From NCBI RefSeq assembly GCF_900089955.1, contig NZ_FLQX01000105.1, positions 1-64,000 on the forward strand: a stretch of DNA of 64,000 bases. The letters are read 5' to 3'. The position numbers and the translations under genes were made by a program. The stretch is from Candidatus Accumulibacter aalborgensis. GTDB taxonomy: Bacteria > Pseudomonadota > Gammaproteobacteria > Burkholderiales > Rhodocyclaceae. Shown in pieces: positions 1 to 64,000 of this stretch. Position 1 is the first letter of the stretch; each line of letters begins with the position of its first letter. The notes under the pieces are model-generated. The model saw only the letters and a list, made by a program, of their open reading frames with translations, did no database searches and had not been told where the DNA came from.

Positions 1-624
1 AGCAGCCCTATCTGATGCCGATGGCGGCGTAGCGGGGGTGGCCGGAATGATGATCAAGGCCGCACGCCCAGCAAAGCGCGGCGGAATTTCGATCATCGCC
101 TTGTTGATGAGCACCGCCACAGGGTTCAAGTCGGACGCATGGCTTTCCAGCCCCAGCCGCTGAGCTTCCAGTGGCAGCGAGCCTCCCCCAGCAAATGGAT
201 CATGGAAAGCGGGCAGCTTTTCCGGGTCGAATAGTTCGGCTGCCTGCGGATGGTTGCGGTTCAGTTCGCAGGTCTCGCGCCAGCTTTTCCGGATTTCCTC
301 CCTCGCCTCTGACAGCACCGCCTCATCGTTGGTGTTCTCCCACAGCACCAGCTTGCGGATGATGCCGAACAAGCGCTCTCGCTCGATCCTCGCTTTTTCC
401 TTGTTCACTCCCCGCCCAAGGCTGCGTTCATAGCAGGGGTCATTGACCATCTGGGCAAAAATCACCGCCCGTGCCGCGGCCAGTGGGCGGCGTGCCCACC
501 ACAGGTGCAATGTCGAAGGGTGCCCGTGACGAATGGACTTCTCGCGAGCGCAGGCGATGTTGATGTCGTCGAGCGGTAGCGCGACTTCAATGAGTTTCTT
601 GGGAGTCTTGTAGAGCATGGGCAT
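1..624 (-). CDS. DUF1156-type DNA methylase, N-terminal part (cut by window edge)
   Basis: The frame is open from the ATG at 624 to the left edge, about 208 residues. The N-terminus ([16 protein letters not shown], then the segment with [20 protein letters not shown]) is the signature of DUF1156 domain-containing DNA methylases, which are large adenine-specific enzymes found in defence islands. A cofactor-binding motif, [17 protein letters not shown], follows near residue 145, then [27 protein letters not shown] 624 lies 7 bases after the stop of the ParA-like gene, and a second in-frame ATG is at 618. The last 20 residues before the edge (from about position 60 down) no longer look like the family, which I would expect to continue with a PPVNP-like segment. 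That could be an insertion, a frameshift or a contig-edge artefact. The catalytic NPPY-type motif would lie outside the window. Confidence 0.85.
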
Positions 625-631
625 TTTGCAA

Positions 632-1639
632 TCAGTCGAACGCCAAACCAGCATTGGCGGCTATTCTTGCCGCAAGTTTTTCAAAGTCTCGATAGCAACT
701 TCTTACGGCCTCAATGTGCGCCCCGATCGCGCCATCGGCCGATTTCAGGAAGAAAATAGGTTTCCTGGCCTCCATCGCCATCGGCATCAAGCTTCGGTAG
801 TGCTTGAGCAAGGAGAGGCAATACGGATCACCGCCTACGGTTACGCTGGTCTGGATTTTTTCATTGAGCACGACTTCTCGATAGACATTGGGGATGCGAT
901 CCATCCAGCGCTTGTATGCTTTGACTGGACGACTATCGAGGATGCCATGCTGCATGACGATATAACCCATGGGTTGCATCATGCCCTTCGGCATGGGCAA
1001 ATCGGGAGGCGCCTTCTTCAGAAGGTCCGTCCAGACCGCTCGCCAATCGGACAGAGTCGGCCCCAGGTTCTTCAAGCCTTGCAAAGAAAACAAGTCCGGC
1101 GCGAGAGGCAAGCAGACCTGGTCTGAGGCTATCAGTGCCGAGCGATTTATCGCACCGAGGTTCGGGCCGACATCGACAAGCACCAGGTCGGCGCCCGCTT
1201 CGGTTTCCCATTTGATTCCCCACTCGGCTCCGCGTTGAATCAGCCGATGGAAAGCGGTCATCGTCCGGAAAGCGGATTCGTCGCTTAACTGGCACCTCGG
1301 CCATGCATCTGATAACTTGTCTTCAAACCGCGACAGGCCCAGGTCACCCGCAACGAGACCAAGGTGCTCAGTGATTTTCTCGACATGCGGGCGGGCGATG
1401 TCACCGATCCCGCGCAGGATGGGACGAATGCTGCCCAGGACCGTGTCCGGATGTTCGCCGTCCGGCCACAAGGTCTCCAGCCGATCCTCGTCAAGAAACA
1501 TCGCCGTCAGATTTGCCTGTGGGTCGAGATCGACGGCTAGTACCTTGATCCCATGGTCAGAGAACATCCACGCCAAGTGATAGACCAGAGAAGTCTTGCC
1601 AACTCCGCCCTTGTTGTTGAAGAAGGCAATGGATTTCAT
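632..1639 (-). CDS. ParA/MinD-like ATPase of the methylase-helicase operon
   Basis: This 335-residue protein starts with a deviant Walker A, KGGVGKT, at residues 10-16. DLDPQAN follows as the A'-type motif and [18 protein letters not shown] as Walker B, so it belongs to the ParA/Soj P-loop ATPases that bind DNA non-specifically and dimerise on ATP. It is longer than typical Soj proteins. A central insert (about 190-270) and a C-terminus with [19 protein letters not shown] are seen in ParA-like proteins of accessory islands. Its start overlaps the stop of the AlbA_2 gene by four bases (ATGA), and its stop lies 7 bases before the methylase ATG, so it is translated as part of the operon. No parB or centromere-like repeats are nearby. 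I therefore infer a role in the defence-like module rather than in chromosome segregation. Confidence 0.85.
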
Positions 1640-2820
1640 GCGGCCCTCCGATAAATCTTGACCAATACACTATGCGGATCAAACTCGAATTCAGCAGGTG
1701 GGTTCCCGTTTTGGGCAAGTAGCGATTGCGCTCGTTGAACACCATAGCCAAAGCGATTCACAAACCCGAGTGATTTCATCGCCTCGGCAATCACGGGGTT
1801 CCGGTAGCTGTTGCGCGAAGGAAAGTTTTCAGGCGTCGCTTCACCAAATAAACCACCCGGGCTTTGAATCTCGATATGGTCGCTGAAGGCGTAGAAGCGA
1901 ATCGGCGAATTGCTGTCGTAATTGCGATGCATGACCGCATTCATCAACAATTCGCGTATCGCCCACTCGGGATAATCGGGCAGCAGCTTCTCTTCCAGCA
2001 TGTTGATCTGTCGCATTGTGGTCTGAATCAACAGTCGTAGCCGCCCTTCCATCTCCCGCAACACACTGGTCAGATCGCCAGAAATCTCGGCCTGATCGAA
2101 CGGGACATCAGTCAGGTCTTCAGCGGGCAGGCGCAGGAACTGAACATAAGCACCCGGAAGAAAGAAGCGTGGATTCTTGCCAAACAACAAAATACCTGCG
2201 TGTGTCAGGCACGCACGCACGGGATCGTATAGCCGCAGAGAGGCAAGCTGAAGCTCGACAGGCCGACGGTTTTCAGCGATGGTCTCGGGGTCGACGGCCT
2301 CTCGGCGATAGGCATCGAATTGGCCAAACGCCAATTCATCGATACCGGCCTCGGAACAAGGACGTGCGTCAAATGATCGAGCCAACGCGAGCCGCCTTTC
2401 CGATAGAACGCGTTCCTCCTGTTCGTTGGCAATGGCTTTACGCGGACCCACTCGAATATGGATGCGGCCTTTATATCTTACTGGCGGGAGATCAGAGGGA
2501 AAAACCTCGACAACGGCGACCTCGCCACTATCGAGACAGTACTTGACAACATTGATGACCGGCTGTGGCAGCACATTGCCATCAGACCGAATACCGCCAA
2601 GATTTTTCAACAGATCGTCCGTCACTTTCAGGCCCGACAACTGCCCATTATCCTTTACGCCGATCAGCAAATAGCCGGGTTGACGGTGATTTGGAAAGTC
2701 ATTGGCAAACGCGCAGATCGCCTGGCCGAACTTGTCTGTATTGGAAATGGATTCCGTTCGCTCGATGCAATCGGCTTCCAGATCGGAAACCAGTTCCGAT
2801 AGGCGCTCTTCAGTCAGCAT
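1636..2820 (-). CDS. Schlafen-AlbA_2 / RecG C-terminal-like ATP-binding protein
   Basis: This 394-residue protein has an N-terminal AlbA_2 (Schlafen-type) domain at roughly residues 15-135. Its features are [22 protein letters not shown], then [16 protein letters not shown] and [16 protein letters not shown]-terminal HATPase_c_4-like region covers about 255-390, with [16 protein letters not shown] and [11 protein letters not shown]. Databases often label this architecture a putative transcriptional regulator or RecG-like protein. Such proteins are frequent in defence and mobile regions. The start (ATG 2820) overlaps the helicase stop within ATGCTGA, and the stop overlaps the parA-like start in ATGA. 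The cluster therefore appears to be one transcript. The biochemical role is unknown; nucleic-acid binding coupled to nucleotide sensing is an inference from the domains. Confidence 0.85.
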
Positions 2821-5800
2821 GGCTGCTCCGATCTTTTCAGTAGTTCATTCAGACTTGCGTTAATACTCGCAACCGCCCAATCCGGCTCCTGATTGAATGG
2901 TCGCCGAACATAGAACGGTCCTTCATGCTGATCGCCATCGACCAAGACGATGGCCAGAATGAACTTGTCAGCCTGGTTCAGCCCGTAGAGAATTTCATTG
3001 CGGGTGATGGTGATCGTCGATTGCCCTTTGGCGCGGCCCTTGACCTCGATATGCCGTACGGGCGAAAGCCGGCCATCCATTGCCGGCGGAACAGAGGTGA
3101 TGTCCCAGCCGCACTTTTCGGCAGAAACGTCGAAGGTCGCATGGCCCAGCCGATGCTCGGCCATCGTCACCGCTTCCATGGCAATACGTTCGACTCTGGC
3201 GCGTGCATCGGCATCGGCAGTCCAGCTTTCGCCCTCCTGATCGCCCTTGCGCTGCGCCAACAGGCCGGCAGGAATGACCAGTGCGCCACCCAGCACCACG
3301 GGTGTGGCGGAAACGACTTGCCGCATGGCGCGCAGTTCCTTGCTGCGCGATTCGAGCCGCGCGGTCAGATCGTCGATCATGCGGCGAACATTTTCCAGCG
3401 TCAGACGCACGTTCGTGCCGGCGGCGATGTCTGCCTTCAGTTTTTCGTGGCGGTCGGACCAGTAGTTGATTTCCTTGATCAGCCGCTCGTGGATCGCGTG
3501 GAGGTTCTTGTCGAACTGTCGCTCGCGTCGCCCTTTCACTTCCTCGAAGTGCTCGGGAACGAGATACGCTGAAGCGTGGGCAAGCGCAACCGCTTCCAGA
3601 TCGCGAGTGATCCACGCGTCCGACAATACGTCTTCGATCAGCTTTTGGTCAGCCGTGTCGATGGCCTGCAGGTCAAGGTGCGGCGCCCAGCCGGCGTTCA
3701 TGGTGTGGCCGTTACGGTCGATGGCGACGAACTGCAAACGTCGGGAGATGACCTGTCCGGCTTCGCCTGCTTCCTTCAGCGAATGGTCGATCATGAACAG
3801 CAGTCGGGGAACCAGGCCGCTGTCGTTGGGATCGACCAACACGGCCCCCTGTTTGAGTTTGTTGCGATGCTGCTCCAGCATCAAATCGACTATGGCGTGC
3901 ATCAGCGGATGGGCGGGATGGATCAGGCTCGCCATCGCCGCGCCCACACGGTCAGTGAGGCGCACATACTGTTTCTCGAAACACACCCGCTCGTACTTGC
4001 GCAGCACGGGGTCGGTATTGCGGGCATCGCGTCCGCTGATCTGCCGGTCGCGCTCGCGGATGATGCCCGGAACGAAGGTGATTTCGTAGCGACCGGACTC
4101 GCGCGCCTTCAACTCACCGCCGAGATCCTCGAATGCCTGTTTGAAGCAGGAACGAATGAAGTAAGGCTGCAACTTGCGCGCCTCGGCCTTCTCCATTTCT
4201 TCCTTGACGGCGAATAGACGACTTTCGTCCATGACCTCTTCGGCCAGCGCATTGCGGCTGAGGATGCCTTTGATGTGGTCGTTGGCGAGCGCACCTTCGA
4301 TCCTGGTCATCAGCTTGGCGCGCACCAGCGGGTCATCGCCGTAGCGAATGGCTTCGATCAGCAGGTCGCGCAGACTCTTTTCCTCGAAGACCTCGCCCAG
4401 AATGTCGAAGACTCGGCCGCCCAGCGCCAGACGTTCGACTTCGATCTTCTCCAGGAGACGCTGGAAAACATCGCCCTCGCGTGTTTCGGCAGCCACCATG
4501 TTCCACAGATGGCAGACTTCGGTCTGGCCAATGCGGTGGATACGCCCGAATCGCTGTTCGAGGCGATTGGGATTCCACGGCAGATCGTAATTGACCATCA
4601 GGTTGGCAGATTGCAAGTTCACACCTTCGCCGGCAGCATCGGTGGCCAGCAGGATGCGGGTATCGGGGTCGTTGCGAAACAGTTCCTGCACCTTGCGACG
4701 GTCTTCGCGCAGCACGCCACCGTGGATGATCACCACCGCCGAATTTTCCAACTGCGCATTGCCCAGCAAACCGCGAATCTTGATGGCCAGATAGTTGAGC
4801 GTGTCGCGGTGCTCGGTGAACAGAATCAGTTTGCGTTGCCGGCCATCGGGACCGCGCATTTCTGGCGTGTTCTGCAGCAGGCGGGAAAGCTCTTCCCATT
4901 TGCGGTCCTGGCCTGAATGCACCAGTTGCCGGGCCTTCTCTTCGAGGTGTTCGAGGGTAAAGATTTCCGCTTCGAGTTCCTGGATGGTCTGGGCGGCGGT
5001 GGCCTGATCGATGATTTCCTCTTCGAGGTTCTCGGCTTCTTCGCCGGTCAAGTCATCGGGGTCGTCAGGTGCCGCCACCGTTTCCGGCCAGTTGGCTTGC
5101 AGACGTTCGCCCCGTTGGCGCAGTTTTTCATCCTCGACCCGGCGTTTGAGCTTGTTGGCACGTCGTTTGAGTGACTGGTAGATGGCTTCCGGGCTGGACG
5201 CCAGTCGCCGTTGCAGTGAAGTCAGCGCAAAGCCCACCGTGCCTTTGCGCTTCCCGTCTTCGAGCGCATCGGCGCGGTTCATCTCCTCTTTCACATAGGT
5301 CGTGATCGCATGATAGAGGGCGGCTTCGGCATCGGACAGTTTGTAATTGGCGGTATAGGCGCGACGTTCCGGAAACAGGGGCGTACCGTCGAATTTCAGG
5401 AGTTCTTCCTTGACCATGCGCCGCATCATGTCAATGGTATCGACTTTATGGGCGCCATTACGGAACTTGCCGTAGAAGCGGTCGGAATCGAGCAACGACA
5501 TGAAGAGTTGGAAATCGGCCTCCTTGCCGTTGTGCGGCGTCGCCGTGATCAATAAAAAGTGGCGACAGACACTGCCCAGCAGTTTGCCCAGCTTGAAGCG
5601 TTTGGTCTCTTTGACCTCGTTGCCGTACCAGCTCGCCGACAGCTTGTGAGCCTCATCGACGACGATCAGATCCCAGCCGGTGAAGCCCAGCTTTTCCTGT
5701 AGATCGTCGTTGCGCGCCAACTGGTCGAGGCGCGCGATCAGCAACTCGCGGTCGTCAAAGGGGTTGCCACTACGGGTTTGTTGCTGCAGGTCGCGCGAGA

Positions 5801-6176
5801 AGATGGCGAACGACAAGCCGAATTTCTCGAAAAGTTCATCCTGCCACTGCTCAACCAAGCTGCCGGGGCAGACGATCAACACGCGCTTGGCGTCCGCACG
5901 CATCAGCAGTTCGCGGATGAACAGGCCCGCCATGATCGTCTTGCCCGCACCGGGATCGTCGGCCAGCACATAGCGCAGGGGCTGGCGCGGCAGCATGGAC
6001 TGATAGACCGCGGTGATCTGGTGCGGCAACGGCTCGACGTTGGACGTATGCACCGCCATCATCGGATCGAACAGATGGGCCAGATTGATCCGCCAGGCTT
6101 CCGCCGCCAGCTTGAAGTCAGCACCGGGCGCATCGAAAGCCCATGGGCGACCGACTTTGGCCAGAGTGAGATTCAA
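2814..6176 (-). CDS. SNF2-type helicase with C-terminal DUF3883-like domain, N-terminally truncated
   Basis: This 1120-residue superfamily 2 helicase has Walker [11 protein letters not shown] (71-80), DEAH (174-177), motif III-like [10 protein letters not shown] (208-217) and a C-terminal helicase half with [15 protein letters not shown] and [11 protein letters not shown] (about 505-560). The last ~100 residues ([22 protein letters not shown]) match DUF3883, which often ends DISARM-class or methylase-associated helicases. Only a TTG start at 6176 is available, and it overlaps the stop of the S49 peptidase gene. Homologues I know carry about 65-80 extra residues before the conserved [11 protein letters not shown] segment, which here begins at residue 9, so the N-terminal domain is missing. 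Translation could be coupled to the peptidase stop. The core motifs are intact, so activity is possible, but the gene may be a damaged copy. Confidence 0.9.
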
Positions 6177-7123
6177 CGAAAAACCGGCCGACCGCTCCTC
6201 AGCAGAGAATCGACGCCCTGCGTGGCATCGGCACGCAGACGCTTGGCAAAACGTTCGGCGATGTTCTCCTTGATCGTGAACTCGACGATCCTTTCGGCCT
6301 TGATCACGTCACGCGCCACCGAGCCCACGGTACCAAAGCCGTCGGCCAGCCCCAGCTTGACGCTCTGACTCCCGGTCCACATCAGGCCGCTGAAGATGTC
6401 CGGCGTTTCCTTGAGTCGCTCGCCGCGCCCGCGCCGGACGACCTCGATGAACTGTTTGTGGATTTCGCGCAGCAGCACCTGGGCGTGCTCCTTCTGCTTC
6501 GCGTCCTGCGGCGAGAAGGGATCGAGAAAGCCCTTGTTCTCGCCGGCAGTCAGCAAGCGTCGCTCGATGCCGAGCTTGTCCATCGTCCCGGTGAAGCCGA
6601 AACCGTCCATCAAGACGCCGATCGAGCCGATGATGCTCGCCTTGTCGACGAATATTTTGTCGGCCGCGACGGCGACGTAATAGCCACCGGAGGCACACAG
6701 ATCCTCGACGACGACATAGAGTGGAATCTGCGGGTGCGTGGTGCGCAAGCGACGAATCTCGTCGTGGACAATCCCTGCCTGCACCGGACTGCCGCCCGGA
6801 CTGTTGACCCGCAGGATGACGCCGGCAGTTCCCTTGTCACTGAACGCCGATTGCAGTGCGTCGCTGATATTCTGGGCGCTCGCTTCGCCGTTGGCCTCGA
6901 TCGTCCCATGCAGATGAATGACTGCCGTGTGTCTGCCGTCGGCACGCTGGTCGGAGCCGCCCCAATCAACGACCATCACCAATACGGCAACCAGATACGA
7001 CAAGCCGGCGAGCTTGAAGAAGATTCCCCAGCGACGCTTCGCCCGCTGCTCGTGGAGCGTCGCGAAGGCAACCTTTTCCAGCAACTGCCGTTCCCATGGT
7101 GGTTCGTTTTCGGGAGTATTCAA
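6173..7123 (-). CDS. sppA: S49 family signal-peptide peptidase (SppA-like)
   Basis: This 316-residue membrane-anchored serine protease is of the short (SppA36-like) type. A single transmembrane helix lies at about 33-52. [13 protein letters not shown] (102-114) is the oxyanion region. The nucleophile is Ser145 in [11 protein letters not shown], and the general base is probably Lys197 in TAGENKG. The family degrades cleaved signal peptides and damaged membrane proteins on the periplasmic face. The start (7123) overlaps the Rieske gene stop by four bases, so it is co-transcribed with the Rieske gene and rluC upstream. The C-terminus ([11 protein letters not shown]) looks complete for the family. 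The helicase frame starts inside its stop codon. Confidence 0.9.
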
Positions 7124-7479
7124 GGTATCTGCTCGTTTGGGGTGAAATAGATCGCGCCATCACGTTCTTCGACGGGTAGCGGCGTCAGTCCTCTGCCATT
7201 GCAACGGCCACCCAGGCAGCGACCGTCTTGCGGCGAGTACAGCGCGCCATGTGTCGCGCAAATCAAGTATAGCCCGGAATCATCGAAAAATTCGTTGGGC
7301 TGCCAGTCGAGTTCGATCGGAACATGCGCGCAGCGATTGAAATAAGCCGCCACACGGCCCTGAAAACGCACGGCAAACGCCGGCTCGTCGACGCCGTTCG
7401 TACACACCGTGAAGCGCACGCCCGGCCCGCCGTCGGTCAGCGCCGCCGCCAGGCAGATCAGGCGTTGGTCAGCAGCCAT
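7120..7479 (-). CDS. Rieske [2Fe-2S] domain protein
   Basis: This small 119-residue protein is essentially one Rieske ferredoxin domain. The cluster ligands are Cys50 and His52 (NRCAHV) and Cys74 and His77 (ICATHGA). The spacer and the YSPQDGRCLGGRC segment are typical of Rieske ferredoxins and of the N-terminal domains of ring-hydroxylating oxygenases. No signal peptide or membrane helix is seen, so a soluble cytoplasmic electron carrier is likely. It lies between rluC (9 bases upstream) and the S49 peptidase (4-base overlap). The order rluC - Rieske - sppA is common in betaproteobacteria. The redox partner is unknown. Confidence 0.88.
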   Translation of the reverse strand: MAADQRLICLAAALTDGGPGVRFTVCTNGVDEPAFAVRFQGRVAAYFNRCAHVPIELDWQPNEFFDDSGLYLICATHGALYSPQDGRCLGGRCNGRGLTPLPVEERDGAIYFTPNEQIP

Positions 7480-7488
7480 GCGGCCACC

Positions 7489-8481
7489 TCAAATCTTGTC
7501 GCCATAGTCCTGTTTCTCCTTCGTCGCGACAGCTTGCAGGAACCGACTCAAGGCCGCTGGAAGCGGCGCTTCCACGACCAACCCCCGGCCGTCGAGCGGA
7601 TGCGGCAAACGCATCTGCCAGGCGTGCAGAAACATCCGTTTCAGCCCCTCCCTGGGGAGCTCCTTGTTGAGTGCGAAGTCGCCATATTTTTCGTCGCCGA
7701 CGATCGGGTAGCCCAGGTGTGCGAGATGAACGCGGATCTGGTGCGTTCGTCCGGTCTTGAGCTGCGCTTCGAGCAGGCTGAAGCGCTCCCAGCGCGCCAG
7801 TAGCCGGAAAACCGTATGCGCTGCCTTGCCTTCCTCCGAAACGCAAACCCGCCGCTCGCCCGACGCCTGCAGATACTTGAGCAAGGGCAATCTGACATTG
7901 CGCACCGGGTCCATCCAGCGCCCGGCGACCAGCACCTGATAACGCTTGTCCGCTCCCCGCCCACTGCTGCTCAGGCCGCCATCGCGGAACATCTCGTGCA
8001 GGGCGAGCAGTACTGAGCGCTTCTTGCCAAGCAACAGAATGCCGGAGGTTTCGCGGTCAAGCCGGTGCGCCAGTTCGAGAAAGCGCGCCTGCGGCCGCTG
8101 CCGACGCAGCGCTTCGATGACCCCGAAACTGACCCCACTGCCGCCATGCACGGCGATGCCGGCCGGCTTGTTGATGATCAACAGGCCATCATCTTCATAG
8201 AGAACCGGCAGCGTCACCTTCAGTTCGGCGCCGGCGACAATTTCCTGCTCGATCCGGGCAATGCGTAGCGGCGGCAGGCGCAGCACATCGCCGGTCTGCA
8301 GGCGATAGGAAACGTCTGCGCGCCTGCCATTCACGCGCACTTGGCCGCTACGGACGATGCTGTAGACGTGGCTCTTGGGCACCCCCTTGCATTTCTTCAG
8401 CAGCAGGTTGTCGAGCCGCTGTCCCTGCTCATTTTCAGTGATCAGCGTCTCGGTGACAGAGCTTTTGCTAACTTCGTCCAT
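7489..8481 (-). CDS. rluC: 23S rRNA pseudouridine synthase RluC
   Basis: This 330-residue RluA-family pseudouridine synthase has an N-terminal S4 RNA-binding domain (about 20-80: RLDNLLLKKCKGVPKSHVYSI is its core). The catalytic motif is HRLDRETSG, with nucleophile Asp142. LKTGRTHQIRVHLAHLGYPIVGDEKYG is also conserved but is longer than needed for the call. In E. coli RluC modifies 23S rRNA positions 955, 2504 and 2580. Position next to rne, divergently transcribed, is the same as in E. coli and most beta- and gammaproteobacteria, which supports RluC over RluD. ATG 8481 gives the expected length. No strong Shine-Dalgarno is visible just upstream. Confidence 0.93.
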   Translation of the reverse strand: MDEVSKSSVTETLITENEQGQRLDNLLLKKCKGVPKSHVYSIVRSGQVRVNGRRADVSYRLQTGDVLRLPPLRIARIEQEIVAGAELKVTLPVLYEDDGLLIINKPAGIAVHGGSGVSFGVIEALRRQRPQARFLELAHRLDRETSGILLLGKKRSVLLALHEMFRDGGLSSSGRGADKRYQVLVAGRWMDPVRNVRLPLLKYLQASGERRVCVSEEGKAAHTVFRLLARWERFSLLEAQLKTGRTHQIRVHLAHLGYPIVGDEKYGDFALNKELPREGLKRMFLHAWQMRLPHPLDGRGLVVEAPLPAALSRFLQAVATKEKQDYGDKI

Positions 8482-8885
8482 TTTGAATATACTTGACTTG
8501 ATTTGCGTCTTGAGTTGAAAGAGGCGCTGACCCGTTAGACCGTCGAGCGACGCCGATTTTTTTATGACATGCGACGCACTTTCCGGCAGGCCTCAGCCGC
8601 CTCGCTTGCACCAATCTGTGCAAGATCACTCAACGCAGATCACCTGGTTAAGTACGCTCACCACGAAGTAGCGATACTACTTGAACTGCGCGCGCCTAGC
8701 ACCTGCGGAGCGGCCCAGGCAGATTCCCGAGTCCTTGACGTTCAAGGCCCGACAGCTTACCGAGTCGGCGAGATACCCCTATTGGTTGCACTACCGGACA
8801 AGCCCCTCCAGGCATCCCACCGACAACTGATCCGCTGTTGCCTGCATCAGGCATGTCCCTCGTGATGGCGCGCGGGAGCCTATCT
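8482..8885. other. Divergent rluC/rne intergenic region (rne leader)
   Basis: These 404 bases hold no credible gene. The region carries the promoters for rluC (leftwards) and rne (rightwards) and a long rne 5' leader. In E. coli the rne leader is a target for RNase E autoregulation. Whether that holds here cannot be seen from sequence alone. A GGGAG sequence eight bases upstream of ATG 8886 is the likely rne ribosome-binding site. I could not assign convincing -35/-10 pairs. Confidence 0.6.
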
Positions 8886-11777
8886 ATGAAACGCATGCTG
8901 TTTAACGCAACACAGGCCGAGGAACTCCGTGTTGCCATTGTCGACGGTCAGAAGCTGATTGACCTGGACATTGAGTCGGCCGCCAAGGAACAGAAAAAGA
9001 GCAACATTTACAAGGCAGTCATTACCCGCATCGAGCCTAGCCTGGAAGCCGCTTTTATCGATTACGGGTCAGAACGACACGGTTTTCTGCCCTTCAAGGA
9101 AGTCTCCCGCGCCTTCTTCCAGCCTGGCGTCGAAGCGAATCGCGCGACGATCAAGGAAGCGCTGCGCGAAGGACAGGAACTGATCGTTCAGGTCGACAAG
9201 GACGAGCGGGGCAACAAGGGTGCCGCGCTGACGACCTTCGTCAGCCTCGCCGGGCGCTACCTGGTCCTGATGCCCAACAACCCGCGCGGCGGCGGCGTCT
9301 CGCGGCGTGTCGAGGGCAGCGAACGCACTGAACTACGCGAAGTCATGGATGCCTTGCCGGTGCCGTCGGGAATGAGCCTGATCGCGCGCACCGCGGCGAT
9401 CGGGCGCAACGGCGAAGAACTGCAATGGGACCTCAACTACCTGTTGCAGTTGTGGAAGGCCATCGAGGGCGCCGCACACGAACAGAAAGGCGCCTTCCTG
9501 ATCTACCAGGAGGGCAGCCTGGTCATCCGTGCGATCCGCGACTACTTTCAACCCGATATCGGTGAAATCCTGATCGACACCGATGAAGTCTTCGACCAGG
9601 CGCAGCAATTCATGGCGCATGTGATGCCGGGGACGGTCAATCGCATCAAACGCTATCGCGACGATGTGCCCTTGTTTTCGCGTTTCCAGATCGAGCATCA
9701 GATCGAGTCCGCCTACTCGCGCCAGGTCAGCCTGCCGTCGGGTGGCGCGATCGTCATTGACCATACCGAAGCGCTGGTATCGGTCGATGTGAACTCGGGT
9801 CGGGCGACGCGTGGCGCAGACATCGAAGAAACAGCCCTGAAAACCAACCTCGAAGCCGCTGAAGAGGTGGCTCGCCAACTGCGCCTGCGCGATCTTGGCG
9901 GCCTGATCATCATCGACTTCATCGACATGGAAAACCTGCGCAATCAGCGCGAAGTCGAAAACCGTGTCCGCGACGCACTGCGCTTCGACCGCGCGCGCGT
10001 GCAGACCGGCAAGATCAGCCGCTTCGGCCTGCTCGAGTTGTCACGCCAGCGCCTGCGTCCGGCGCTCGCTGAAACCAGCTACATCCCCTGCCCTCGCTGT
10101 TCCGGGACGGGTCACATCCGCAGCACCGAATCGGCCGCCCTGCACATCCTGCGCATCCTCGAAGAAGAGGCCATGAAGGACAACACGGCTACCGTCCATG
10201 CCCAGGTGCCGGTCGATGTCGCGACTTTCCTGCTCAACGAAAAGCGCACCGACGTCCAGGCGGTCGAACTGCGGCACAAGGTGACCATCCTTCTGATTCC
10301 CAACATCCACCTCGAAACGCCACAGCACACGATGGTCCGCGTTCGCCACGACGACCTGCTCCAGGACGAGTTGCAACAACCGTCGTACCGCATGGTCGAC
10401 ATGCCGACGAGCGAAGAGAACGCCGAGGCATCGCCCACAGCAGAAGCCAGAGTTCCTCGCCCGGAAGCGGCGATCAAAGGCGTCACCTCGTCGCAACCGG
10501 CGCCGCTGGTCGCCGAAAGGCAAGCGGCGACGGCTGCACAGCCGACCATTGCCCCTAGCCACTTCCTGGCCAGGATCCTGTCCTGGTTCCGCCACAAGCC
10601 GGAACCCGCACCGGTCGCTGAACCCTCGCCGCCGAAACCGGCCAGCAACCCGCCGCGCGAGGCAGCACGCGATACTCGCCGGGGCGCCGGTCGCCCCACT
10701 CGCCGCGACGAGACCCGCGAAGCTCCCGAGGCCCGCGTTTCTCGAGAGCCGAGGGAGACGACAGCGCAACCGGCTGCGGCGCAGACCCGCAACGAAGCTC
10801 AGAGAGTTCGTGAACCGCGCCCCCCGCGCGAGCCGCGTGAACCTCGCGACCCGAACGAGGTACGCGAGCCACGTCGCCAGCGGGCCGAGCCGCGTCCGGA
10901 GCGCAAAGAGCAGACCACGGTAGCGGCAACAGCCAGTCGAACCGACGTTCAGCCAGCCATCGCCCCTGCGGCTATCGCCCCTCCGCTTGACGCCCTCGTC
11001 CTCCCCACGCAGACGCCGACCACCGAGGAGGCAGCAGGCAGCGGCTCACGTCGTCGTGGGCGACGCGGTGGCCGCCGCGAGCGCGGCGAGCGAACCGAGA
11101 ACCCCGCCGAGGTTCAGAACGATGGACTCGTAGCGACCGCCGCCCCTGAAGCAGACGGCCTCGCCACCACGCCGCCCGCGGCAACGACCGGCCAGGCTGC
11201 CGCCGTGACCGCTGTCGCTGCGCCAAGCGCGGAGCAGCCAGACACAGCCATCGCCGAGACTCCGCCGGCCAATGCCGGCGCGACCGAGGCGCCGGCGGAT
11301 CCCGTTGAGGTCCAGGTAGCCACTGTCGCGGCAGTTCCCGCAACGACTGTCGATCAGCGTACAGCCGACGACACGCCACCCAAGGTGCCGGAGGCCGTCG
11401 CCGCAGCGGCAGCCATCAGCGCATCGGCAACGGACCGGGCCGAGGACGAAGCGGCAGCGGTCGTCCAGACGCCAGCCACGGTCGAAGATCCGGTCACAAA
11501 TCCGGTCGCCATCGCGCCCGAGGCGGTCGTCGATCTGCCGGCGCCAGACTCGGCGCCAAGCGCACCGATCGCACCGATCGCACCCGCTGCGTCATCGGCA
11601 CCCGCGCTGACCATCGAGCAGGCTATCGAGGGAAGTGGTCTGGTCATGGTCGAAACGAGCAGCGACGAGGCCAGTGGGTGGCAGCCGGAAGCGGTCGCGG
11701 CACCGCAGCCACGACGCAGACGCGCCGCGGTGGTCGTCGCCGACGAACCGCTGGTGATGGTCGAAACACGAAAGTAG
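8886..11777 (+). CDS. rne: Ribonuclease E
   Basis: This 963-residue endoribonuclease is the core of the RNA degradosome. The start at ATG 8886 ([20 protein letters not shown]) fits the family N-terminus and has GGGAG upstream; an earlier in-frame start is not needed. The S1 domain covers about 35-125. The catalytic DNase I-like region has [11 protein letters not shown] and [13 protein letters not shown], carrying the two metal-binding Asp residues. The zinc-link motif is CPRCSGTG near residue 402. The C-terminal ~450 residues are low-complexity and probably disordered, with an Arg/Pro-rich RNA-binding stretch (about 610-690), Ala/Pro-rich tracts, and a repeated LVMVET motif at the very end. 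Partner-binding sites for degradosome enzymes would be expected there. It is divergent from rluC. Confidence 0.96.
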
Positions 11778-11869
11778 ACCATCCGTCCAATGCGGGCGGG
11801 GGCCGGGGTTCCCTTCTTCTGCAGGGAGTACCTACCGGGGAGATCCGGCCACCGTCCGAGGAGCGCCAC

Positions 11870-12841
11870 ATGATTCACTGCCCAATCCCTTACTGGCTAC
11901 TGGCGGCAGCCCTTGCCGCGCTGCTCGCCGCCTGTGGTCACGATCAGCCCGCGTTTTTCCAGGGCTACGTCGAGGGCGAGTACCTCTACCTGGCTGCACC
12001 GCAAGCAGGTTACCTCAAGTCGCTCGACAGCCCTCGTGGCAGTCGCGTCACCGAAGGTCAAGCGGTTTTCGCCATTTCCAGAGACCCCGATTCGCAAACC
12101 CTGGCCGAAGCCGAAGCTCGCGCGGGGTCGGCCCGCCAGAAGTTGAAGAACCTCAGCGAGCCGCGCCGACTGCCCGAGATCGCTGCCCTCGAGGCCCAGG
12201 TTCGCGCCGCCGACGCCTCCCTGCAACTGGCACAAAGCCAGCTCCGCCAGCAGGAAACGCTGGCTCGGCAACGTTTCGTCTCGCAGGCCAGGCTAGACGA
12301 AGCCACGGCTGCCCGTGACCGCAGTGCAGCCGAACTGGACGCCGCCAGACAACAGTTGGCCAGCTTCCGGATTTCCCTTGGCCGCCAGGCCGAAGTTTCC
12401 GGCGCCGAGGCCGACCTCGAGGCGGCGGCGGCCGTGGCGGCACAGAAGCGCTGGCTGGTGGAGCGCAAGGCGGTCAGCGCTCCCGTTGCAGGCGAGATCG
12501 CCGACACCTACTACCAACCGGGAGAATGGGTGCCGGCAGGTGCACCGGTCGCCAGTTTGCTACCCGACGCTCGCCGCCGCCTGCGTTTCTACGTACCTGC
12601 AGCGCTGATCGCCACGGTTCAGCCAGGCCAGAGCGTCGAAGCGCGCTGCGATGGCTGTGGCGAACCGATCAAGGCGACGATCGACTTCATCGCGCCGCAG
12701 GTCGAATACACGCCGCCGGTGATCTACAGCCGCGGCAGCCGCGAGAAGCTCGTCTTCCGCGTCGAAGCGTCGCCGGCGCCGGCGCAGGCCGCCACCCTGC
12801 GTCCAGGACTGCCGGTCGACGTGCGCCTGGCTGCGAACTGA
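11870..12841 (+). CDS. HlyD-family periplasmic adaptor lipoprotein (YbhG-like)
   Basis: This 323-residue membrane-fusion protein pairs with the ABC exporter encoded next. ATG 11870 has GAGGAG upstream. The N-terminus is a lipoprotein signal with lipobox LAAC (Cys22), so it is probably anchored in the inner membrane. A lipoyl-like half motif (QAGYLKSLDSPRGSRVTEGQ) is followed by a long alpha-hairpin rich in Ala, Gln and Arg (about 80-200). The second lipoyl half is VSAPVAGEIADTYYQPGEWV and then a beta-barrel domain. It is shorter than HlyD and closest in style to YbhG/EmrA-type adaptors. It is separated by one base from the ATPase gene. The substrate is unknown; small toxic compounds are typical for the family. 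Confidence 0.88.
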   Translation: MIHCPIPYWLLAAALAALLAACGHDQPAFFQGYVEGEYLYLAAPQAGYLKSLDSPRGSRVTEGQAVFAISRDPDSQTLAEAEARAGSARQKLKNLSEPRRLPEIAALEAQVRAADASLQLAQSQLRQQETLARQRFVSQARLDEATAARDRSAAELDAARQQLASFRISLGRQAEVSGAEADLEAAAAVAAQKRWLVERKAVSAPVAGEIADTYYQPGEWVPAGAPVASLLPDARRRLRFYVPAALIATVQPGQSVEARCDGCGEPIKATIDFIAPQVEYTPPVIYSRGSREKLVFRVEASPAPAQAATLRPGLPVDVRLAAN

Positions 12842-12842
12842 C

Positions 12843-13772
12843 ATGGACGATGACGCGCTGGCGATCGACGTCGCCGGCATCAACAAGCACTTTGGCGACA
12901 AGCACGTGGTCAAGGATCTGAGCCTGCAGGTCCGCCAGGGTGAGATCTACGGCTTCCTCGGGCCGAACGGCAGCGGCAAGACGACGTCGATCCGCATGCT
13001 CTGCGGCTTGTTGACGCCGGACAGCGGTCGCGGCACCTGCCTCGGGCTCGACGTACTGAAGGAAAGCGCGGCGATCAAGCGTCAGGTCGGCTACATGACC
13101 CAGAAATTCTCCTTGTGGGACGACCTGACGATTGGTGAGAATCTTGATTTCGTGGCGCGCATGTTCGGCATGAGCAATCGCCAACAGGCCGTGCACCAGA
13201 CCCTCGAAGAGCTCGGCCTCGGTGGCCGCAGCCGGCAGTTGGCCGGCACACTTTCCGGCGGCTGGAAGCAGCGTCTCGCACTCGCCTCGTGCCTGCTTCA
13301 TCAGCCCCGCCTGTTGCTCCTCGACGAACCGACCGCCGGCGTCGACCCCAAGGCGCGCCGTGATTTCTGGGAGGAAATCCACCGTCTTTCGGCGGCCGGG
13401 ATCACCGTCCTGGTCTCCACGCACTATATGGACGAGGCCGAACGCTGCCACCGCCTGGCCTACATTGCCTACGGCAGCCTGCTCGCCGCGGGTACCGCCA
13501 GCGAAGTGGTCGCCGGCTGCCAGCTCAATACCTGGGAAATCAGCGGCGACGGCATCCACCGCCTCGCCGAACGTCTGCGCCGCCTGCCAGGCGCCGAGCA
13601 GGTGGCCAGCTTCGGCGCTACGCTGCACGTCAGCGGCCCCGACGGCCCACGGCTGCAGGCCAGCCTGGAAACCCTGCGCGACGAAGCCGGACTGACCATC
13701 AGCGCAGTGGCGCCGTCGCTGGAAGACGCCTTCATCCATCTCATGCAGCACAGCCCGGACCCGTTCGGCTAA
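12843..13772 (+). CDS. ABC exporter ATP-binding subunit (YbhF/CcmA-like)
   Basis: This 309-residue ABC ATPase has Walker A GPNGSGKT (40-47), Q-loop YMTQKFSLWDDLT, signature LSGGWKQ (137-143) and Walker B LLLLDEP with TAGVDPKARR following. The H-loop is VSTHYMDEAERC. The LSGGWKQ signature with Trp is characteristic of the YbhF/YhiH and drug-exporter group. A C-terminal extension of about 70 residues precedes a conserved ISAVAPSLEDAFIHLM tail. Only a single ATPase domain is present; some relatives are tandem. It acts with the HlyD-like lipoprotein and the ABC-2 permease on either side. Confidence 0.93.
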   Translation: MDDDALAIDVAGINKHFGDKHVVKDLSLQVRQGEIYGFLGPNGSGKTTSIRMLCGLLTPDSGRGTCLGLDVLKESAAIKRQVGYMTQKFSLWDDLTIGENLDFVARMFGMSNRQQAVHQTLEELGLGGRSRQLAGTLSGGWKQRLALASCLLHQPRLLLLDEPTAGVDPKARRDFWEEIHRLSAAGITVLVSTHYMDEAERCHRLAYIAYGSLLAAGTASEVVAGCQLNTWEISGDGIHRLAERLRRLPGAEQVASFGATLHVSGPDGPRLQASLETLRDEAGLTISAVAPSLEDAFIHLMQHSPDPFG

Positions 13773-13776
13773 AATC

Positions 13777-14898
13777 ATGCGCGGCTTCTCGTTCTCCCGC
13801 TGGTTCGGCATCCTGCTCAAGGAGTTCATCCAGTTGAGGCGCGACCGGCTGACCTTCGGCATGATCGTCGGCATTCCAATCATGCAGTTGCTGCTCTTCG
13901 GTTTCGCCATCAACTCCGACCCGAAACACCTGCCCACCGCGGTCGTCATGGCCGACCCCGGACCGTTCGCGCGCGCCTACGTCGCCGCGATGGCGAACAG
14001 CGACTATTTTCAGATCGCCGGCCAGGTCGACGAGCAGCAGGCGAGCAAACTCCTCGACCGTGGCGAAGTCCAGTTCGTGGTCACCTTCCCGCCGGGTTTT
14101 CACCGCGATCTGCTGCGCGGCAGGAGCCCGACGCTGGTGGTCGAAGCCGATGCCACCGACCCGATGGCCACCGGCGGCGCCATCTCGGTGCTCAATCACC
14201 TCGGACTGGAGGTCTTCGCGCCTGATTTGCCCGGCCTGCAGCGCCCTCCGACGCCGCCCATGGAACTGCGTATCCATCGCCGCTACAACCCCGAAGGCAT
14301 CACTGCCTACAATGTCGTCCCCGGTCTGCTCGGCGTCATTCTGACCATGACCATGGTCCTGATGACCGGCCTGGCGATGACCCGCGAGCGCGAGCGCGGC
14401 ACCTTCGAGAACCTCCTGGCGACACCCGCGACGCCGCTCGAGGTGATGACCGGCAAGATCGTTCCTTATATCCTGATCGGTCTGGTCCAGGTAACCCTGA
14501 TCCTGCTGGCTGCCCGCTGGCTGTTCGACGTGCCGATGCACGGCAGCCTGCTCCTGTTGTACACCGTCGTGCTGTTGTTCATTTGTGCCAACCTGACGCT
14601 CGGCATCACTTTCAGCTCGATCGCCCAGAACCAGTTGCAGGCGATGCAGATGACCTTCTTCTTCTTCCTGCCGTCGATGTTGCTCTCCGGTTTCATGTTC
14701 CCGTTCCGCGGCATGCCCGAATGGGCGCAGGTAGTCGGTAACATTCTACCGCTCACCCATTTCCTGCTCCTCGTGCGGGGAATCCTGCTCAAGGGCAACG
14801 GCATCGACATGCTTTGGCAACAGGTCTGGCCAATCCTCGCCTTCATCGCCGTGGTCCTCGCCATCGGCCTCAAGACCTTCCGCAAGACGCTGGATTGA
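13777..14898 (+). CDS. ABC-2 type transporter permease (YbhR/YbhS-like)
   Basis: This 373-residue permease has an N-terminal helix (MIVGIPIMQLLLFGFAINSD), a large extracytoplasmic domain (about 50-170), and five C-terminal helices. The conserved TRERERGTFENLLATP motif marks the ABC2_membrane_3 family. The start is four bases after the ATPase stop. E. coli-type systems often carry two permeases; only one is seen here, so it probably homodimerises. The C-terminus (IGLKTFRKTLD) is intact. The stop TGA at 14896-14898 is in the same frame as the downstream sensor, which begins without its own N-terminal region. Confidence 0.92.
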   Translation: MRGFSFSRWFGILLKEFIQLRRDRLTFGMIVGIPIMQLLLFGFAINSDPKHLPTAVVMADPGPFARAYVAAMANSDYFQIAGQVDEQQASKLLDRGEVQFVVTFPPGFHRDLLRGRSPTLVVEADATDPMATGGAISVLNHLGLEVFAPDLPGLQRPPTPPMELRIHRRYNPEGITAYNVVPGLLGVILTMTMVLMTGLAMTRERERGTFENLLATPATPLEVMTGKIVPYILIGLVQVTLILLAARWLFDVPMHGSLLLLYTVVLLFICANLTLGITFSSIAQNQLQAMQMTFFFFLPSMLLSGFMFPFRGMPEWAQVVGNILPLTHFLLLVRGILLKGNGIDMLWQQVWPILAFIAVVLAIGLKTFRKTLD

Positions 14899-14916
14899 CC
14901 GCAGTGGCTTGCTGCG

Positions 14917-17900
14917 TTGATAGCCACCGGCGACGGCCTGGTGCGCTTCGACGGCTACCGCTTCCGCCCGCAGGAAAGAGAAAGTCCGGACCCTGCGGCG
15001 CGCAACCTGGGCTGGATCCGATCTTTGCTGGCGGGGCGCGATGGCCGCCTGTGGATAGGCACCGAATGGGATGGCCTGGCGGTCTACGACCCGGCGAGCG
15101 AACGGGTCGTTTTCTACCGCAGCGACAGCGACCAGACCGGCGGCGAAAAATCGGCCACCAGCGGCGCGCTGCCAACGATTCGCGCACTGGCCGAGGATAG
15201 CGGCGGCGAAATATGGGTCGGCAGTGAGGGCGGCGGGCTGGATCTCTTCGACCCCAAGAGCGGCAGCTTTTCCCACCACCGGCATTCGAGCCAGCTCGGC
15301 AGCCTGCCCGACGATCGGGTGCAAGCGCTGCTGGTCGACCGCCAGGGCGCACTGTGGGTCGGCACCTGGGCGGGCTTGAGCCGTCGCCGCCTGGGCAGCA
15401 AGCACTTCGAACCGATCTTCGCGCACCAAGGCGCCGGAAGGGGCGCCGGACTGGCCGGTCACATCGTACAAGCTCTGTTCGAGGCGTCGGATGGGCGCAT
15501 CTGGGTGGGCACGCAGCAAGGCGACCTGGCGATCATCGACCCGACGACGACCAAGGGTCTGCTGCTCGATCCGGTCTCAGGCGTGGTCAGCCAGCTCGCG
15601 GTGTCCAGTCTGGTCGAGTCGCCAGCCGGACAGATCTGGGTCGGCCGAGCCTCGGGAATCGATCTGTATGACGTACGCAGCGGCCACCTGGTGCGGCGAC
15701 TGACACACGATCTGCGCAAGCGTGCCGGTCTGGCGGGCAATGAGGTGACCGCGCTGATCCGCGATCACGCCGGCCTCATCTGGGTGGGTGGCTTTGGCGT
15801 CGGTCTGCAGCGCCACGATCCGAGCAATCGCAGCATCTGGCTGCGCGGCGCCGACCCGCAGCCGGATAGCCCCTTCGCCGAAGCCGACGTGCGCAGCCTG
15901 CTGCAACTCGACAATGGCGAAATCTGGGCCGCTACCGAAAACGGTGGCGTGGCGGTGATGGACCGACAGTTGCGCGTCACCGGCGCTGTGCGGCCCCGGC
16001 CGCCGGTGCAAGCCCAGTCGGCTGCTCGGACACCTGGGCAAGCCCAGCCGCCGGCGCGCATTGAGGCGATGGCGCAGGCCAGCGATGGTACCGTCTGGCT
16101 GGGCGCCGATGCCCAGATCTATCAGTTCACCCGAAGCCACCGGCAACTCCGAATCCTGCCGCATGGCGGCGGCCTGACGCGACGTTTGCTGGCCAGCAGC
16201 GATGGCTCGTTGTGGGTGGCCACCCAGGATGGAGTCTTTCGCTTGCGGCCCGGCACAGGCGAAGTCGTTCGCCTCGGTCAACGGGGTGGGCAGCCACTGC
16301 GCGCTGATATCAACGCCCTCGCCGAGGCGCCAGACGGTAGCGTCTGGGTGGGCAGCGGCAAGGGGCTCTTTCGCGTCGCTGCCGGTGACAGCCAACTGCA
16401 AGCGGTGACCACGCAGGCAGGCGCCGGGCTCGGTAGCCCCAGTATCATCGGACTTCTCTTCGACCACCGACAGACCCTGTGGGTGGACATCGCAGTGACC
16501 GGCCTGCATCGCATGATCGGCTGGGATGGCCAGCAGGCGACCTTCGACCGGGTCAGCGAACGCCACGGCATCGTCAGGCGGCCATTCGGTGGCAATTTGC
16601 TGGAGGACCGGCGCGGCCGAATCTGGACGCAGATGTACGTCTACGACCCGGCGACCGACCGCCTGGACGAGCTGACGGCAGCCGATGGTGCGGATCTCGG
16701 CATCGGCTGGTTTCTATCGCGCGCCAAGACAGCGGATGGCCGGCTCCTGTTCGGTGGCAGCAATGGCATTCTGGTGGTCAGGCCGGAACAGTTCGACGCC
16801 TCGGCCTACCAGCCGCCAGTGGTGATCTCGGAATTGCAGATCAACGGCCAGCGCCAATCGGCCGGACAGATCGCTGACGGACTGGAGATGCTGCCCGAGC
16901 AGCGCAGCTTCAGCCTGGCCTTGACCGCCTTCGACTACAGTGACCCCGCCCGCGTGCACTATGCCTACCACTTGCAAGGTTTTGACCCCGACTGGATCAA
17001 CACGACGGCCGACTCTCGCACCGCCAGCTACAGCAATCTGGGCCCCGACGACTATGTCCTGCGCGCGCGTGCAACCAACCGCAGCGGTCTCTGGAGCCCG
17101 CACGAACTGGCGGTCAAGGTACGCATACTGCCCGCCTGGTGGGAGACCTGGTGGTTCCGCCTGGCAGTGCTCTCACTGCTGGCGGCGATGGTGTACGCAG
17201 TGGTGTGCTGGCGCACCCGCCATCTGCGTTTGCGCCAGATAGCACTCGAACGTACGGTGCACGAGCGCACGGCCGATCTGGAAAAGCTCACCCTGGCGCT
17301 ACAGCAAGAGTCGGCCGCACTGGCGGAGGCCAGCCTGACCGACGCGTTGACCGGCTTGCGCAACCGCCGCTTCGTGGCGCAACACATCGACGCCGATGTG
17401 GCTCTGGCGGTGCGCGCGTACGAGAGTCACCTGCAGTACGGGGCAAGTTTGCGCGACGATGCCGATTTGATATTCTTCCTCTTTGACATCGATCATTTCA
17501 AGCAGGTGAACGATGGCCATGGGCATGCTGCCGGTGACGCGGTGATCAGGGAGATGTGCGCTCGACTGGTCGAGGTGTTTCGCGACAGCGATTACCTGGT
17601 TCGCTGGGGTGGTGAAGAATTCCTCGTCGTGGCGCGCGGGACAGCGCGCACTCATGCCGCCGAACTAGCCGAGCGGGCGCGGGCCGCTGTGGCGGATCAG
17701 CCCTTCGCGCTTGACGATGGCAGTTTGTTGTCCAGGACCTGCTCGATCGGTTTTTGCTGTTTCCCGCTGTCAACCCGGCATGCGGGCGCTCTGCGCTGGG
17801 ATGCCGTGGTCAATATTGCCGATGGCGCACTTTACGCGGTCAAGAACGCCGGCCGCAATGGCTGGCTGGGAGCGCTCAGCGCGAACAGCGAATCAGCCGA

Positions 17901-18000
17901 GGCCTTGCTCGCCTGGTCGCGCCGACCCTTCCTTGACTGGGCGCGCACCGGTGATTTGAACGTGGTCGGGTCGCCAGATCGCGACGCGGCCTGGCTGTAG
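14917..18000 (+). CDS. Two-component-regulator-propeller / Y_Y_Y diguanylate cyclase, 5'-truncated
   Basis: The open frame has 1027 residues. Repeated blade motifs (WIGTEWDGLAVYDP, WVGTQQGDLAIID, WVGSGKGLFRV) form one or two periplasmic-type beta-propellers over about 1-650. A Y_Y_Y domain follows (about 665-735), one transmembrane helix (about 745-766), a short coil and a GGDEF domain with GGEEF near 898. An RDSD product-inhibition site lies five residues before it. The cyclase therefore looks active, making cyclic di-GMP in response to an extracytoplasmic ligand. The first residues (IATGDGLVRFDGYRF) are the middle of a first blade, normally preceded by a signal peptide and about 50-80 residues. 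Only TTG 14917 is available, and the upstream frame hits the permease stop. The gene appears to have lost its 5' end. Confidence 0.85.
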   Translation: MIATGDGLVRFDGYRFRPQERESPDPAARNLGWIRSLLAGRDGRLWIGTEWDGLAVYDPASERVVFYRSDSDQTGGEKSATSGALPTIRALAEDSGGEIWVGSEGGGLDLFDPKSGSFSHHRHSSQLGSLPDDRVQALLVDRQGALWVGTWAGLSRRRLGSKHFEPIFAHQGAGRGAGLAGHIVQALFEASDGRIWVGTQQGDLAIIDPTTTKGLLLDPVSGVVSQLAVSSLVESPAGQIWVGRASGIDLYDVRSGHLVRRLTHDLRKRAGLAGNEVTALIRDHAGLIWVGGFGVGLQRHDPSNRSIWLRGADPQPDSPFAEADVRSLLQLDNGEIWAATENGGVAVMDRQLRVTGAVRPRPPVQAQSAARTPGQAQPPARIEAMAQASDGTVWLGADAQIYQFTRSHRQLRILPHGGGLTRRLLASSDGSLWVATQDGVFRLRPGTGEVVRLGQRGGQPLRADINALAEAPDGSVWVGSGKGLFRVAAGDSQLQAVTTQAGAGLGSPSIIGLLFDHRQTLWVDIAVTGLHRMIGWDGQQATFDRVSERHGIVRRPFGGNLLEDRRGRIWTQMYVYDPATDRLDELTAADGADLGIGWFLSRAKTADGRLLFGGSNGILVVRPEQFDASAYQPPVVISELQINGQRQSAGQIADGLEMLPEQRSFSLALTAFDYSDPARVHYAYHLQGFDPDWINTTADSRTASYSNLGPDDYVLRARATNRSGLWSPHELAVKVRILPAWWETWWFRLAVLSLLAAMVYAVVCWRTRHLRLRQIALERTVHERTADLEKLTLALQQESAALAEASLTDALTGLRNRRFVAQHIDADVALAVRAYESHLQYGASLRDDADLIFFLFDIDHFKQVNDGHGHAAGDAVIREMCARLVEVFRDSDYLVRWGGEEFLVVARGTARTHAAELAERARAAVADQPFALDDGSLLSRTCSIGFCCFPLSTRHAGALRWDAVVNIADGALYAVKNAGRNGWLGALSANSESAEALLAWSRRPFLDWARTGDLNVVGSPDRDAAWL

Positions 18001-18064
18001 TTCCTGTCCCCATGGAGCAAAGGTGAGCTGATCGCGACCAGCAGGCGATCGGCCAGCGGGAAGG

Positions 18065-18129
18065 AGTAGAATCGCCGCACTTCCTGCTCGGCGCGCGCGC
18101 CTGCCTCGATGCCTCAATCCAGTTATCTC
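18065..18129 (+). repeat. 65-bp repeat, copy A (5' end of TauE-like gene)
   Basis: The stretch from AGTAGAAT through the first seven codons of the TauE-like gene is repeated at 31061-31125. I count 56 identities in 65 aligned bases without gaps. The last 21 bases, from the ATG on, are identical. It covers the leader and start of a functional gene here. Confidence 0.85.
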
Positions 18130-18780
18130 GCCCTCTTGCTGATCGGCCTGCTCGGCGGCACGCACTGCGTCGTCATGTGCGGCGGGATCGTCGGCGCCTT
18201 GTCGATGGGCACGCCAGCGTCCTTCACGCTTCATCTGGCCTACAACCTGGGGCGGATGGTCAGCTATGCCACGGCTGGCGCAATCGCCGGCGCTGTCGGC
18301 GAGGCAAGCGTCGCCCTTTCCGGGCAGTTACCGCTGCGCGCCTTTCTTTATCTGCTCGCCAACCTGATGCTCATCGCGCTGGGCCTCTATCTGATGGGCG
18401 TCACCCGGGCGCTGGCGTTCAGCGAGCGTTTCGGCCAGAAACTGTGGCGCCATCTACAACCGCTGAGCCGGCCTTACCTGCCCGCACGGCGCGTCGCGCA
18501 GGCTTTCCCTCTCGGTCTGCTCTGGGGCTGGTTGCCCTGCGGCCTGGTCTACAGTGCGCTGGCGACCGCTCTGACCAGCGGCTCGGCCTTGAACGGCGCC
18601 GGACTGATGCTCGCCTTCGGCGCCGGCACCTTGCCCAATCTGCTCCTTGCCGGTCTGCTCGCCGCCCGCCTGCAGACCTATGCCCGCCTGCCGGCGGTGC
18701 GCATCGCGTCGGGACTGCTCGTTCTCGGTTTTGGCGTCTGGGGATTGATCGGGCTCATTCGCCTGGTTCTTCGGACCTAG
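18109..18780 (+). CDS. Sulfite exporter TauE/SafE-like (UreH/DsbD_2-type) membrane protein
   Basis: This 223-residue protein has about six transmembrane helices. The N-terminus has GGTHCVVMCGGIVGALS, with two conserved Cys and a His, which are potential metal or redox ligands. LGLLWGWLPCGLVYSALATA sits in the middle, again with a helix-embedded PCG. This is the urease-accessory-like/DsbD_2 transmembrane family, often encoded beside cbb3 oxidase assembly genes and copper P-type ATPases, where copper or heme-protein maturation is suspected. Here it stands alone between two cyclic-di-GMP genes. Its 5' end is duplicated upstream of the copper ATPase at 31150. A TAGAAT just upstream could be a -10 element; no clear -35 was found. 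Confidence 0.85.
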   Translation: MPQSSYLALLLIGLLGGTHCVVMCGGIVGALSMGTPASFTLHLAYNLGRMVSYATAGAIAGAVGEASVALSGQLPLRAFLYLLANLMLIALGLYLMGVTRALAFSERFGQKLWRHLQPLSRPYLPARRVAQAFPLGLLWGWLPCGLVYSALATALTSGSALNGAGLMLAFGAGTLPNLLLAGLLAARLQTYARLPAVRIASGLLVLGFGVWGLIGLIRLVLRT

Positions 18781-18864
18781 CAAAGGATAGGGAATCCGAC
18801 GGCACCTTTCAAGGAATACGAGATCTCATCATCGCCGTCCACCTCAAAGTTGGCCAGCCCCTTC

Positions 18865-21800
18865 CTACTGCCGGCTTTCCAGCAGCGCCTGCAACTGTTC
18901 AATCAAGGCGTCCCGCAAGGAATCGAGTTCACACAGCCTCGCCAGGGCCTCCAGGTTGCGGCCCATGCTCCTGAGTTCACACAAATCGCCGGCCAGCGCA
19001 TGCACCTGCCGGTGCAGGGATAGCATGCCCTGGAAGGCGCAATGCTGACCATAGCGCGTCTGACCCTCGGCATCCAGCCAGGCGCCGAAGCGACAAAGAT
19101 AATGATCCAGAGGCATGGGGTTTACACGCTTGCCCTTGAGGTAGCGGGCAATGCTGACGATCCAGGCTCGGTGCTCGGCGCCGGCAAAGAGCAAGGGCAA
19201 ATCGTCGCGGTTGATGGCAGACCGGTTGCTCCAGGCACAATCAGGACGCCAGGCGCTAGCCCAACCCTGGATATCGAGTGCCGGCATGGGTCGGGCAATG
19301 CCGTAGCCTTGAGCCAGTTCGCAACCAAGCTGCAGCAGCATTTTGCCGTGCTCCACGGTCTCCACCCCTTCGGCGATGACCTGGCGGCGAAACGCTACGG
19401 CCAGGCCCAGCACGCCGGCGAGAATGGCCAGGTCATCGGGGTTGTCGAGCATGTCGCGCACGAAGCTCTGGTCAATTTTGAGCAGTTTCACCGGCAGGTG
19501 TTTCAGGTAAGTCAGCGAGGAATAACCGGTGCCGAAATCATCCAGGGCAAACATCACGCCGATTTCCCGACAAGCCTCGATGATCCCGGATACGCGGGCC
19601 AGGTCGACCAGCGCACTCGTTTCCAGCACCTCCAGTTCGAGGTCGCCCGGACTGACATCCGGGTGTGCCGCCAGAATCGCACGCAGGCGTTTGACGAAGT
19701 TCGGCTGCTGCAACTGGCGGGCGCCCACATTGACGCTGACCGGAATATCCAGCCCAGCCTCGCGCCAGCGTTCGATCTGGGTCAGAGCGGTATCGATCAC
19801 CCACTCGCCAACGTCGACTGCCAGTGCATGATCCTCGATCACCGGCAGGAAAACCGCCGGCAGCAGCAGACCTTTTTCCGGGTGTTGCCAGCGGATCAGC
19901 GCCTCGACGCCAATCACCCTACCCGTACGCATGTTCACCTTGGGTTGGTAATAGAGCACGAATTCGCGCTCGCTCAGAGCGCGGCGAATGTGGTCAAGGC
20001 TTTCGTGTCGACCACGGACGCTATGGTCCTGCTCGGCGTCAAAGACGTGGTAACAGTTCTTCCCGGCCAGCTTGGCCTGATACATGGCAAAGTCGGCCTG
20101 GCGCAGCAATAGATCCGCATCCACTTCTCCCATCTGCGGGTAGAACGTGATTCCGAGACTGGCCGAAACCTGGAGCACGTGGTCGTCGACCAGCACCGGC
20201 TCGGCGGCGGCCTGAAGCAGGCGGGCCAGCAGCCGCGTACTGGTCTCGACAACGGCCAGGTCGAGCAGCACAGCCACGAACTCGTCGCCGCCCAGGCGGG
20301 CCAGCGTGTCGCCTTCGCGCAGCGATTGCTTCATGCGGCTGGCCAGAGTGATCAGCAACTGGTCGCCGGCATCATGCCCGTGGCGGTCGTTGATCGCCTT
20401 GAAACCGTCCAGGTCAATATAGGCTACCGCCAGGGGTTGTCGGCGCCGCTGCGCCTGGGCCATGGCCTGTTGCAAGCGGTCGGCGAGCAGCGTACGGTTG
20501 GGTAGCGTGGTCAGCCCGTCGTAATGGACCAGATGTTCGAGCTGCAGTGCGTGCTCTTTCAGCGCGGTGATATCGGAGAACAAGGCCACGTATTGCTGGG
20601 TCTTGCCCCGGCTATCGCGCACGGCACTAATGGTGAGCATCTCGGCATACACTTCGCCATTCTTGCGCCGGTTCCAGATTTCACCGTTCCAGTGGCCTGT
20701 CTCGGTCAGATCGCGCCACAGCAATGCGTAGAAAGCTTTTTCCTGACGGCCGGAGCTCAGGATGCGCGTGTTCTGACCCAGGACTTCCTCACGGCTGAAA
20801 CCGGTGATAGCGGAAAATGTGTCGTTGACGTCGATGATCGTGCCGTCGGTGGCGGTAATCATGATGCCTTCGCGAGCATGGGTAAAGACGCTGGCGGCAA
20901 GCTGGAGTTTTTCCTGGGCCCGCTTGCGCTCGGTGATGTCCCTTGAAAATCCGACGGTGCCGGTAACCCGTCCATCGACAGTAATCGGTGACTTATAGGT
21001 TTCGAACCACACCCATTGGCCATCGACTTCGATATGTTCCTCAACACTTCTTGCCCGGCCGCTTTCAAGGACCATTCGATCATCCGCTCGATAAGCTTCC
21101 GCCAACTCCTGCGGCCAGACATCAAGATCGGTCTTGCCAACCAGAAGGTTGGCCGACGCCTGGCCGCACGCTTCAGCAAACGCCTGGTTGACGGCGAGGA
21201 ACCGGCTGTCTCTATCCTTGAGCCAGACAAGGAACGGAAAATTGTCGAACAGCGCGCGCTGATAGCGTTCGCGTTCGTAAAGCGCCATCTCGGCCCGCTT
21301 GCGCTCGGAAACGTCACTAAAAATCCATATGCTGCCCTCCTGTGGTCGAGAGGGATCGATTGCCCGACCGCTCAGGGCGCCCCAGAAGAGACTGCCATCC
21401 TTGTGTCGCAGTCTCGTTTCTGCAGTGAAGTTCTTTCTTTCTGCCACTGTTGCATAGGCCTCCACCCCGACCTGTTCGAAGGTCTCGCGGGAATCGTAGA
21501 GGCGCAAGGAGGATTCGCCCAACAGTTCGCCCGGCAGATATTGAAAAATTTCCTCAAAGCGGCGATTGCAGGAAACGATACGCCGTTGTTTGAGATAGAC
21601 AATTCCGACCAGCACGTTATTCAGAATCGTTTCGTTTTCTGCCATAATCCGGCGGTTCTTCTCCTCCTGTTCCTTGCGCTCGGTGATGTCGATGTAGTAA
21701 CCCGCCACAAGTTTCCTGTCGCCCTGGATCAGCGGGAACCGGATGGATGTAAAACTGCGTCCATTGAAATGCTCTTCGGCTCCCAACGGCTTGCCAGTTG

Positions 21801-23301
21801 AAACCACGCTCAAGTCGGCTGCATCCATTTTGTCGGCGAATTCAGCCGGAAATAGTTCTCTCATGGTCTTGCCGATTATTTCGGAGTCGGCAATTCCAAC
21901 CATATCCCTGAAGTTGTCGCTGACCATCAGCACATGGCTTCCGGCAGGCTTGATTTCGTTTATAAAGACATGGACCGGAGAGTGAAGCAGGAACTGGGAG
22001 AACATCCGGTTGGTCTCAGACAGTGCATTAACTGCACATTGCCTGGCAGCTTCGCCCCGTCGCCTGCGGGCAATGTTCCAAAACAACGAGATGATCAAGA
22101 TCAGTTGCGCCGTGAAGAGCGCCGCACCGAACCACAGGTAGTATTTATAGCGCGAGTAGAAGGTATCCGGCCGGCCCGTCACGATTGATCCGACAGGCAG
22201 CAGCGATTCGCTGATCCCGAATCTATCGAGCCCCGCATAGTCAAATATATAGCCTGTCGGACTTTCGACGACAGGTAGCGAGTCTGCCTTTTCACCGCGC
22301 AGAATCCTGCCGGTGAGGACGGCCGCGCTTTCCCCCTGCAAACGTCCGCTCAAGAGCTTTCCGCCGATCGCTCCGGGCGCCATATAAAAATCCCAAACGG
22401 TATAAACCGGCCGAGGTGAGGCGCTGACGATGAAATCCATGCTCTCCCGTGCTGAAAAATTCCGACCCGCCGAATCGCGAAAAAAAGCGAGTGCAAGAAC
22501 GACCGTGTCGTCACTCAACTGTTTCAGGCTGTCGCTCAACTGGAGCGCTGTCAGATCATTCAATTCAATAAAGGCAATAGCCGGGAAATTGTGGGCAACA
22601 TCCCGCGCCAGACCCAGATTTATCTGACCCGTCTCCGTCGAATCGGTAATCAGAGCAATCTTGCTCGTTCCCGGATGCAGCCTGAGAGCAATGTTGATGG
22701 TCGAAACGATATCAAGATCTTCCCGGACGCCGGTGTAGTTGCTGCCGGGATAGAATTGGTAGCTGAGAAAGTTATTTATGCCGCAGAACACTACCGGCAC
22801 GCCGGGAAAAAGAGTATCTCGATACTGGAGCAAGAAATCGAGGGCATTGTTGTCTGAAGCGACGATGGCGTCGAGTTTGACGTTTTCATAGAGCTGCCGG
22901 TAGATCTTCACCAAGTGCGGGAACATGACCTCGGCAGCTTGTCGTTTGGTATTCATATACTCGACATACACTTCCGTTCCCGGGAGCTGTTCCAACAGGG
23001 TACGGGAGAACCCGTCCTGAATCATGTCGGTCCAGAGGTAGCCCTGATGGTAGGAGTGAAGGACCAGGACCTTTTGCGGGCTTGTCGCGTCAGCACTAAC
23101 TGATGTGCTGAAAATGGCCAAGCAAAGCAAGGCGACCACCGGCAGCGATCGATCAAGCAATGCCTTGAGAGCAGGTCGCCACACTTTTCTATCCGACCCG
23201 GCAACGGCGATTACAACGGCATTGGTCATGAGATGCATCCAGGTACAAGCCGCACGATAGGATGCGCAAAGAGCGAACGGGGAACAGTCTATTGCCCACA
23301 C
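18865..23301 (-). CDS. ABC-sub-bind / PAS / GGDEF-EAL protein with C-terminal CZB domain
   Basis: This very large (1478-residue) cyclic-di-GMP signalling protein has a signal peptide or first helix (about 46-68) and a periplasmic ABC-type substrate-binding-like domain (VLVLHSYHQGYLWTD, about 75-370). A transmembrane helix lies near 395-417, followed by four PAS domains (about 440-930). GGDEF is near residue 1002, with RLGGDEF and a REGD inhibition site. EAL is near 1132, with retained EALIRW, DDFGTG, KIDQSF, AEGVET and QGYGIARPM. The C-terminal ~75 residues (DHYLCRFGAWLDAEG, LHRQVH) match a zinc-binding CZB domain. Both catalytic domains appear intact. The extreme GTG start at 23301 is doubtful; ATG 23238 or 23229 would give a cleaner signal sequence. 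It faces the TauE-like gene. Confidence 0.88.
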   Translation of the reverse strand: MWAIDCSPFALCASYRAACTWMHLMTNAVVIAVAGSDRKVWRPALKALLDRSLPVVALLCLAIFSTSVSADATSPQKVLVLHSYHQGYLWTDMIQDGFSRTLLEQLPGTEVYVEYMNTKRQAAEVMFPHLVKIYRQLYENVKLDAIVASDNNALDFLLQYRDTLFPGVPVVFCGINNFLSYQFYPGSNYTGVREDLDIVSTINIALRLHPGTSKIALITDSTETGQINLGLARDVAHNFPAIAFIELNDLTALQLSDSLKQLSDDTVVLALAFFRDSAGRNFSARESMDFIVSASPRPVYTVWDFYMAPGAIGGKLLSGRLQGESAAVLTGRILRGEKADSLPVVESPTGYIFDYAGLDRFGISESLLPVGSIVTGRPDTFYSRYKYYLWFGAALFTAQLILIISLFWNIARRRRGEAARQCAVNALSETNRMFSQFLLHSPVHVFINEIKPAGSHVLMVSDNFRDMVGIADSEIIGKTMRELFPAEFADKMDAADLSVVSTGKPLGAEEHFNGRSFTSIRFPLIQGDRKLVAGYYIDITERKEQEEKNRRIMAENETILNNVLVGIVYLKQRRIVSCNRRFEEIFQYLPGELLGESSLRLYDSRETFEQVGVEAYATVAERKNFTAETRLRHKDGSLFWGALSGRAIDPSRPQEGSIWIFSDVSERKRAEMALYERERYQRALFDNFPFLVWLKDRDSRFLAVNQAFAEACGQASANLLVGKTDLDVWPQELAEAYRADDRMVLESGRARSVEEHIEVDGQWVWFETYKSPITVDGRVTGTVGFSRDITERKRAQEKLQLAASVFTHAREGIMITATDGTIIDVNDTFSAITGFSREEVLGQNTRILSSGRQEKAFYALLWRDLTETGHWNGEIWNRRKNGEVYAEMLTISAVRDSRGKTQQYVALFSDITALKEHALQLEHLVHYDGLTTLPNRTLLADRLQQAMAQAQRRRQPLAVAYIDLDGFKAINDRHGHDAGDQLLITLASRMKQSLREGDTLARLGGDEFVAVLLDLAVVETSTRLLARLLQAAAEPVLVDDHVLQVSASLGITFYPQMGEVDADLLLRQADFAMYQAKLAGKNCYHVFDAEQDHSVRGRHESLDHIRRALSEREFVLYYQPKVNMRTGRVIGVEALIRWQHPEKGLLLPAVFLPVIEDHALAVDVGEWVIDTALTQIERWREAGLDIPVSVNVGARQLQQPNFVKRLRAILAAHPDVSPGDLELEVLETSALVDLARVSGIIEACREIGVMFALDDFGTGYSSLTYLKHLPVKLLKIDQSFVRDMLDNPDDLAILAGVLGLAVAFRRQVIAEGVETVEHGKMLLQLGCELAQGYGIARPMPALDIQGWASAWRPDCAWSNRSAINRDDLPLLFAGAEHRAWIVSIARYLKGKRVNPMPLDHYLCRFGAWLDAEGQTRYGQHCAFQGMLSLHRQVHALAGDLCELRSMGRNLEALARLCELDSLRDALIEQLQALLESRQ

Positions 23302-23470
23302 CCTGAGACTCCCATTTCGACACTTTTCTGCCTATTGCAGCACTCTCTTTATTCGCCAGGACACACCTTGGCGGTGAAGCGCTGGAATGCGCCGCTTGGC
23401 GATCACCCGATTCGCCAGCCAGAAAAGCGTATGCATTTGCGTGCTGTCCTTGGCAAGCCCATTCTAGCGA

Positions 23471-23505
23471 ACCTTCGTGAAGTGGAACAGCTTCTTCACG
23501 AAGGT
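23471..23505. other. 12-bp perfect hairpin downstream of pbpC
   Basis: ACCTTCGTGAAG at 23471-23482 pairs perfectly with CTTCACGAAGGT at 23494-23505 across an 11-base loop, about 45 bases beyond the pbpC stop. No U-tract follows on either strand, so it is not a standard intrinsic terminator. It may be a transcript-end stabiliser. The rest of 23302-23547 holds no gene that I can support. Confidence 0.6.
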
Positions 23506-23547
23506 GGCAGGGACGCTCCACCTTGGGCCGAATCGTGGCTTTCGAAA

Positions 23548-25845
23548 TCAGCGCACGCTGATCTCGACGCGGTCGTAGCGTCCAGCGTCGTCCATGACCG
23601 TGATCTGGTAGCGTCCGGCGTCGCGGAACTTGTGCGCCAGCGCGCGACCGGCCGGCACGCGGCCGATCTGGCGGCCATCGAGCAACCAGATGAGTTCCTC
23701 CTGCCCGCCGCGCGCTTCGAGGCGCAGTTCCGGCGGCAGGCCGTTGCCGGCGCGGCGTATCGTTTCGCCGTCGCTGACGCCGACGATCTTCAGGCCGGCT
23801 TCGGGAGCGTGTGCGCCGGCGCAGGCGGGTGCCCACGCGGGCGGCAGTGCGCGCTCGCGAAGCGCGCCGTCGAGCCACGGTTCGAGCGCCGCCGGCCAGC
23901 GGGCCATGGCGACGGAATGTACTTCACCGCTGGCGCAAGCGGCACGCACGCGCAGGCCGCTGGCCGCATCGCGCTGGTCGGTATAGCGCGCAGCGCCGCC
24001 GCGCAGGCGGTCGGGGAAAGTCGGCGGCGCCGTGCCGTTGACCATCCAGGCGGTTCTTTCCTGATGGCACAGTTCGGGCGGCGTCGCTTCGCGGCGCGTG
24101 CCTAGTGGCCAGCAGATCTTCGTCGTCGATACGCTGGCCGGCGGTGTGCGGGGCTGCGGTGGCGAATCGTCTACGACCGAAAAGATATCGACCAGCAAGG
24201 GCGCGGCGATGTTGGCGCCGAAAAAGCCGGGGTTCGGCGTTCCATCCGGGCGTCCAACCCACACGCCGACGGCGAAGTGGTCGCTGACACCGACCGCCCA
24301 GGCATCACGAAAGCCAAAGCTGGTTCCCGTTTTCCAGGCGATGCCACGACGCGTTCCGACGCCGCCGTCGACCTGGCGAGCGACCGGTCCGCCCGACTCG
24401 AGTACATCGCGAATGATGAAAGCAGCGCCTTCGCTGAGCATGCGTGCTTCTTCGAGCGGCGCGTCGGAACGATACCGCGGCCGGCCGCTGACGCCGCCGC
24501 GCGCCAGCGCCGTGTACGCGCCGACCAGGCCTTCGAGGGTGACCGCCGCGCCGCCGAGGATGACGCTGAGGTTGGGCGTGGCACCGCGCGGCAACTCGAG
24601 CTTCAGTCCGCCGCGGCGCAGCGCCGAGACGAAGCGCTGCGGCCCGAGCTGTTCGAGGACTTCGACCGCCGGCACATTGAGCGATCGTTGCAGCGCTTCG
24701 CTGGCCCCGACCGGGCCGCTGAAATTGGCCTGAAAGTTGCCGGGCTGGTAACCCGAGAACGATTGTGGCACGTCGGCGAGCAGCGATTCGGAGTGAATCA
24801 GGCCTTCGTCGAGCGCCAGCCCGTAGAGAAAGGGCTTCAGTGCCGACCCCGGCGAGCGCGCAGCCTGCACCATGTCCACGTGCGCGAAGCGCGCCTCATC
24901 GGCGAAGTCTGCCGAACCGGCGTAGGCACGGACTTCGAGGGTGGCGTTGTCGACCACCAGCGCGGCCATCGAGACGCGTGCCGGCAGGACGGTCAGTCGT
25001 GCCGAGAGCAGTTGCTCGACGCTTTGCTGAACGCTCGCGTCGAGGGTGCTCTCGATGCGCGCCGCTCGTGGCTGCAGCCGCCGCAGACGTTCGGCGAACA
25101 AAGGTGCGAGCAGCGGCTCGCGTACGGTCTGCGCAATCACCGGTTCCTGGCGTGCATCGGCAATTCTCGCTGCCCCCCAGCGCGATTGCATGCGGGCGAG
25201 TACCTTGTCACGCGCCATGCGCGCTCGCTCCGGGTAGCGGTCGGGCCTCAGCAGTGACGGCGCCTGCGGCAGAACGGTGAGCAGCGCCGCTTCCGAGTCG
25301 CTCAGCCGTTGCGCGGGTTTGCCGAGGTAGGCGCGGCTGGCCGCCTCGACGCCCTCGAGGACGCCCCCCATCGGCGCAAAGGTCAGGTAGATCTCGATGA
25401 TTTCGCGCTTCGAACAGCGCAGTTCGAGCTGTACGGCGCGGGCCATCTGGCGCAGCTTGCCGGCAAGTGTGTGTGGCGTCGGTTCGAGCAGGCGGGCGAC
25501 CTGCATGGTCAAGGTCGATCCGCCGGAGACCACTCGCCCATGCCTCGCCCATTGCCCGGCGGCGCGCAGCAGGGCCCAGGGATTGACGCCGGGGTGCCAC
25601 CAGAAAGCGCGGTCCTCGTAGGCGATCAGCGCTTCGATATAGCGCGGCGAGACTTCCTCGATGCGCACCGGGTGGCGCCAGATGTGCGCCCGATCGGGGA
25701 AGGCGCGCAGCGGCGTGCCATCGCGCGCGACGACCAGTTGCGCGCGTGGCGCCGACCGCCCCGGCAGGGGCGGCGGAAAGATCTGGTCAGCGAGCAGCAG
25801 CAGGGCGAGTGCTGCGGCCAGCGTCAGCCGCAGCGCCTGCTTCAT
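23548..25845 (-). CDS. pbpC: Penicillin-binding protein 1C
   Basis: This 765-residue bifunctional class A PBP has an N-terminal membrane anchor (about 5-20). The glycosyltransferase-51 domain has AYEDRAFWWHPGVNPWALLR and GGSTLTMQVARLL. The transpeptidase domain has the SxxK motif in ARSPGSALKPF and the KTGTS box. A C-terminal BiPBP_C domain spans the last ~90 residues. It polymerises and cross-links peptidoglycan in the periplasm. The longer open frame reaching 26502 is rejected because ATG 25845 gives the family N-terminus and overlaps the alpha-2-macroglobulin stop by four bases (ATGA). Linkage of pbpC with that gene is widespread and suggests a shared cell-envelope defence role. Confidence 0.94.
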   Translation of the reverse strand: MKQALRLTLAAALALLLLADQIFPPPLPGRSAPRAQLVVARDGTPLRAFPDRAHIWRHPVRIEEVSPRYIEALIAYEDRAFWWHPGVNPWALLRAAGQWARHGRVVSGGSTLTMQVARLLEPTPHTLAGKLRQMARAVQLELRCSKREIIEIYLTFAPMGGVLEGVEAASRAYLGKPAQRLSDSEAALLTVLPQAPSLLRPDRYPERARMARDKVLARMQSRWGAARIADARQEPVIAQTVREPLLAPLFAERLRRLQPRAARIESTLDASVQQSVEQLLSARLTVLPARVSMAALVVDNATLEVRAYAGSADFADEARFAHVDMVQAARSPGSALKPFLYGLALDEGLIHSESLLADVPQSFSGYQPGNFQANFSGPVGASEALQRSLNVPAVEVLEQLGPQRFVSALRRGGLKLELPRGATPNLSVILGGAAVTLEGLVGAYTALARGGVSGRPRYRSDAPLEEARMLSEGAAFIIRDVLESGGPVARQVDGGVGTRRGIAWKTGTSFGFRDAWAVGVSDHFAVGVWVGRPDGTPNPGFFGANIAAPLLVDIFSVVDDSPPQPRTPPASVSTTKICWPLGTRREATPPELCHQERTAWMVNGTAPPTFPDRLRGGAARYTDQRDAASGLRVRAACASGEVHSVAMARWPAALEPWLDGALRERALPPAWAPACAGAHAPEAGLKIVGVSDGETIRRAGNGLPPELRLEARGGQEELIWLLDGRQIGRVPAGRALAHKFRDAGRYQITVMDDAGRYDRVEISVR

Positions 25846-28800
25846 TTCTTCGCGCCGGCGTCTTCGTCCTTGCTGCCGTCGCTGATCAGCAGCATCTCGT
25901 CGCCACCGGCGAGACCGTAGATCTGCGGCTGATACATGTCTTCGGCGTAGGTCGGCGGGACGACGAAGCGACCCGGCGTGACGACACGGACGCGGTAGAA
26001 GAACTGCATCTGCCGGGCGAGCCTGGCGGCGACGACGAAGCGGTCGTCGCGGAACTCGACGTGCCGGATGTCGCTGTTCTGCATGACCTGCCGTGGATCG
26101 ACACCGCCGACGGTGATCACTGACTGCTCGCCCTGGACGATGTTGACGTTCTCGATCTCGAGACCGGCCGGGATGTAGTCGACGATCAATCCGTTGGCGT
26201 ACCGGCCGGCGGTCTTCACCTGCAGGCGGACAATCGCCGTTTCGCCGACGCGCAGCGCGCGATTGCCGAGCGGCTGGCCATCGGCGGTGAACCAGTCGCG
26301 CTTCAGATCGAAAACATCGCGTCGCGCCGCGGGCATCCTGACCGGGTTGCCGGTAAAGCTGAGTTCGACGAACAGCCGATCCTTGTACGTGTTGCGAATC
26401 TTGATACCGGCCGCGACTTCGCTGGCCGACAGGGGTCGGAACTGCGCTCCCCGGCCGCCGATCGGCTGCGGCTTGTCGGCCGAAACGATCTCGGCCGCCC
26501 ATTCTCCGCCCGCGTCGGTGACAAAACTGCGCCCGAGCAGGAACAGCGCGAGCTTCTCCTGCGTGCTGTAGTAGCGCCTGTTTTCCATTTCACCCGCGAC
26601 CTGGCTGACCAGGTTCTCGCGCCCTGGCGGCTTGAGCTGGTACTTGTCGAGCAGGACGTAGATCATCGCCCAGTCGCGCAGATTGCTGCCGTAGTCGCCC
26701 CACCAGGCCTGGCCGGGACCGCCGCGCGGCTTGACCATGCCGGCGGCGATGGCGCTCTCTGCACGCGCCTCGTCGCCCATCAGCTTGAGCGCCAGACCGA
26801 GCTGCACCAGCGCCAGCCCCGAGTGTGCGGCGGCCTGTGACTCGTGCAACTGGCGCAGCGTCGCCAGCGGCGCCTTGCCCTGGCGAGCGAGCACGTAGGC
26901 GCCGTAGGCGAGCACGGCGAAGCGGCCTGATCCGGCATAGCGGTTGTCGTTCCAGACCGCATTCTGGTTGTAGGCGACGGGTCCTGTCGGCAGGCCGGCG
27001 ACGCCTTCCTGCAGACCCTTGAGCAGGAAGTCGAGCGCGCGTTTGTCGACCTCCGGCGGCACGTTGAAACCCTGTTCGCGGGCATCAAGCAGGAAGTTGG
27101 CGACGTAGGCCGATAGCCAGTACTGGTACTCGGAGAGATTGCCCCACAGGCTGAAGCCGCCGTTGGCCGCCTGCATGCCGGCAACTCGCGCGATCGCCTT
27201 GTCGACCAGCTCGGCGCGCTGTGCTTTGGTGAACGGCTTGAGCCCGAACTGCCTGGCCGCCGCTTCGTCGATGAAGAGCTGGGGATAGGCGCTGCTGATG
27301 GTCTGCTCGGCACAGCCATAGGGATAAGCGAGCAGCCCCTGTACGGCGCTACGCACGTCGATCGGCGCCTTGTCCGAGACGACCAGCGTCGCGGCGACGG
27401 TTTCGCGCAGGAAGCCAGCGAGTTCCGCATCGCGCACTTCGACCGTTTCTCCGGGGGCGACGACCAGGCGCTTGACGACCGATTGCCGTGGCGTCGGCGC
27501 CTGCACCTGCAGCGCGAAGCTGCGCTTGATCTTGATCAGCGGGCTGTCGACGCGCACCTGCACTTCGCTCAGGCCGATCGCCGTGCCAGCCTCGATCGGA
27601 ATGCGCAGGATGCGTTTCTGCTGCGCCTTGAGCGAAAACGGCTGCTCGACTCGCTTGATGCGCAGGCCGTCGCCGTTGCTGATCGCCACTTTGATCTCCT
27701 GCTCCTTGGCGGAGAGGTTATGGACGTCGAGGGCGAGCACGGCGCTGTCGCCGACCGAGAGGAAACGTGGCGTCGCCAGTTCAACGACCAGCGGCGCCGC
27801 GACGGTGACTTCGGCCTCCTGCATGCCGAAGCGATCGCTGCTGGCGACCACCGCCATCAGGCGCAGGCTGCCGTTGAAATCGGGCACCGGCAGCGAGATT
27901 TCGGCCTCACCCTGGTCATCGAGAGCCACCGGGCCGCTGAACAGATCGACCAGGCGAACCTTTTTCGGGACGCTGCGCGTCGGTTTCGGCGCGGCGTCGC
28001 CACCGAACTTGAGTTTGCCTTTCTGGCCGTCCATCTTCTCGATCAGCCGGCCGTAGATGTCGTAGGCGTCAGCGCCGTAACGCAGCTTGGCAAAGAAGAA
28101 AGCGAAGGGATCGGGACTGGCAAAGCGCGTCACGTTGAGGATCCCGACATCGACCGCCGACAGCGTCACCATCGCTTTCTGCCCTCTGGCCTCGGGGACC
28201 CTGATCCTCACCTTCAGCGGCTGCTCGGGCTCCATCTTCTGCGGCGCTTCAAGGGCCACGTCGAGTTTGCGTTTGGCACGATCGAGCGGCACGTGCAGCA
28301 AACCCAGCGCGCGTGCCGGCGTCACTTTCTCGCCGCGGTTACCGGGGCGCAGGACCATCACCGAGACGTAGAGATCGTGGCGCTGCCATTCCTTGTCGAG
28401 CGGAATGTCGATCGTCGTTCCGTCGGCACCGATCGCCAGGCGGCGCACCCATAGCGCGCGATCGCCTTCGACGGTCACCAGCGCCTCGCCGGCATGGGGC
28501 GGACTGATCGTCAGGCGCACGGTGTCGCCATCGGCATAGGCCGGCTTGTCGAACTTGAGCGCCACGCGGTCAGGGCGTACGCCCTGCGTTTCATCGTCCT
28601 TTGCCGACCAGCCGGCGTAGAAGCGGAAGCGCATCGTTTGCCGGCTTTCGGGGTCGAGGATTTCGACGCGATAGCGCCCGTACTTGACCGGCAAACTCAA
28701 CTTGCCGCGCCCGCCGGCGGGCACCGACACCTGCGTCGTGCTCACCAGTTCGTCGGTCTCGGTGAAACCCGAGTTCCAGCCGCGCTGATCATCGAAGCGC

Positions 28801-30980
28801 CAGTAGTAGCTGCGGTTTTCGCGAAAGAGGCGTACCGGCAGCGCCGTCCCGGCTTTCAGTGCCCCGCCCACATCGGCGCGAACGACCTCGAAATCGGCCG
28901 GCGCCCCTTCGCGAGCGTAGGCGCCGACGAACAAGGGCCGCAAGCCGACCAGCACAGGCGCCGGCCACCAGACTCGCTCGATGTTGCGCACCACTGGCCG
29001 GCCGCCGCTTTCGAGCAGGCTCAGCGTCGCTCGGACAGTAAACGGTGAGCGGCGCTTGGCCACTGATTCGACGCTGACGGCGATCTTCGCCTTGCCCTGC
29101 TCGTCGAGTTGAATCTCCGGCAGTTCGCTGCGCGATTTGACCGTCTCTTCGTCCGCATCGCCGAAGATGAACCCCGGCAGCTTCTGGGCGAGCGGATTGC
29201 GGCTGCGCTCGCTGGTCAGCACGCCGAGCAGGCGGTTGCCGGCGGCCGGCGCGCCGTAGAGGTAGGCTCCGCTGACGTCGATTTGCCATCCGGAGTCGCC
29301 AGCCAGGCGCTCGCTGGCGGTGGCCAGATCGAGCTTCATCCGTTCCGGCAGAAACTCTTCGACGGCGAACGGCATGCTGGTGCCGGCAAGCTTGGCCGCC
29401 GGGTCGGCGCGCAGTTCGAGACTCCACGAGCCGGTCGCCGCATCGCTCGGCAATTCGACCGCGCGCCGGTAATAGCCGGCGAAGCCTTCGTCCGGCTGCC
29501 AGGTCGCGGTCCACTGCGCCTTGCCGTCGGGGCGACGAAGGATGGCCTGAACCGGTTGCGGCGGCACCGGCCGGCCATCGGCGTCACGGGCCATCACCGA
29601 GACCTCGAAGCGCTCGCCTGGCCGGTAGAGGTTGCGGCCACTGTAGGCAAAGAGGCGGACCGGTACGTAGGGCATGCCAGTGATGTCGAACTCGGCCAGA
29701 TCGAGCGCCGGTTCCTTGAGCGCGATCAGCGACATCTGTTCGCCCTTCCTGGCCATCACGACGCGCGCGCCGTTCGGCTTCTCGGCGAAGGTCACGCGAC
29801 CATCATGGTCGCTCTCGCCACGGGCCAGCGTCTTGCCCTGGCCATCGATCCAACTGACTTCGACGCCGGATTGCGCTTTGCCATCGGTCAGTGAACTGAC
29901 GTAGGCATCGGCGCCGCGGTTGGCATACTGGCGCAGATGCAGGCCGAGGTCGCTGACGTAGAAGTAAGTCGTCTGGTAATCGTCGCGGAAACGGTTGGGT
30001 TGCGACATCACCGCCACGTAGACACCGGGCTCGCGCAGCGCCGGGAGGGTTTCGACCGGGATGAAAGTGACGCTGCGGCGATTCGCTTTCTGTTCGGTGA
30101 GGAAGCGGCCAACGAAAGCGCTGGTCGTCAGTTTATGCAGTTGATCGAGCTCCCAACTGCCGACGGCGCCTTTAAGGTGGGTACCTGACGCGTAATCATC
30201 GCCTTCCTCGCCGTCGGCGTTCGCCTCGCCTGCCGCGGGAGTAGCGCGAACCGGTCCGGCGACGACCTTTTCGAGGAACTTCGCCAGTTGATCCGGCTTG
30301 ACCTTCAGGAACTGGATGTCCACCTCCGGCACGTTGACCGTGGTCACCGGCAGGCCGCCGTTCTGTGCCGCCGGCAGAACCATGCCGCGGCTGGCAAAGT
30401 AGAAAGCCGGGGCGACCGCTGCCGTGCGGATCGAGAAGCGGGCTTCTTCCTCGAGCTTGCTGCCGTTCCTTGCCGTCAGCCCGGCCTGAACGCGTACCAC
30501 GTAGCGCGTCTGCGGCTTGATGTGCGGAAAGAACAGCAGGCGTGGGTTCTCGCCGACCACCCAGGCGCCGGCAACCGGCTGGCCACCTTCGAGCGCGGTA
30601 TCAGCAGCAGCGCGGCTGGTACTGCTCGCCATGTTCGCCGCGGCGCCGGAGTCCTGTTCATCGCCCTCCTCCGCGTCGCGGGCGTGTGGCGTTGCAAGCT
30701 GCGGCGCGGCCGGCATTTCCAGCACCTGGACGCTCTTGTCGTAATCACCCCTGGCGTCGAGCGGCAGGCTGAACGACAGTGCCAGAGCCGGAGATCCGTC
30801 GAGATCGCGATGCGCGCCATCGATCAGCTCGAAGCGGATGCCTTCGGTCGCCGGCTCATCCTGCCCTTTTTGCGGGAAATGCGCGATGGCCAGAAAGCCG
30901 GCGATCGCCAGCACCACTGCACCGATGATGGCGACCATCGGCGCCACCCCGCGTTGCCTGATCTGCCGTTCGAAACGCAT
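25842..30980 (-). CDS. yfhM: Bacterial alpha-2-macroglobulin (YfhM-like)
   Basis: This 1712-residue periplasmic protease trap has an N-terminal membrane anchor (VAIIGAVVLAIAGFLAIAHF, about 16-35) rather than a lipobox. MG-type beta domains follow, and a thioester site CAEQ at residues 1223-1226, expected to trap attacking proteases covalently. ATG 30980 is preceded by a good GGAGG; the 32 upstream in-frame codons are not needed. Its stop overlaps pbpC, so the two are co-translated. The family inhibits host or competitor proteases after envelope breach, with PbpC repairing the wall. Bait-region sequence cannot be defined by eye. Confidence 0.93.
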   Translation of the reverse strand: MRFERQIRQRGVAPMVAIIGAVVLAIAGFLAIAHFPQKGQDEPATEGIRFELIDGAHRDLDGSPALALSFSLPLDARGDYDKSVQVLEMPAAPQLATPHARDAEEGDEQDSGAAANMASSTSRAAADTALEGGQPVAGAWVVGENPRLLFFPHIKPQTRYVVRVQAGLTARNGSKLEEEARFSIRTAAVAPAFYFASRGMVLPAAQNGGLPVTTVNVPEVDIQFLKVKPDQLAKFLEKVVAGPVRATPAAGEANADGEEGDDYASGTHLKGAVGSWELDQLHKLTTSAFVGRFLTEQKANRRSVTFIPVETLPALREPGVYVAVMSQPNRFRDDYQTTYFYVSDLGLHLRQYANRGADAYVSSLTDGKAQSGVEVSWIDGQGKTLARGESDHDGRVTFAEKPNGARVVMARKGEQMSLIALKEPALDLAEFDITGMPYVPVRLFAYSGRNLYRPGERFEVSVMARDADGRPVPPQPVQAILRRPDGKAQWTATWQPDEGFAGYYRRAVELPSDAATGSWSLELRADPAAKLAGTSMPFAVEEFLPERMKLDLATASERLAGDSGWQIDVSGAYLYGAPAAGNRLLGVLTSERSRNPLAQKLPGFIFGDADEETVKSRSELPEIQLDEQGKAKIAVSVESVAKRRSPFTVRATLSLLESGGRPVVRNIERVWWPAPVLVGLRPLFVGAYAREGAPADFEVVRADVGGALKAGTALPVRLFRENRSYYWRFDDQRGWNSGFTETDELVSTTQVSVPAGGRGKLSLPVKYGRYRVEILDPESRQTMRFRFYAGWSAKDDETQGVRPDRVALKFDKPAYADGDTVRLTISPPHAGEALVTVEGDRALWVRRLAIGADGTTIDIPLDKEWQRHDLYVSVMVLRPGNRGEKVTPARALGLLHVPLDRAKRKLDVALEAPQKMEPEQPLKVRIRVPEARGQKAMVTLSAVDVGILNVTRFASPDPFAFFFAKLRYGADAYDIYGRLIEKMDGQKGKLKFGGDAAPKPTRSVPKKVRLVDLFSGPVALDDQGEAEISLPVPDFNGSLRLMAVVASSDRFGMQEAEVTVAAPLVVELATPRFLSVGDSAVLALDVHNLSAKEQEIKVAISNGDGLRIKRVEQPFSLKAQQKRILRIPIEAGTAIGLSEVQVRVDSPLIKIKRSFALQVQAPTPRQSVVKRLVVAPGETVEVRDAELAGFLRETVAATLVVSDKAPIDVRSAVQGLLAYPYGCAEQTISSAYPQLFIDEAAARQFGLKPFTKAQRAELVDKAIARVAGMQAANGGFSLWGNLSEYQYWLSAYVANFLLDAREQGFNVPPEVDKRALDFLLKGLQEGVAGLPTGPVAYNQNAVWNDNRYAGSGRFAVLAYGAYVLARQGKAPLATLRQLHESQAAAHSGLALVQLGLALKLMGDEARAESAIAAGMVKPRGGPGQAWWGDYGSNLRDWAMIYVLLDKYQLKPPGRENLVSQVAGEMENRRYYSTQEKLALFLLGRSFVTDAGGEWAAEIVSADKPQPIGGRGAQFRPLSASEVAAGIKIRNTYKDRLFVELSFTGNPVRMPAARRDVFDLKRDWFTADGQPLGNRALRVGETAIVRLQVKTAGRYANGLIVDYIPAGLEIENVNIVQGEQSVITVGGVDPRQVMQNSDIRHVEFRDDRFVVAARLARQMQFFYRVRVVTPGRFVVPPTYAEDMYQPQIYGLAGGDEMLLISDGSKDEDAGAKK

Positions 30981-31060
30981 GCAATCCTCCCGGGGAAAAT
31001 GCTGAAGAATAGGAAATCCAGCGGCACCATCGAGAGTATATGGGCTAATGAATCCCATGA

Positions 31061-31125
31061 AGTAGAATGACCACACCTTCTGCCCGGCGCTCCCGCCTCC
31101 CTCGATGCCTCAATCCAGTTATCTC
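31061..31125 (+). repeat. 65-bp repeat, copy B (relic 5' end ahead of copper ATPase)
   Basis: This copy matches 18065-18129, identical over the last 21 bases, which encode MPQSSYL of the TauE-like protein. Here the frame breaks away after seven codons. About 15 bases later comes TCTTGCCGACCTAGC, which resembles the 3' end of the TauE-like gene (TCTTCGGACCTAGC). The pattern suggests that a TauE-like gene once stood upstream of the ATPase and was deleted internally. Confidence 0.8.
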
Positions 31126-31149
31126 ACCCGCTCTTGCCGACCTAGCGCG

Positions 31150-33369
31150 ATGCCCGAGACGCCGCGCACCGTTGAACTGGCCATCGAAGGAATGAGCTGC
31201 GCCGCGTGCTCGGCACGGATCGAAAAGCTGCTCAACCGTCTGCCGGCGGTCGAAGCCGTGGTCAACTTGGCGGCCGAGCGGGCGACGGTCCGTTACCTCC
31301 CCGGCGTCGTCGATCCGGCGCTGCTGATCAGTACCATCAACCGGGCCGGTTTCGTCGGGCGGCTGGCCAATGATCAGTCGCGCGCGCAGGAGAAAGCACG
31401 CAAACTCGCCACCCGGCAGACCGAGTTGCGCCACTTCTGGATCGCCGCCGTGCTGACGCTGCCGCTGTCGGCACAGATGCTGACCATGTTTGGCTCCGGC
31501 GCGCACCATGACCTGCTGCCGCGCTGGCTACAACTCATTCTCGCCACGCCGGTGCAATTCTGGATCGGCTGGCGCTTTTACGACGGCGCCTGGAAAGCCC
31601 TGCGCGGTGGTGGCGCCAACATGGACGTTCTGGTGGCGCTCGGCACGACGATGGCCTATCTCTTCAGCCTGGTCGTGACGCTGTCCGCTGCTGCCCACCT
31701 GCATGTCTATTTCGAGGCCTCGGCGGCCGTCATCACGCTCGTTTTGCTTGGCAAGTTGCTCGAGGCGCGGGCCAAGGCGAAAACCACCGAGGCGATCGAG
31801 GCACTGGTTCGGCTGCAGCCGAAAACGGCACGCGTCGAGCGCGACGGCCAGTTGATCGAGCTTGACGTCGCCCTGTTGATCCCTGGCGATATCTTCATTG
31901 TCCGCCCCGGCGAAAGCGTTCCGGTCGACGGCGAGGTGCTCGACGGATCGTCGAACATCAATGAAGCGATGCTCACCGGCGAGAGCATGCCACTGGCCAA
32001 GCGCGGCGGCGACCGCGTCTTTGCGGCCACAGCCAATGGCGAGGGGACGCTGCGCTGTCGAGCCACCGGTGTCGGCGAACACACGCTGCTCGCCGGCATC
32101 ATCCGCATGGTCGCCGAGGCGCAGGGATCGAAAGCGCCCGTGCAACGACTCGCCGACCGCATCTCGGCGGTCTTCGTTCCGGTCGTCTGCGCCATCGCCC
32201 TGTTCACCTTCATCGCCTGGTGGGCCTGGGGTGGCGTCTTCAGCACGGCGCTGGTCAACGCGGTCGCCGTGCTGGTCATCGCCTGCCCCTGTGCTCTCGG
32301 GCTGGCCACGCCAACGGCGATCATGGTCGCCAGCGGACAGGGTGCGAGCGCCGGCATCCTGGTCAAGAACGCCGAGGCGCTCGAACGCGCCGAGAAAGTC
32401 AGCGTCCTGGCGGTCGACAAGACCGGCACGCTGACGCGTGGCGAACCGCTGCTCACCGATCTCTTGCCCCTGGTTGGCTCGCGCGAAGAAGCGCTGGCGC
32501 TGGCCGCCGGCCTCGAGCAGGGATCGGAACACCCGCTGGCGCGCGCCATTCTGCAGCAGGCGCAGGCCAGCGGACTGGCGCTACCGGTGCTCGATGAGTT
32601 TCGAGCGCTTCCCGGTCGCGGCGTCGAAGGTCGAGTCGGCGGACGCCGGCTGCGCCTGTACGCAGCGGCGAGCTTTGCCGGCGCGGCGCTGCCGGCAGAG
32701 TGGATCGATACGCGGCAGCGCGCCGGCAAGACGGTGATGGTGCTCGCTGAATCCAGCCAAACAGAGACGAGCGGCGATTCCGAAGACACTAATGACATTG
32801 CCCTGGCTCTGCTGGCAATCGCCGATCCGCTGCGCGAAACTTCGCGCGCTGCCGTGGCCAGGCTCAAGGCCATGGGTATCCGCGTCGTCATGCTCACTGG
32901 CGACCAGGCCGCAACCGCTGCCGCCATTGCCGGTGAGGCCGGCATCGATGACTTCCGTGCCGGCATACTCCCCGGCGACAAGGCCGCAGCGATCAATGCC
33001 CTCAAGGGCGGCCAGGCGGTGGTGGCGATGGTCGGCGATGGCATCAACGATGCACCGGCGCTGGCTGCGGCGGACGTGAGCTTCGCCATCGGCGCCGGCT
33101 CGGATGCCGCTATCGAGGCGGCCGACGTGACGCTGGTCCGCAGTGACCTGAACGGTATCGCCGATGCCATCCTGCTTTCCCGTGCGACGCTGCAAAAAAT
33201 CAGGCAGAATCTGTTCTTTGCTTTCATTTACAATTTTCTCGGCATCCCCTTGGCGGCGCTGGGCCTGCTGAATCCGGTGATTGCCGGTGCCGCGATGGCG
33301 ATGAGTTCGGTGTCGGTGGTCTCCAATTCGCTGCTCCTCAAGCGCTGGCGTGCGGGAGGCCGCGGCTAG
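31150..33369 (+). CDS. copA: Copper-translocating P-type ATPase (P1B)
   Basis: This 739-residue P1B ATPase has an N-terminal heavy-metal-associated domain with GMSCAACS (Cys17/Cys20) and a transmembrane metal site CPC at 379-381. The phosphorylation motif is DKTGT with Asp423. The HP motif is SEHPLARAI and the hinge is MVGDGINDAPAL. A CPC site with one HMA domain fits Cu(I) export (CopA/CtpA). Association with cbb3 oxidase assembly (CcoI/FixI) cannot be excluded. ATG 31150 is chosen because MPETPRTVELAIEGMSC begins the family homology. The in-frame ATG at 31105 derives from the relic TauE-like 5' end. No good Shine-Dalgarno precedes 31150, so the relic start might be used in practice. Confidence 0.92.
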   Translation: MPETPRTVELAIEGMSCAACSARIEKLLNRLPAVEAVVNLAAERATVRYLPGVVDPALLISTINRAGFVGRLANDQSRAQEKARKLATRQTELRHFWIAAVLTLPLSAQMLTMFGSGAHHDLLPRWLQLILATPVQFWIGWRFYDGAWKALRGGGANMDVLVALGTTMAYLFSLVVTLSAAAHLHVYFEASAAVITLVLLGKLLEARAKAKTTEAIEALVRLQPKTARVERDGQLIELDVALLIPGDIFIVRPGESVPVDGEVLDGSSNINEAMLTGESMPLAKRGGDRVFAATANGEGTLRCRATGVGEHTLLAGIIRMVAEAQGSKAPVQRLADRISAVFVPVVCAIALFTFIAWWAWGGVFSTALVNAVAVLVIACPCALGLATPTAIMVASGQGASAGILVKNAEALERAEKVSVLAVDKTGTLTRGEPLLTDLLPLVGSREEALALAAGLEQGSEHPLARAILQQAQASGLALPVLDEFRALPGRGVEGRVGGRRLRLYAAASFAGAALPAEWIDTRQRAGKTVMVLAESSQTETSGDSEDTNDIALALLAIADPLRETSRAAVARLKAMGIRVVMLTGDQAATAAAIAGEAGIDDFRAGILPGDKAAAINALKGGQAVVAMVGDGINDAPALAAADVSFAIGAGSDAAIEAADVTLVRSDLNGIADAILLSRATLQKIRQNLFFAFIYNFLGIPLAALGLLNPVIAGAAMAMSSVSVVSNSLLLKRWRAGGRG

Positions 33370-33441
33370 CCCCGCCCGGCCAGTCTTGACGGAAACCGGT
33401 GTTGACTGCCGACAACGCCAAAAAGGAGGGATGAAATTCCG

Positions 33442-33648
33442 ATGGAAAAAGTCGTGATCGAAATTGCCGGGATGAGTTGCCAGGCTTGCGTGAAGACGGT
33501 CAACGCGGTGCTCACGGCGCTGCCGGGAGTCGAGCAGGTCGAGGTTGCCCTGGCGGCCGGGCAGGCCAGCATCTCTTACGACCCTGAGCTGGCGAACGTC
33601 ACCCAGTTCAAGGAAGCCATCGAAGCGGCGGGCTTTGACGCCCGCTGA
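33442..33648 (+). CDS. copZ: Heavy-metal-associated copper chaperone (CopZ-like)
   Basis: This 68-residue protein is a single HMA domain with GMSCQAC (Cys13/Cys16), a ferredoxin-like copper-binding fold expected to hand Cu(I) to the ATPase encoded 72 bases upstream. An AAGGAGG sequence precedes the ATG by about a dozen bases. Length and motif are typical of CopZ/Atx1. Note that its second metal-ligand loop carries QA instead of AA. Confidence 0.92.
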   Translation: MEKVVIEIAGMSCQACVKTVNAVLTALPGVEQVEVALAAGQASISYDPELANVTQFKEAIEAAGFDAR

Positions 33649-33707
33649 AAGCGATTCGCCCTATCGGCGCTGTGCGGACCAAGCCGAAATGCTGACAAAG
33701 AAAAATA

Positions 33708-34814
33708 ATGTCCAAAAAGAAGCCCAAGACTGCCGATCTGGCATCTCCCGAGGTCGCATCGACCGAGCCGATCAAGCTGACCCACTTCTCGCACGGCGGC
33801 GGTTGCGGATGCAAGATCGCTCCCAAGGTGCTCGAGGAGATGCTTGCCAAAACCTCGCCCGGACTGATACCCAGGCAATTGTTGGTGGGCACCGAGACCA
33901 GCGATGACGCTGCGGTGTATCAACTCAACGCCGATCAGGCGGTGGTGGCGACGACCGATTTCTTCATGCCGATCGTCGATGATCCCTTCGACTTCGGCGC
34001 CATTGCAGCGACCAATGCCCTTTCCGACGTCTATGCGATGGGTGGCGTACCACTGCTGGCGCTGGCGGTGGTCGGCATGCCGGTCAGCAAGCTGCCACTG
34101 GCAACGATCAAATGCATCCTGGAAGGCGGTGAGTCGGTTTGCGCAAGGGCGGGCATTCCAATTGCCGGCGGCCACACGATCGACTCGGTCGAGCCGATCT
34201 ACGGTCTGGTCGCCATCGGCCTGGTGCATCCAGACAACCTCAAGCGCAACTCCGGCGCGCGACCTGGAGACAAGCTGATTCTCGGCAAGGGGCTGGGCGT
34301 TGGCTTCTACAGCGCAGCGCTGAAGAAAGGCCTGTTGGCACCTGCCTGCTACGCGGCGATGATCGCCTCGACGACGCAGCTCAACACGCCTGGACGGGCG
34401 CTCGGCTGCCTTGCCGGTGTGCATGCGATGACCGACGTCACCGGCTTTGGCCTGCTCGGTCATCTGGTTGAAATCTGCAAGGCTTCCAGCGTGTTGGCGG
34501 TCATTGACTACGCAGCGCTTCCGGTCCTGCCGAACGCGCTCGCTTACGGAGCCAAAGGCTGCGTCACCGGCGCTTCAGAGCGCAACTGGGCGAGTTATGG
34601 CGAGCAGGTGACGCTGCCGAAGAAGGACTTCGCTGACCTCGACCGCGCGCTGCTCACCGATCCGCAAACCAGCGGTGGACTATTGGTCGCCTGTGCGCCG
34701 GAAGTGGTCACCGAAGTGCTGGCCATCTTTCTGCAGGAGGGGTTCGATCACGCCACGGTCATCGGTGAGATTACCGAAGGAAAGCCGCACGTGGCCGTCG
34801 TCAGGAGCCACTGA
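33708..34814 (+). CDS. selD: Selenide, water dikinase
   Basis: This 368-residue enzyme makes selenophosphate from selenide and ATP for selenocysteine and selenouridine. Catalytic Cys33 and Lys36 lie in HGGGCGCK, equivalent to Cys17 and Lys20 in E. coli. The active-site residue is a standard TGC codon, not TGA selenocysteine. AIRS-type motifs follow: DDAAVYQLN, TTDFFMPIVDDPFDFG and TDVTGFGLLGHL. selA, selB and selU are not in the window. It lies 59 bases after the copper chaperone. The convergent DUF1015 gene ends 24 bases downstream. Confidence 0.94.
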   Translation: MSKKKPKTADLASPEVASTEPIKLTHFSHGGGCGCKIAPKVLEEMLAKTSPGLIPRQLLVGTETSDDAAVYQLNADQAVVATTDFFMPIVDDPFDFGAIAATNALSDVYAMGGVPLLALAVVGMPVSKLPLATIKCILEGGESVCARAGIPIAGGHTIDSVEPIYGLVAIGLVHPDNLKRNSGARPGDKLILGKGLGVGFYSAALKKGLLAPACYAAMIASTTQLNTPGRALGCLAGVHAMTDVTGFGLLGHLVEICKASSVLAVIDYAALPVLPNALAYGAKGCVTGASERNWASYGEQVTLPKKDFADLDRALLTDPQTSGGLLVACAPEVVTEVLAIFLQEGFDHATVIGEITEGKPHVAVVRSH

Positions 34815-34838
34815 ACTTCCCTGGCTCACTGTTTGGGT

Positions 34839-36083
34839 TCAATCGAGAACGTGCGACACCAGCCCGTCGGCCAGCTTCGGTTCGAACCAGGTCGACTTCG
34901 GCGGCATCACCAGGCCCGCGTCGGCCACCGCCATCAGTTCGGCCATCGGCGTCGGATGCATGGCGAAGGCGACGGCCATTTCGCCACTGTTCACGCGCCT
35001 TTCGAGTTCCGCCGCGCCGCGCATTCCGCCGACGAAATCTATCCGTGTATCCCGGCGCAGATCGGTTATGCCGAGAAGCGGGCCGAGAATCTGCTCGGCA
35101 AGCAGCGACACGTCGAGGCGGCGCACCGGGTCCGACAAGGGCACCCGTCCGGGCAGAAGCGCGAGCCGATACCAGCGGCCGCCCAGATACATTCCGCAAA
35201 CCCCGGTGCGCTCGGGCTTCACCGGGAACGGCGACGGGCTGATGGTGTAGCGCTCGCCGACAGCCGCAAGAAAGGACTCCTCGGACAGGCCGTTGAGGTC
35301 GCGAACGACCCGGTTGTAGTCCATGATCCGCATCTGCGCTGCCGGGAAGATGACTGCCAGGAAGAACTCGGCGCTGAGCGATGAACCGCTCCGAACACGC
35401 CGAGCGGCTGCGACGCGCGCAGCGGCCGCCGACCGATGATGGCCATCGGCAATGTAGAGAGTCGGCATGGCGGCAAAAACGGCGCCGATGCGCGTGATGG
35501 TCTCGGCATCGTCGATGGTCCACAGCGTATGTCTGATGCCATCGGCTGCGGTCACGTCGGCGACCGGCAGGCGGTCGGTACCCTGCCCGACCAGCCGTTC
35601 GGCCTCGGCGCTGTCCGGATGGGCGAGCAACACCGGCCCGGTCTGCGCATTCAGCGCCTCGATCTGGCGCACGCGGTCGTCCTCCTTGTCAGGCCGGGTA
35701 TATTCGTGCTTGCGGATGCGGTTGCTGTCGTAGGCGGCGACCGAAGCGACCGCCACCAACCCGGTCTGCACGTGCTCGCCCATCGTCAGCCGATAGGTGT
35801 AGTAGCAGGCAAGCGGATCGCGGCACAGAACTCCGGCCGCGATCAGACGACCAAAATTCTCGGCCGACCGGGCATACACCTCGGGCGCGTAGTGATCGAC
35901 CTCCGGCGGCAAGTCGATCTCGGCCTTGGAGACATGCAGGAAGGACAGCGGTTTGTCGATCACCACCTGCCGTGCTTCGTCGCTGGAGAGTACATCGTAG
36001 GGCGGCGCCGCCACCGCTGCGGCATCTGCGCTGCGCGGGCGAAGGCCGGCAAATGGCCGAATCAGGCTAGGATCGAAGGACAA
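34839..36083 (-). CDS. DUF1015 family protein
   Basis: This 414-residue protein shows the DUF1015 hallmarks: IRPFAGLRPR at the start, APPYDVLSSDEAR, HYAPEVYARSAENF, KHEYTRPDKEDDR, and YIADGHHRSAAAARV in the middle. The last resembles a ParB-like/HTH-associated DGHHR motif. Family members are soluble and widespread in bacteria. Their role is not established, although some are suspected hydrolases or kinases. It is the last gene of the pgi-pgm-glgC-glgA run, 83 bases after glgA, so a link to sugar-phosphate or glycogen metabolism is possible but unproven. Confidence 0.88.
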   Translation of the reverse strand: MSFDPSLIRPFAGLRPRSADAAAVAAPPYDVLSSDEARQVVIDKPLSFLHVSKAEIDLPPEVDHYAPEVYARSAENFGRLIAAGVLCRDPLACYYTYRLTMGEHVQTGLVAVASVAAYDSNRIRKHEYTRPDKEDDRVRQIEALNAQTGPVLLAHPDSAEAERLVGQGTDRLPVADVTAADGIRHTLWTIDDAETITRIGAVFAAMPTLYIADGHHRSAAAARVAAARRVRSGSSLSAEFFLAVIFPAAQMRIMDYNRVVRDLNGLSEESFLAAVGERYTISPSPFPVKPERTGVCGMYLGGRWYRLALLPGRVPLSDPVRRLDVSLLAEQILGPLLGITDLRRDTRIDFVGGMRGAAELERRVNSGEMAVAFAMHPTPMAELMAVADAGLVMPPKSTWFEPKLADGLVSHVLD

Positions 36084-36166
36084 GGAATTCTCCTCTTGGA
36101 GCGGGTTTCGGCAAGTGAGCGCAGCGGCTGCTGAGCGTCACGGAGCAGGTGACACGGGCCTGCATC

Positions 36167-37609
36167 TCAGATGCTTCGATACAGGGCCTCATAGCGCGCC
36201 GCTGAATCGCCCCAGGAAAAATCCTGCGCCATGCCGCGCTTCTGGACCTCTAGCCACGCCGGGGCGTCACGGAAGAGCGCACAGGCCTCGGCGATGCAGG
36301 CGGTCAGTGCATGACTGCCGGCATCGCCGAAAACGAAGCCATTCGCAGTGCCGGCCCTCAGGTTCTCCGGCGTTGCATCGATCACCGTATCGGCCAGACC
36401 GCCCACCCGCCGCACGAGTGGCAAAGTGCCATAACGCAAAGCATAGAGCTGGGTCAGACCACAGGGCTCGAAATGCGAGGGAACGAGCAGTACGTCGGCA
36501 GCGGCGATGATCCGGTGCGCCAGCGCGTCGTCGTAGGCCAGATGGGCGAACACGGCGTGCGGATGAGCCGCCGCGGCGGTCCTGAAACCGGCTTCTATAT
36601 CCGCTTCGCCGCTGCCGATGACGACCAGTTGTCCACCCGCAGCCAGCAGCGCGGGCAAGACGCTCAGAACGAGCACCATACCCTTTTGCGAAGTCAGGCG
36701 TCCGACCACCGCGAACAGCGGCCCTTTGCCCCGGTGCGTAAAGCCGAGCTCCGTTTGCAGCTTGAGTTTGCAAGCCTTCTTGCCGCCCAGGTCGGCAGCC
36801 GTATAGGTTTCTGGAAGCGCCCGGTCGGTCGTCGGATCCCATACCGAATAGTCCACCCCATTGAGAATTCCGGACAGTTCGCGCCCGCGATCGCGGAGCA
36901 GGCCATCGAGACCCCAGCCAAACTCCGCCGTACAGATTTCCCGGGCATACGACGGGCTGACCGTGTTGACGCGCTTGGCATGCACAAGGGCCGCTTTCAT
37001 GAACGACAACTGCCCGTGAAACTCGATTGCGCTCCGGTCCTGGCCGGAAATCAGCAAGCCGAGGTCACCGTGGTAATCGAGAGGAAAAAGACCACGGAAA
37101 GCGAGATTGTGAATCGTGAATACCGTAGCCGTGGTCAGTGCCGGATTCTGCGCGATATAGGCGGGAACCAGCCCGGCGTGCCAGTCATGGGCATGCACAA
37201 CGTCTGGTTGCCAGTCTTGATCCAGTTCTCCGGCCGCCAGATGCGCGGCGATCCAGCCCAGAAGAGCGAAGCGACGGTGGTTGTCGCGCCAGTCGCGACC
37301 ATCCGGACCCAGATAGGGATTGCCGTCACGCTGGTAAAGGAAAGGGGCATCGATGACGTAGGCCGACAAGCCGCTGTCCGGCAGGTGCCCGATGCGCAGC
37401 GTGACGACCGCAGCACCAAAGGCCGGACCCAGGCGGATGACCGGTTTGAGGTCGGCGAGGCCATTGAGCACCGCCGGCAGGCCGGGCAACAGGACTCGTA
37501 CGTCCAGCCCGCGTGCGGCCAGCGCGACGGGCAGTGCGGCGACGACATCGGCCAGGCCACCGGTCTTGACCAGCGGGAAAATTTCGACGGCAACATGCAG
37601 GACGCGCAA
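36167..37609 (-). CDS. glgA: Glycogen synthase (ADP-glucose)
   Basis: This 480-residue GT5 glycosyltransferase transfers glucose from ADP-glucose to growing alpha-1,4-glucan. The ADP-glucose-binding motif KTGGLADVV lies at residues 16-24. HDWHAGLVPAYIA and the C-terminal SHFEPCGLTQLYALRYGTLP, with the conserved E-x7-E type region, are present. Length is typical of bacterial GlgA. It follows glgC by 21 bases on the same strand. A branching enzyme (glgB) is not in the window. Confidence 0.95.
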   Translation of the reverse strand: MRVLHVAVEIFPLVKTGGLADVVAALPVALAARGLDVRVLLPGLPAVLNGLADLKPVIRLGPAFGAAVVTLRIGHLPDSGLSAYVIDAPFLYQRDGNPYLGPDGRDWRDNHRRFALLGWIAAHLAAGELDQDWQPDVVHAHDWHAGLVPAYIAQNPALTTATVFTIHNLAFRGLFPLDYHGDLGLLISGQDRSAIEFHGQLSFMKAALVHAKRVNTVSPSYAREICTAEFGWGLDGLLRDRGRELSGILNGVDYSVWDPTTDRALPETYTAADLGGKKACKLKLQTELGFTHRGKGPLFAVVGRLTSQKGMVLVLSVLPALLAAGGQLVVIGSGEADIEAGFRTAAAAHPHAVFAHLAYDDALAHRIIAAADVLLVPSHFEPCGLTQLYALRYGTLPLVRRVGGLADTVIDATPENLRAGTANGFVFGDAGSHALTACIAEACALFRDAPAWLEVQKRGMAQDFSWGDSAARYEALYRSI

Positions 37610-37630
37610 GGATCGGGTTCCTTCGGTGGT

Positions 37631-38899
37631 TCAGGTGAGCCGGTCGAGCATCTTCCGCGTGATCAGCGTCACGCCGTTCTCGGTATGACGGAAGCGACGT
37701 GCGTCGTCAACCGGGTCTTCGCCGACGACCATGCCTGCCGGAATGTCGCAGTCGCTATCGACCACGCAGCGGGTCAGGCGGGCCCTGCTGCCGACCGTGG
37801 TATCGGGAAGCAGGACCGAGAGATTTACCCGCGAATAGGAATGGACGCGGCAATTGGAGAAGAGCAGCGAACGATTGACTTCGCCCGATACGATACAGCC
37901 GCCAGATACCGTTGACTCGATGGCATTGCCGCGCCGGTCGAGATGGTTATGCACGAACTTGGCGGGTGGCAGTTGCTGCTGATAGGTCCACACCGGCCAG
38001 TTACGGTCGTAAAGATTCAGGGCCGGCACCGTCGCCGTCAGGTCGATGTTGGCATCCCAGTAGGCATCGATGGTCCCGGCGTCGCGCCAATAGTGCTCCC
38101 GGAACTGCTCGTCCGGGGCGACGATGCAACTGCGCGAGAAGGGGTGCGCGATGGCCACACGATTGGCGACCGCACGCGGAAGGATGTCCTTGCCGAAGTC
38201 ATGACTCGAAGTCGGGTCAGCGATGTCACGCGCCAGTTCGGCATACAGGTACTTGGCGTTGAAAACGTAGACCCCCATGCTGCACATGGACATGTCGGGA
38301 TTGCCCGGCATCGCCGGTGGGTCGGCAGGTTTTTCGATGAAGTCGGTGATCAGGCCATTTTCATCGACAGCCATGATGCCAAAAGCGCTCGCTTCACGGC
38401 GAGGCACCTCGATGCAGGCTACCGTGCATTCGGCGCCGCTCTCGACATGGTCGACGAGCATCATCGCGTAATTCATCTTGTACACGTGGTCGCCAGCGAG
38501 AATGACGACGAACTCAGGCCTCGGTGTATAGGTCTCGAGGATGTCGATGTTCTGGTAGACGGCGTCGGCCGTGCCCCGATACCAGGACTCCTCGTCTATC
38601 CGCTGCTGCGCCGGCAGCAGGTCAACGAATTCGTTGACCTCACCATGCAGAAAGTTCCAGCCGCGCTGCAAGTGGCGCAAGAGGCTGTGTGACTTGTACT
38701 GAGTGACCACGCCAATGCGCCGAATCTGCGAATTGACACAGTTCGACAAGGCGAAATCGATGATCCGGAATTTGCCGCCAAAATGGACCGCCGGCTTGGC
38801 GCGGCGGTCTGTGAGTTCGTGCAACCGGCTGCCGCGCCCGCCAGCCAGAACCAGGGCAATCGCCTTGCGTGGCAATTGGAATGTCTTCCTGTCAACCAT
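37631..38899 (-). CDS. glgC: Glucose-1-phosphate adenylyltransferase
   Basis: This 422-residue enzyme makes ADP-glucose from glucose-1-phosphate and ATP, the committed and allosterically controlled step of glycogen synthesis. [14 protein letters not shown] is the nucleotide-binding loop. [18 protein letters not shown] and [14 protein letters not shown] follow, and a C-terminal left-handed beta-helix region (about 290-420). It is upstream of glgA and downstream of pgm. The substrate of this step is supplied by the neighbouring phosphoglucomutase. Confidence 0.95.
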
Positions 38900-38972
38900 T
38901 TTCGTATCCCCTATTGAGCTTCATTCATCGCATCTGGCGGCGCCACCCGGTGTCACCAATTCCTTACTGATC

Positions 38973-40670
<1,698 letters not shown>

Positions 40671-42308
40671 TCATGCCAGATGCTGGCGACTGAAAGCCAG
40701 CAATTGCTGGGTGGACACATCGAGCTTCTCTGCCAGTGCCGGCTGGGCGATCGCCGGCAGGATGCTGCTGGCCACCGCCTTGCCCAACTCGACGCCCCAC
40801 TGGTCGAATGAATTGAGCCCCCAGATAACGCCCTGCACGAACACCTTGTGTTCATAGAGCGCGACCAGCGCGCCAATCGTCTGCGCATCAAGTCGCGAAA
40901 GCAGCAGCGTCGACGACGGCTGGTTGCCGGGAAATACCTTGTGCGGCAGGAGTTCCTCGAGCGCCGCCAGCGGCATGCTGGTCCGACTGAGTTCGCTGCG
41001 CGCTTCCTCGCCCGTCTTGCCGAACGCCAGTGCCGCACTTTGCGCAAAACAGTTGGCGAGCAGCGCTTCCTGATGGCCGGGCAAGGGGTAGTCGGAGCGG
41101 ACGGCGGCGATAAAGTCACAGGGCACGAGTCGCCCGCCCTGATGGAGAAGCTGGAAAAAGGCGTGCTGGCCATTGTTGCCGAGTTCGCCCCAGACGATGG
41201 GATTCGAGGCACAGGCCAGCGGCTGGCCATCGATGCCCACCGACTTGCCGTTGCTCTCCATCTCGAGTTGCTGCAGGAACGACGGAAAATATTTCAGCGA
41301 CTCGTTGTAGGGCAGGACTGCATTGCTCGTCGCACCGAGGAAATTGGTGTTCCAGATGCCGATCAGGGCCATCACCACCGGCAGGTTGCGCTCATGAGGC
41401 GTGCTGCGGAAATGCTCATCCATGCGCTCGGCACCGGCAAGCAGGTCGGCAAAAGCGTGTGGGCCAATGGCGATCATCAGCGCCAGGCCGACCGCCGACC
41501 AGAGCGAAAAGCGCCCCCCGACCCAGTCCCAGAGCGGAAATACAGCGTCCTCCCGGATGCCGAACTCGAATGCACGCTCCGGCTTGGCCGTCAGCGCAGC
41601 GAAATGGCTGGCCACCGCTGCCGCGTCGCCCAGGTTGGCCACCAGCCAGTCACGAGCCGTCTGCGCATTGAGCATCGTCTCCTGCGTGGTGAAGGTCTTG
41701 CTGGCGACAAGAAACAGCGTCGTGCGTGGATCGAGGGTCTGCAGGAGCGGCGCCAGTTGCGCGCCATCCAGATTGGAGACGTAATGCACGCCAAGCGCCG
41801 GATGGGAGATCGAGCGCAGAGCGTAACCGACCATCTTGGGGCCGAGGTCAGAGCCACCAATGCCGATATTGACGACATTGCGAATCGGCATGCCGGTGAA
41901 ACCCAGTGCTTGCCCAGCGCGAAGAGTGTCTGCAAAAGCGGCCATTCGCTGCCGTGTGGCGACCACCTCCGGCATGACATCCAGATCGGCGCCGGGGAAC
42001 GGGCCGTGTGATCGCCGCAAGGCCACGTGGAGCACCGATCGGTCTTCGCTGGCATTTATCTTCTCACCGTCGAACATCCGCTTCGTCCATTCATCGAGTC
42101 GCGCCTCCTTGGCCAGCGCTGCCAGCAGAGGAAGCGTTGTCGAGTCGATGCGCTGCTTCGAGAAGTCGAAAAGGATGCCGTCGAAGCTTAGCGAGAGAGC
42201 GGTTGCGCGTCCTGGATCGCGGGCAAACATTTCTCTGAGATGCACAGGCGAGAACGATTGCCGGTGCGCTTCAATGGCCTTCCAGGCGGCTGAGGTGGTG
42301 ATGTTCAT
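40671..42308 (-). CDS. pgi: Glucose-6-phosphate isomerase
   Basis: This 545-residue isomerase interconverts glucose-6-phosphate and fructose-6-phosphate. Signatures VGGRFSLWSAVGL and GLNSFDQWGVELGK are both present, and MRNVVNIGIGGSDLGP-like sugar-binding residues follow the family. It is the first gene of the leftward cluster pgi-pgm-glgC-glgA-DUF1015. A GGCCGT/ACGGCC inverted repeat sits in the leader at about 42340-42357. The leader otherwise shows no convincing promoter. Confidence 0.95.
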   Translation of the reverse strand: MNITTSAAWKAIEAHRQSFSPVHLREMFARDPGRATALSLSFDGILFDFSKQRIDSTTLPLLAALAKEARLDEWTKRMFDGEKINASEDRSVLHVALRRSHGPFPGADLDVMPEVVATRQRMAAFADTLRAGQALGFTGMPIRNVVNIGIGGSDLGPKMVGYALRSISHPALGVHYVSNLDGAQLAPLLQTLDPRTTLFLVASKTFTTQETMLNAQTARDWLVANLGDAAAVASHFAALTAKPERAFEFGIREDAVFPLWDWVGGRFSLWSAVGLALMIAIGPHAFADLLAGAERMDEHFRSTPHERNLPVVMALIGIWNTNFLGATSNAVLPYNESLKYFPSFLQQLEMESNGKSVGIDGQPLACASNPIVWGELGNNGQHAFFQLLHQGGRLVPCDFIAAVRSDYPLPGHQEALLANCFAQSAALAFGKTGEEARSELSRTSMPLAALEELLPHKVFPGNQPSSTLLLSRLDAQTIGALVALYEHKVFVQGVIWGLNSFDQWGVELGKAVASSILPAIAQPALAEKLDVSTQQLLAFSRQHLA

Positions 42309-42480
42309 GGTCGGTAAAAGCTCTTTGATGAGGGATCAGGCCGTCTGCAAACGGCCGAAGGAGGGTGGGTGTGATGAAATATGACAACTTATGCTGTTCC
42401 GGTTATCAGCTTGCCAGAATGCTCGGAAGAACGCAAAAAAGAATGGCCGGCAAGCGCTGAATCAGAATGGCAGGTCAGAG

Positions 42481-42918
42481 TCAACGCCTGGCGGCGGGCG
42501 ACGGATTGATGGGAGATTTCAGTCGGCAGGCGCGAATGCTGTCGGCGAAGGGTTTGTCTTCCTCGGTGATATGGCGTTCGAACCAGTACTCGGCATAGCG
42601 CAGAAAGGAATGAACGTCGCGCGCGCCGGCACGCACTTCGCCGAACGCCTTGTGCAGTGACTGCAGGTTCTCCTGGTGGACTCGGTCGTGATCAAGGAAG
42701 TCGACCCCGGCTTCCCGCGCCATACGCTCTTCGGTAGCGAAATGGAATTGCAGGTAATCGAGCAGTCCCTGGAAGTCTTCTAGGGGTGCGGGCCCGCTGC
42801 CGTAACAGGCGGCCTTGAGCGCCTCGATACGCCCAAAGATCTGATCGTGCTGAGCATCAATCTCCGGCAGATCGATCAGCAAGGCATCCGGCAATAAGCC
42901 GGCAAAAGGGGGAGTCAT
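42481..42918 (-). CDS. Bacteriohemerythrin
   Basis: This 145-residue four-helix protein carries the expected diiron ligands: DAQHDQIF, FHFATEERMAREAG, DHDRVHQENL and HITEEDKPFAD. Such proteins bind oxygen reversibly. They serve as oxygen stores or sensors in bacteria that cycle between aerobic and anaerobic conditions. It stands alone between pgi and imuB. The segment 42919-43007 upstream of it contains no gene that I can support. Confidence 0.92.
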   Translation of the reverse strand: MTPPFAGLLPDALLIDLPEIDAQHDQIFGRIEALKAACYGSGPAPLEDFQGLLDYLQFHFATEERMAREAGVDFLDHDRVHQENLQSLHKAFGEVRAGARDVHSFLRYAEYWFERHITEEDKPFADSIRACRLKSPINPSPAARR

Positions 42919-43007
42919 GATAAAGATCCCTGGGGAGCAGTCACAATTTTCAGGCTAAGACAGTATAGAAAGACGGTCCGAATAATTCCAGTAAAATCAG
43001 GTTGTGC

Positions 43008-44489
43008 TCAGCAAAATACACCATGCAGAAACCATCCTTCCTGGCCACGGAAAATCCATAGCCATTCGGCGCGCACGGAAATGGCGACGAAGTAGTCGCG
43101 ACGGATATCACCGACCGTAGCTGGCTCGGCTTCATCCCACCAGCCACTTTCGATGCGCTCGGGGCCGGCCAGCAATCGCAAGGGGCCGCCACACTGCGGC
43201 CGACCGCCCACTTCGCACAATCCCTGCGGACTGGCCAGAAGCCACAAGGGACGCGGACCGGGAGCCGTGGCCGGCAAGGCGGCGGCGAGCCACCTGGCCG
43301 GCGATTTTTCTTCTGCCGACAGCCTGGGTATGACTCGCCGCGAGGCATTCTCCGGACGGTGCTCGGCCGCCGCTGACAGGCCATGCACGCTGCCATTGCC
43401 AAGGCGGGACTGCAGACGTTCGACCAGATCCGCCACTGAATCGCCGCCAGCGCCTTCGCCACGCTTGTCGAACAGACTGGCAGACCGGCCAGGAAGCGCT
43501 TCCGGCGCATCGGCTCGCAAGCTGATCCCTTCGACAGCGGCCGGCAGTTCGATTCGTTGCAGGCGCTCGCTGAGCACGCGAACGATCCGTTCGGCATCGC
43601 GCGTGACGCCGGTAAAACCGAGGACCAGAACGGTGGCCGGTCGCTGGCCGGCGCCGCGCTGGTGTGCAAATTCGAAGGCGCACTCACTGATGCCACCCCC
43701 ACGGGCAACAAGCCAGCCACACAGGCTGGCGATCAGGCGACGCCCGGCAAAACCGAGCGCCAGCGCATTGTCGACGCGCATCGGCAGTTCCAGGTGTTCG
43801 ACAAAACGCTCCGGAAAAACAAAACGCGGCCGGGGGTCCGGCAAATCGCCAAGCGCGCGTGCCAGATCAGCCGCCAGACCGACACCGAGTCGACGCGCCA
43901 GACCGGCGCGCGGCAGGCGTAGCAGATCAGCGAGCGAGCGCACACCAAAGCTGGCGAGACGGGCCTGATTCTGTGCCGAGAGATCGAGCACGGCCAGCGG
44001 CAGCCGGCCGAGGCGCTGCGGCAGTTGGTCAGCATCGAGACAGGGAGCTTCATCGGCGGCCAACGCGAGCCATTGCGCGGCGAGCGGCGTTGGCGCCAGG
44101 GAGGGCTGCAGCGCGAAGCCCTGCTCGGCACAACCGGCAACGATGCGCTCGAATAAAGGCGCGGCACCGCCGAAAAGGCGCAACGATCCGGCCACCTCGA
44201 GCAGCAGTGTCTGTGGCGGCAGCACGCAGATCTCGGAAGTGAAACCGCCCGCCCAGCAGGCGAGCCGGGTCAGGGCTGCCTGCTCACGCTCGACATCGCG
44301 CTCCTGAATGGACAGAGCGGGCAAAAATGCCCATGCCTCGGCCAACCGCAGTCCGGGAATCACGCCGGCCGATGCCGCTGCATCATCGGCAACGACGACA
44401 CGTTCACGGCTGACAACGGCGCTAGGCGATGGCCGGCTGGGAAGAGCTTCGAGCGGCAGCCGCGGTAGGTACAGGGCGAGCCAGAGCAT
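43008..44489 (-). CDS. imuB: ImuB-like DNA polymerase Y family protein
   Basis: This 493-residue Y-family polymerase-like protein has LWLALYLPRLPLEAL at the start and LLLEVAGSLRLFGGAAPLFERI in the palm region. It lacks the acidic catalytic residues of DinB and UmuC, as ImuB proteins do, and it carries the C-terminal tail ending WFLHGVFC. ImuB is the hub of the mutasome: it binds the beta clamp, ImuA and DnaE2. ATG 44489 is taken. This overlaps the imuA 3' end by 68 bases in another frame, so the overlap is unusually long. No dnaE2 follows in this window. Confidence 0.87.
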   Translation of the reverse strand: MLWLALYLPRLPLEALPSRPSPSAVVSRERVVVADDAAASAGVIPGLRLAEAWAFLPALSIQERDVEREQAALTRLACWAGGFTSEICVLPPQTLLLEVAGSLRLFGGAAPLFERIVAGCAEQGFALQPSLAPTPLAAQWLALAADEAPCLDADQLPQRLGRLPLAVLDLSAQNQARLASFGVRSLADLLRLPRAGLARRLGVGLAADLARALGDLPDPRPRFVFPERFVEHLELPMRVDNALALGFAGRRLIASLCGWLVARGGGISECAFEFAHQRGAGQRPATVLVLGFTGVTRDAERIVRVLSERLQRIELPAAVEGISLRADAPEALPGRSASLFDKRGEGAGGDSVADLVERLQSRLGNGSVHGLSAAAEHRPENASRRVIPRLSAEEKSPARWLAAALPATAPGPRPLWLLASPQGLCEVGGRPQCGGPLRLLAGPERIESGWWDEAEPATVGDIRRDYFVAISVRAEWLWIFRGQEGWFLHGVFC

Positions 44490-45129
44490 GATTCAGGCGT
44501 AACGGACGGTGAATGGCGATGGACAGAGGTGCGGCTTGCGCGCTGCCGCGGCGCTTGAGCAAATGAATGACCAATTGCTCGCCCTCCCCTTCGAGCAGCA
44601 GGCGCAGGGGTGCCGGCGACGATTGGCTGGCACAGGCCGCCGGACGAAAAACGAAGAGCAGCGTACGACTGGCCTCGGCGGCGAGTTGCAGACGACGAAG
44701 TGACGTTGTCTGGGCTTCGGGCAGCCAGGCGACGACGGCGCCCACGCCGTCGGCGGCGAGAGAGCGTTCACAGGCCCAGGCGGCATCACGGCCGGGAGCG
44801 CTGGCCACCAGCAGACGCGACAGATCGACGCCGCAGGCGTGCAGCGCCGGCGCATAGAGTGGGTGCGGTGGGGCCACACAAACCAGCCAGGCGAGTTCAT
44901 CACTCGATAGTCGCGCCAGAGCCGGCAGCAGCAAACTCAGTTCACCGACACCGCGACGCACCGGCAGAAGTTCGGTCAGACCGCCACGTGGCCAGCCGCC
45001 ACCCGGCAGCTCACGGTCAAGCTCGGCAAAACCCGTTGGCACGCCGGGTAAGGGCGCTCTGGCGAGCGTATCACCGCGCCAGACATCGGAACGTTCAAGG
45101 ATTTGCGCCAGCGCTGGAGAGGAAGTCAT
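44422..45129 (-). CDS. imuA: ImuA-like SOS mutagenesis protein
   Basis: This 235-residue protein is of the ImuA/SulA-RecA-like family. PTGFAELDRELPGGGWPRGGLTELLP corresponds to its RecA-like first half, though I give it only in part: TGFAELDRELPGGGWPRGG is the key stretch. ATG 45129, 20 bases past the lexA stop, is preferred over an in-frame ATG at 45162, which lies inside the lexA 3' end. It is co-transcribed with lexA and imuB. It is required in the damage-induced mutagenesis pathway in other bacteria, where it partners ImuB and DnaE2. Confidence 0.85.
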   Translation of the reverse strand: MTSSPALAQILERSDVWRGDTLARAPLPGVPTGFAELDRELPGGGWPRGGLTELLPVRRGVGELSLLLPALARLSSDELAWLVCVAPPHPLYAPALHACGVDLSRLLVASAPGRDAAWACERSLAADGVGAVVAWLPEAQTTSLRRLQLAAEASRTLLFVFRPAACASQSSPAPLRLLLEGEGEQLVIHLLKRRGSAQAAPLSIAIHRPLRLNHALARPVPTAAAARSSSQPAIA

Positions 45130-45148
45130 GGACAAGATCAAACCGCGC

Positions 45149-45751
45149 TCACATCGCCTCACCGCCGCGGATCAGCCCGACAGCGATGCCCTCGATAGCC
45201 AGTGCCCGCGCGCTCGTATCGACAATGATCGGCGCGAAATCGGGGTTTTCGGCGATCAGCTCGATAACCCCGTCTTGCTGACGGAAACGCTTGACCGTCA
45301 CCTCGTCATCGAGCCTGGCGACGACAATCTGGCCGTTGCGCGCCTCGCTGCTGCGGTGCACGGCGAGCAGGTCACCGTCCAGAATGCCGGCGTTGATCAT
45401 CGACAGGCCACGCACGCGCAACAGAAAATCGGCACGCGGCTTGAACAGGCTGACATCGAGTGTATAACGGCGCTGGACGTTTTCCACCGCCAGGATCGGG
45501 CTCCCGGCAGCCACGCTGCCGATCAGCGGCAGACCCAGTTGTTCGACCAGCCGGATGCCGCGCGCCGATCCCGGTTCGAGCACGATGACGCCCTTCCTGG
45601 CAAGCGCCTTGAGATGCTCCTCGGCGGCATTGTGCGAGGCAAAACCGAAGGCGCTGGCAATTTCGGCCCGTGTTGGCGGCGCGCCGAGAAGTTCCAGCGT
45701 ATTGCGGATGAAGTCGAGTATTTCCTGTTGGCGCAGCGTTACTTTGACCAT
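45149..45751 (-). CDS. lexA: LexA repressor
   Basis: This 200-residue SOS repressor has an N-terminal winged helix-turn-helix ([31 protein letters not shown]). The self-cleavage bond is Ala82-Gly83 in VAAGSP. The catalytic dyad is Ser117 (GLSM) and Lys154 (TVKRF). RecA filaments stimulate cleavage after DNA damage. ATG 45751 has GGGAGG upstream. It heads the lexA-imuA-imuB operon and is autoregulated through the operator at 45774-45793. Confidence 0.94.
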
Positions 45752-45772
45752 GATCGAGGCCTCCCGTCGTGA

Positions 45773-45801
45773 ATACTGTATTTTCGTACAGCTATTGTAA
45801 A
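45773..45801 (-). promoter_or_regulatory. lexA promoter with LexA operator
   Basis: A -35-like TTTACA (read leftwards, 45796-45801) and a -10-like CAGTAT (45773-45778) are separated by 17 bases. The LexA box overlapping them reads CTGTATTTTCGTACAG at 45776-45791, with CTG and CAG ends ten bases apart. Repressor bound here would cover the spacer and block RNA polymerase, the standard autoregulatory arrangement. ATG of lexA is 21 bases beyond the -10. Confidence 0.85.
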
Positions 45802-45865
45802 AAAAGCAAGAGGAACCGATCGCCTGAGAAAAATCAAGCGGCTTGACCGCTGATCGCCTTTCTTA

Positions 45866-45893
45866 CCACAATCCACAATCCACAATCCGCAAT
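45866..45893 (+). repeat. Four tandem heptamers upstream of bcp
   Basis: The sequence is three copies of CCACAAT followed by CCGCAAT, then CCG. It lies in the 5' leader of bcp, about 28 bases before the ATG. Unit slippage would change the promoter or leader length, not a coding frame. Confidence 0.9.
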
Positions 45894-45920
45894 CCGTTTT
45901 CCAATCCCCGAAAGCCAGCC

Positions 45921-46376
45921 ATGATCGACCACACCGTAGCCGATTTCAGCCTGCCGGCAACCGGCGGCCGGACCTTCACTCTGTCCGCCTGCCAGGGCAG
46001 CACTGTCGTCCTTTATTTCTACCCCAAGGACAGCACGCCGGGATGCACCACCGAGGCGCAGCAGTTCCGTGATCTGCATCCGCAGTTCGTCAGTGCGGGA
46101 GCCATCGTCGTCGGCGTCTCTCGTGACAGCCTCAAATCGCACGAAAACTTCAAGGTCAAACAGGAGTTGCCCTTCGATCTGCTTGCCGACAGCGAAGAGT
46201 CGCTCTGTGCCAGCTTCTCGGTGATCAAGATGAAGTCGATGTACGGCAAACAGGTTCGCGGTATCGAGCGTAGTACCTTTGTCATCGATGGCAAAGGAGT
46301 GTTGCGGCGCGAGTGGCGCGGGGTGAAGGTAGCCGACCACGCACAGGAAGTGCTGGATTTCGTCGCCCAGCTCTGA
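45921..46376 (+). CDS. bcp: Thioredoxin-dependent peroxiredoxin (BCP/PrxQ)
   Basis: This 151-residue peroxiredoxin reduces hydroperoxides with thioredoxin. The peroxidatic Cys lies in KDSTPGCTTEAQQF. The usual nearby resolving Cys of E. coli BCP (five residues on) is absent: the position carries Gln, so it behaves as a 1-Cys or atypical form, possibly using the Cys in SLCASF. WGVK-type ending REWRGVKVADHAQEVLDFV is typical. ATG 45921 gives the family N-terminus. It is followed by the PhoH-like gene after 38 bases. Confidence 0.94.
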   Translation: MIDHTVADFSLPATGGRTFTLSACQGSTVVLYFYPKDSTPGCTTEAQQFRDLHPQFVSAGAIVVGVSRDSLKSHENFKVKQELPFDLLADSEESLCASFSVIKMKSMYGKQVRGIERSTFVIDGKGVLRREWRGVKVADHAQEVLDFVAQL

Positions 46377-46414
46377 TCGCCTCCCCTGACCGACCTTATC
46401 TGGAAAACGCTCGC

Positions 46415-47842
46415 ATGACCCATCCACCCGAAGTCAGCGCCGATAGCGACGCTAGCACCAAGCCGACCAAGCTCTTCGTTCTTGACACCAATGTGCTGAT
46501 GCACGATCCGACCAGTGTCTACCGTTTCGAGGAGCACGATGTCTTCCTGCCGATCATGATCCTCGAAGAACTCGACGACCACAAAAAGGGCATGTCGGAA
46601 ATCGCCCGCAATGCGCGTCAGGTGACGCGCACGCTCGATGCCATCGTCACCAGCATCGACGAGGGCATCGATCAGGGCATCAAGCTCTACGGGCCTTCGC
46701 GCAAACTGGCCAGCGGCCGTCTCTTCCTGCAGACCGAAGCGATCAGTAGTGACCTCCCGGCAGGGTTGCCGACAGCCAAGGTCGATAACCAGATTCTGGC
46801 GGTCGTCGTCCACCTCCAGCGCCACTATCCCGATCGTCCGGTGATCCTCGTTTCCAAGGACATCAACATGCGCATCAAAGCCCGTACTCTCGGGCTGCTG
46901 GCGCAGGATTACTTCAACGACAAGGTGCTCGAAGACAGCGACCTGCTGTACACCGGCATGCGCCAACTGACGCCCGAGTTCTGGGATGATTACGGTCAGG
47001 GGATGGAGTCCTGGAAGAAGGACGGTCACACGCTGTACCGCATCAAGGCTCCCCTGTGCGCGCAATTGCTGGCCAACCAGTTCCTCTTCCAGGAAGGCGA
47101 GAGACCTCTTTATGCCATCGTCCGTCAGGTATCCGGAACGACGGCCGAGATCGAGACGCTGACCGACTACACGCATCCCAGAAACAAGGTCTGGGGAATC
47201 ATGGCCCGCAACCGCGAGCAGAATTTCGCCCTCAACCTGCTGATGAATCCGGAGATCGACTTTGTCACCCTGCTCGGCCAGGCCGGTACCGGCAAGACGC
47301 TGCTCACCCTGGCGGCAGGGCTCACCCAGGTGCTCGAGGCCAGGCGCTACAGCGAAATCATCATGACCCGGGTCACCGTTCCCGTCGGCGAGGACATTGG
47401 CTTTCTGCCGGGGACTGAAGAAGAAAAGATGGGACCGTGGATGGGCGCCCTCGAGGACAACCTCGAGGTACTCACCAAGAGCGACGACGATGCCGGCGAC
47501 TGGGGGCGTGCGGCCACCAATGACCTGCTGCGCAACCGGATCAGGATCAAGTCGCTCAACTTCATGCGGGGCCGTACTTTCCTCAGCAAGTTCCTGATCA
47601 TCGACGAAGCACAGAACCTGACACCCAAGCAGATGAAGACGCTGATCACCCGCGCCGGACCCGGCACCAAGGTGATCTGCCTGGGCAACATTGCGCAGAT
47701 CGATACGCCCTATCTGACCGAAGGCAGCTCCGGCCTCACCTACGTCGTCGACCGCTTCAAGGGCTGGCCACACTCCGGCCACATCACCCTGCAACGTGGC
47801 GAGCGCTCCCGCCTCGCGGACCACGCCGCCGAAGTGCTATAA
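46415..47842 (+). CDS. phoH: PIN-PhoH fusion protein (PhoH2-type ATPase)
   Basis: This 475-residue protein has an N-terminal PIN RNase-like domain (LFVLDTNVLMHDP, residues 18-30, with acidic active-site residues) joined to a PhoH P-loop ATPase (LLGQAGTGKTLLT, Walker A; FLIIDEAQNLTPKQMK, Walker B). PhoH2 proteins are sequence-specific RNA helicase/ribonucleases in other bacteria. ATG 46415 is chosen because earlier in-frame codons overlap bcp. It is probably co-transcribed with bcp. A strong terminator follows. Confidence 0.93.
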   Translation: MTHPPEVSADSDASTKPTKLFVLDTNVLMHDPTSVYRFEEHDVFLPIMILEELDDHKKGMSEIARNARQVTRTLDAIVTSIDEGIDQGIKLYGPSRKLASGRLFLQTEAISSDLPAGLPTAKVDNQILAVVVHLQRHYPDRPVILVSKDINMRIKARTLGLLAQDYFNDKVLEDSDLLYTGMRQLTPEFWDDYGQGMESWKKDGHTLYRIKAPLCAQLLANQFLFQEGERPLYAIVRQVSGTTAEIETLTDYTHPRNKVWGIMARNREQNFALNLLMNPEIDFVTLLGQAGTGKTLLTLAAGLTQVLEARRYSEIIMTRVTVPVGEDIGFLPGTEEEKMGPWMGALEDNLEVLTKSDDDAGDWGRAATNDLLRNRIRIKSLNFMRGRTFLSKFLIIDEAQNLTPKQMKTLITRAGPGTKVICLGNIAQIDTPYLTEGSSGLTYVVDRFKGWPHSGHITLQRGERSRLADHAAEVL

Positions 47843-47851
47843 TCTCTGCTG

Positions 47852-47886
47852 TCGGGCCGTGTCTTGTGACACGGCCCGATCGTTTT
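47852..47886 (+). terminator. Intrinsic terminator after phoH
   Basis: The 12-bp perfect stem TCGGGCCGTGTC / GACACGGCCCGA (47852-47863 and 47868-47879) with loop TTGT is followed by TCGTTTT. It ends the bcp-phoH transcript. A TATAAT at 47838-47843 overlaps the phoH stop but has no matching -35. Confidence 0.9.
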
Positions 47887-47949
47887 ACAGCCACCGATCC
47901 GTGCTCCCAGCTCCGTGCAACAAGGATCCTGTGCTTACCGGAGAGTCGA

Positions 47950-49242
47950 TTGAAACGACGTGATTTCCTAGCTGCTTCGGCGCTTCTTTCGCTACTGACG
48001 CCATCATCGGTACTCGCCGACCAGAAGAAAAAAACGGCTGCCACCCCGGCCACCGCCAAACCGGTGGCTAAATCCGGTGCCAAACCAGCCGCCAAGAGCG
48101 GCGGCAGGGGCGCCGCAAAAGCTGCTGGCAAAGCCGGAGCCCACAAAGCGGGGCGACACGGCTACCGACCGGTCGTCGAAAAACCGGCCCCGGTGGTGGC
48201 CACCACGCCACCCTCCGCCATCGAACCGCGCAACGCGATCAGCCTGCCGGACGAACCGCTGCCGCAGTGGCGGACCTATGACCTGACGTCGTCGCTGACA
48301 CTCAACAATGTCAAGGGCAAGCTTCGCGTATGGCTACCGCTGGCGCAGTACAAGGACACCCCCTGGCAGCGTTCACTGGGCCACAACTGGCAGGGCAATT
48401 TCGACAGTGCCGGCATCTATCGCGACCCGGTGGCGGAAATGGAGGTCTTCTACGCCGACTGGAAGGAGGGTGTCAGCACACCGCAGCTCCAACTCGTCAG
48501 CCAGGTCGCCAAGCAGGATCGCCATTTCGACATCACCCGGCGCGGCAGCGTCTCCGAGCGCGGCGAAGTGCTTCGCCGCTGCCTGCAGGCAAGCAATCTG
48601 GTCCCCAACGACGGACTGGTTCGCCAGACTGCCGAGCGGGCGATTGGTCGCATCAAGGACCCGGTCGCCCAGGGCAAGGCGATTTACGACTGGGTGGTCG
48701 AAAACACGATGTTTGATCCATCGGCGAGCGGCATCGGCAGAGGCGACATCGAGGCCATGCTCGACAGTGGCCAACTGAGCGGCAGAAGCGCCGATATCTC
48801 GCTGCTCTTCGTCGGGCTGTGTCGATCGATGGGAATTCCGGCGCGTCCGGTTTTCGGACTGCGCGTCGACAGCTCGCGTCTATTCACCGGTCTCGGCGTG
48901 ATCGGCAACCTGCGCGCCGCCCAACACTGCCGCGCAGAATTCTATACGCCGGGCTATGGCTGGATTCCGGTCGATCCGGCAGATGTGCGCAAATCGATCC
49001 AGGACGAAGGCCTGACCAGTGGCGATGCGAAACTGGTCGTTCTCAGGAAGCTGCTGTTTGGCTTCTGGGAGATGAACTGGATCGCCTACAACGCCGCGCT
49101 GGATGTCAAACTGCAGGGTGGGAGTGGCCGGACGCTGCCTTTCCTGATCCTGCCGCAAGCCGAGGCGACTGGCGTTCGTTTCGACAGCACGGACACCACC
49201 CGCTTCAACTACACGGTCACCGCCAGCCGCGTCGACGGCTGA
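47950..49242 (+). CDS. Tat-exported transglutaminase-like protein, catalytic Cys replaced by Ser
   Basis: The start is TTG at 47950 with GGAGA five bases before it. The residue run KRRDFLAASALLSL is a Tat-like signal. A Lys/Ala/Pro-rich linker (about 20-75) follows and then a transglutaminase-like domain of the family seen in Rhodocyclales. That family carries GKCADLNALFVGL at the catalytic Cys. Here the matching segment is GRSADISLLFVGL, with Ser280 encoded by AGC where TGC is expected. The His (QHCRAEFY) and Asp (VDPADVRK) partners are retained. The gene is intact in length (430 residues) and may encode an inactive or altered enzyme. It converges with dnaB. Confidence 0.87.
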   Translation: MKRRDFLAASALLSLLTPSSVLADQKKKTAATPATAKPVAKSGAKPAAKSGGRGAAKAAGKAGAHKAGRHGYRPVVEKPAPVVATTPPSAIEPRNAISLPDEPLPQWRTYDLTSSLTLNNVKGKLRVWLPLAQYKDTPWQRSLGHNWQGNFDSAGIYRDPVAEMEVFYADWKEGVSTPQLQLVSQVAKQDRHFDITRRGSVSERGEVLRRCLQASNLVPNDGLVRQTAERAIGRIKDPVAQGKAIYDWVVENTMFDPSASGIGRGDIEAMLDSGQLSGRSADISLLFVGLCRSMGIPARPVFGLRVDSSRLFTGLGVIGNLRAAQHCRAEFYTPGYGWIPVDPADVRKSIQDEGLTSGDAKLVVLRKLLFGFWEMNWIAYNAALDVKLQGGSGRTLPFLILPQAEATGVRFDSTDTTRFNYTVTASRVDG

Positions 49243-49252
49243 ACAATCTGGC

Positions 49253-49280
49253 GTAGGGGCGCAGCATGCTGCGCCCCTAC
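49253..49280. repeat. 28-bp perfect palindrome (REP-like)
   Basis: GTAGGGGCGCAGCA at 49253-49266 is followed directly by its exact reverse complement at 49267-49280. A degenerate run of CCGGCGCCCCT and CCGGCACCCCTACC continues to 49305. It lies between the convergent transglutaminase and dnaB genes. There is no U-tract. GC-rich palindromes of this style are dispersed in many proteobacterial genomes. Confidence 0.85.
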
Positions 49281-49300
49281 CGGCGCCCCTGCCGGCACCC

Positions 49301-50740
49301 CTACCCTGCTCTTGCGAAATTCTCGAAGCGCGTGTACTCGCCGAGGAAAGTCAGTCGCACGGTACCGATCGGCCCGTTACGCTGCTTGCCGATGATGATC
49401 TCGGCGACGCCCTTGTCCGGCGTGTCCGGGTTGTAGACCTCGTCGCGATAGATGAACATGATGATATCGGCATCCTGCTCGATGGCTCCCGATTCGCGCA
49501 GGTCGGACATCACCGGGCGCTTGTTTGGCCGTTGTTCGAGCGAGCGGTTGAGCTGCGAGAGCGCCATCAGGGGAACGCCAAGCTCCTTGGCCAGACCTTT
49601 CAGCGAGCGCGAGATCTCGGAGATTTCAGTGGCCCGATTCTCGCCGTGCGAGGTGGCGGACATCAACTGCAGATAGTCGATGACGATCAGCCCGAGCTTA
49701 CCACACTGGCGGTGCAGACGGCGCGCCCGGGCACGCAGGTCGATCGGGTTGAGCGCCGGCGTCTCGTCGATGTAGATCGGCGCTTCGTGCATCTTGCCCA
49801 GGGCAAACGACAGGCGAGACCACTCGTCGTCGTTGAGGCGCCCGGTGCGCACGCGATGCGCATCGAGCCGGCCAACCGAAGACAGCATCCGCATCGCCAG
49901 TTGGGTACCCCCCATCTCCATCGAGAAAATGGCCACCGGCAGGCCAACCTCGATCGCCACGTGCTCAGCAATGTTGAGCGCAAACGAGGTCTTGCCCATC
50001 GACGGGCGCCCGGCAACGATCAGCAGATCACCGCCCTGCAGGCCGGAGGTCTTGCCGTCGAGATCGTGATAGCCGGTCGGCACGCCGGTGATGTCCGATG
50101 GATTGTCGCGGTCGTGCAGTTCCTGGATACGCTCGACCACCTGCGTCAGCAGCGGATTGATGTGCACGAAGCCGCTCTGGTGACGAAAACCGCCTTCGGC
50201 AATTGCAAAGACCTTCGCCTCTGCTTCATCGAGCAGCGTTTTCGGGTCGCGCCCGAGCGGGTTGAGCGCGCTACCGGCAATCTCGTCGCCGGCGGTGACC
50301 AGTTGGCGCAGAATCGCCCGTTCGCGAACGATCTCGGCATAACGCCGGATATTCGCTGCCGATGGCGTGTTGGCCGCCAATTCGCCGAGATAGGCCAGGC
50401 CGCCGGTTTCGCTACCCTCCCCCGCCTGGTCGAGACTCTCGGCGACGGTCACCGCATCGGCCGGCTTGCCACGTTCGAGGAGTTTGCGAATCTGCCGATA
50501 GATGCGCTTGTGCTCGTCACGATAGAAATCGCCCTCGCTCATCAGATCGGCGATCTTGTCGAAAGCGGCGTTGTCGAGCAACAAGCCGCCGAGAACCGAC
50601 TGCTCGGCCTCCAGCGAGTGCGGCGGCACGCGCAACTCGGACAGTACGGAGTCCGCCTGCGGCCCCCGCTCACGCCGCGCACCACGACTGCTTGAGCGTT
50701 GTCCGCCGTCGGAGAGGGATGAATCGAACGACTTGGTCAT
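49301..50740 (-). CDS. dnaB: Replicative DNA helicase
   Basis: This 479-residue hexameric 5'-3' helicase opens the replication fork. The N-terminal collar domain has PPHSLEAEQSVLGGLLLDN. The RecA-like motor has Walker A GRPSMGKTS, Walker B LIVIDYLQLM, and the DnaB motif SQLNRSLEQRPNKRPVMSDL (given to its first 20 residues). ATG 50740 is preferred to the upstream in-frame start at 50857, which would run through the terminator region. It follows rplI on the same strand, as in E. coli relatives, but a terminator intervenes. Confidence 0.95.
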   Translation of the reverse strand: MTKSFDSSLSDGGQRSSSRGARRERGPQADSVLSELRVPPHSLEAEQSVLGGLLLDNAAFDKIADLMSEGDFYRDEHKRIYRQIRKLLERGKPADAVTVAESLDQAGEGSETGGLAYLGELAANTPSAANIRRYAEIVRERAILRQLVTAGDEIAGSALNPLGRDPKTLLDEAEAKVFAIAEGGFRHQSGFVHINPLLTQVVERIQELHDRDNPSDITGVPTGYHDLDGKTSGLQGGDLLIVAGRPSMGKTSFALNIAEHVAIEVGLPVAIFSMEMGGTQLAMRMLSSVGRLDAHRVRTGRLNDDEWSRLSFALGKMHEAPIYIDETPALNPIDLRARARRLHRQCGKLGLIVIDYLQLMSATSHGENRATEISEISRSLKGLAKELGVPLMALSQLNRSLEQRPNKRPVMSDLRESGAIEQDADIIMFIYRDEVYNPDTPDKGVAEIIIGKQRNGPIGTVRLTFLGEYTRFENFARAG

Positions 50741-50824
50741 GGCGAACCCGCTAAATGAGACTGCAACGGGACCGGTGAGGCAGCGAGTCGAAGCCAACCC
50801 TGCCTCCCCCCCGTACCCAGACGC

Positions 50825-50850
50825 AAAAAAGCCTTGCCCGCAGGCAAGGC
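50825..50850 (-). terminator. Intrinsic terminator between rplI and dnaB
   Basis: Read leftwards, GCCTTGCC, loop TGCG, GGCAAGGC and then TTTTTT (stem 50831-50850, U-tract 50825-50830). It ends or attenuates the rpsF-priB-rpsR-rplI transcript before dnaB, whose start is 84 bases downstream of the U-tract. Confidence 0.9.
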
Positions 50851-50889
50851 TTTCCACCTGGCACCGGAAAACGGCGCCGGATCAACAAG

Positions 50890-51348
50890 CTACAGCTTCA
50901 TCTGTTCGGCGACCACGGCCACCGTGATGGTCGCCAGCACATCGCCATGCAGCGCCACTTCCAACTGCGTCTCGCCGATCGTCTTGAGCGGACCCATCGG
51001 CATGCGCACGGCCGACTTTTCGACCTCGAAACCGAGCGCGCGCAGACCATCGGAGACATCGAAGTTGGTCACCGAACCAAACAGACGACCATCGACACCG
51101 GCCTTGCGCGCGATCCTGACGAGCGCACCGCTCAGCTCTTCGGCACGTGCCTGCGCGGCGGCCAGCTTGGCGGCTGCCGCACTCTCGAGTTCGGCGCGCT
51201 TGACTTCAAACTCCTTCAGGGCGGCCGGCGTCGCACGCTTGGCTTTGCCCTTCGGAATCAGAAAATTGCGCGCGTAGCCCGCCTTGACGTTGACCAGATC
51301 ACCAAGGTTGCCGAGGGTGCCGACCTTTTCCATCAGAATAATTTGCAT
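50890..51348 (-). CDS. rplI: 50S ribosomal protein L9
   Basis: This 152-residue ribosomal protein starts [19 protein letters not shown], with the conserved [13 protein letters not shown] segment in the N-terminal domain, a long connecting helix rich in Ala and Glu (about 45-75) and a C-terminal domain. It binds 23S rRNA domain V near the L1 stalk. It is the last gene of the small ribosomal operon and is followed by a terminator. Confidence 0.96.
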
Positions 51349-51362
51349 CGTCCTGTCCTCGC

Positions 51363-51638
51363 TTACTGGTGATTATCGGTATACGGCAGCAACGCCAGGA
51401 AACGGGCACGCTTGATGGCCACCGACAGCATGCGCTGGTAGCCGGCCTTGGTGCCGGTCAGGCGAGCCGGCATGATCTTGGCGTTCTCGGCGATGTATTC
51501 CTTGAACAGATCGACGTCCTTGTAGTCGATCTCTTCCATCTTCTCGGCAGTGAAGCGGCAGAACTTGCGCCGCTTGAACAGACCACTACCACGCTTCTTG
51601 ACGTTCTTGTCATCCTTCTTCTTGAAGAACCTTGCCAT
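51363..51638 (-). CDS. rpsR: 30S ribosomal protein S18
   Basis: This 91-residue protein starts [12 protein letters not shown] and has the S18 core ([38 protein letters not shown]). ATG 51638 is chosen over the in-frame 51656 because it gives the family N-terminus. S18 forms a heterodimer with S6 on 16S rRNA. It overlaps the 3' end of priB by 29 bases and lies 14 bases before rplI. Confidence 0.95.
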
Positions 51639-51939
51639 TTTGATTTTCCTCGACAAATTCGATCGTTGTTACATGCAGTCTTGGCTGCTTGCTGTTCCGG
51701 CTCCGAGCGGCGAGAAAGCCCGTCAGATGGAGCGCTGCCCCAGGACTTGCGGCCTGCAGCCACTGCGCCGGCGCGCCCAGGGCAATCGCCTGGACTTCAC
51801 ACTCGACACGTCGTCGGCTGCCCGCTTCGACCTGTTCTGATTGATGCCCGATCAGACACTCGGTGACCGGCACACCGGCCGGCGTAAAGCGTAGCGCCTG
51901 GCGCTCGATCAGCGTTCCGACCAGCTCGACGCGGTTCAG
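51610..51939 (-). CDS. priB: Primosomal replication protein N (PriB), probably CTG start
   Basis: The 109-residue frame covers the full PriB homology: [32 protein letters not shown] and [19 protein letters not shown]. PriB is a single-stranded DNA-binding OB-fold protein in replication restart. No ATG, GTG or TTG lies before NRVEL. The only usual start in frame is GTG 51873, which would remove about 22 conserved residues. CTG at 51939 (or 51942) has GAGG five bases upstream and fits the position of the start codon. It lies between rpsF (14-base gap) and rpsR, the expected order in betaproteobacteria. Confidence 0.8.
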
Positions 51940-51953
51940 CAGAGCCTCGACAA

Positions 51954-52340
51954 TCAGGCGGTTGGCGCAGCGACAGCTTCGGCCGGCGCCGGCTCACGGA
52001 CTTCGAGCATCGACTTCGACTTCTCGTCCTTCATCATCGGTGACGGCGTCGTCACCGCGCGCTTGGTCCTGATCGTCAGATGACGAAGGATGGCGTCGTT
52101 GAACTTGAAGCCGTGCTCGAGCTCGGTCAGCGTCGCGTCATCGCACTCGATGTTCATCAGCACATAGTGGGCCTTGTGCAACTTCTGGATCGGATAGGCG
52201 AGCTGGCGGCGTCCCCAGTCTTCGAGACGGTGAATCTGCCCGGCACGCGTGGCGATCAGCGTCTTGTACCGATCGACCATCGCCGGCACCTGTTCACTCT
52301 GATCCGGATGGACGATCAGAACAATTTCATAATGGCGCAT
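51954..52340 (-). CDS. rpsF: 30S ribosomal protein S6
   Basis: This 128-residue protein starts [19 protein letters not shown], with [21 protein letters not shown] in the middle. The C-terminal tail rich in Glu, Ala and Pro follows the S6 fold. ATG 52340 has AAGGAG upstream; the in-frame 52406 start lies before the leader. It is the first gene of the operon rpsF-priB-rpsR-rplI. Confidence 0.95.
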
Positions 52341-52404
52341 GTACACTCCTTGTGGTTGAAGCCCCCCGTCATGCGAGCGGTGGAGCAAGGTGGAAAAACC
52401 CCGC

Positions 52405-52434
52405 ATTATAGCTGCCTGACGGCTTGCCTGGCAA
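52405..52434 (-). promoter_or_regulatory. Promoter of the rpsF operon
   Basis: Read leftwards, TTGCCA (52429-52434) and TATAAT (52405-52410) are separated by 18 bases, a near-consensus sigma-70 promoter. The predicted transcript start near 52398 gives a leader of about 58 bases before ATG 52340. Confidence 0.85.
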
Positions 52435-52449
52435 TCGAATTGGCGCTGA

Positions 52450-52584
52450 GTCGGTGAAGGCGTCTCCGAGTTGCGTATCGATCACGGACCAGGCTACGGC
52501 GTCTATTACATCAAGAAGGACGACGTGTACATCGTCTTGCTTGCGGGTGGTGACAAGCCATCTACCGCAAAGGGGATGGTCTAA
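52450..52584 (+). pseudogene. Remnant of a RelE/HigB-type addiction-module toxin
   Basis: A short frame encodes [20 protein letters not shown], then [18 protein letters not shown], ending at TAA 52582. This matches the middle of the putative addiction module killer proteins (RelE/ParE superfamily), which usually carry [17 protein letters not shown] and VVLLCGGDKSTQ. The N-terminal ~55 residues and the last ~25 are missing, and a stop lies just before VGEG. No antitoxin follows. It looks like a decayed toxin gene dropped upstream of the ribosomal operon. Confidence 0.75.
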
Positions 52585-52690
52585 CGAATAAGGTTAGATC
52601 GTGCGCACACATGGTCAATTCTGATCGTGTAACCACAGGTCAGACGCTGGGAGTAGCTGCTCCGTATTGCCCGATCTATACGCCACGGAG

Positions 52691-53134
52691 CTAACGGCAT
52701 CGGATCAGTTTGACCTTGTGGTTCTTGTCAAGGCGGTAGCTACGTACGATGGCCTCGTCGTCGATCAGCACGCGAAGCTCGAGTACGGCCCCAAACACGC
52801 GACCATCATAGGTGGCAGCACGCGTCGTTGCGGCCCAATCGGTCAGTTCGGGTCCGGCATGATGGGGGGTGTGGGCACCACGAACGGTGAACCGGCCCAG
52901 CGAATCAATCCGCACCGGCTCGTTGATCGAACCCGAGCCGCAGTCATAGTCGAGTTTACCGCCCTCCACGCCGAGGATGAGGTTTAGGCGATCGCCACCC
53001 CACGCGCCGACAATGGGGCCTGCGACTTCTCCGGCTTCACTACTCGTTGCGACCAGCGATCCTCCTATAATCGCTACCGCCAGCACATGGCGAATGAACG
53101 AGTAGAACTCAGGTGTCCTCACTGCAAGAAACAT
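52691..53134 (-). CDS. Secreted hypothetical protein (GxWGGxxLxL family)
   Basis: This 147-residue protein has a signal peptide (FIRHVLAVAIIGGSLVATSSEA, about 13-34). A mature domain begins with VGAWGGDRLNLILGVEGGKL, then DYDCGSGSINEPVRIDSLGR and ends with a Cys (KLIRCR). I recognise the pattern of small periplasmic proteins of unknown function with conserved WGG and DC residues. No catalytic motif is seen. Neighbours do not suggest a function. It is well outside the ribosomal operon and lies 68 bases after the PEP-CTERM gene on the same strand. Confidence 0.7.
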   Translation of the reverse strand: MFLAVRTPEFYSFIRHVLAVAIIGGSLVATSSEAGEVAGPIVGAWGGDRLNLILGVEGGKLDYDCGSGSINEPVRIDSLGRFTVRGAHTPHHAGPELTDWAATTRAATYDGRVFGAVLELRVLIDDEAIVRSYRLDKNHKVKLIRCR

Positions 53135-53202
53135 GAAAGACAGAAAGCGAGTTTCACGCCGCCCCTCTTTTTTCCTCGTTGGCAGCAGACGTCACCAACA
53201 TC

Positions 53203-54780
53203 CTATGGCGAAACACCCGTCGTCGGGTGGCCGCGCCGCGTCGACACCGTCGCCAGCACCAGGCCGAGGAGCACCAGCAGGTACGTCACGGGCTCGGGAA
53301 CAGCGGCGGACTGGGCAAAAGCGATCTTGGCGATGTAAGTGTTCCAGATCGCTCGCTCGGTGGTCGTGACGTTCGGGACGATCGCCCACTGACTCGCATA
53401 TTCACCGATCGCAAAGAAATCGTGGTGATTCGTCGGATCGAACGTGACCGCGCTGTAGTCGCCCCATCGCTCCTGACAGGCAGCCGGGTTGGCGCGAGTG
53501 CTGCAGTGGTAGTCGCTGATGCCACTGACGCGCAGCAGCATGTCGGAACCGTACTGGTCGAGCCCTCCTGTGCCGTCGACCAGGAAGGCTCGTGCAAGGA
53601 AGCTGATGTTGCCGTCGGCCAAGCCATCGCCGTTGGTGTCGTCCGTCTGGAAGCCTGAGCGGTTGTAGCCGATCACCGCTTCGCCGAATTCGTTGACCGC
53701 GATGGAGCCTTCATAGTAGTCGTACCCGCCGCCACCGATGAATCCCTGCTTGATCAGCGATCCGGTGAGGGCGTCGACCACCGACCAGCGAACGCCCGAA
53801 TGACCTAAGTCATTCGGATTTTCAACGGTGATCGCCGAGTACAACTTGCCGTTGAGCTGCGCCACATTGGCTGAGATCCGTGGACTCAACAGGTCGACCA
53901 CCTGGCTGCCGTCAGGCTGACGTCCCCCATCGCCGTAGTAAGTGTACTGGGACCCGGTGATAATCGCCGACGCGGACTGCGTGGCAGCGGGACCGTTCAC
54001 GCCGGTCAGCCGATAGAAAACCTGTGCGTCGGAGATCTTGCTGTCGGCCATGACCGCTGTGGTATTGGTCGGATTGCCCTGCCAGTTGAGCGCCGCCTGG
54101 ATCGCGGCGCCGTTGTTCGGACCGGCCAACGGCGTGGTGAAGGTGGTCATGTCGGTCAAGCTCGGTGCGCCGCCGAACAGACTGGTTTTCGGGATCACGA
54201 ACACGCTGGTGCCGGTGAAGACGTCGCTGGAGTTAAAGTTGTTGGTGCCGATGTAGACACCCTTGTTATCCAGGGACAGCGTCGGGTAGTCCAGCGTGGT
54301 GCCGGCCACACCCGTGATCCGGGTGGACTGCCACGGTCCCAACGCGTCCGCACTGTTGGACACCGCGATATTGACGATGTTGCCCGTAGGTCCGAAGCCA
54401 CTAACGATCCATCGATTGGTGTAATGGTCGAACAGCACGCGCTGGTCACCCCCGGCGCCGCCAGGCTGTCCGGCAGCCGCCCAGAAGGCCTCCATGTTCA
54501 CGCTCGATTGCACCGCTCCGGTGTTCTTGTCGTAGATCCGGATGCTGCCGTTGCTGGTTTCAAGGAACTGCGTGGTCCCCACGGCACCCATCGTGTCTGG
54601 CGGACGGAAGCACTCGCCCAACGCACAATTGATGAGCTGCGACCCGCCTTCGAAACCGTTCGCCACGGTGACCGATGCCTCGGCCGCGCCTGCAGCCAGA
54701 AGCGGCAACACCGAGGCGAAGACGGCAGCGAGCTTGGTTCTGCGCGGTATCGCGGCGTGCTTGGGTGCAAATGACATCAT
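53203..54780 (-). CDS. PEP-CTERM sorted exported protein
   Basis: The 525-residue precursor has a signal peptide (TKLAAVFASVLPLLAAGAAEA) and ends with VPEPVTYLLVLLGLVLATVS followed by TRR, the PEP-CTERM signal recognised by exosortase. The mature part contains YDKNTGAVQSSVNMEAFW and YPTLSLDNKGVYIGTNNFN; it looks like a beta-propeller or beta-sandwich surface protein with no enzyme motif. The ATG at 54780 has GGAGGG six bases before it, so the longer frame to 54810 is rejected. No exosortase gene lies in the window, but such genomes also make extracellular polysaccharide. It may be involved in floc or biofilm matrix formation. Confidence 0.88.
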   Translation of the reverse strand: MMSFAPKHAAIPRRTKLAAVFASVLPLLAAGAAEASVTVANGFEGGSQLINCALGECFRPPDTMGAVGTTQFLETSNGSIRIYDKNTGAVQSSVNMEAFWAAAGQPGGAGGDQRVLFDHYTNRWIVSGFGPTGNIVNIAVSNSADALGPWQSTRITGVAGTTLDYPTLSLDNKGVYIGTNNFNSSDVFTGTSVFVIPKTSLFGGAPSLTDMTTFTTPLAGPNNGAAIQAALNWQGNPTNTTAVMADSKISDAQVFYRLTGVNGPAATQSASAIITGSQYTYYGDGGRQPDGSQVVDLLSPRISANVAQLNGKLYSAITVENPNDLGHSGVRWSVVDALTGSLIKQGFIGGGGYDYYEGSIAVNEFGEAVIGYNRSGFQTDDTNGDGLADGNISFLARAFLVDGTGGLDQYGSDMLLRVSGISDYHCSTRANPAACQERWGDYSAVTFDPTNHHDFFAIGEYASQWAIVPNVTTTERAIWNTYIAKIAFAQSAAVPEPVTYLLVLLGLVLATVSTRRGHPTTGVSP

Positions 54781-55239
54781 GACTATCCCTCCGCTTGGTG
54801 GTATTGACAAACTCTACGGGCTATCGGGAAACTGCCGATCACTTGGGGCAAACCAACGATCACACGTTACTGCGCCGAAATGTCTACGGGGTTACGGTTT
54901 CCAAAAAAGGCGATCAACAAAGGCGCTCTCCCTGTAAGCCTTTTGCATCCGATCTCGGTCACAACACCAAAGCAAGAACTAAGCCACTATTATTTGTGGT
55001 CTTATATCAATCCAATGCGGTTAGATACTGATCAATCCGGTGGTCGACTGTAAAATTTTCCGACACGGCGGCGATGCAAGTAATGCGCCTGGCGAGACAT
55101 GCTCCGGTTTGAGCGCGGCCACGAGCGGGAAAGCCTGGTTGAATGAGGATAGAATCGCCCGCGGGGTTCTGTTCACGCTTCGTGTGCAGGCCCGTTCGAG
55201 TGCCCAAATGATACCCACCGAGAAAAGGAAACAGCCAAA
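54781..55239. other. Divergent intergenic region, no gene seen
   Basis: These 459 bases separate the PEP-CTERM gene from the divergent two-domain secreted protein. They have a lower GC content than the flanks, including ACTATTATTTGTGG near 54990. They should hold two promoters. I could not define a sigma-54 or sigma-70 box with confidence, and I saw no RNA gene. Confidence 0.5.
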
Positions 55240-56085
55240 ATGAACGAAACGATATCCGGCATTCATGGTCATCCGCAAGCGGCAAGGAGAGAAATTCGGT
55301 CGGGACTATCCGTCCACTCGGTCTGGCTGTACACTGCCGTCTTGATGGGTTTCACGGCCGTGCCAGCTTCGGCACAAGCATCCAATGCGCAGTTCTTGAA
55401 CGCTTGGGCCGCCGAGACCAGAACAAGAATTCCGTCTCCGATGGGCGCGTTCGAGCTTACAGAAGCAATTTCGAGGTGCCGGGCTGGCTGTGAGCAAACA
55501 GACAACGTTGACTATCTCCTCCTGGGGGTAAAGGCGACGCGTGTTACCAAGGAGAACGCCACGATCGGGCAAATGGAGCAATCCCTGAAGCCAGACTTGC
55601 TAGAGGGATATTGCCGCTCTCCGGGGAGGCAGAAAGGCATCACGCTCGGTGTATTCGTCAAAGACATGCGCAATGCTTCGATCGGCAATTTCTGGGTCTA
55701 CCCGGCCGATTGCGCTGCAAGTGCCACGCCAAAAGAGGCCGCGCCTGCTAACGTGCGATTTCTCAATGACTGGGCGGCTGAAACCCGAAGCAAAATGCCC
55801 ATGACCGTCGGCTACATTGAGCTTACAGGCGCCACTTCATTTTGTCCGGCAGGCTGCGAGCAAGATTTTGCAGATACTTATCTGGCCGTTACCGCATCGA
55901 TGCCGCGTCACGGTAAAGACAGCGTTTCCCTGGAGCAGCTCGTGAAGTATCTGAAATCGCAACTACTTGGAGATTACTGCCGATCGGACGGAAGGAAGAA
56001 AAACCTCACCTTGAGATTCCATGTCTACGACATGCGCAAGGTGCTTACCGGAGACGTGGGCTTCTCGCCGCGCGATTGCCCTTGA
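55240..56085 (+). CDS. Secreted protein with two tandem Cys-rich repeats
   Basis: This 281-residue protein has a signal peptide (about 28-50, ending PASAQA). Two homologous domains follow. The first starts QFLNAWAAETRTRIPSP and has CRAGCEQ, YCRS and PADC. The second starts RFLNDWAAETRSKMPM and has CPAGCEQ, YCRS and PRDC. The conserved Cys pattern suggests disulfides in the periplasm or outside the cell. No catalytic motif is recognised. AAGGAA precedes the ATG. The gene is divergent from the PEP-CTERM gene and converges with the SulP transporter. Confidence 0.75.
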   Translation: MNETISGIHGHPQAARREIRSGLSVHSVWLYTAVLMGFTAVPASAQASNAQFLNAWAAETRTRIPSPMGAFELTEAISRCRAGCEQTDNVDYLLLGVKATRVTKENATIGQMEQSLKPDLLEGYCRSPGRQKGITLGVFVKDMRNASIGNFWVYPADCAASATPKEAAPANVRFLNDWAAETRSKMPMTVGYIELTGATSFCPAGCEQDFADTYLAVTASMPRHGKDSVSLEQLVKYLKSQLLGDYCRSDGRKKNLTLRFHVYDMRKVLTGDVGFSPRDCP

Positions 56086-56099
56086 GTCCGGCGCACCTT

Positions 56100-57761
56100 T
56101 CAGTTTTCCTGTGACGCCCCTTCACCAAGGCTGCGAAACGCTTGCGCAGTGCTGAGAAACACCTGCCCACTGAGTTGCCGACTGAGCAGTTCACTGCGCT
56201 GCAAACGGTCCATCACCGGCCCCTTGACCTCGGTCAGATGCAGCTTGACGCGCTGTGCTTCGAGACTACGGTTGATCTCGGTCAAGGCGTAGAGGCCAGT
56301 GGTGTCGATCAGACTCACCGCCGACATGACCAGCACCACATGGTGCGTGGCCAGACCCTCGGCCGCGCGCGCCTTGAGCAGGTTCTCGAGGTGGTCGGTA
56401 ACCGCGTCGACATTGCCGAAAAACAGGTCGGCGTCGATGCGCAGCATCAGCACCTCGGGCAGGGTTTCGACGTGATGTCGCTCGACATTGCGGAAATGCT
56501 CGCTGCCGGGGATCTTGCCGATGACGGCGATATGCGGCCGACTGGTGCGCCAGATCAGCGTCGCGAGCGAGAGCACGACGCCGAGAACGACGCCCTCTTC
56601 CACACCCAGCAGCAACACGCCGGCGATGGTCGCCAGGAGCGCTCCGGCGTCACTGCGGTCATAACGCCAGGCGTCGCGCAGAGTCGTGAAGTCGATCATG
56701 CCGAGCACCGCCAGAATGATGGTCGCCGCCAGCGCCGGCAGCGGCAGCAGCGACACCCAGGTGGTCGGCACCCACAGGACAAGCACGATGAGGCAGGCCG
56801 AAATCACGCCGGCCACGGGCGTATTGGCGCCGGCCGCGTAATTCACCGCCGACCGCGAGATGCTGCCAGTGACCGGAAAAGCACCCGATAGCGCGCTCGC
56901 CAGATTGGCCGCGCCAAGGCCCAGCAACTCGCGGTTGCTGATGATGCGTTCGCCGCGCTTCTGCGCGAGGGATTGCGCCGCTGACTGACTGGACAGAAAG
57001 ATCATGAAGGCGATCAGCAGGGCGGGCACCAGCAAAGGCCGCCAGTGTTCGGCCGACAGCGTCAAGGCCATGGTCGGCATGCCTGACGGGATGTCGCCCA
57101 CCACCCTTACCCTGGCCTGCGCCAATCCCAGTGCCGCAACTGCAGTCGCGATGACCAACACCAGCACCGGCGCGAGTTTGGTCAGCATGTCTGCCAGTCT
57201 CGCCGACAAGCCCAGAGCCCTCAGCCCGCGCACCAGAAACTGTTTTGCCAGCCACAGGGCGAGCAGCGAACTCAGGCCGATGATCGCGCTGGGCGGATGG
57301 ATGGCCACCAGCGGGCCACCGAGCAGCGGTTCAATCTGCCCGCCGGTAATCACCAGGGCTGCCCCGGTAGTAAAACCGCTCATCACCGGACGACTCAGAA
57401 AACCGGCGAGAAAGCCGAGGCGGAAAACACCGCTGAGAAACAGCGTCGCGCCGGCGATCAGCGCCATCTGGCCGGCCAGAACCACACTCAGCGCCGAGCC
57501 GGGCGCTGTCAGCGCTGCCAGCGCCGTGCCGGTCATCAGCGAGGTGATCGCCATCGGCCCCACCGACTGAACCATGCTGCTGCCGAACAGCGCATAGACG
57601 ATCGGTGGCAGGATGCTGGCATACAGCCCGGTGACCGGCGGCAGGCCGGCGACGATGGCATAGGCCATGCCCTGGGGAAGCAGCATCAGGGCGACGATAA
57701 CGCCGGCAGAGAGGTCGCCGGCCAGCCACTCACGTCGATAATTTGTCAGCCAGCGTAGCAT
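56100..57761 (-). CDS. SulP/SLC26-family anion transporter with STAS domain
   Basis: This 553-residue inner-membrane transporter has about twelve helices in the first 420 residues. LLPQGMAYAIVAGLPPVTGL and SVGPMAITSLMTG are SulP signatures. A C-terminal STAS domain (about 435-545, with VSLIDTTGLYALTEI) likely regulates it. Substrates in the family are sulfate, bicarbonate or dicarboxylates; the one here cannot be inferred. GGAGG precedes ATG 57761; the upstream in-frame extension is rejected. It follows the pseudopilin gene after 28 bases but is functionally unrelated. Confidence 0.9.
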   Translation of the reverse strand: MLRWLTNYRREWLAGDLSAGVIVALMLLPQGMAYAIVAGLPPVTGLYASILPPIVYALFGSSMVQSVGPMAITSLMTGTALAALTAPGSALSVVLAGQMALIAGATLFLSGVFRLGFLAGFLSRPVMSGFTTGAALVITGGQIEPLLGGPLVAIHPPSAIIGLSSLLALWLAKQFLVRGLRALGLSARLADMLTKLAPVLVLVIATAVAALGLAQARVRVVGDIPSGMPTMALTLSAEHWRPLLVPALLIAFMIFLSSQSAAQSLAQKRGERIISNRELLGLGAANLASALSGAFPVTGSISRSAVNYAAGANTPVAGVISACLIVLVLWVPTTWVSLLPLPALAATIILAVLGMIDFTTLRDAWRYDRSDAGALLATIAGVLLLGVEEGVVLGVVLSLATLIWRTSRPHIAVIGKIPGSEHFRNVERHHVETLPEVLMLRIDADLFFGNVDAVTDHLENLLKARAAEGLATHHVVLVMSAVSLIDTTGLYALTEINRSLEAQRVKLHLTEVKGPVMDRLQRSELLSRQLSGQVFLSTAQAFRSLGEGASQEN

Positions 57762-57789
57762 CGTTACGGCCTCCCTGTGGTCAACGAAT

Positions 57790-58449
57790 TCACTGCTGGG
57801 GGACGATCGCCAGTCCCGCTGGCACAGGCAGTGGTGCGGGAACGGGCGCCGGGTTCTGCGCTGAAAACAGGCTGGGGATTTGTGGCGATGGCTGGCCCGG
57901 TATTGGCGCCGTCGGGTTCGCGCCCTGCCCCGGTACGGTCGGTCCTGCGCCAAGACCTGGCGTACCAGGCAGGGCCACGAAAACCCATTCCGAATAGCGC
58001 GACTTCCCCTCGAACAACTGATTTTCGGAGTCGAACTCGGCAATCTTGATCGCCCGCGCGTCCGACAGGCTGCTTACCCCCATGATCCCGCCACCCGGAG
58101 CCGCGACCAGACGCCACTCGTTCCTGCCGGTGATCGGGTCGGGGTAGAGCCGTCGCAGGTGCCGGCGGACGCCGGGATAGCGCGGATCCTTGAGTAGATC
58201 GGCGAGCGAGGTGGGGTAGCTGCGGCGGCCCGCCGGGCTACTGTTCACATAGCTGGTGATTGCCTGGCGATAGGCGGCGCCGACTTCGAGCAGGCGCTGC
58301 TCGGTCTCACGCCGCTGCGCTATGCTGCCCAGCGTCAGCGTGGCGCTCGTCGCCAGGGCCAGGATGGCGACCAGGATCATCAGCGCGAGGTAGGTGAAAC
58401 CGGCGTCAACGCGGCCGGTGTGTGCGCCCGGTGAGGAATCGCGCCGCAT
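57790..58449 (-). CDS. Pseudopilin-like protein with Pro-rich tail
   Basis: This 219-residue protein has a prepilin-like N-terminus. The cleavage region is AGFTYLALMILVAILALATS, in which the usual Glu at +5 of the mature form is missing. The rest is a short globular part (PDPITGRNEWRLVA; FDSENQLFEG) and a long Pro-rich, Gly/Ala-rich tail (about 155-215). It is the last member of a three-pseudopilin run. Two bases separate it from the upstream pseudopilin stop. Loss of Glu5 suggests a minor pseudopilin role. Confidence 0.8.
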   Translation of the reverse strand: MRRDSSPGAHTGRVDAGFTYLALMILVAILALATSATLTLGSIAQRRETEQRLLEVGAAYRQAITSYVNSSPAGRRSYPTSLADLLKDPRYPGVRRHLRRLYPDPITGRNEWRLVAAPGGGIMGVSSLSDARAIKIAEFDSENQLFEGKSRYSEWVFVALPGTPGLGAGPTVPGQGANPTAPIPGQPSPQIPSLFSAQNPAPVPAPLPVPAGLAIVPQQ

Positions 58450-58451
58450 CG

Positions 58452-58895
58452 CTACAACTCGGCAAAGGGTTTGCCCTCGCGGGTAGTCCCTGCGGCGCCG
58501 CTCTTGAGGTCATAGACGTTTCCCTTGGCCCCCGGCGTCTCGGGCGCGATGATCGTCCACGTGCTGTCACTGCCGGTGATCGGGTCGTGCGGTAGTGAGC
58601 GTAGATACTTTTCGCTGACCAGTTCATCGAGACTGTCGGGATAGCGGCCTTTATCGCCGTAGAACTTGTCGATCGTTTCGCGAGCGATGTGAAGATTTTC
58701 GCTGAGCACAGCTTCCTTGGCGGTGTCGATGCTGTGGAAGTATCTGGGGACGGCCAGCGTGAGCAGCAAGGCGATGATCGACAGGACGACGAGTAGCTCG
58801 ATGAGCGTGAAGCCCTGGCCCCCCACAGCGAGCGCACTGCGGCCGAAGACGACGGCAAGCAAGCCGCGTCCTGGCTGATGACGGGTCCTCACCAT
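58452..58895 (-). CDS. GspG-like major pseudopilin
   Basis: This 147-residue protein has the type III prepilin signal [20 protein letters not shown], with Glu at mature position 5. [20 protein letters not shown] and a conserved [10 protein letters not shown] segment follow, as in GspG/PulG-like proteins. The ATG at 58895 overlaps the upstream pseudopilin stop by seven bases. The family is processed by a prepilin peptidase, which is not in the window. Confidence 0.87.
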
Positions 58896-59437
58896 TGCCG
58901 GTAGGGCACGCCGTTGAGACCGATGCCGGCGGACTTCGAGTAGACGTCGTACACGTCCTCGCCCTCCTGGGGGTTGTCGGCTTCGCTGGCGTAGGCTCGT
59001 TTGCCCCAGGTCTCTGCCGCCGGCACGCCGGCATCGGTATGCAGCGGGTCGCGGGGAATCCGCCGCAGGAAATGGATCTTGCGGTGCTTGGGGTCGCGCA
59101 GGTCCTCTTCGCCTTCGACGAGGAGCGCAAGGTTCTTGGGATAGCCGGTGTCGGCGATCGATTTCCGGATGCGCCCCTCGTCGCTGGCCTTCTTGTAGAG
59201 GTCGATGGCCGCGCGTAGTTCGCGCAGGGCCAATCTGAGATCCTGCTCCTTGCTGCGCTGCAGGGACGTCTGCGCCACCGGCACGACGACACTGGCGAGA
59301 ACGGCGAGCACGGCGAGAGTGATCATCAGTTCGATGAGCGAAAAGCCGCTTGTTCGGCGTGCATGGCCATGAAAGTCGCGCGAGCGACGGCCGTGGGTCG
59401 TCGTGAGGCACGCCGGACAGGTGGTCTGATCCTTCAT
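58889..59437 (-). CDS. GspG-like pseudopilin
   Basis: This 182-residue protein has the prepilin signal [20 protein letters not shown] with Glu at mature position 5, a helical stem rich in Arg and Ala ([18 protein letters not shown]) and [12 protein letters not shown]. It carries a long pre-peptide (about 30 residues) before the signal. It is the first of the three pseudopilins and lies six bases beyond the secretin gene. Confidence 0.87.
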
Positions 59438-59443
59438 AAGCGC

Positions 59444-61921
59444 TCAAGGACTGATGGTCAGGGCGTGCGCTGCGGGCAGGACAGTGTTGATCGTTGCCCC
59501 ACCCGCACCGACCGGGGCGATGGTGATCAGATCGATGTGCGCGGCGCCGGCCGCCAAGGCACGAAAAGTGAGCGTGGCGATGGCATCCGGAGCGGTAGCG
59601 CCGCCGTTGCCGGATCGTGTCGCGGTGAGCAGCACCTGTCCGCCGGGGTCGACGCGATAACTGAAGCTCGTCTGCGCACCACCCTGCTTGAGAAACCCAC
59701 CCTCGCTGACATCGGCAACCTGCAGCAGGCGCGGGTCAAAGCGGATGGCCAAGGGCAAACTGACGACCGGCCGATCGGCCTGCATCACCAGTTGTAGCGC
59801 GAAAGTCTCGCCCGCCTTGACTTGTGTCGGACCTTGCCAGAGCAGTTGTGCCGATCCGCCCGCTTGCAGCGCCAGTTGCCCACCGCCGGACAGCGCCACG
59901 TCGGCCTGTGGTATGGCGCCCTCGGTCGATGGAAGGAAAGGATTGGCCTGCGGATTGGCCACCGCACCCTGCTGGAGCGAACCGGTCGTCGTTCGCGCGC
60001 CAAGCCCTCCCTCCGCCGCGGACGAGATCGGGCTACTCTGCGTACCAGACGTTGGGGCGCCGACGCCGGCACCGATGCCGAATGGCATTGCGGTCGCTGC
60101 CCCCGGCGCCGTCGCGGGGCCAGGCAGCGGAGCGTTGAATGCCGGCCCCACCCCGCCGCCATCAGGCCGCGCCCGGAAACTGGTTTCGGTGCCGCCGTCG
60201 AACTCGGCCAGGTACGCTTCGGGACGCTGAATGTTGCGCAGAATGTGCGGCGTGATCGAGAGCACGATCTCGGTCTTGATACCCTCGTCGGAGTGACTCC
60301 CGAACAGCCGGCCAAGAATGGGGATCTCGCCGACGAAAGGGACCTTGTTGGCCGTTCGCCGGTCCTCGTCGCTGATCAGGCCGGCCAGCAACTGGTTCTC
60401 GCCGTCCTTGAGGCGCAGGACGCTGGTCGCCGTGCGCGTGCCGATCTGGTAGGCGACGGTGCCGGATTTGGTCTCGATCCGGTTGACGATGTTGCTGACT
60501 TCGAGCGTGATCTTCATCGCCACCTCGTTGTCGAGATAGATCGTCGGTTCGACATCGAGCTTCAGGCCGACGTCGATGTAGGTGATCGACTCGGTGGAAA
60601 AACCCACTGTAATGGTCGACGTGATGTTCGGCACGCGGTCGCCAATCAGGATCTTGGCCTTCTCGCGATTGCGCGCGCGAATACGGGGGTTGGCCAGCAG
60701 ATTGACGTCGGTGTCGAGTTGATTGGCACGGATGATCGCCGGCCCGACGGTCACGCCGGTCGTCGCCGAGGTGATGTTGCCCAGGGTTTTCAGCGTCAGG
60801 CCGTCGACAGGAAGCGCTCGCAGGGCTATGTTGTCCGGCCAGTTGATCCCCAGCGCCTGCAGCCGCGAGCGCTTGACTTCGAGGATTTCCACTTCCAGCA
60901 TGACCTCGGGCTCGGGAATGTCCTGCAAGCCGACCAGCTTGTCCGCCAGACGCACCGCTTCCGGGCTGTCGCGGATCATCAGCATGTTCAGCTTCTCGTC
61001 GATGACGATATCCCGGGTCTTGAGGATCGTCTTGAGCGTCATGCCGACGGTCTTGGCATCCGAATTCGCCAGATAGTAGGTCTTGACGACCAGCGCCTGG
61101 TATTCCTTCTGTTTAGCCGGGGTATTCGGGTAGATCAGGATCGAGTTGCCGTCGAGGACGCGCTGGTCGAGCTGGTTGGTGAGCAGCAGGACGTTGATCG
61201 CCGCCTCGATGGTGCTGTTGCGCAGGAAAATGGTCGTTTTCTGATCGGCGCGCAGATCCTTGTCGAAGACGAAATTGAGCCCCGAGGTTCGCGAGATCAC
61301 TTCAAAAACCGTCTTCAGCGGCGTGTCCCTGAACTCGATGGTGATCGCTTTCCTGAAAGCTGCGGTCAACACGGACTCCTTGGCTGGCTTGGTGGTCTTC
61401 TCTTCGATCAGTCGTTGCAGGGCGAGCGCGCGCTCGTGTTTCGGGTTGGCGGCAAGGATCGCCCGCAGGCGCGCCAGGGCCAGCTCGTGATCCTTCTTCG
61501 TCCAGGCGAGTTCGGCTTCCTGGAACAGGATTTCGTGCCGGCGAGCGGTCTCGATCTGCCGCAAGCCAGCCCGCGCTCGCTCATTCCCCGGCTGCAGCGC
61601 CAGCGCACGGCGGTAGGCGCCTTCGGCCTCTTCGTAACGCGCCTCGGCGAGGAACCGTTCCGCCTTGGCGAGACTCGCATTGAGGTAGCGATCCTGGGCG
61701 CGGACATAGGCAATGCGATACTCGGCGGAAGCGGGGTCGAGGGCAATCGCTTCCTGAATCTTGGCCAGCCCGGCATCGACCTTGTCGTCGGCCAACAGTG
61801 CTTGTCCTTCGCGATAGGCGTTCTGCGCTGCACATCCGGCGAGCAACAGCGCTGTTGCGACGCTCAGGCAGCAACGCCGCCAGCGTAGCGGTCCCGACTG
61901 GCCGAGGTTGGCCTTGCTCAC
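59444..61921 (-). CDS. Secretin (GspD/PilQ/MshL-type) with C-terminal cohesin domain
   Basis: This 825-residue lipoprotein starts at GTG 61921, overlapping the upstream stop as TAGTG, with GGAGG nine bases before. Lipobox LAGC lies at about residue 30. TPR-like repeats (about 35-165) precede a secretin N0/N1 region (TIEFRDTPLKTVFEVISRTS) and a secretin domain (VPNITSTITVGFSTESITYI; PFVGEIPILGRLFGSHSDEG). After a Pro/Gly/Ala linker, the last ~150 residues have cohesin-like features (LQLVMQADRPVVSLPLAI). It forms the outer membrane pore for the pilus or secretion apparatus encoded here. Cohesin tails on secretins occur in related betaproteobacterial clusters. Confidence 0.88.
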   Translation of the reverse strand: MSKANLGQSGPLRWRRCCLSVATALLLAGCAAQNAYREGQALLADDKVDAGLAKIQEAIALDPASAEYRIAYVRAQDRYLNASLAKAERFLAEARYEEAEGAYRRALALQPGNERARAGLRQIETARRHEILFQEAELAWTKKDHELALARLRAILAANPKHERALALQRLIEEKTTKPAKESVLTAAFRKAITIEFRDTPLKTVFEVISRTSGLNFVFDKDLRADQKTTIFLRNSTIEAAINVLLLTNQLDQRVLDGNSILIYPNTPAKQKEYQALVVKTYYLANSDAKTVGMTLKTILKTRDIVIDEKLNMLMIRDSPEAVRLADKLVGLQDIPEPEVMLEVEILEVKRSRLQALGINWPDNIALRALPVDGLTLKTLGNITSATTGVTVGPAIIRANQLDTDVNLLANPRIRARNREKAKILIGDRVPNITSTITVGFSTESITYIDVGLKLDVEPTIYLDNEVAMKITLEVSNIVNRIETKSGTVAYQIGTRTATSVLRLKDGENQLLAGLISDEDRRTANKVPFVGEIPILGRLFGSHSDEGIKTEIVLSITPHILRNIQRPEAYLAEFDGGTETSFRARPDGGGVGPAFNAPLPGPATAPGAATAMPFGIGAGVGAPTSGTQSSPISSAAEGGLGARTTTGSLQQGAVANPQANPFLPSTEGAIPQADVALSGGGQLALQAGGSAQLLWQGPTQVKAGETFALQLVMQADRPVVSLPLAIRFDPRLLQVADVSEGGFLKQGGAQTSFSYRVDPGGQVLLTATRSGNGGATAPDAIATLTFRALAAGAAHIDLITIAPVGAGGATINTVLPAAHALTISP

Positions 61922-62505
61922 TATTGCGATCCTCCGATGGAGATGGTCTGCGCCTGTTTCAGCGGTACGTACACCAGCGTCAGCGTCGGCGGCTTGATGC
62001 TCTTGACCTCGTAGATGCCTTCCAGCTTCATTCCCTCGCGAACGATGAACACATCTTCGCCGCGCCCGAGATAGGCTTCCCACTGCCCGCCTTCGAGTTT
62101 CTTGCCCAGGTACACAAAGGGCACTGGCGGCGCCATCGGCGGCGGCGGCTTCGCCGGCGGCAGGGGCTTCGGTGGCGGCGGCGCCCAGCTCAGCGCCGGA
62201 AACAGATCACGACCGAACTGCTCGTCGCCAGGAGCCGGGGGCGCCGGAATCAGCTTGTCACGCGGCACCAGGGCCGCCACTTCGAGAGTAGACACTGCCT
62301 TGCCGGCGGGAAGCCTCGACACGGCTGGCCGCTTTTCAGCCGGCGTCCACGCTGGCCCGCCCGGGCCGGCACTGCCCTTGACCCTTGCCGGTGCCGGCTG
62401 GACGACATCGCCAGCAGGCCTGTCGTTCGGTGTCTTGTCGCCAAACACAGCCAGGTAAGCGGCCACCACCAGCAGCGAGCACAATAGCAGACGACGGCCG
62501 TTCAT
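61921..62505 (-). CDS. PilP/GspC-like secretion component
   Basis: This 194-residue protein has an N-terminal transmembrane anchor (LLLCSLLVVAAYLAVFG, about 5-21), a Pro-rich linker (about 100-130: PPPPKPLPPAKPPPPMAPP) and a C-terminal HR-like domain (VYLGKKLEGGQWEAYLGRGE; KLEGIYEVKSI). GspC and PilP have the same layout and link the inner membrane platform to the secretin. It overlaps the PilO-like gene by four bases (ATGA). Confidence 0.8.
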   Translation of the reverse strand: MNGRRLLLCSLLVVAAYLAVFGDKTPNDRPAGDVVQPAPARVKGSAGPGGPAWTPAEKRPAVSRLPAGKAVSTLEVAALVPRDKLIPAPPAPGDEQFGRDLFPALSWAPPPPKPLPPAKPPPPMAPPVPFVYLGKKLEGGQWEAYLGRGEDVFIVREGMKLEGIYEVKSIKPPTLTLVYVPLKQAQTISIGGSQ

Positions 62506-63128
62506 GGATCCACTTCACCCGCATCGATCCGGCTGCGGTACTCGCCTGGCCTCGCCGGGTGGTGCCAGATGGTCAGGCGAACCTTGGCCTCGATCTGGTT
62601 CACGCCGATGTCCTCGCGTTTGAAGCCGACTTCATTCACCGCCACGTAGGCCTGTGTGCGCAGGATCTCTTCGATCCAGCGCCGGACGTCGCTATAGCGC
62701 CCCTTGACCGGCACGGTCATCTGCAAGGTCTCCGCCTGCGCATTGGCGTCGCGGCCACGAACGTACTCGGCGCGCGTGCTGATCAGATGATGGCTTTCTG
62801 CCGCGTCGAGCACGGCCTTGATGCTTGGCAGGACCTGCTCATCGTCGGTTAGTGCCTGCCTGAAGCCCTGGTAGTGCGCTGCGGACGCGGCGGCTGGAAG
62901 CGCCGCCGGGACGGCGGGTTCCTGGCGGTTCGCCACGCGGACCTGCAGTTCGTTCAGCGTCGCGACTTTCGCTGCCAGCTCGCCATCCAGCCGCGGCATG
63001 ACCATCACGATGAAGCCCAGCAGCAGCCCGAGTACACCGGTGAGCACCAGCCACCACGGGCCGTGCCGATATAGCCAGAGGTCAGCCGCCAGCCGCAGCC
63101 GATCGGAGTTCCACTTGATCTCCTTCAC
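62502..63128 (-). CDS. PilO/GspM-like inner-membrane protein
   Basis: This 208-residue protein has one transmembrane helix (WWLVLTGVLGLLLGFIVMVM, about 25-44), a coiled-coil stalk and a small periplasmic domain. The layout is that of PilO/GspM in the inner membrane platform. RYSDVRRWIEEILRTQAYVA is a ferredoxin-like fold segment. It overlaps the PilN-like gene by four bases (ATGA) at 63125-63128. Confidence 0.82.
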   Translation of the reverse strand: MKEIKWNSDRLRLAADLWLYRHGPWWLVLTGVLGLLLGFIVMVMPRLDGELAAKVATLNELQVRVANRQEPAVPAALPAAASAAHYQGFRQALTDDEQVLPSIKAVLDAAESHHLISTRAEYVRGRDANAQAETLQMTVPVKGRYSDVRRWIEEILRTQAYVAVNEVGFKREDIGVNQIEAKVRLTIWHHPARPGEYRSRIDAGEVDP

Positions 63129-63721
63129 TCGGCGCTCCCGGTCTGCTCGCCCTCGGCCGCGACCGCGACGGCTGCCGAATCGTCGAGCAGCGCCTCGAAC
63201 ATGAAACGCAGCGGCCGGTTGGGGTCCTTTTCGTTCACCTCCTGGCGGGTCACCATCGCCCCGGCAAACGGCGCGACCGACCCCAGCAATTCCAGGTAGT
63301 CGACCATCCGCTGATGGTCCCTGGCCTCAGCGACGCCTTTGACCAGGCGCCGACGGTGGTCCGGTTCGATCTGCAGCAGGGCGATGTCAGTGCTGGCGAC
63401 GCGCTCGAAACCATCCAGCAAAGCCGGCCAGGGCGTGTTCAGTTGGCCGATGGCGCTGTTGATGGCGACGATCTGCGGCTCGCTGAGGAGCAGCGGCGCC
63501 GGCACCGGCGGTGTGCGCGCGACGATCTCCTGACGCGCCAGGGCGATCGCCTGCTTCGTTTCATCGAGCTGCCCATCGAGTTGCCGCCACTGCCAGACGA
63601 CCACCAGCGCGGTGAGCGCTTCGGCCACGCCGATGCCGATCAGGATCTGCCGCTGGCGCGAGGCAAGCGGCCGGCGCCACAGCGAACGATCGACGAAGTC
63701 GATGTCCAGCGGCTTCATCAT
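63125..63721 (-). CDS. PilN/GspL-C-like inner-membrane protein
   Basis: This 198-residue protein has MMKPLDIDFVDRSLWRRPLA, then one helix (ILIGIGVAEALTALVVVWQW) and a coil region. PilN proteins have this layout and bind PilM through the short cytoplasmic N-terminus. ATG 63721 overlaps the upstream stop as ATGATGA, so either 63721 or 63718 could be used. A longer open frame to 63877 is rejected because it runs into the PilM-like gene. Confidence 0.8.
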   Translation of the reverse strand: MMKPLDIDFVDRSLWRRPLASRQRQILIGIGVAEALTALVVVWQWRQLDGQLDETKQAIALARQEIVARTPPVPAPLLLSEPQIVAINSAIGQLNTPWPALLDGFERVASTDIALLQIEPDHRRRLVKGVAEARDHQRMVDYLELLGSVAPFAGAMVTRQEVNEKDPNRPLRFMFEALLDDSAAVAVAAEGEQTGSAE

Positions 63722-64000
63722 CGAGTCACACTTCCGGCGAGCGCCAAGTGGCAGGCGAGCTGGCAGGGCTCGGACAGATCGCCTGCCGACCGCAGATGGG
63801 CGCGCAGGGGCAGCGCGCGCGACGTCAACCCGGCAATCGTCGGCGCTACCGGCAACCAGTCCGCGGCTCCCGTCCACAGCAGCGCTTGCCGATCGTGCGC
63901 CTCGCCGGGCACCTGTGCCCGCAGGTGCTCCTGCTCGAGCAGCGTGACGAGTTCGGGCAAGTCCGGAGCGCCGGGCAGGCGCACGGTGCGCAGGCCGGCC
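63718..64000 (-). CDS. PilM/GspL-N-like protein, C-terminal part (cut by window edge)
   Basis: Only the last 93 residues are in the window (PELVTLLEQEHLRAQVPGEA; AADWLPVAPTIAGLTSRALP). The order before a PilN-like gene points to the actin-like PilM/GspL cytoplasmic component. The sequence shown is the C-terminus only, so identity rests mostly on context. The overlapping stop at 63718-63720 couples it to the PilN-like gene. Confidence 0.6.
   Translation of the reverse strand, partial: AGLRTVRLPGAPDLPELVTLLEQEHLRAQVPGEAHDRQALLWTGAADWLPVAPTIAGLTSRALPLRAHLRSAGDLSEPCQLACHLALAGSVTR

Follow-up and report, generated by a model that had tools for sequence, protein, structure and literature searches.

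A split tauE-copA locus with a putative tauE deletion remnant ahead of copA in Candidatus Accumulibacter

The splitting of operons by duplication and complementary loss is a general idea. As far as the texts were accessible, the literature on operon gene order and duplication consisted of general papers only, and our literature search returned no paper with both COG2836 and cbb3. The locus described here follows the idea in that each half retains a leader copy while its partner gene is gone. It departs from it in that the loss beside copA appears incomplete, with a head and a tail of tauE left in place, and in that an inserted block adds to the separation. The closest system for comparison is the hemN-tauE-copA-selD neighbourhood of Candidatus Accumulibacter and other Rhodocyclales, which matches the window (the whole stretch of 64,000 nucleotides analysed) in its orthologous genes, their orientation and their spacing. 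Unlike this usual neighbourhood, the window has tauE and copA 12.3 kb apart, and copA is fused in frame to a putative tauE remnant.

The comparison set comprised 27 other genomes of the genus of the window, Candidatus Accumulibacter. In 26 of them copA comes next after tauE, with both genes on one strand; hemN lies directly upstream of tauE in 24, and selD is found further downstream in 25. In genome G023, selD is the gene right after tauE, and a different contig carries the closest homologue of copA (64-66%); the absence of copA between tauE and selD at this locus (L116) was taken as an independent gene loss. Another gene occupies the place of hemN in G004 and G027, the contig of G001 ends before hemN, and no selD is present on the contig in G001 and G015. 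In a wider search of 80 named loci, two of which end at a contig edge, copA adjoins tauE in 35 and hemN is upstream in 46. Since this order recurs in the relatives and in the 80-locus set, the tauE-copA pair is old and spread over Rhodocyclales. The arrangement that the earlier note had asked for as a check, a TauE-like gene directly before copA, is thus the one seen in 26/27 relatives and 35/80 wider loci. In the spacing of tauE and copA at their junction, the window resembles G011, G004, G006, G022, G024 and G027. The features of the locus, in window coordinates, are as follows.

18020-18064, plus strand: putative hemN-tauE spacer remnant, in which some bases resemble the last 12 of hemN (AAGGTGAGCTGA) (local alignment)
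18065-18108, plus strand: intact tauE leader; the conserved TAGAAT box occupies 18067-18072 (sequence comparison)
18109-18780, plus strand: intact tauE-like gene, 223 aa (Pfam PF13386 DsbD_2, E 1.5e-55, whole profile covered)
18785-18806, plus strand: repeat R, first block border, 4 bases past the tauE stop (repeat search)
18865-23301, minus strand: PAS-GGDEF-EAL gene of the block (Pfam)
23548-25845, minus strand: pbpC-like gene of the block (Pfam Transgly, Transpeptidase, BiPBP_C)
25842-30980, minus strand: bacterial alpha-2-macroglobulin (A2M) gene of the block (Pfam; other location in relatives)
31007-31043, plus strand: repeat R, second block border, oriented like the first and lying between the start of A2M and the putative tauE remnant (repeat search)
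31061-31104, plus strand: second copy of the tauE leader, with the TAGAAT box kept at 31063-31068 (sequence comparison)
31105-31125, plus strand: putative remnant head, the tauE start codon and first seven codons in the copA frame (21/21 identical to 18109-18129)
31138-31146, plus strand: putative remnant tail, the last tauE bases CGACCTAGC, with the stop out of frame (homology to the G011 tauE-copA junction)
31150-33369, plus strand: copA, a copper-type P1B ATPase, from its native start; frame open back to 31105 (TIGR01511; Pfam HMA and E1-E2_ATPase)
33708-34814, plus strand: selD, the native right-hand neighbour of copA (locus comparison)

The product of 18109-18780 is a 223-aa membrane protein that scored 188.7 bits against PF13386 (DsbD_2; curated cut-off 24.9) and covered positions 2-199 of the 199 in the profile; "TauE-like" is the word of the earlier note and of common annotation for this product. 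Its orthologues in the 27 relatives were 70-85% over most of the protein. The copA product reached 577.5 bits with NCBIfam TIGR01511, above the cut-off of 397, and was below the cut-off of the CopA equivalog model NF007952 (628 of 1316). The copA of the window has one HMA domain, as do the copA genes directly after tauE in G004, G006, G011, G022, G024 and G027. Among the copA loci of the genus (L092-L118), those of most other relatives have about 300 extra bases, encoding a further HMA-like domain.

The earlier note had described a 65-bp repeat shared by the TauE-like gene and the copper ATPase leader, identical from the ATG on for 21 bases, and this was recovered exactly. Positions 18065-18129 and 31061-31125 are equal, ungapped, at 56 of 65 bases, made up of 35/44 in the leader part and 21/21 from the ATG on, and the alignment stretches to 72 nt at 85%. 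The runner-up among ungapped 65-mers of the window, on either strand, had 33/65. When an 88-base query was searched against the whole genome (4,707,069 bases, 181 contigs), two places only were found, the second with E = 1.9e-17. All nine differences between the copies fall within the 44 leader bases and none within the 21 coding bases, for which the probability by chance is about 2% by hand calculation. Such confinement to the leader hints at possible selection on the start region.

The end-like stretch that the same note had seen ahead of the ATPase ATG is also present. The bases CGACCTAGC stand three bases ahead of the copA ATG at 31150, and the stop of the intact tauE shows GGACCTAGC. In G011, the end of tauE (CTCTCGACCTAG) is followed by two bases and then by the copA ATG; in the window, the bases ahead of the ATG read CTCTTGCCGACCTAGCGCG-ATG, and the two junctions are homologous. 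The tail is only about 9 bases long, and its assignment rests on this junction homology and not on length. A tauE head with its leader, a tail beside copA and an intact tauE in 26/27 relatives were all found, as a deletion remnant of tauE would lead one to expect. The copA leader is, on this comparison, evidently a tauE gene whose middle is gone, with the leader, the ATG, seven codons and the last bases left. Because tauE of G011 has 672 bases including the stop and about 40 are left in the remnant, about 0.63 kb would have been lost; the join can be placed only to within some 15 bases. The ORF from 31105 encodes 754 aa, consisting of the copA frame and a 15-codon extension, and the frame of the head passes the old tauE stop, which is out of frame, into copA (MPQSSYLTRSCRPSA-MPETPRTVELAIEGM). 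The internal deletion of an ancestral TauE-like gene beside copA, as proposed earlier, is therefore supported by both the G011 junction homology and the gene order of the relatives.

A second possibility is that copA received a copy of a small piece, the tauE promoter with the first codons, at a place where no tauE had ever been deleted. The copied stretch is exactly the leader plus the start, and a leader copy alone would explain the 65-bp match. However, tauE is directly upstream of copA in 26/27 relatives, and the sequence separating the remnant head from copA agrees with G011 in both tauE end and spacing. This alternative is largely refuted by the conserved tauE tail, and we consider it improbable. 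Relatives with the same copA leader and no trace of tauE, which would have spoken against the deletion, were not seen: in a leader search of the 28 genus genomes, a second, tauE-less leader place was absent from the other 27 and occurred only in the genome of the window. Second leader pieces in G006 and G009 were the same leader split by an insertion, and the other second leader matches in the genus were weak (E 1.6e-4 or worse).

In protein trees, tauE and copA both had their nearest relative in G011, so both genes are native. The selD tree placed G025 nearest and the hemN tree G014, and neither put G011 alone beside the genome of the window; these genes do not fix the species tree. The copA leader aligned to the genome's own tauE leader with a score of 93, compared with 59 for the best of the tauE leaders of 26 relatives. 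The third codon is CAA in both window copies, and GAA in G011 and most others. Because the two leaders are closest to each other and have this codon in common, a duplication of the leader and tauE inside this lineage is favoured by the comparison. The duplication would not be recent, since a leader difference of 14% is about the between-species level.

The stretch 18020-18064 was aligned locally with the hemN-tauE spacer of nine relatives. It beat all 500 shuffles for G010, G021 and G025, and was weak or not significant in the other six. As the left flank still matches this spacer, the intact tauE, 13 kb from copA, would not have come from elsewhere and, judged by its flank, makes up the second half of this split locus instead of being an unrelated copy. 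A tauE scored here as "not next to copA" would still be half of the same locus. The leader difference, being at a between-species level, could also be accounted for if the second tauE had been acquired by transfer from a different Accumulibacter, after which the native gene beside copA, now redundant, was lost. This is very unlikely given that G011 is nearest for both genes, that the two leaders are closer mutually than to those of any other genome, and that the intact copy has native spacer on its left. The left breakpoint was approached through the propeller-GGDEF gene at 14917-18000; its 11 orthologue loci, with 1.5-kb flanks, held no other protein of the window and no sbcD or sbcC. The hemN gene of the genome is on contig C139, beside a gene that by eye resembles sbcD.

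The block between tauE and copA is 12.2 kb long and carries the EAL gene, pbpC and A2M, all on the minus strand. Since the outer flanks are ancestral (the spacer on the left, copA and selD on the right), the block between the copies would be an insertion. A2M and pbpC were paired, and away from tauE, in all 11 of the relatives' A2M loci examined, out of 19 same-genus genomes with any A2M match (own genome included). In the relatives, neither the tauE locus nor the surroundings of pbpC held a full-length orthologue of the PAS-GGDEF-EAL gene. By eye, A2M of these 11 relatives is preceded by a CTAGAAT box. In the window (30980-31043), again by eye, A2M is without this box, and the similarity stops just before the ribosome-binding region, where repeat R is found instead.

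With up to two mismatches allowed, the core of R, GATAGGAAATCCAACGGCACC, matches the genome at 15 sites (the two borders and 13 others), and R is present in 19/28 genus genomes. Some copies have up to about 130 bases in common. The matching stretch is short at the borders, some 22-40 bases, and each border copy is distinct both from the other and from the copies elsewhere. R was considered as the end of an insertion sequence, as paired sites in L133 and L134 face each other; read by eye, the ORF lists at four R loci held nothing that resembled a transposase. Because the ORFs between or beside the facing sites looked unlike transposases, we call R a dispersed intergenic repeat. It was not detected in the retrieved A2M loci of 11 relatives or in 27 retrieved tauE or copA loci. 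An assembly error joining two places at R, to which the number of R matches, its position at both borders and the 181 contigs of the genome might point, is hardly credible given the short border match, the distinctness of the border copies, and a tauE remnant that lies outside R and would exist regardless.

The sequence shows the two copies, the ancestral order kept by the relatives, outer flanks that are native, and an R at each border; from these we infer an order of events. We hold it very probable that the promoter-tauE stretch was duplicated, that the 12.2-kb block was inserted between the copies, and that the tauE on the copA side has lost its middle. The ancestral locus would have read hemN - promoter - tauE - copA - selD. 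Duplication of the promoter-tauE stretch in the lineage of this genome would have been followed by the entry of the block (EAL gene, pbpC, A2M) between the copies, with R at both borders. The left copy would have kept the whole tauE and lost copA. The right copy would have kept copA and lost about 0.63 kb of tauE, of which only the leader, the first seven codons and the final bases are left. Homologous recombination of R between the tauE copies with R at the A2M locus is our inferred route of entry, and is a guess, since R was not detected in the A2M, tauE and copA loci retrieved from the relatives. The kept leader, with its TAGAAT box and in-frame tauE start codon, would drive the transcription and perhaps the translation of copA, and hemN would since have parted from tauE. 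The event is of a known kind, in which a gene pair is split and a deletion remnant stays behind, and is unusually clear. It offers a readable snapshot of a conserved bacterial gene pair separating by duplication, insertion of a repeat-bordered block and partial loss of one copy, and it is an ordinary rearrangement trace that settles no general question.

The leader contains a GTAGAAT box (GTAAAAT in G024) in 20/20 aligned relatives and in both window copies, some 20-45 bases ahead of the tauE ATG. The alignment omitted six relatives with a different sequence before tauE, and also G001, which has no tauE start. Four of these six (G003, G006, G007, G009) retain the box further upstream, and G004 and G027 have no box within 330 bases before tauE. 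In G006, G007, G003 and G009 (L092, L101, L102, L103), insertions of roughly 100 bases lie between the TAGAAT/TAAAAT box and the tauE start codon and end in a common ...cgcgactttc... motif. The TAGAAT box looks like a -10 box. A consensus scan for sigma-70-type promoters with both hexamers at standard spacing gave none in either leader, and no known RNA was detected at Rfam gathering scores in 10000-40000.

It is likely that the inherited tauE leader serves the transcription of copA, and the tauE start codon, being in frame, may act as its translation start. That the remnant is in use in both respects, with the tauE promoter driving copA and the tauE start codon opening its translation to give a 15-residue N-terminal extension, is a tentative suggestion that we regard as somewhat doubtful. 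If true, the deletion made two neighbouring genes a fusion using the start of the first, and the extension of CopA, with the N-terminus MPQSSYLTRSCRPSA, would stem from the two ends of a membrane-protein gene unrelated to copA. For annotation, the first 15 codons of the copA frame in the window should be regarded with caution as apparently inherited from tauE.

To the left of the locus, the region 11678-18000 carries ABC ATPase and ABC-2 permease genes (Pfam) adjoining the large propeller-GGDEF regulator gene. Ahead of the ABC ATPase and permease genes is an apparent secretion-type membrane fusion protein, identified by eye.
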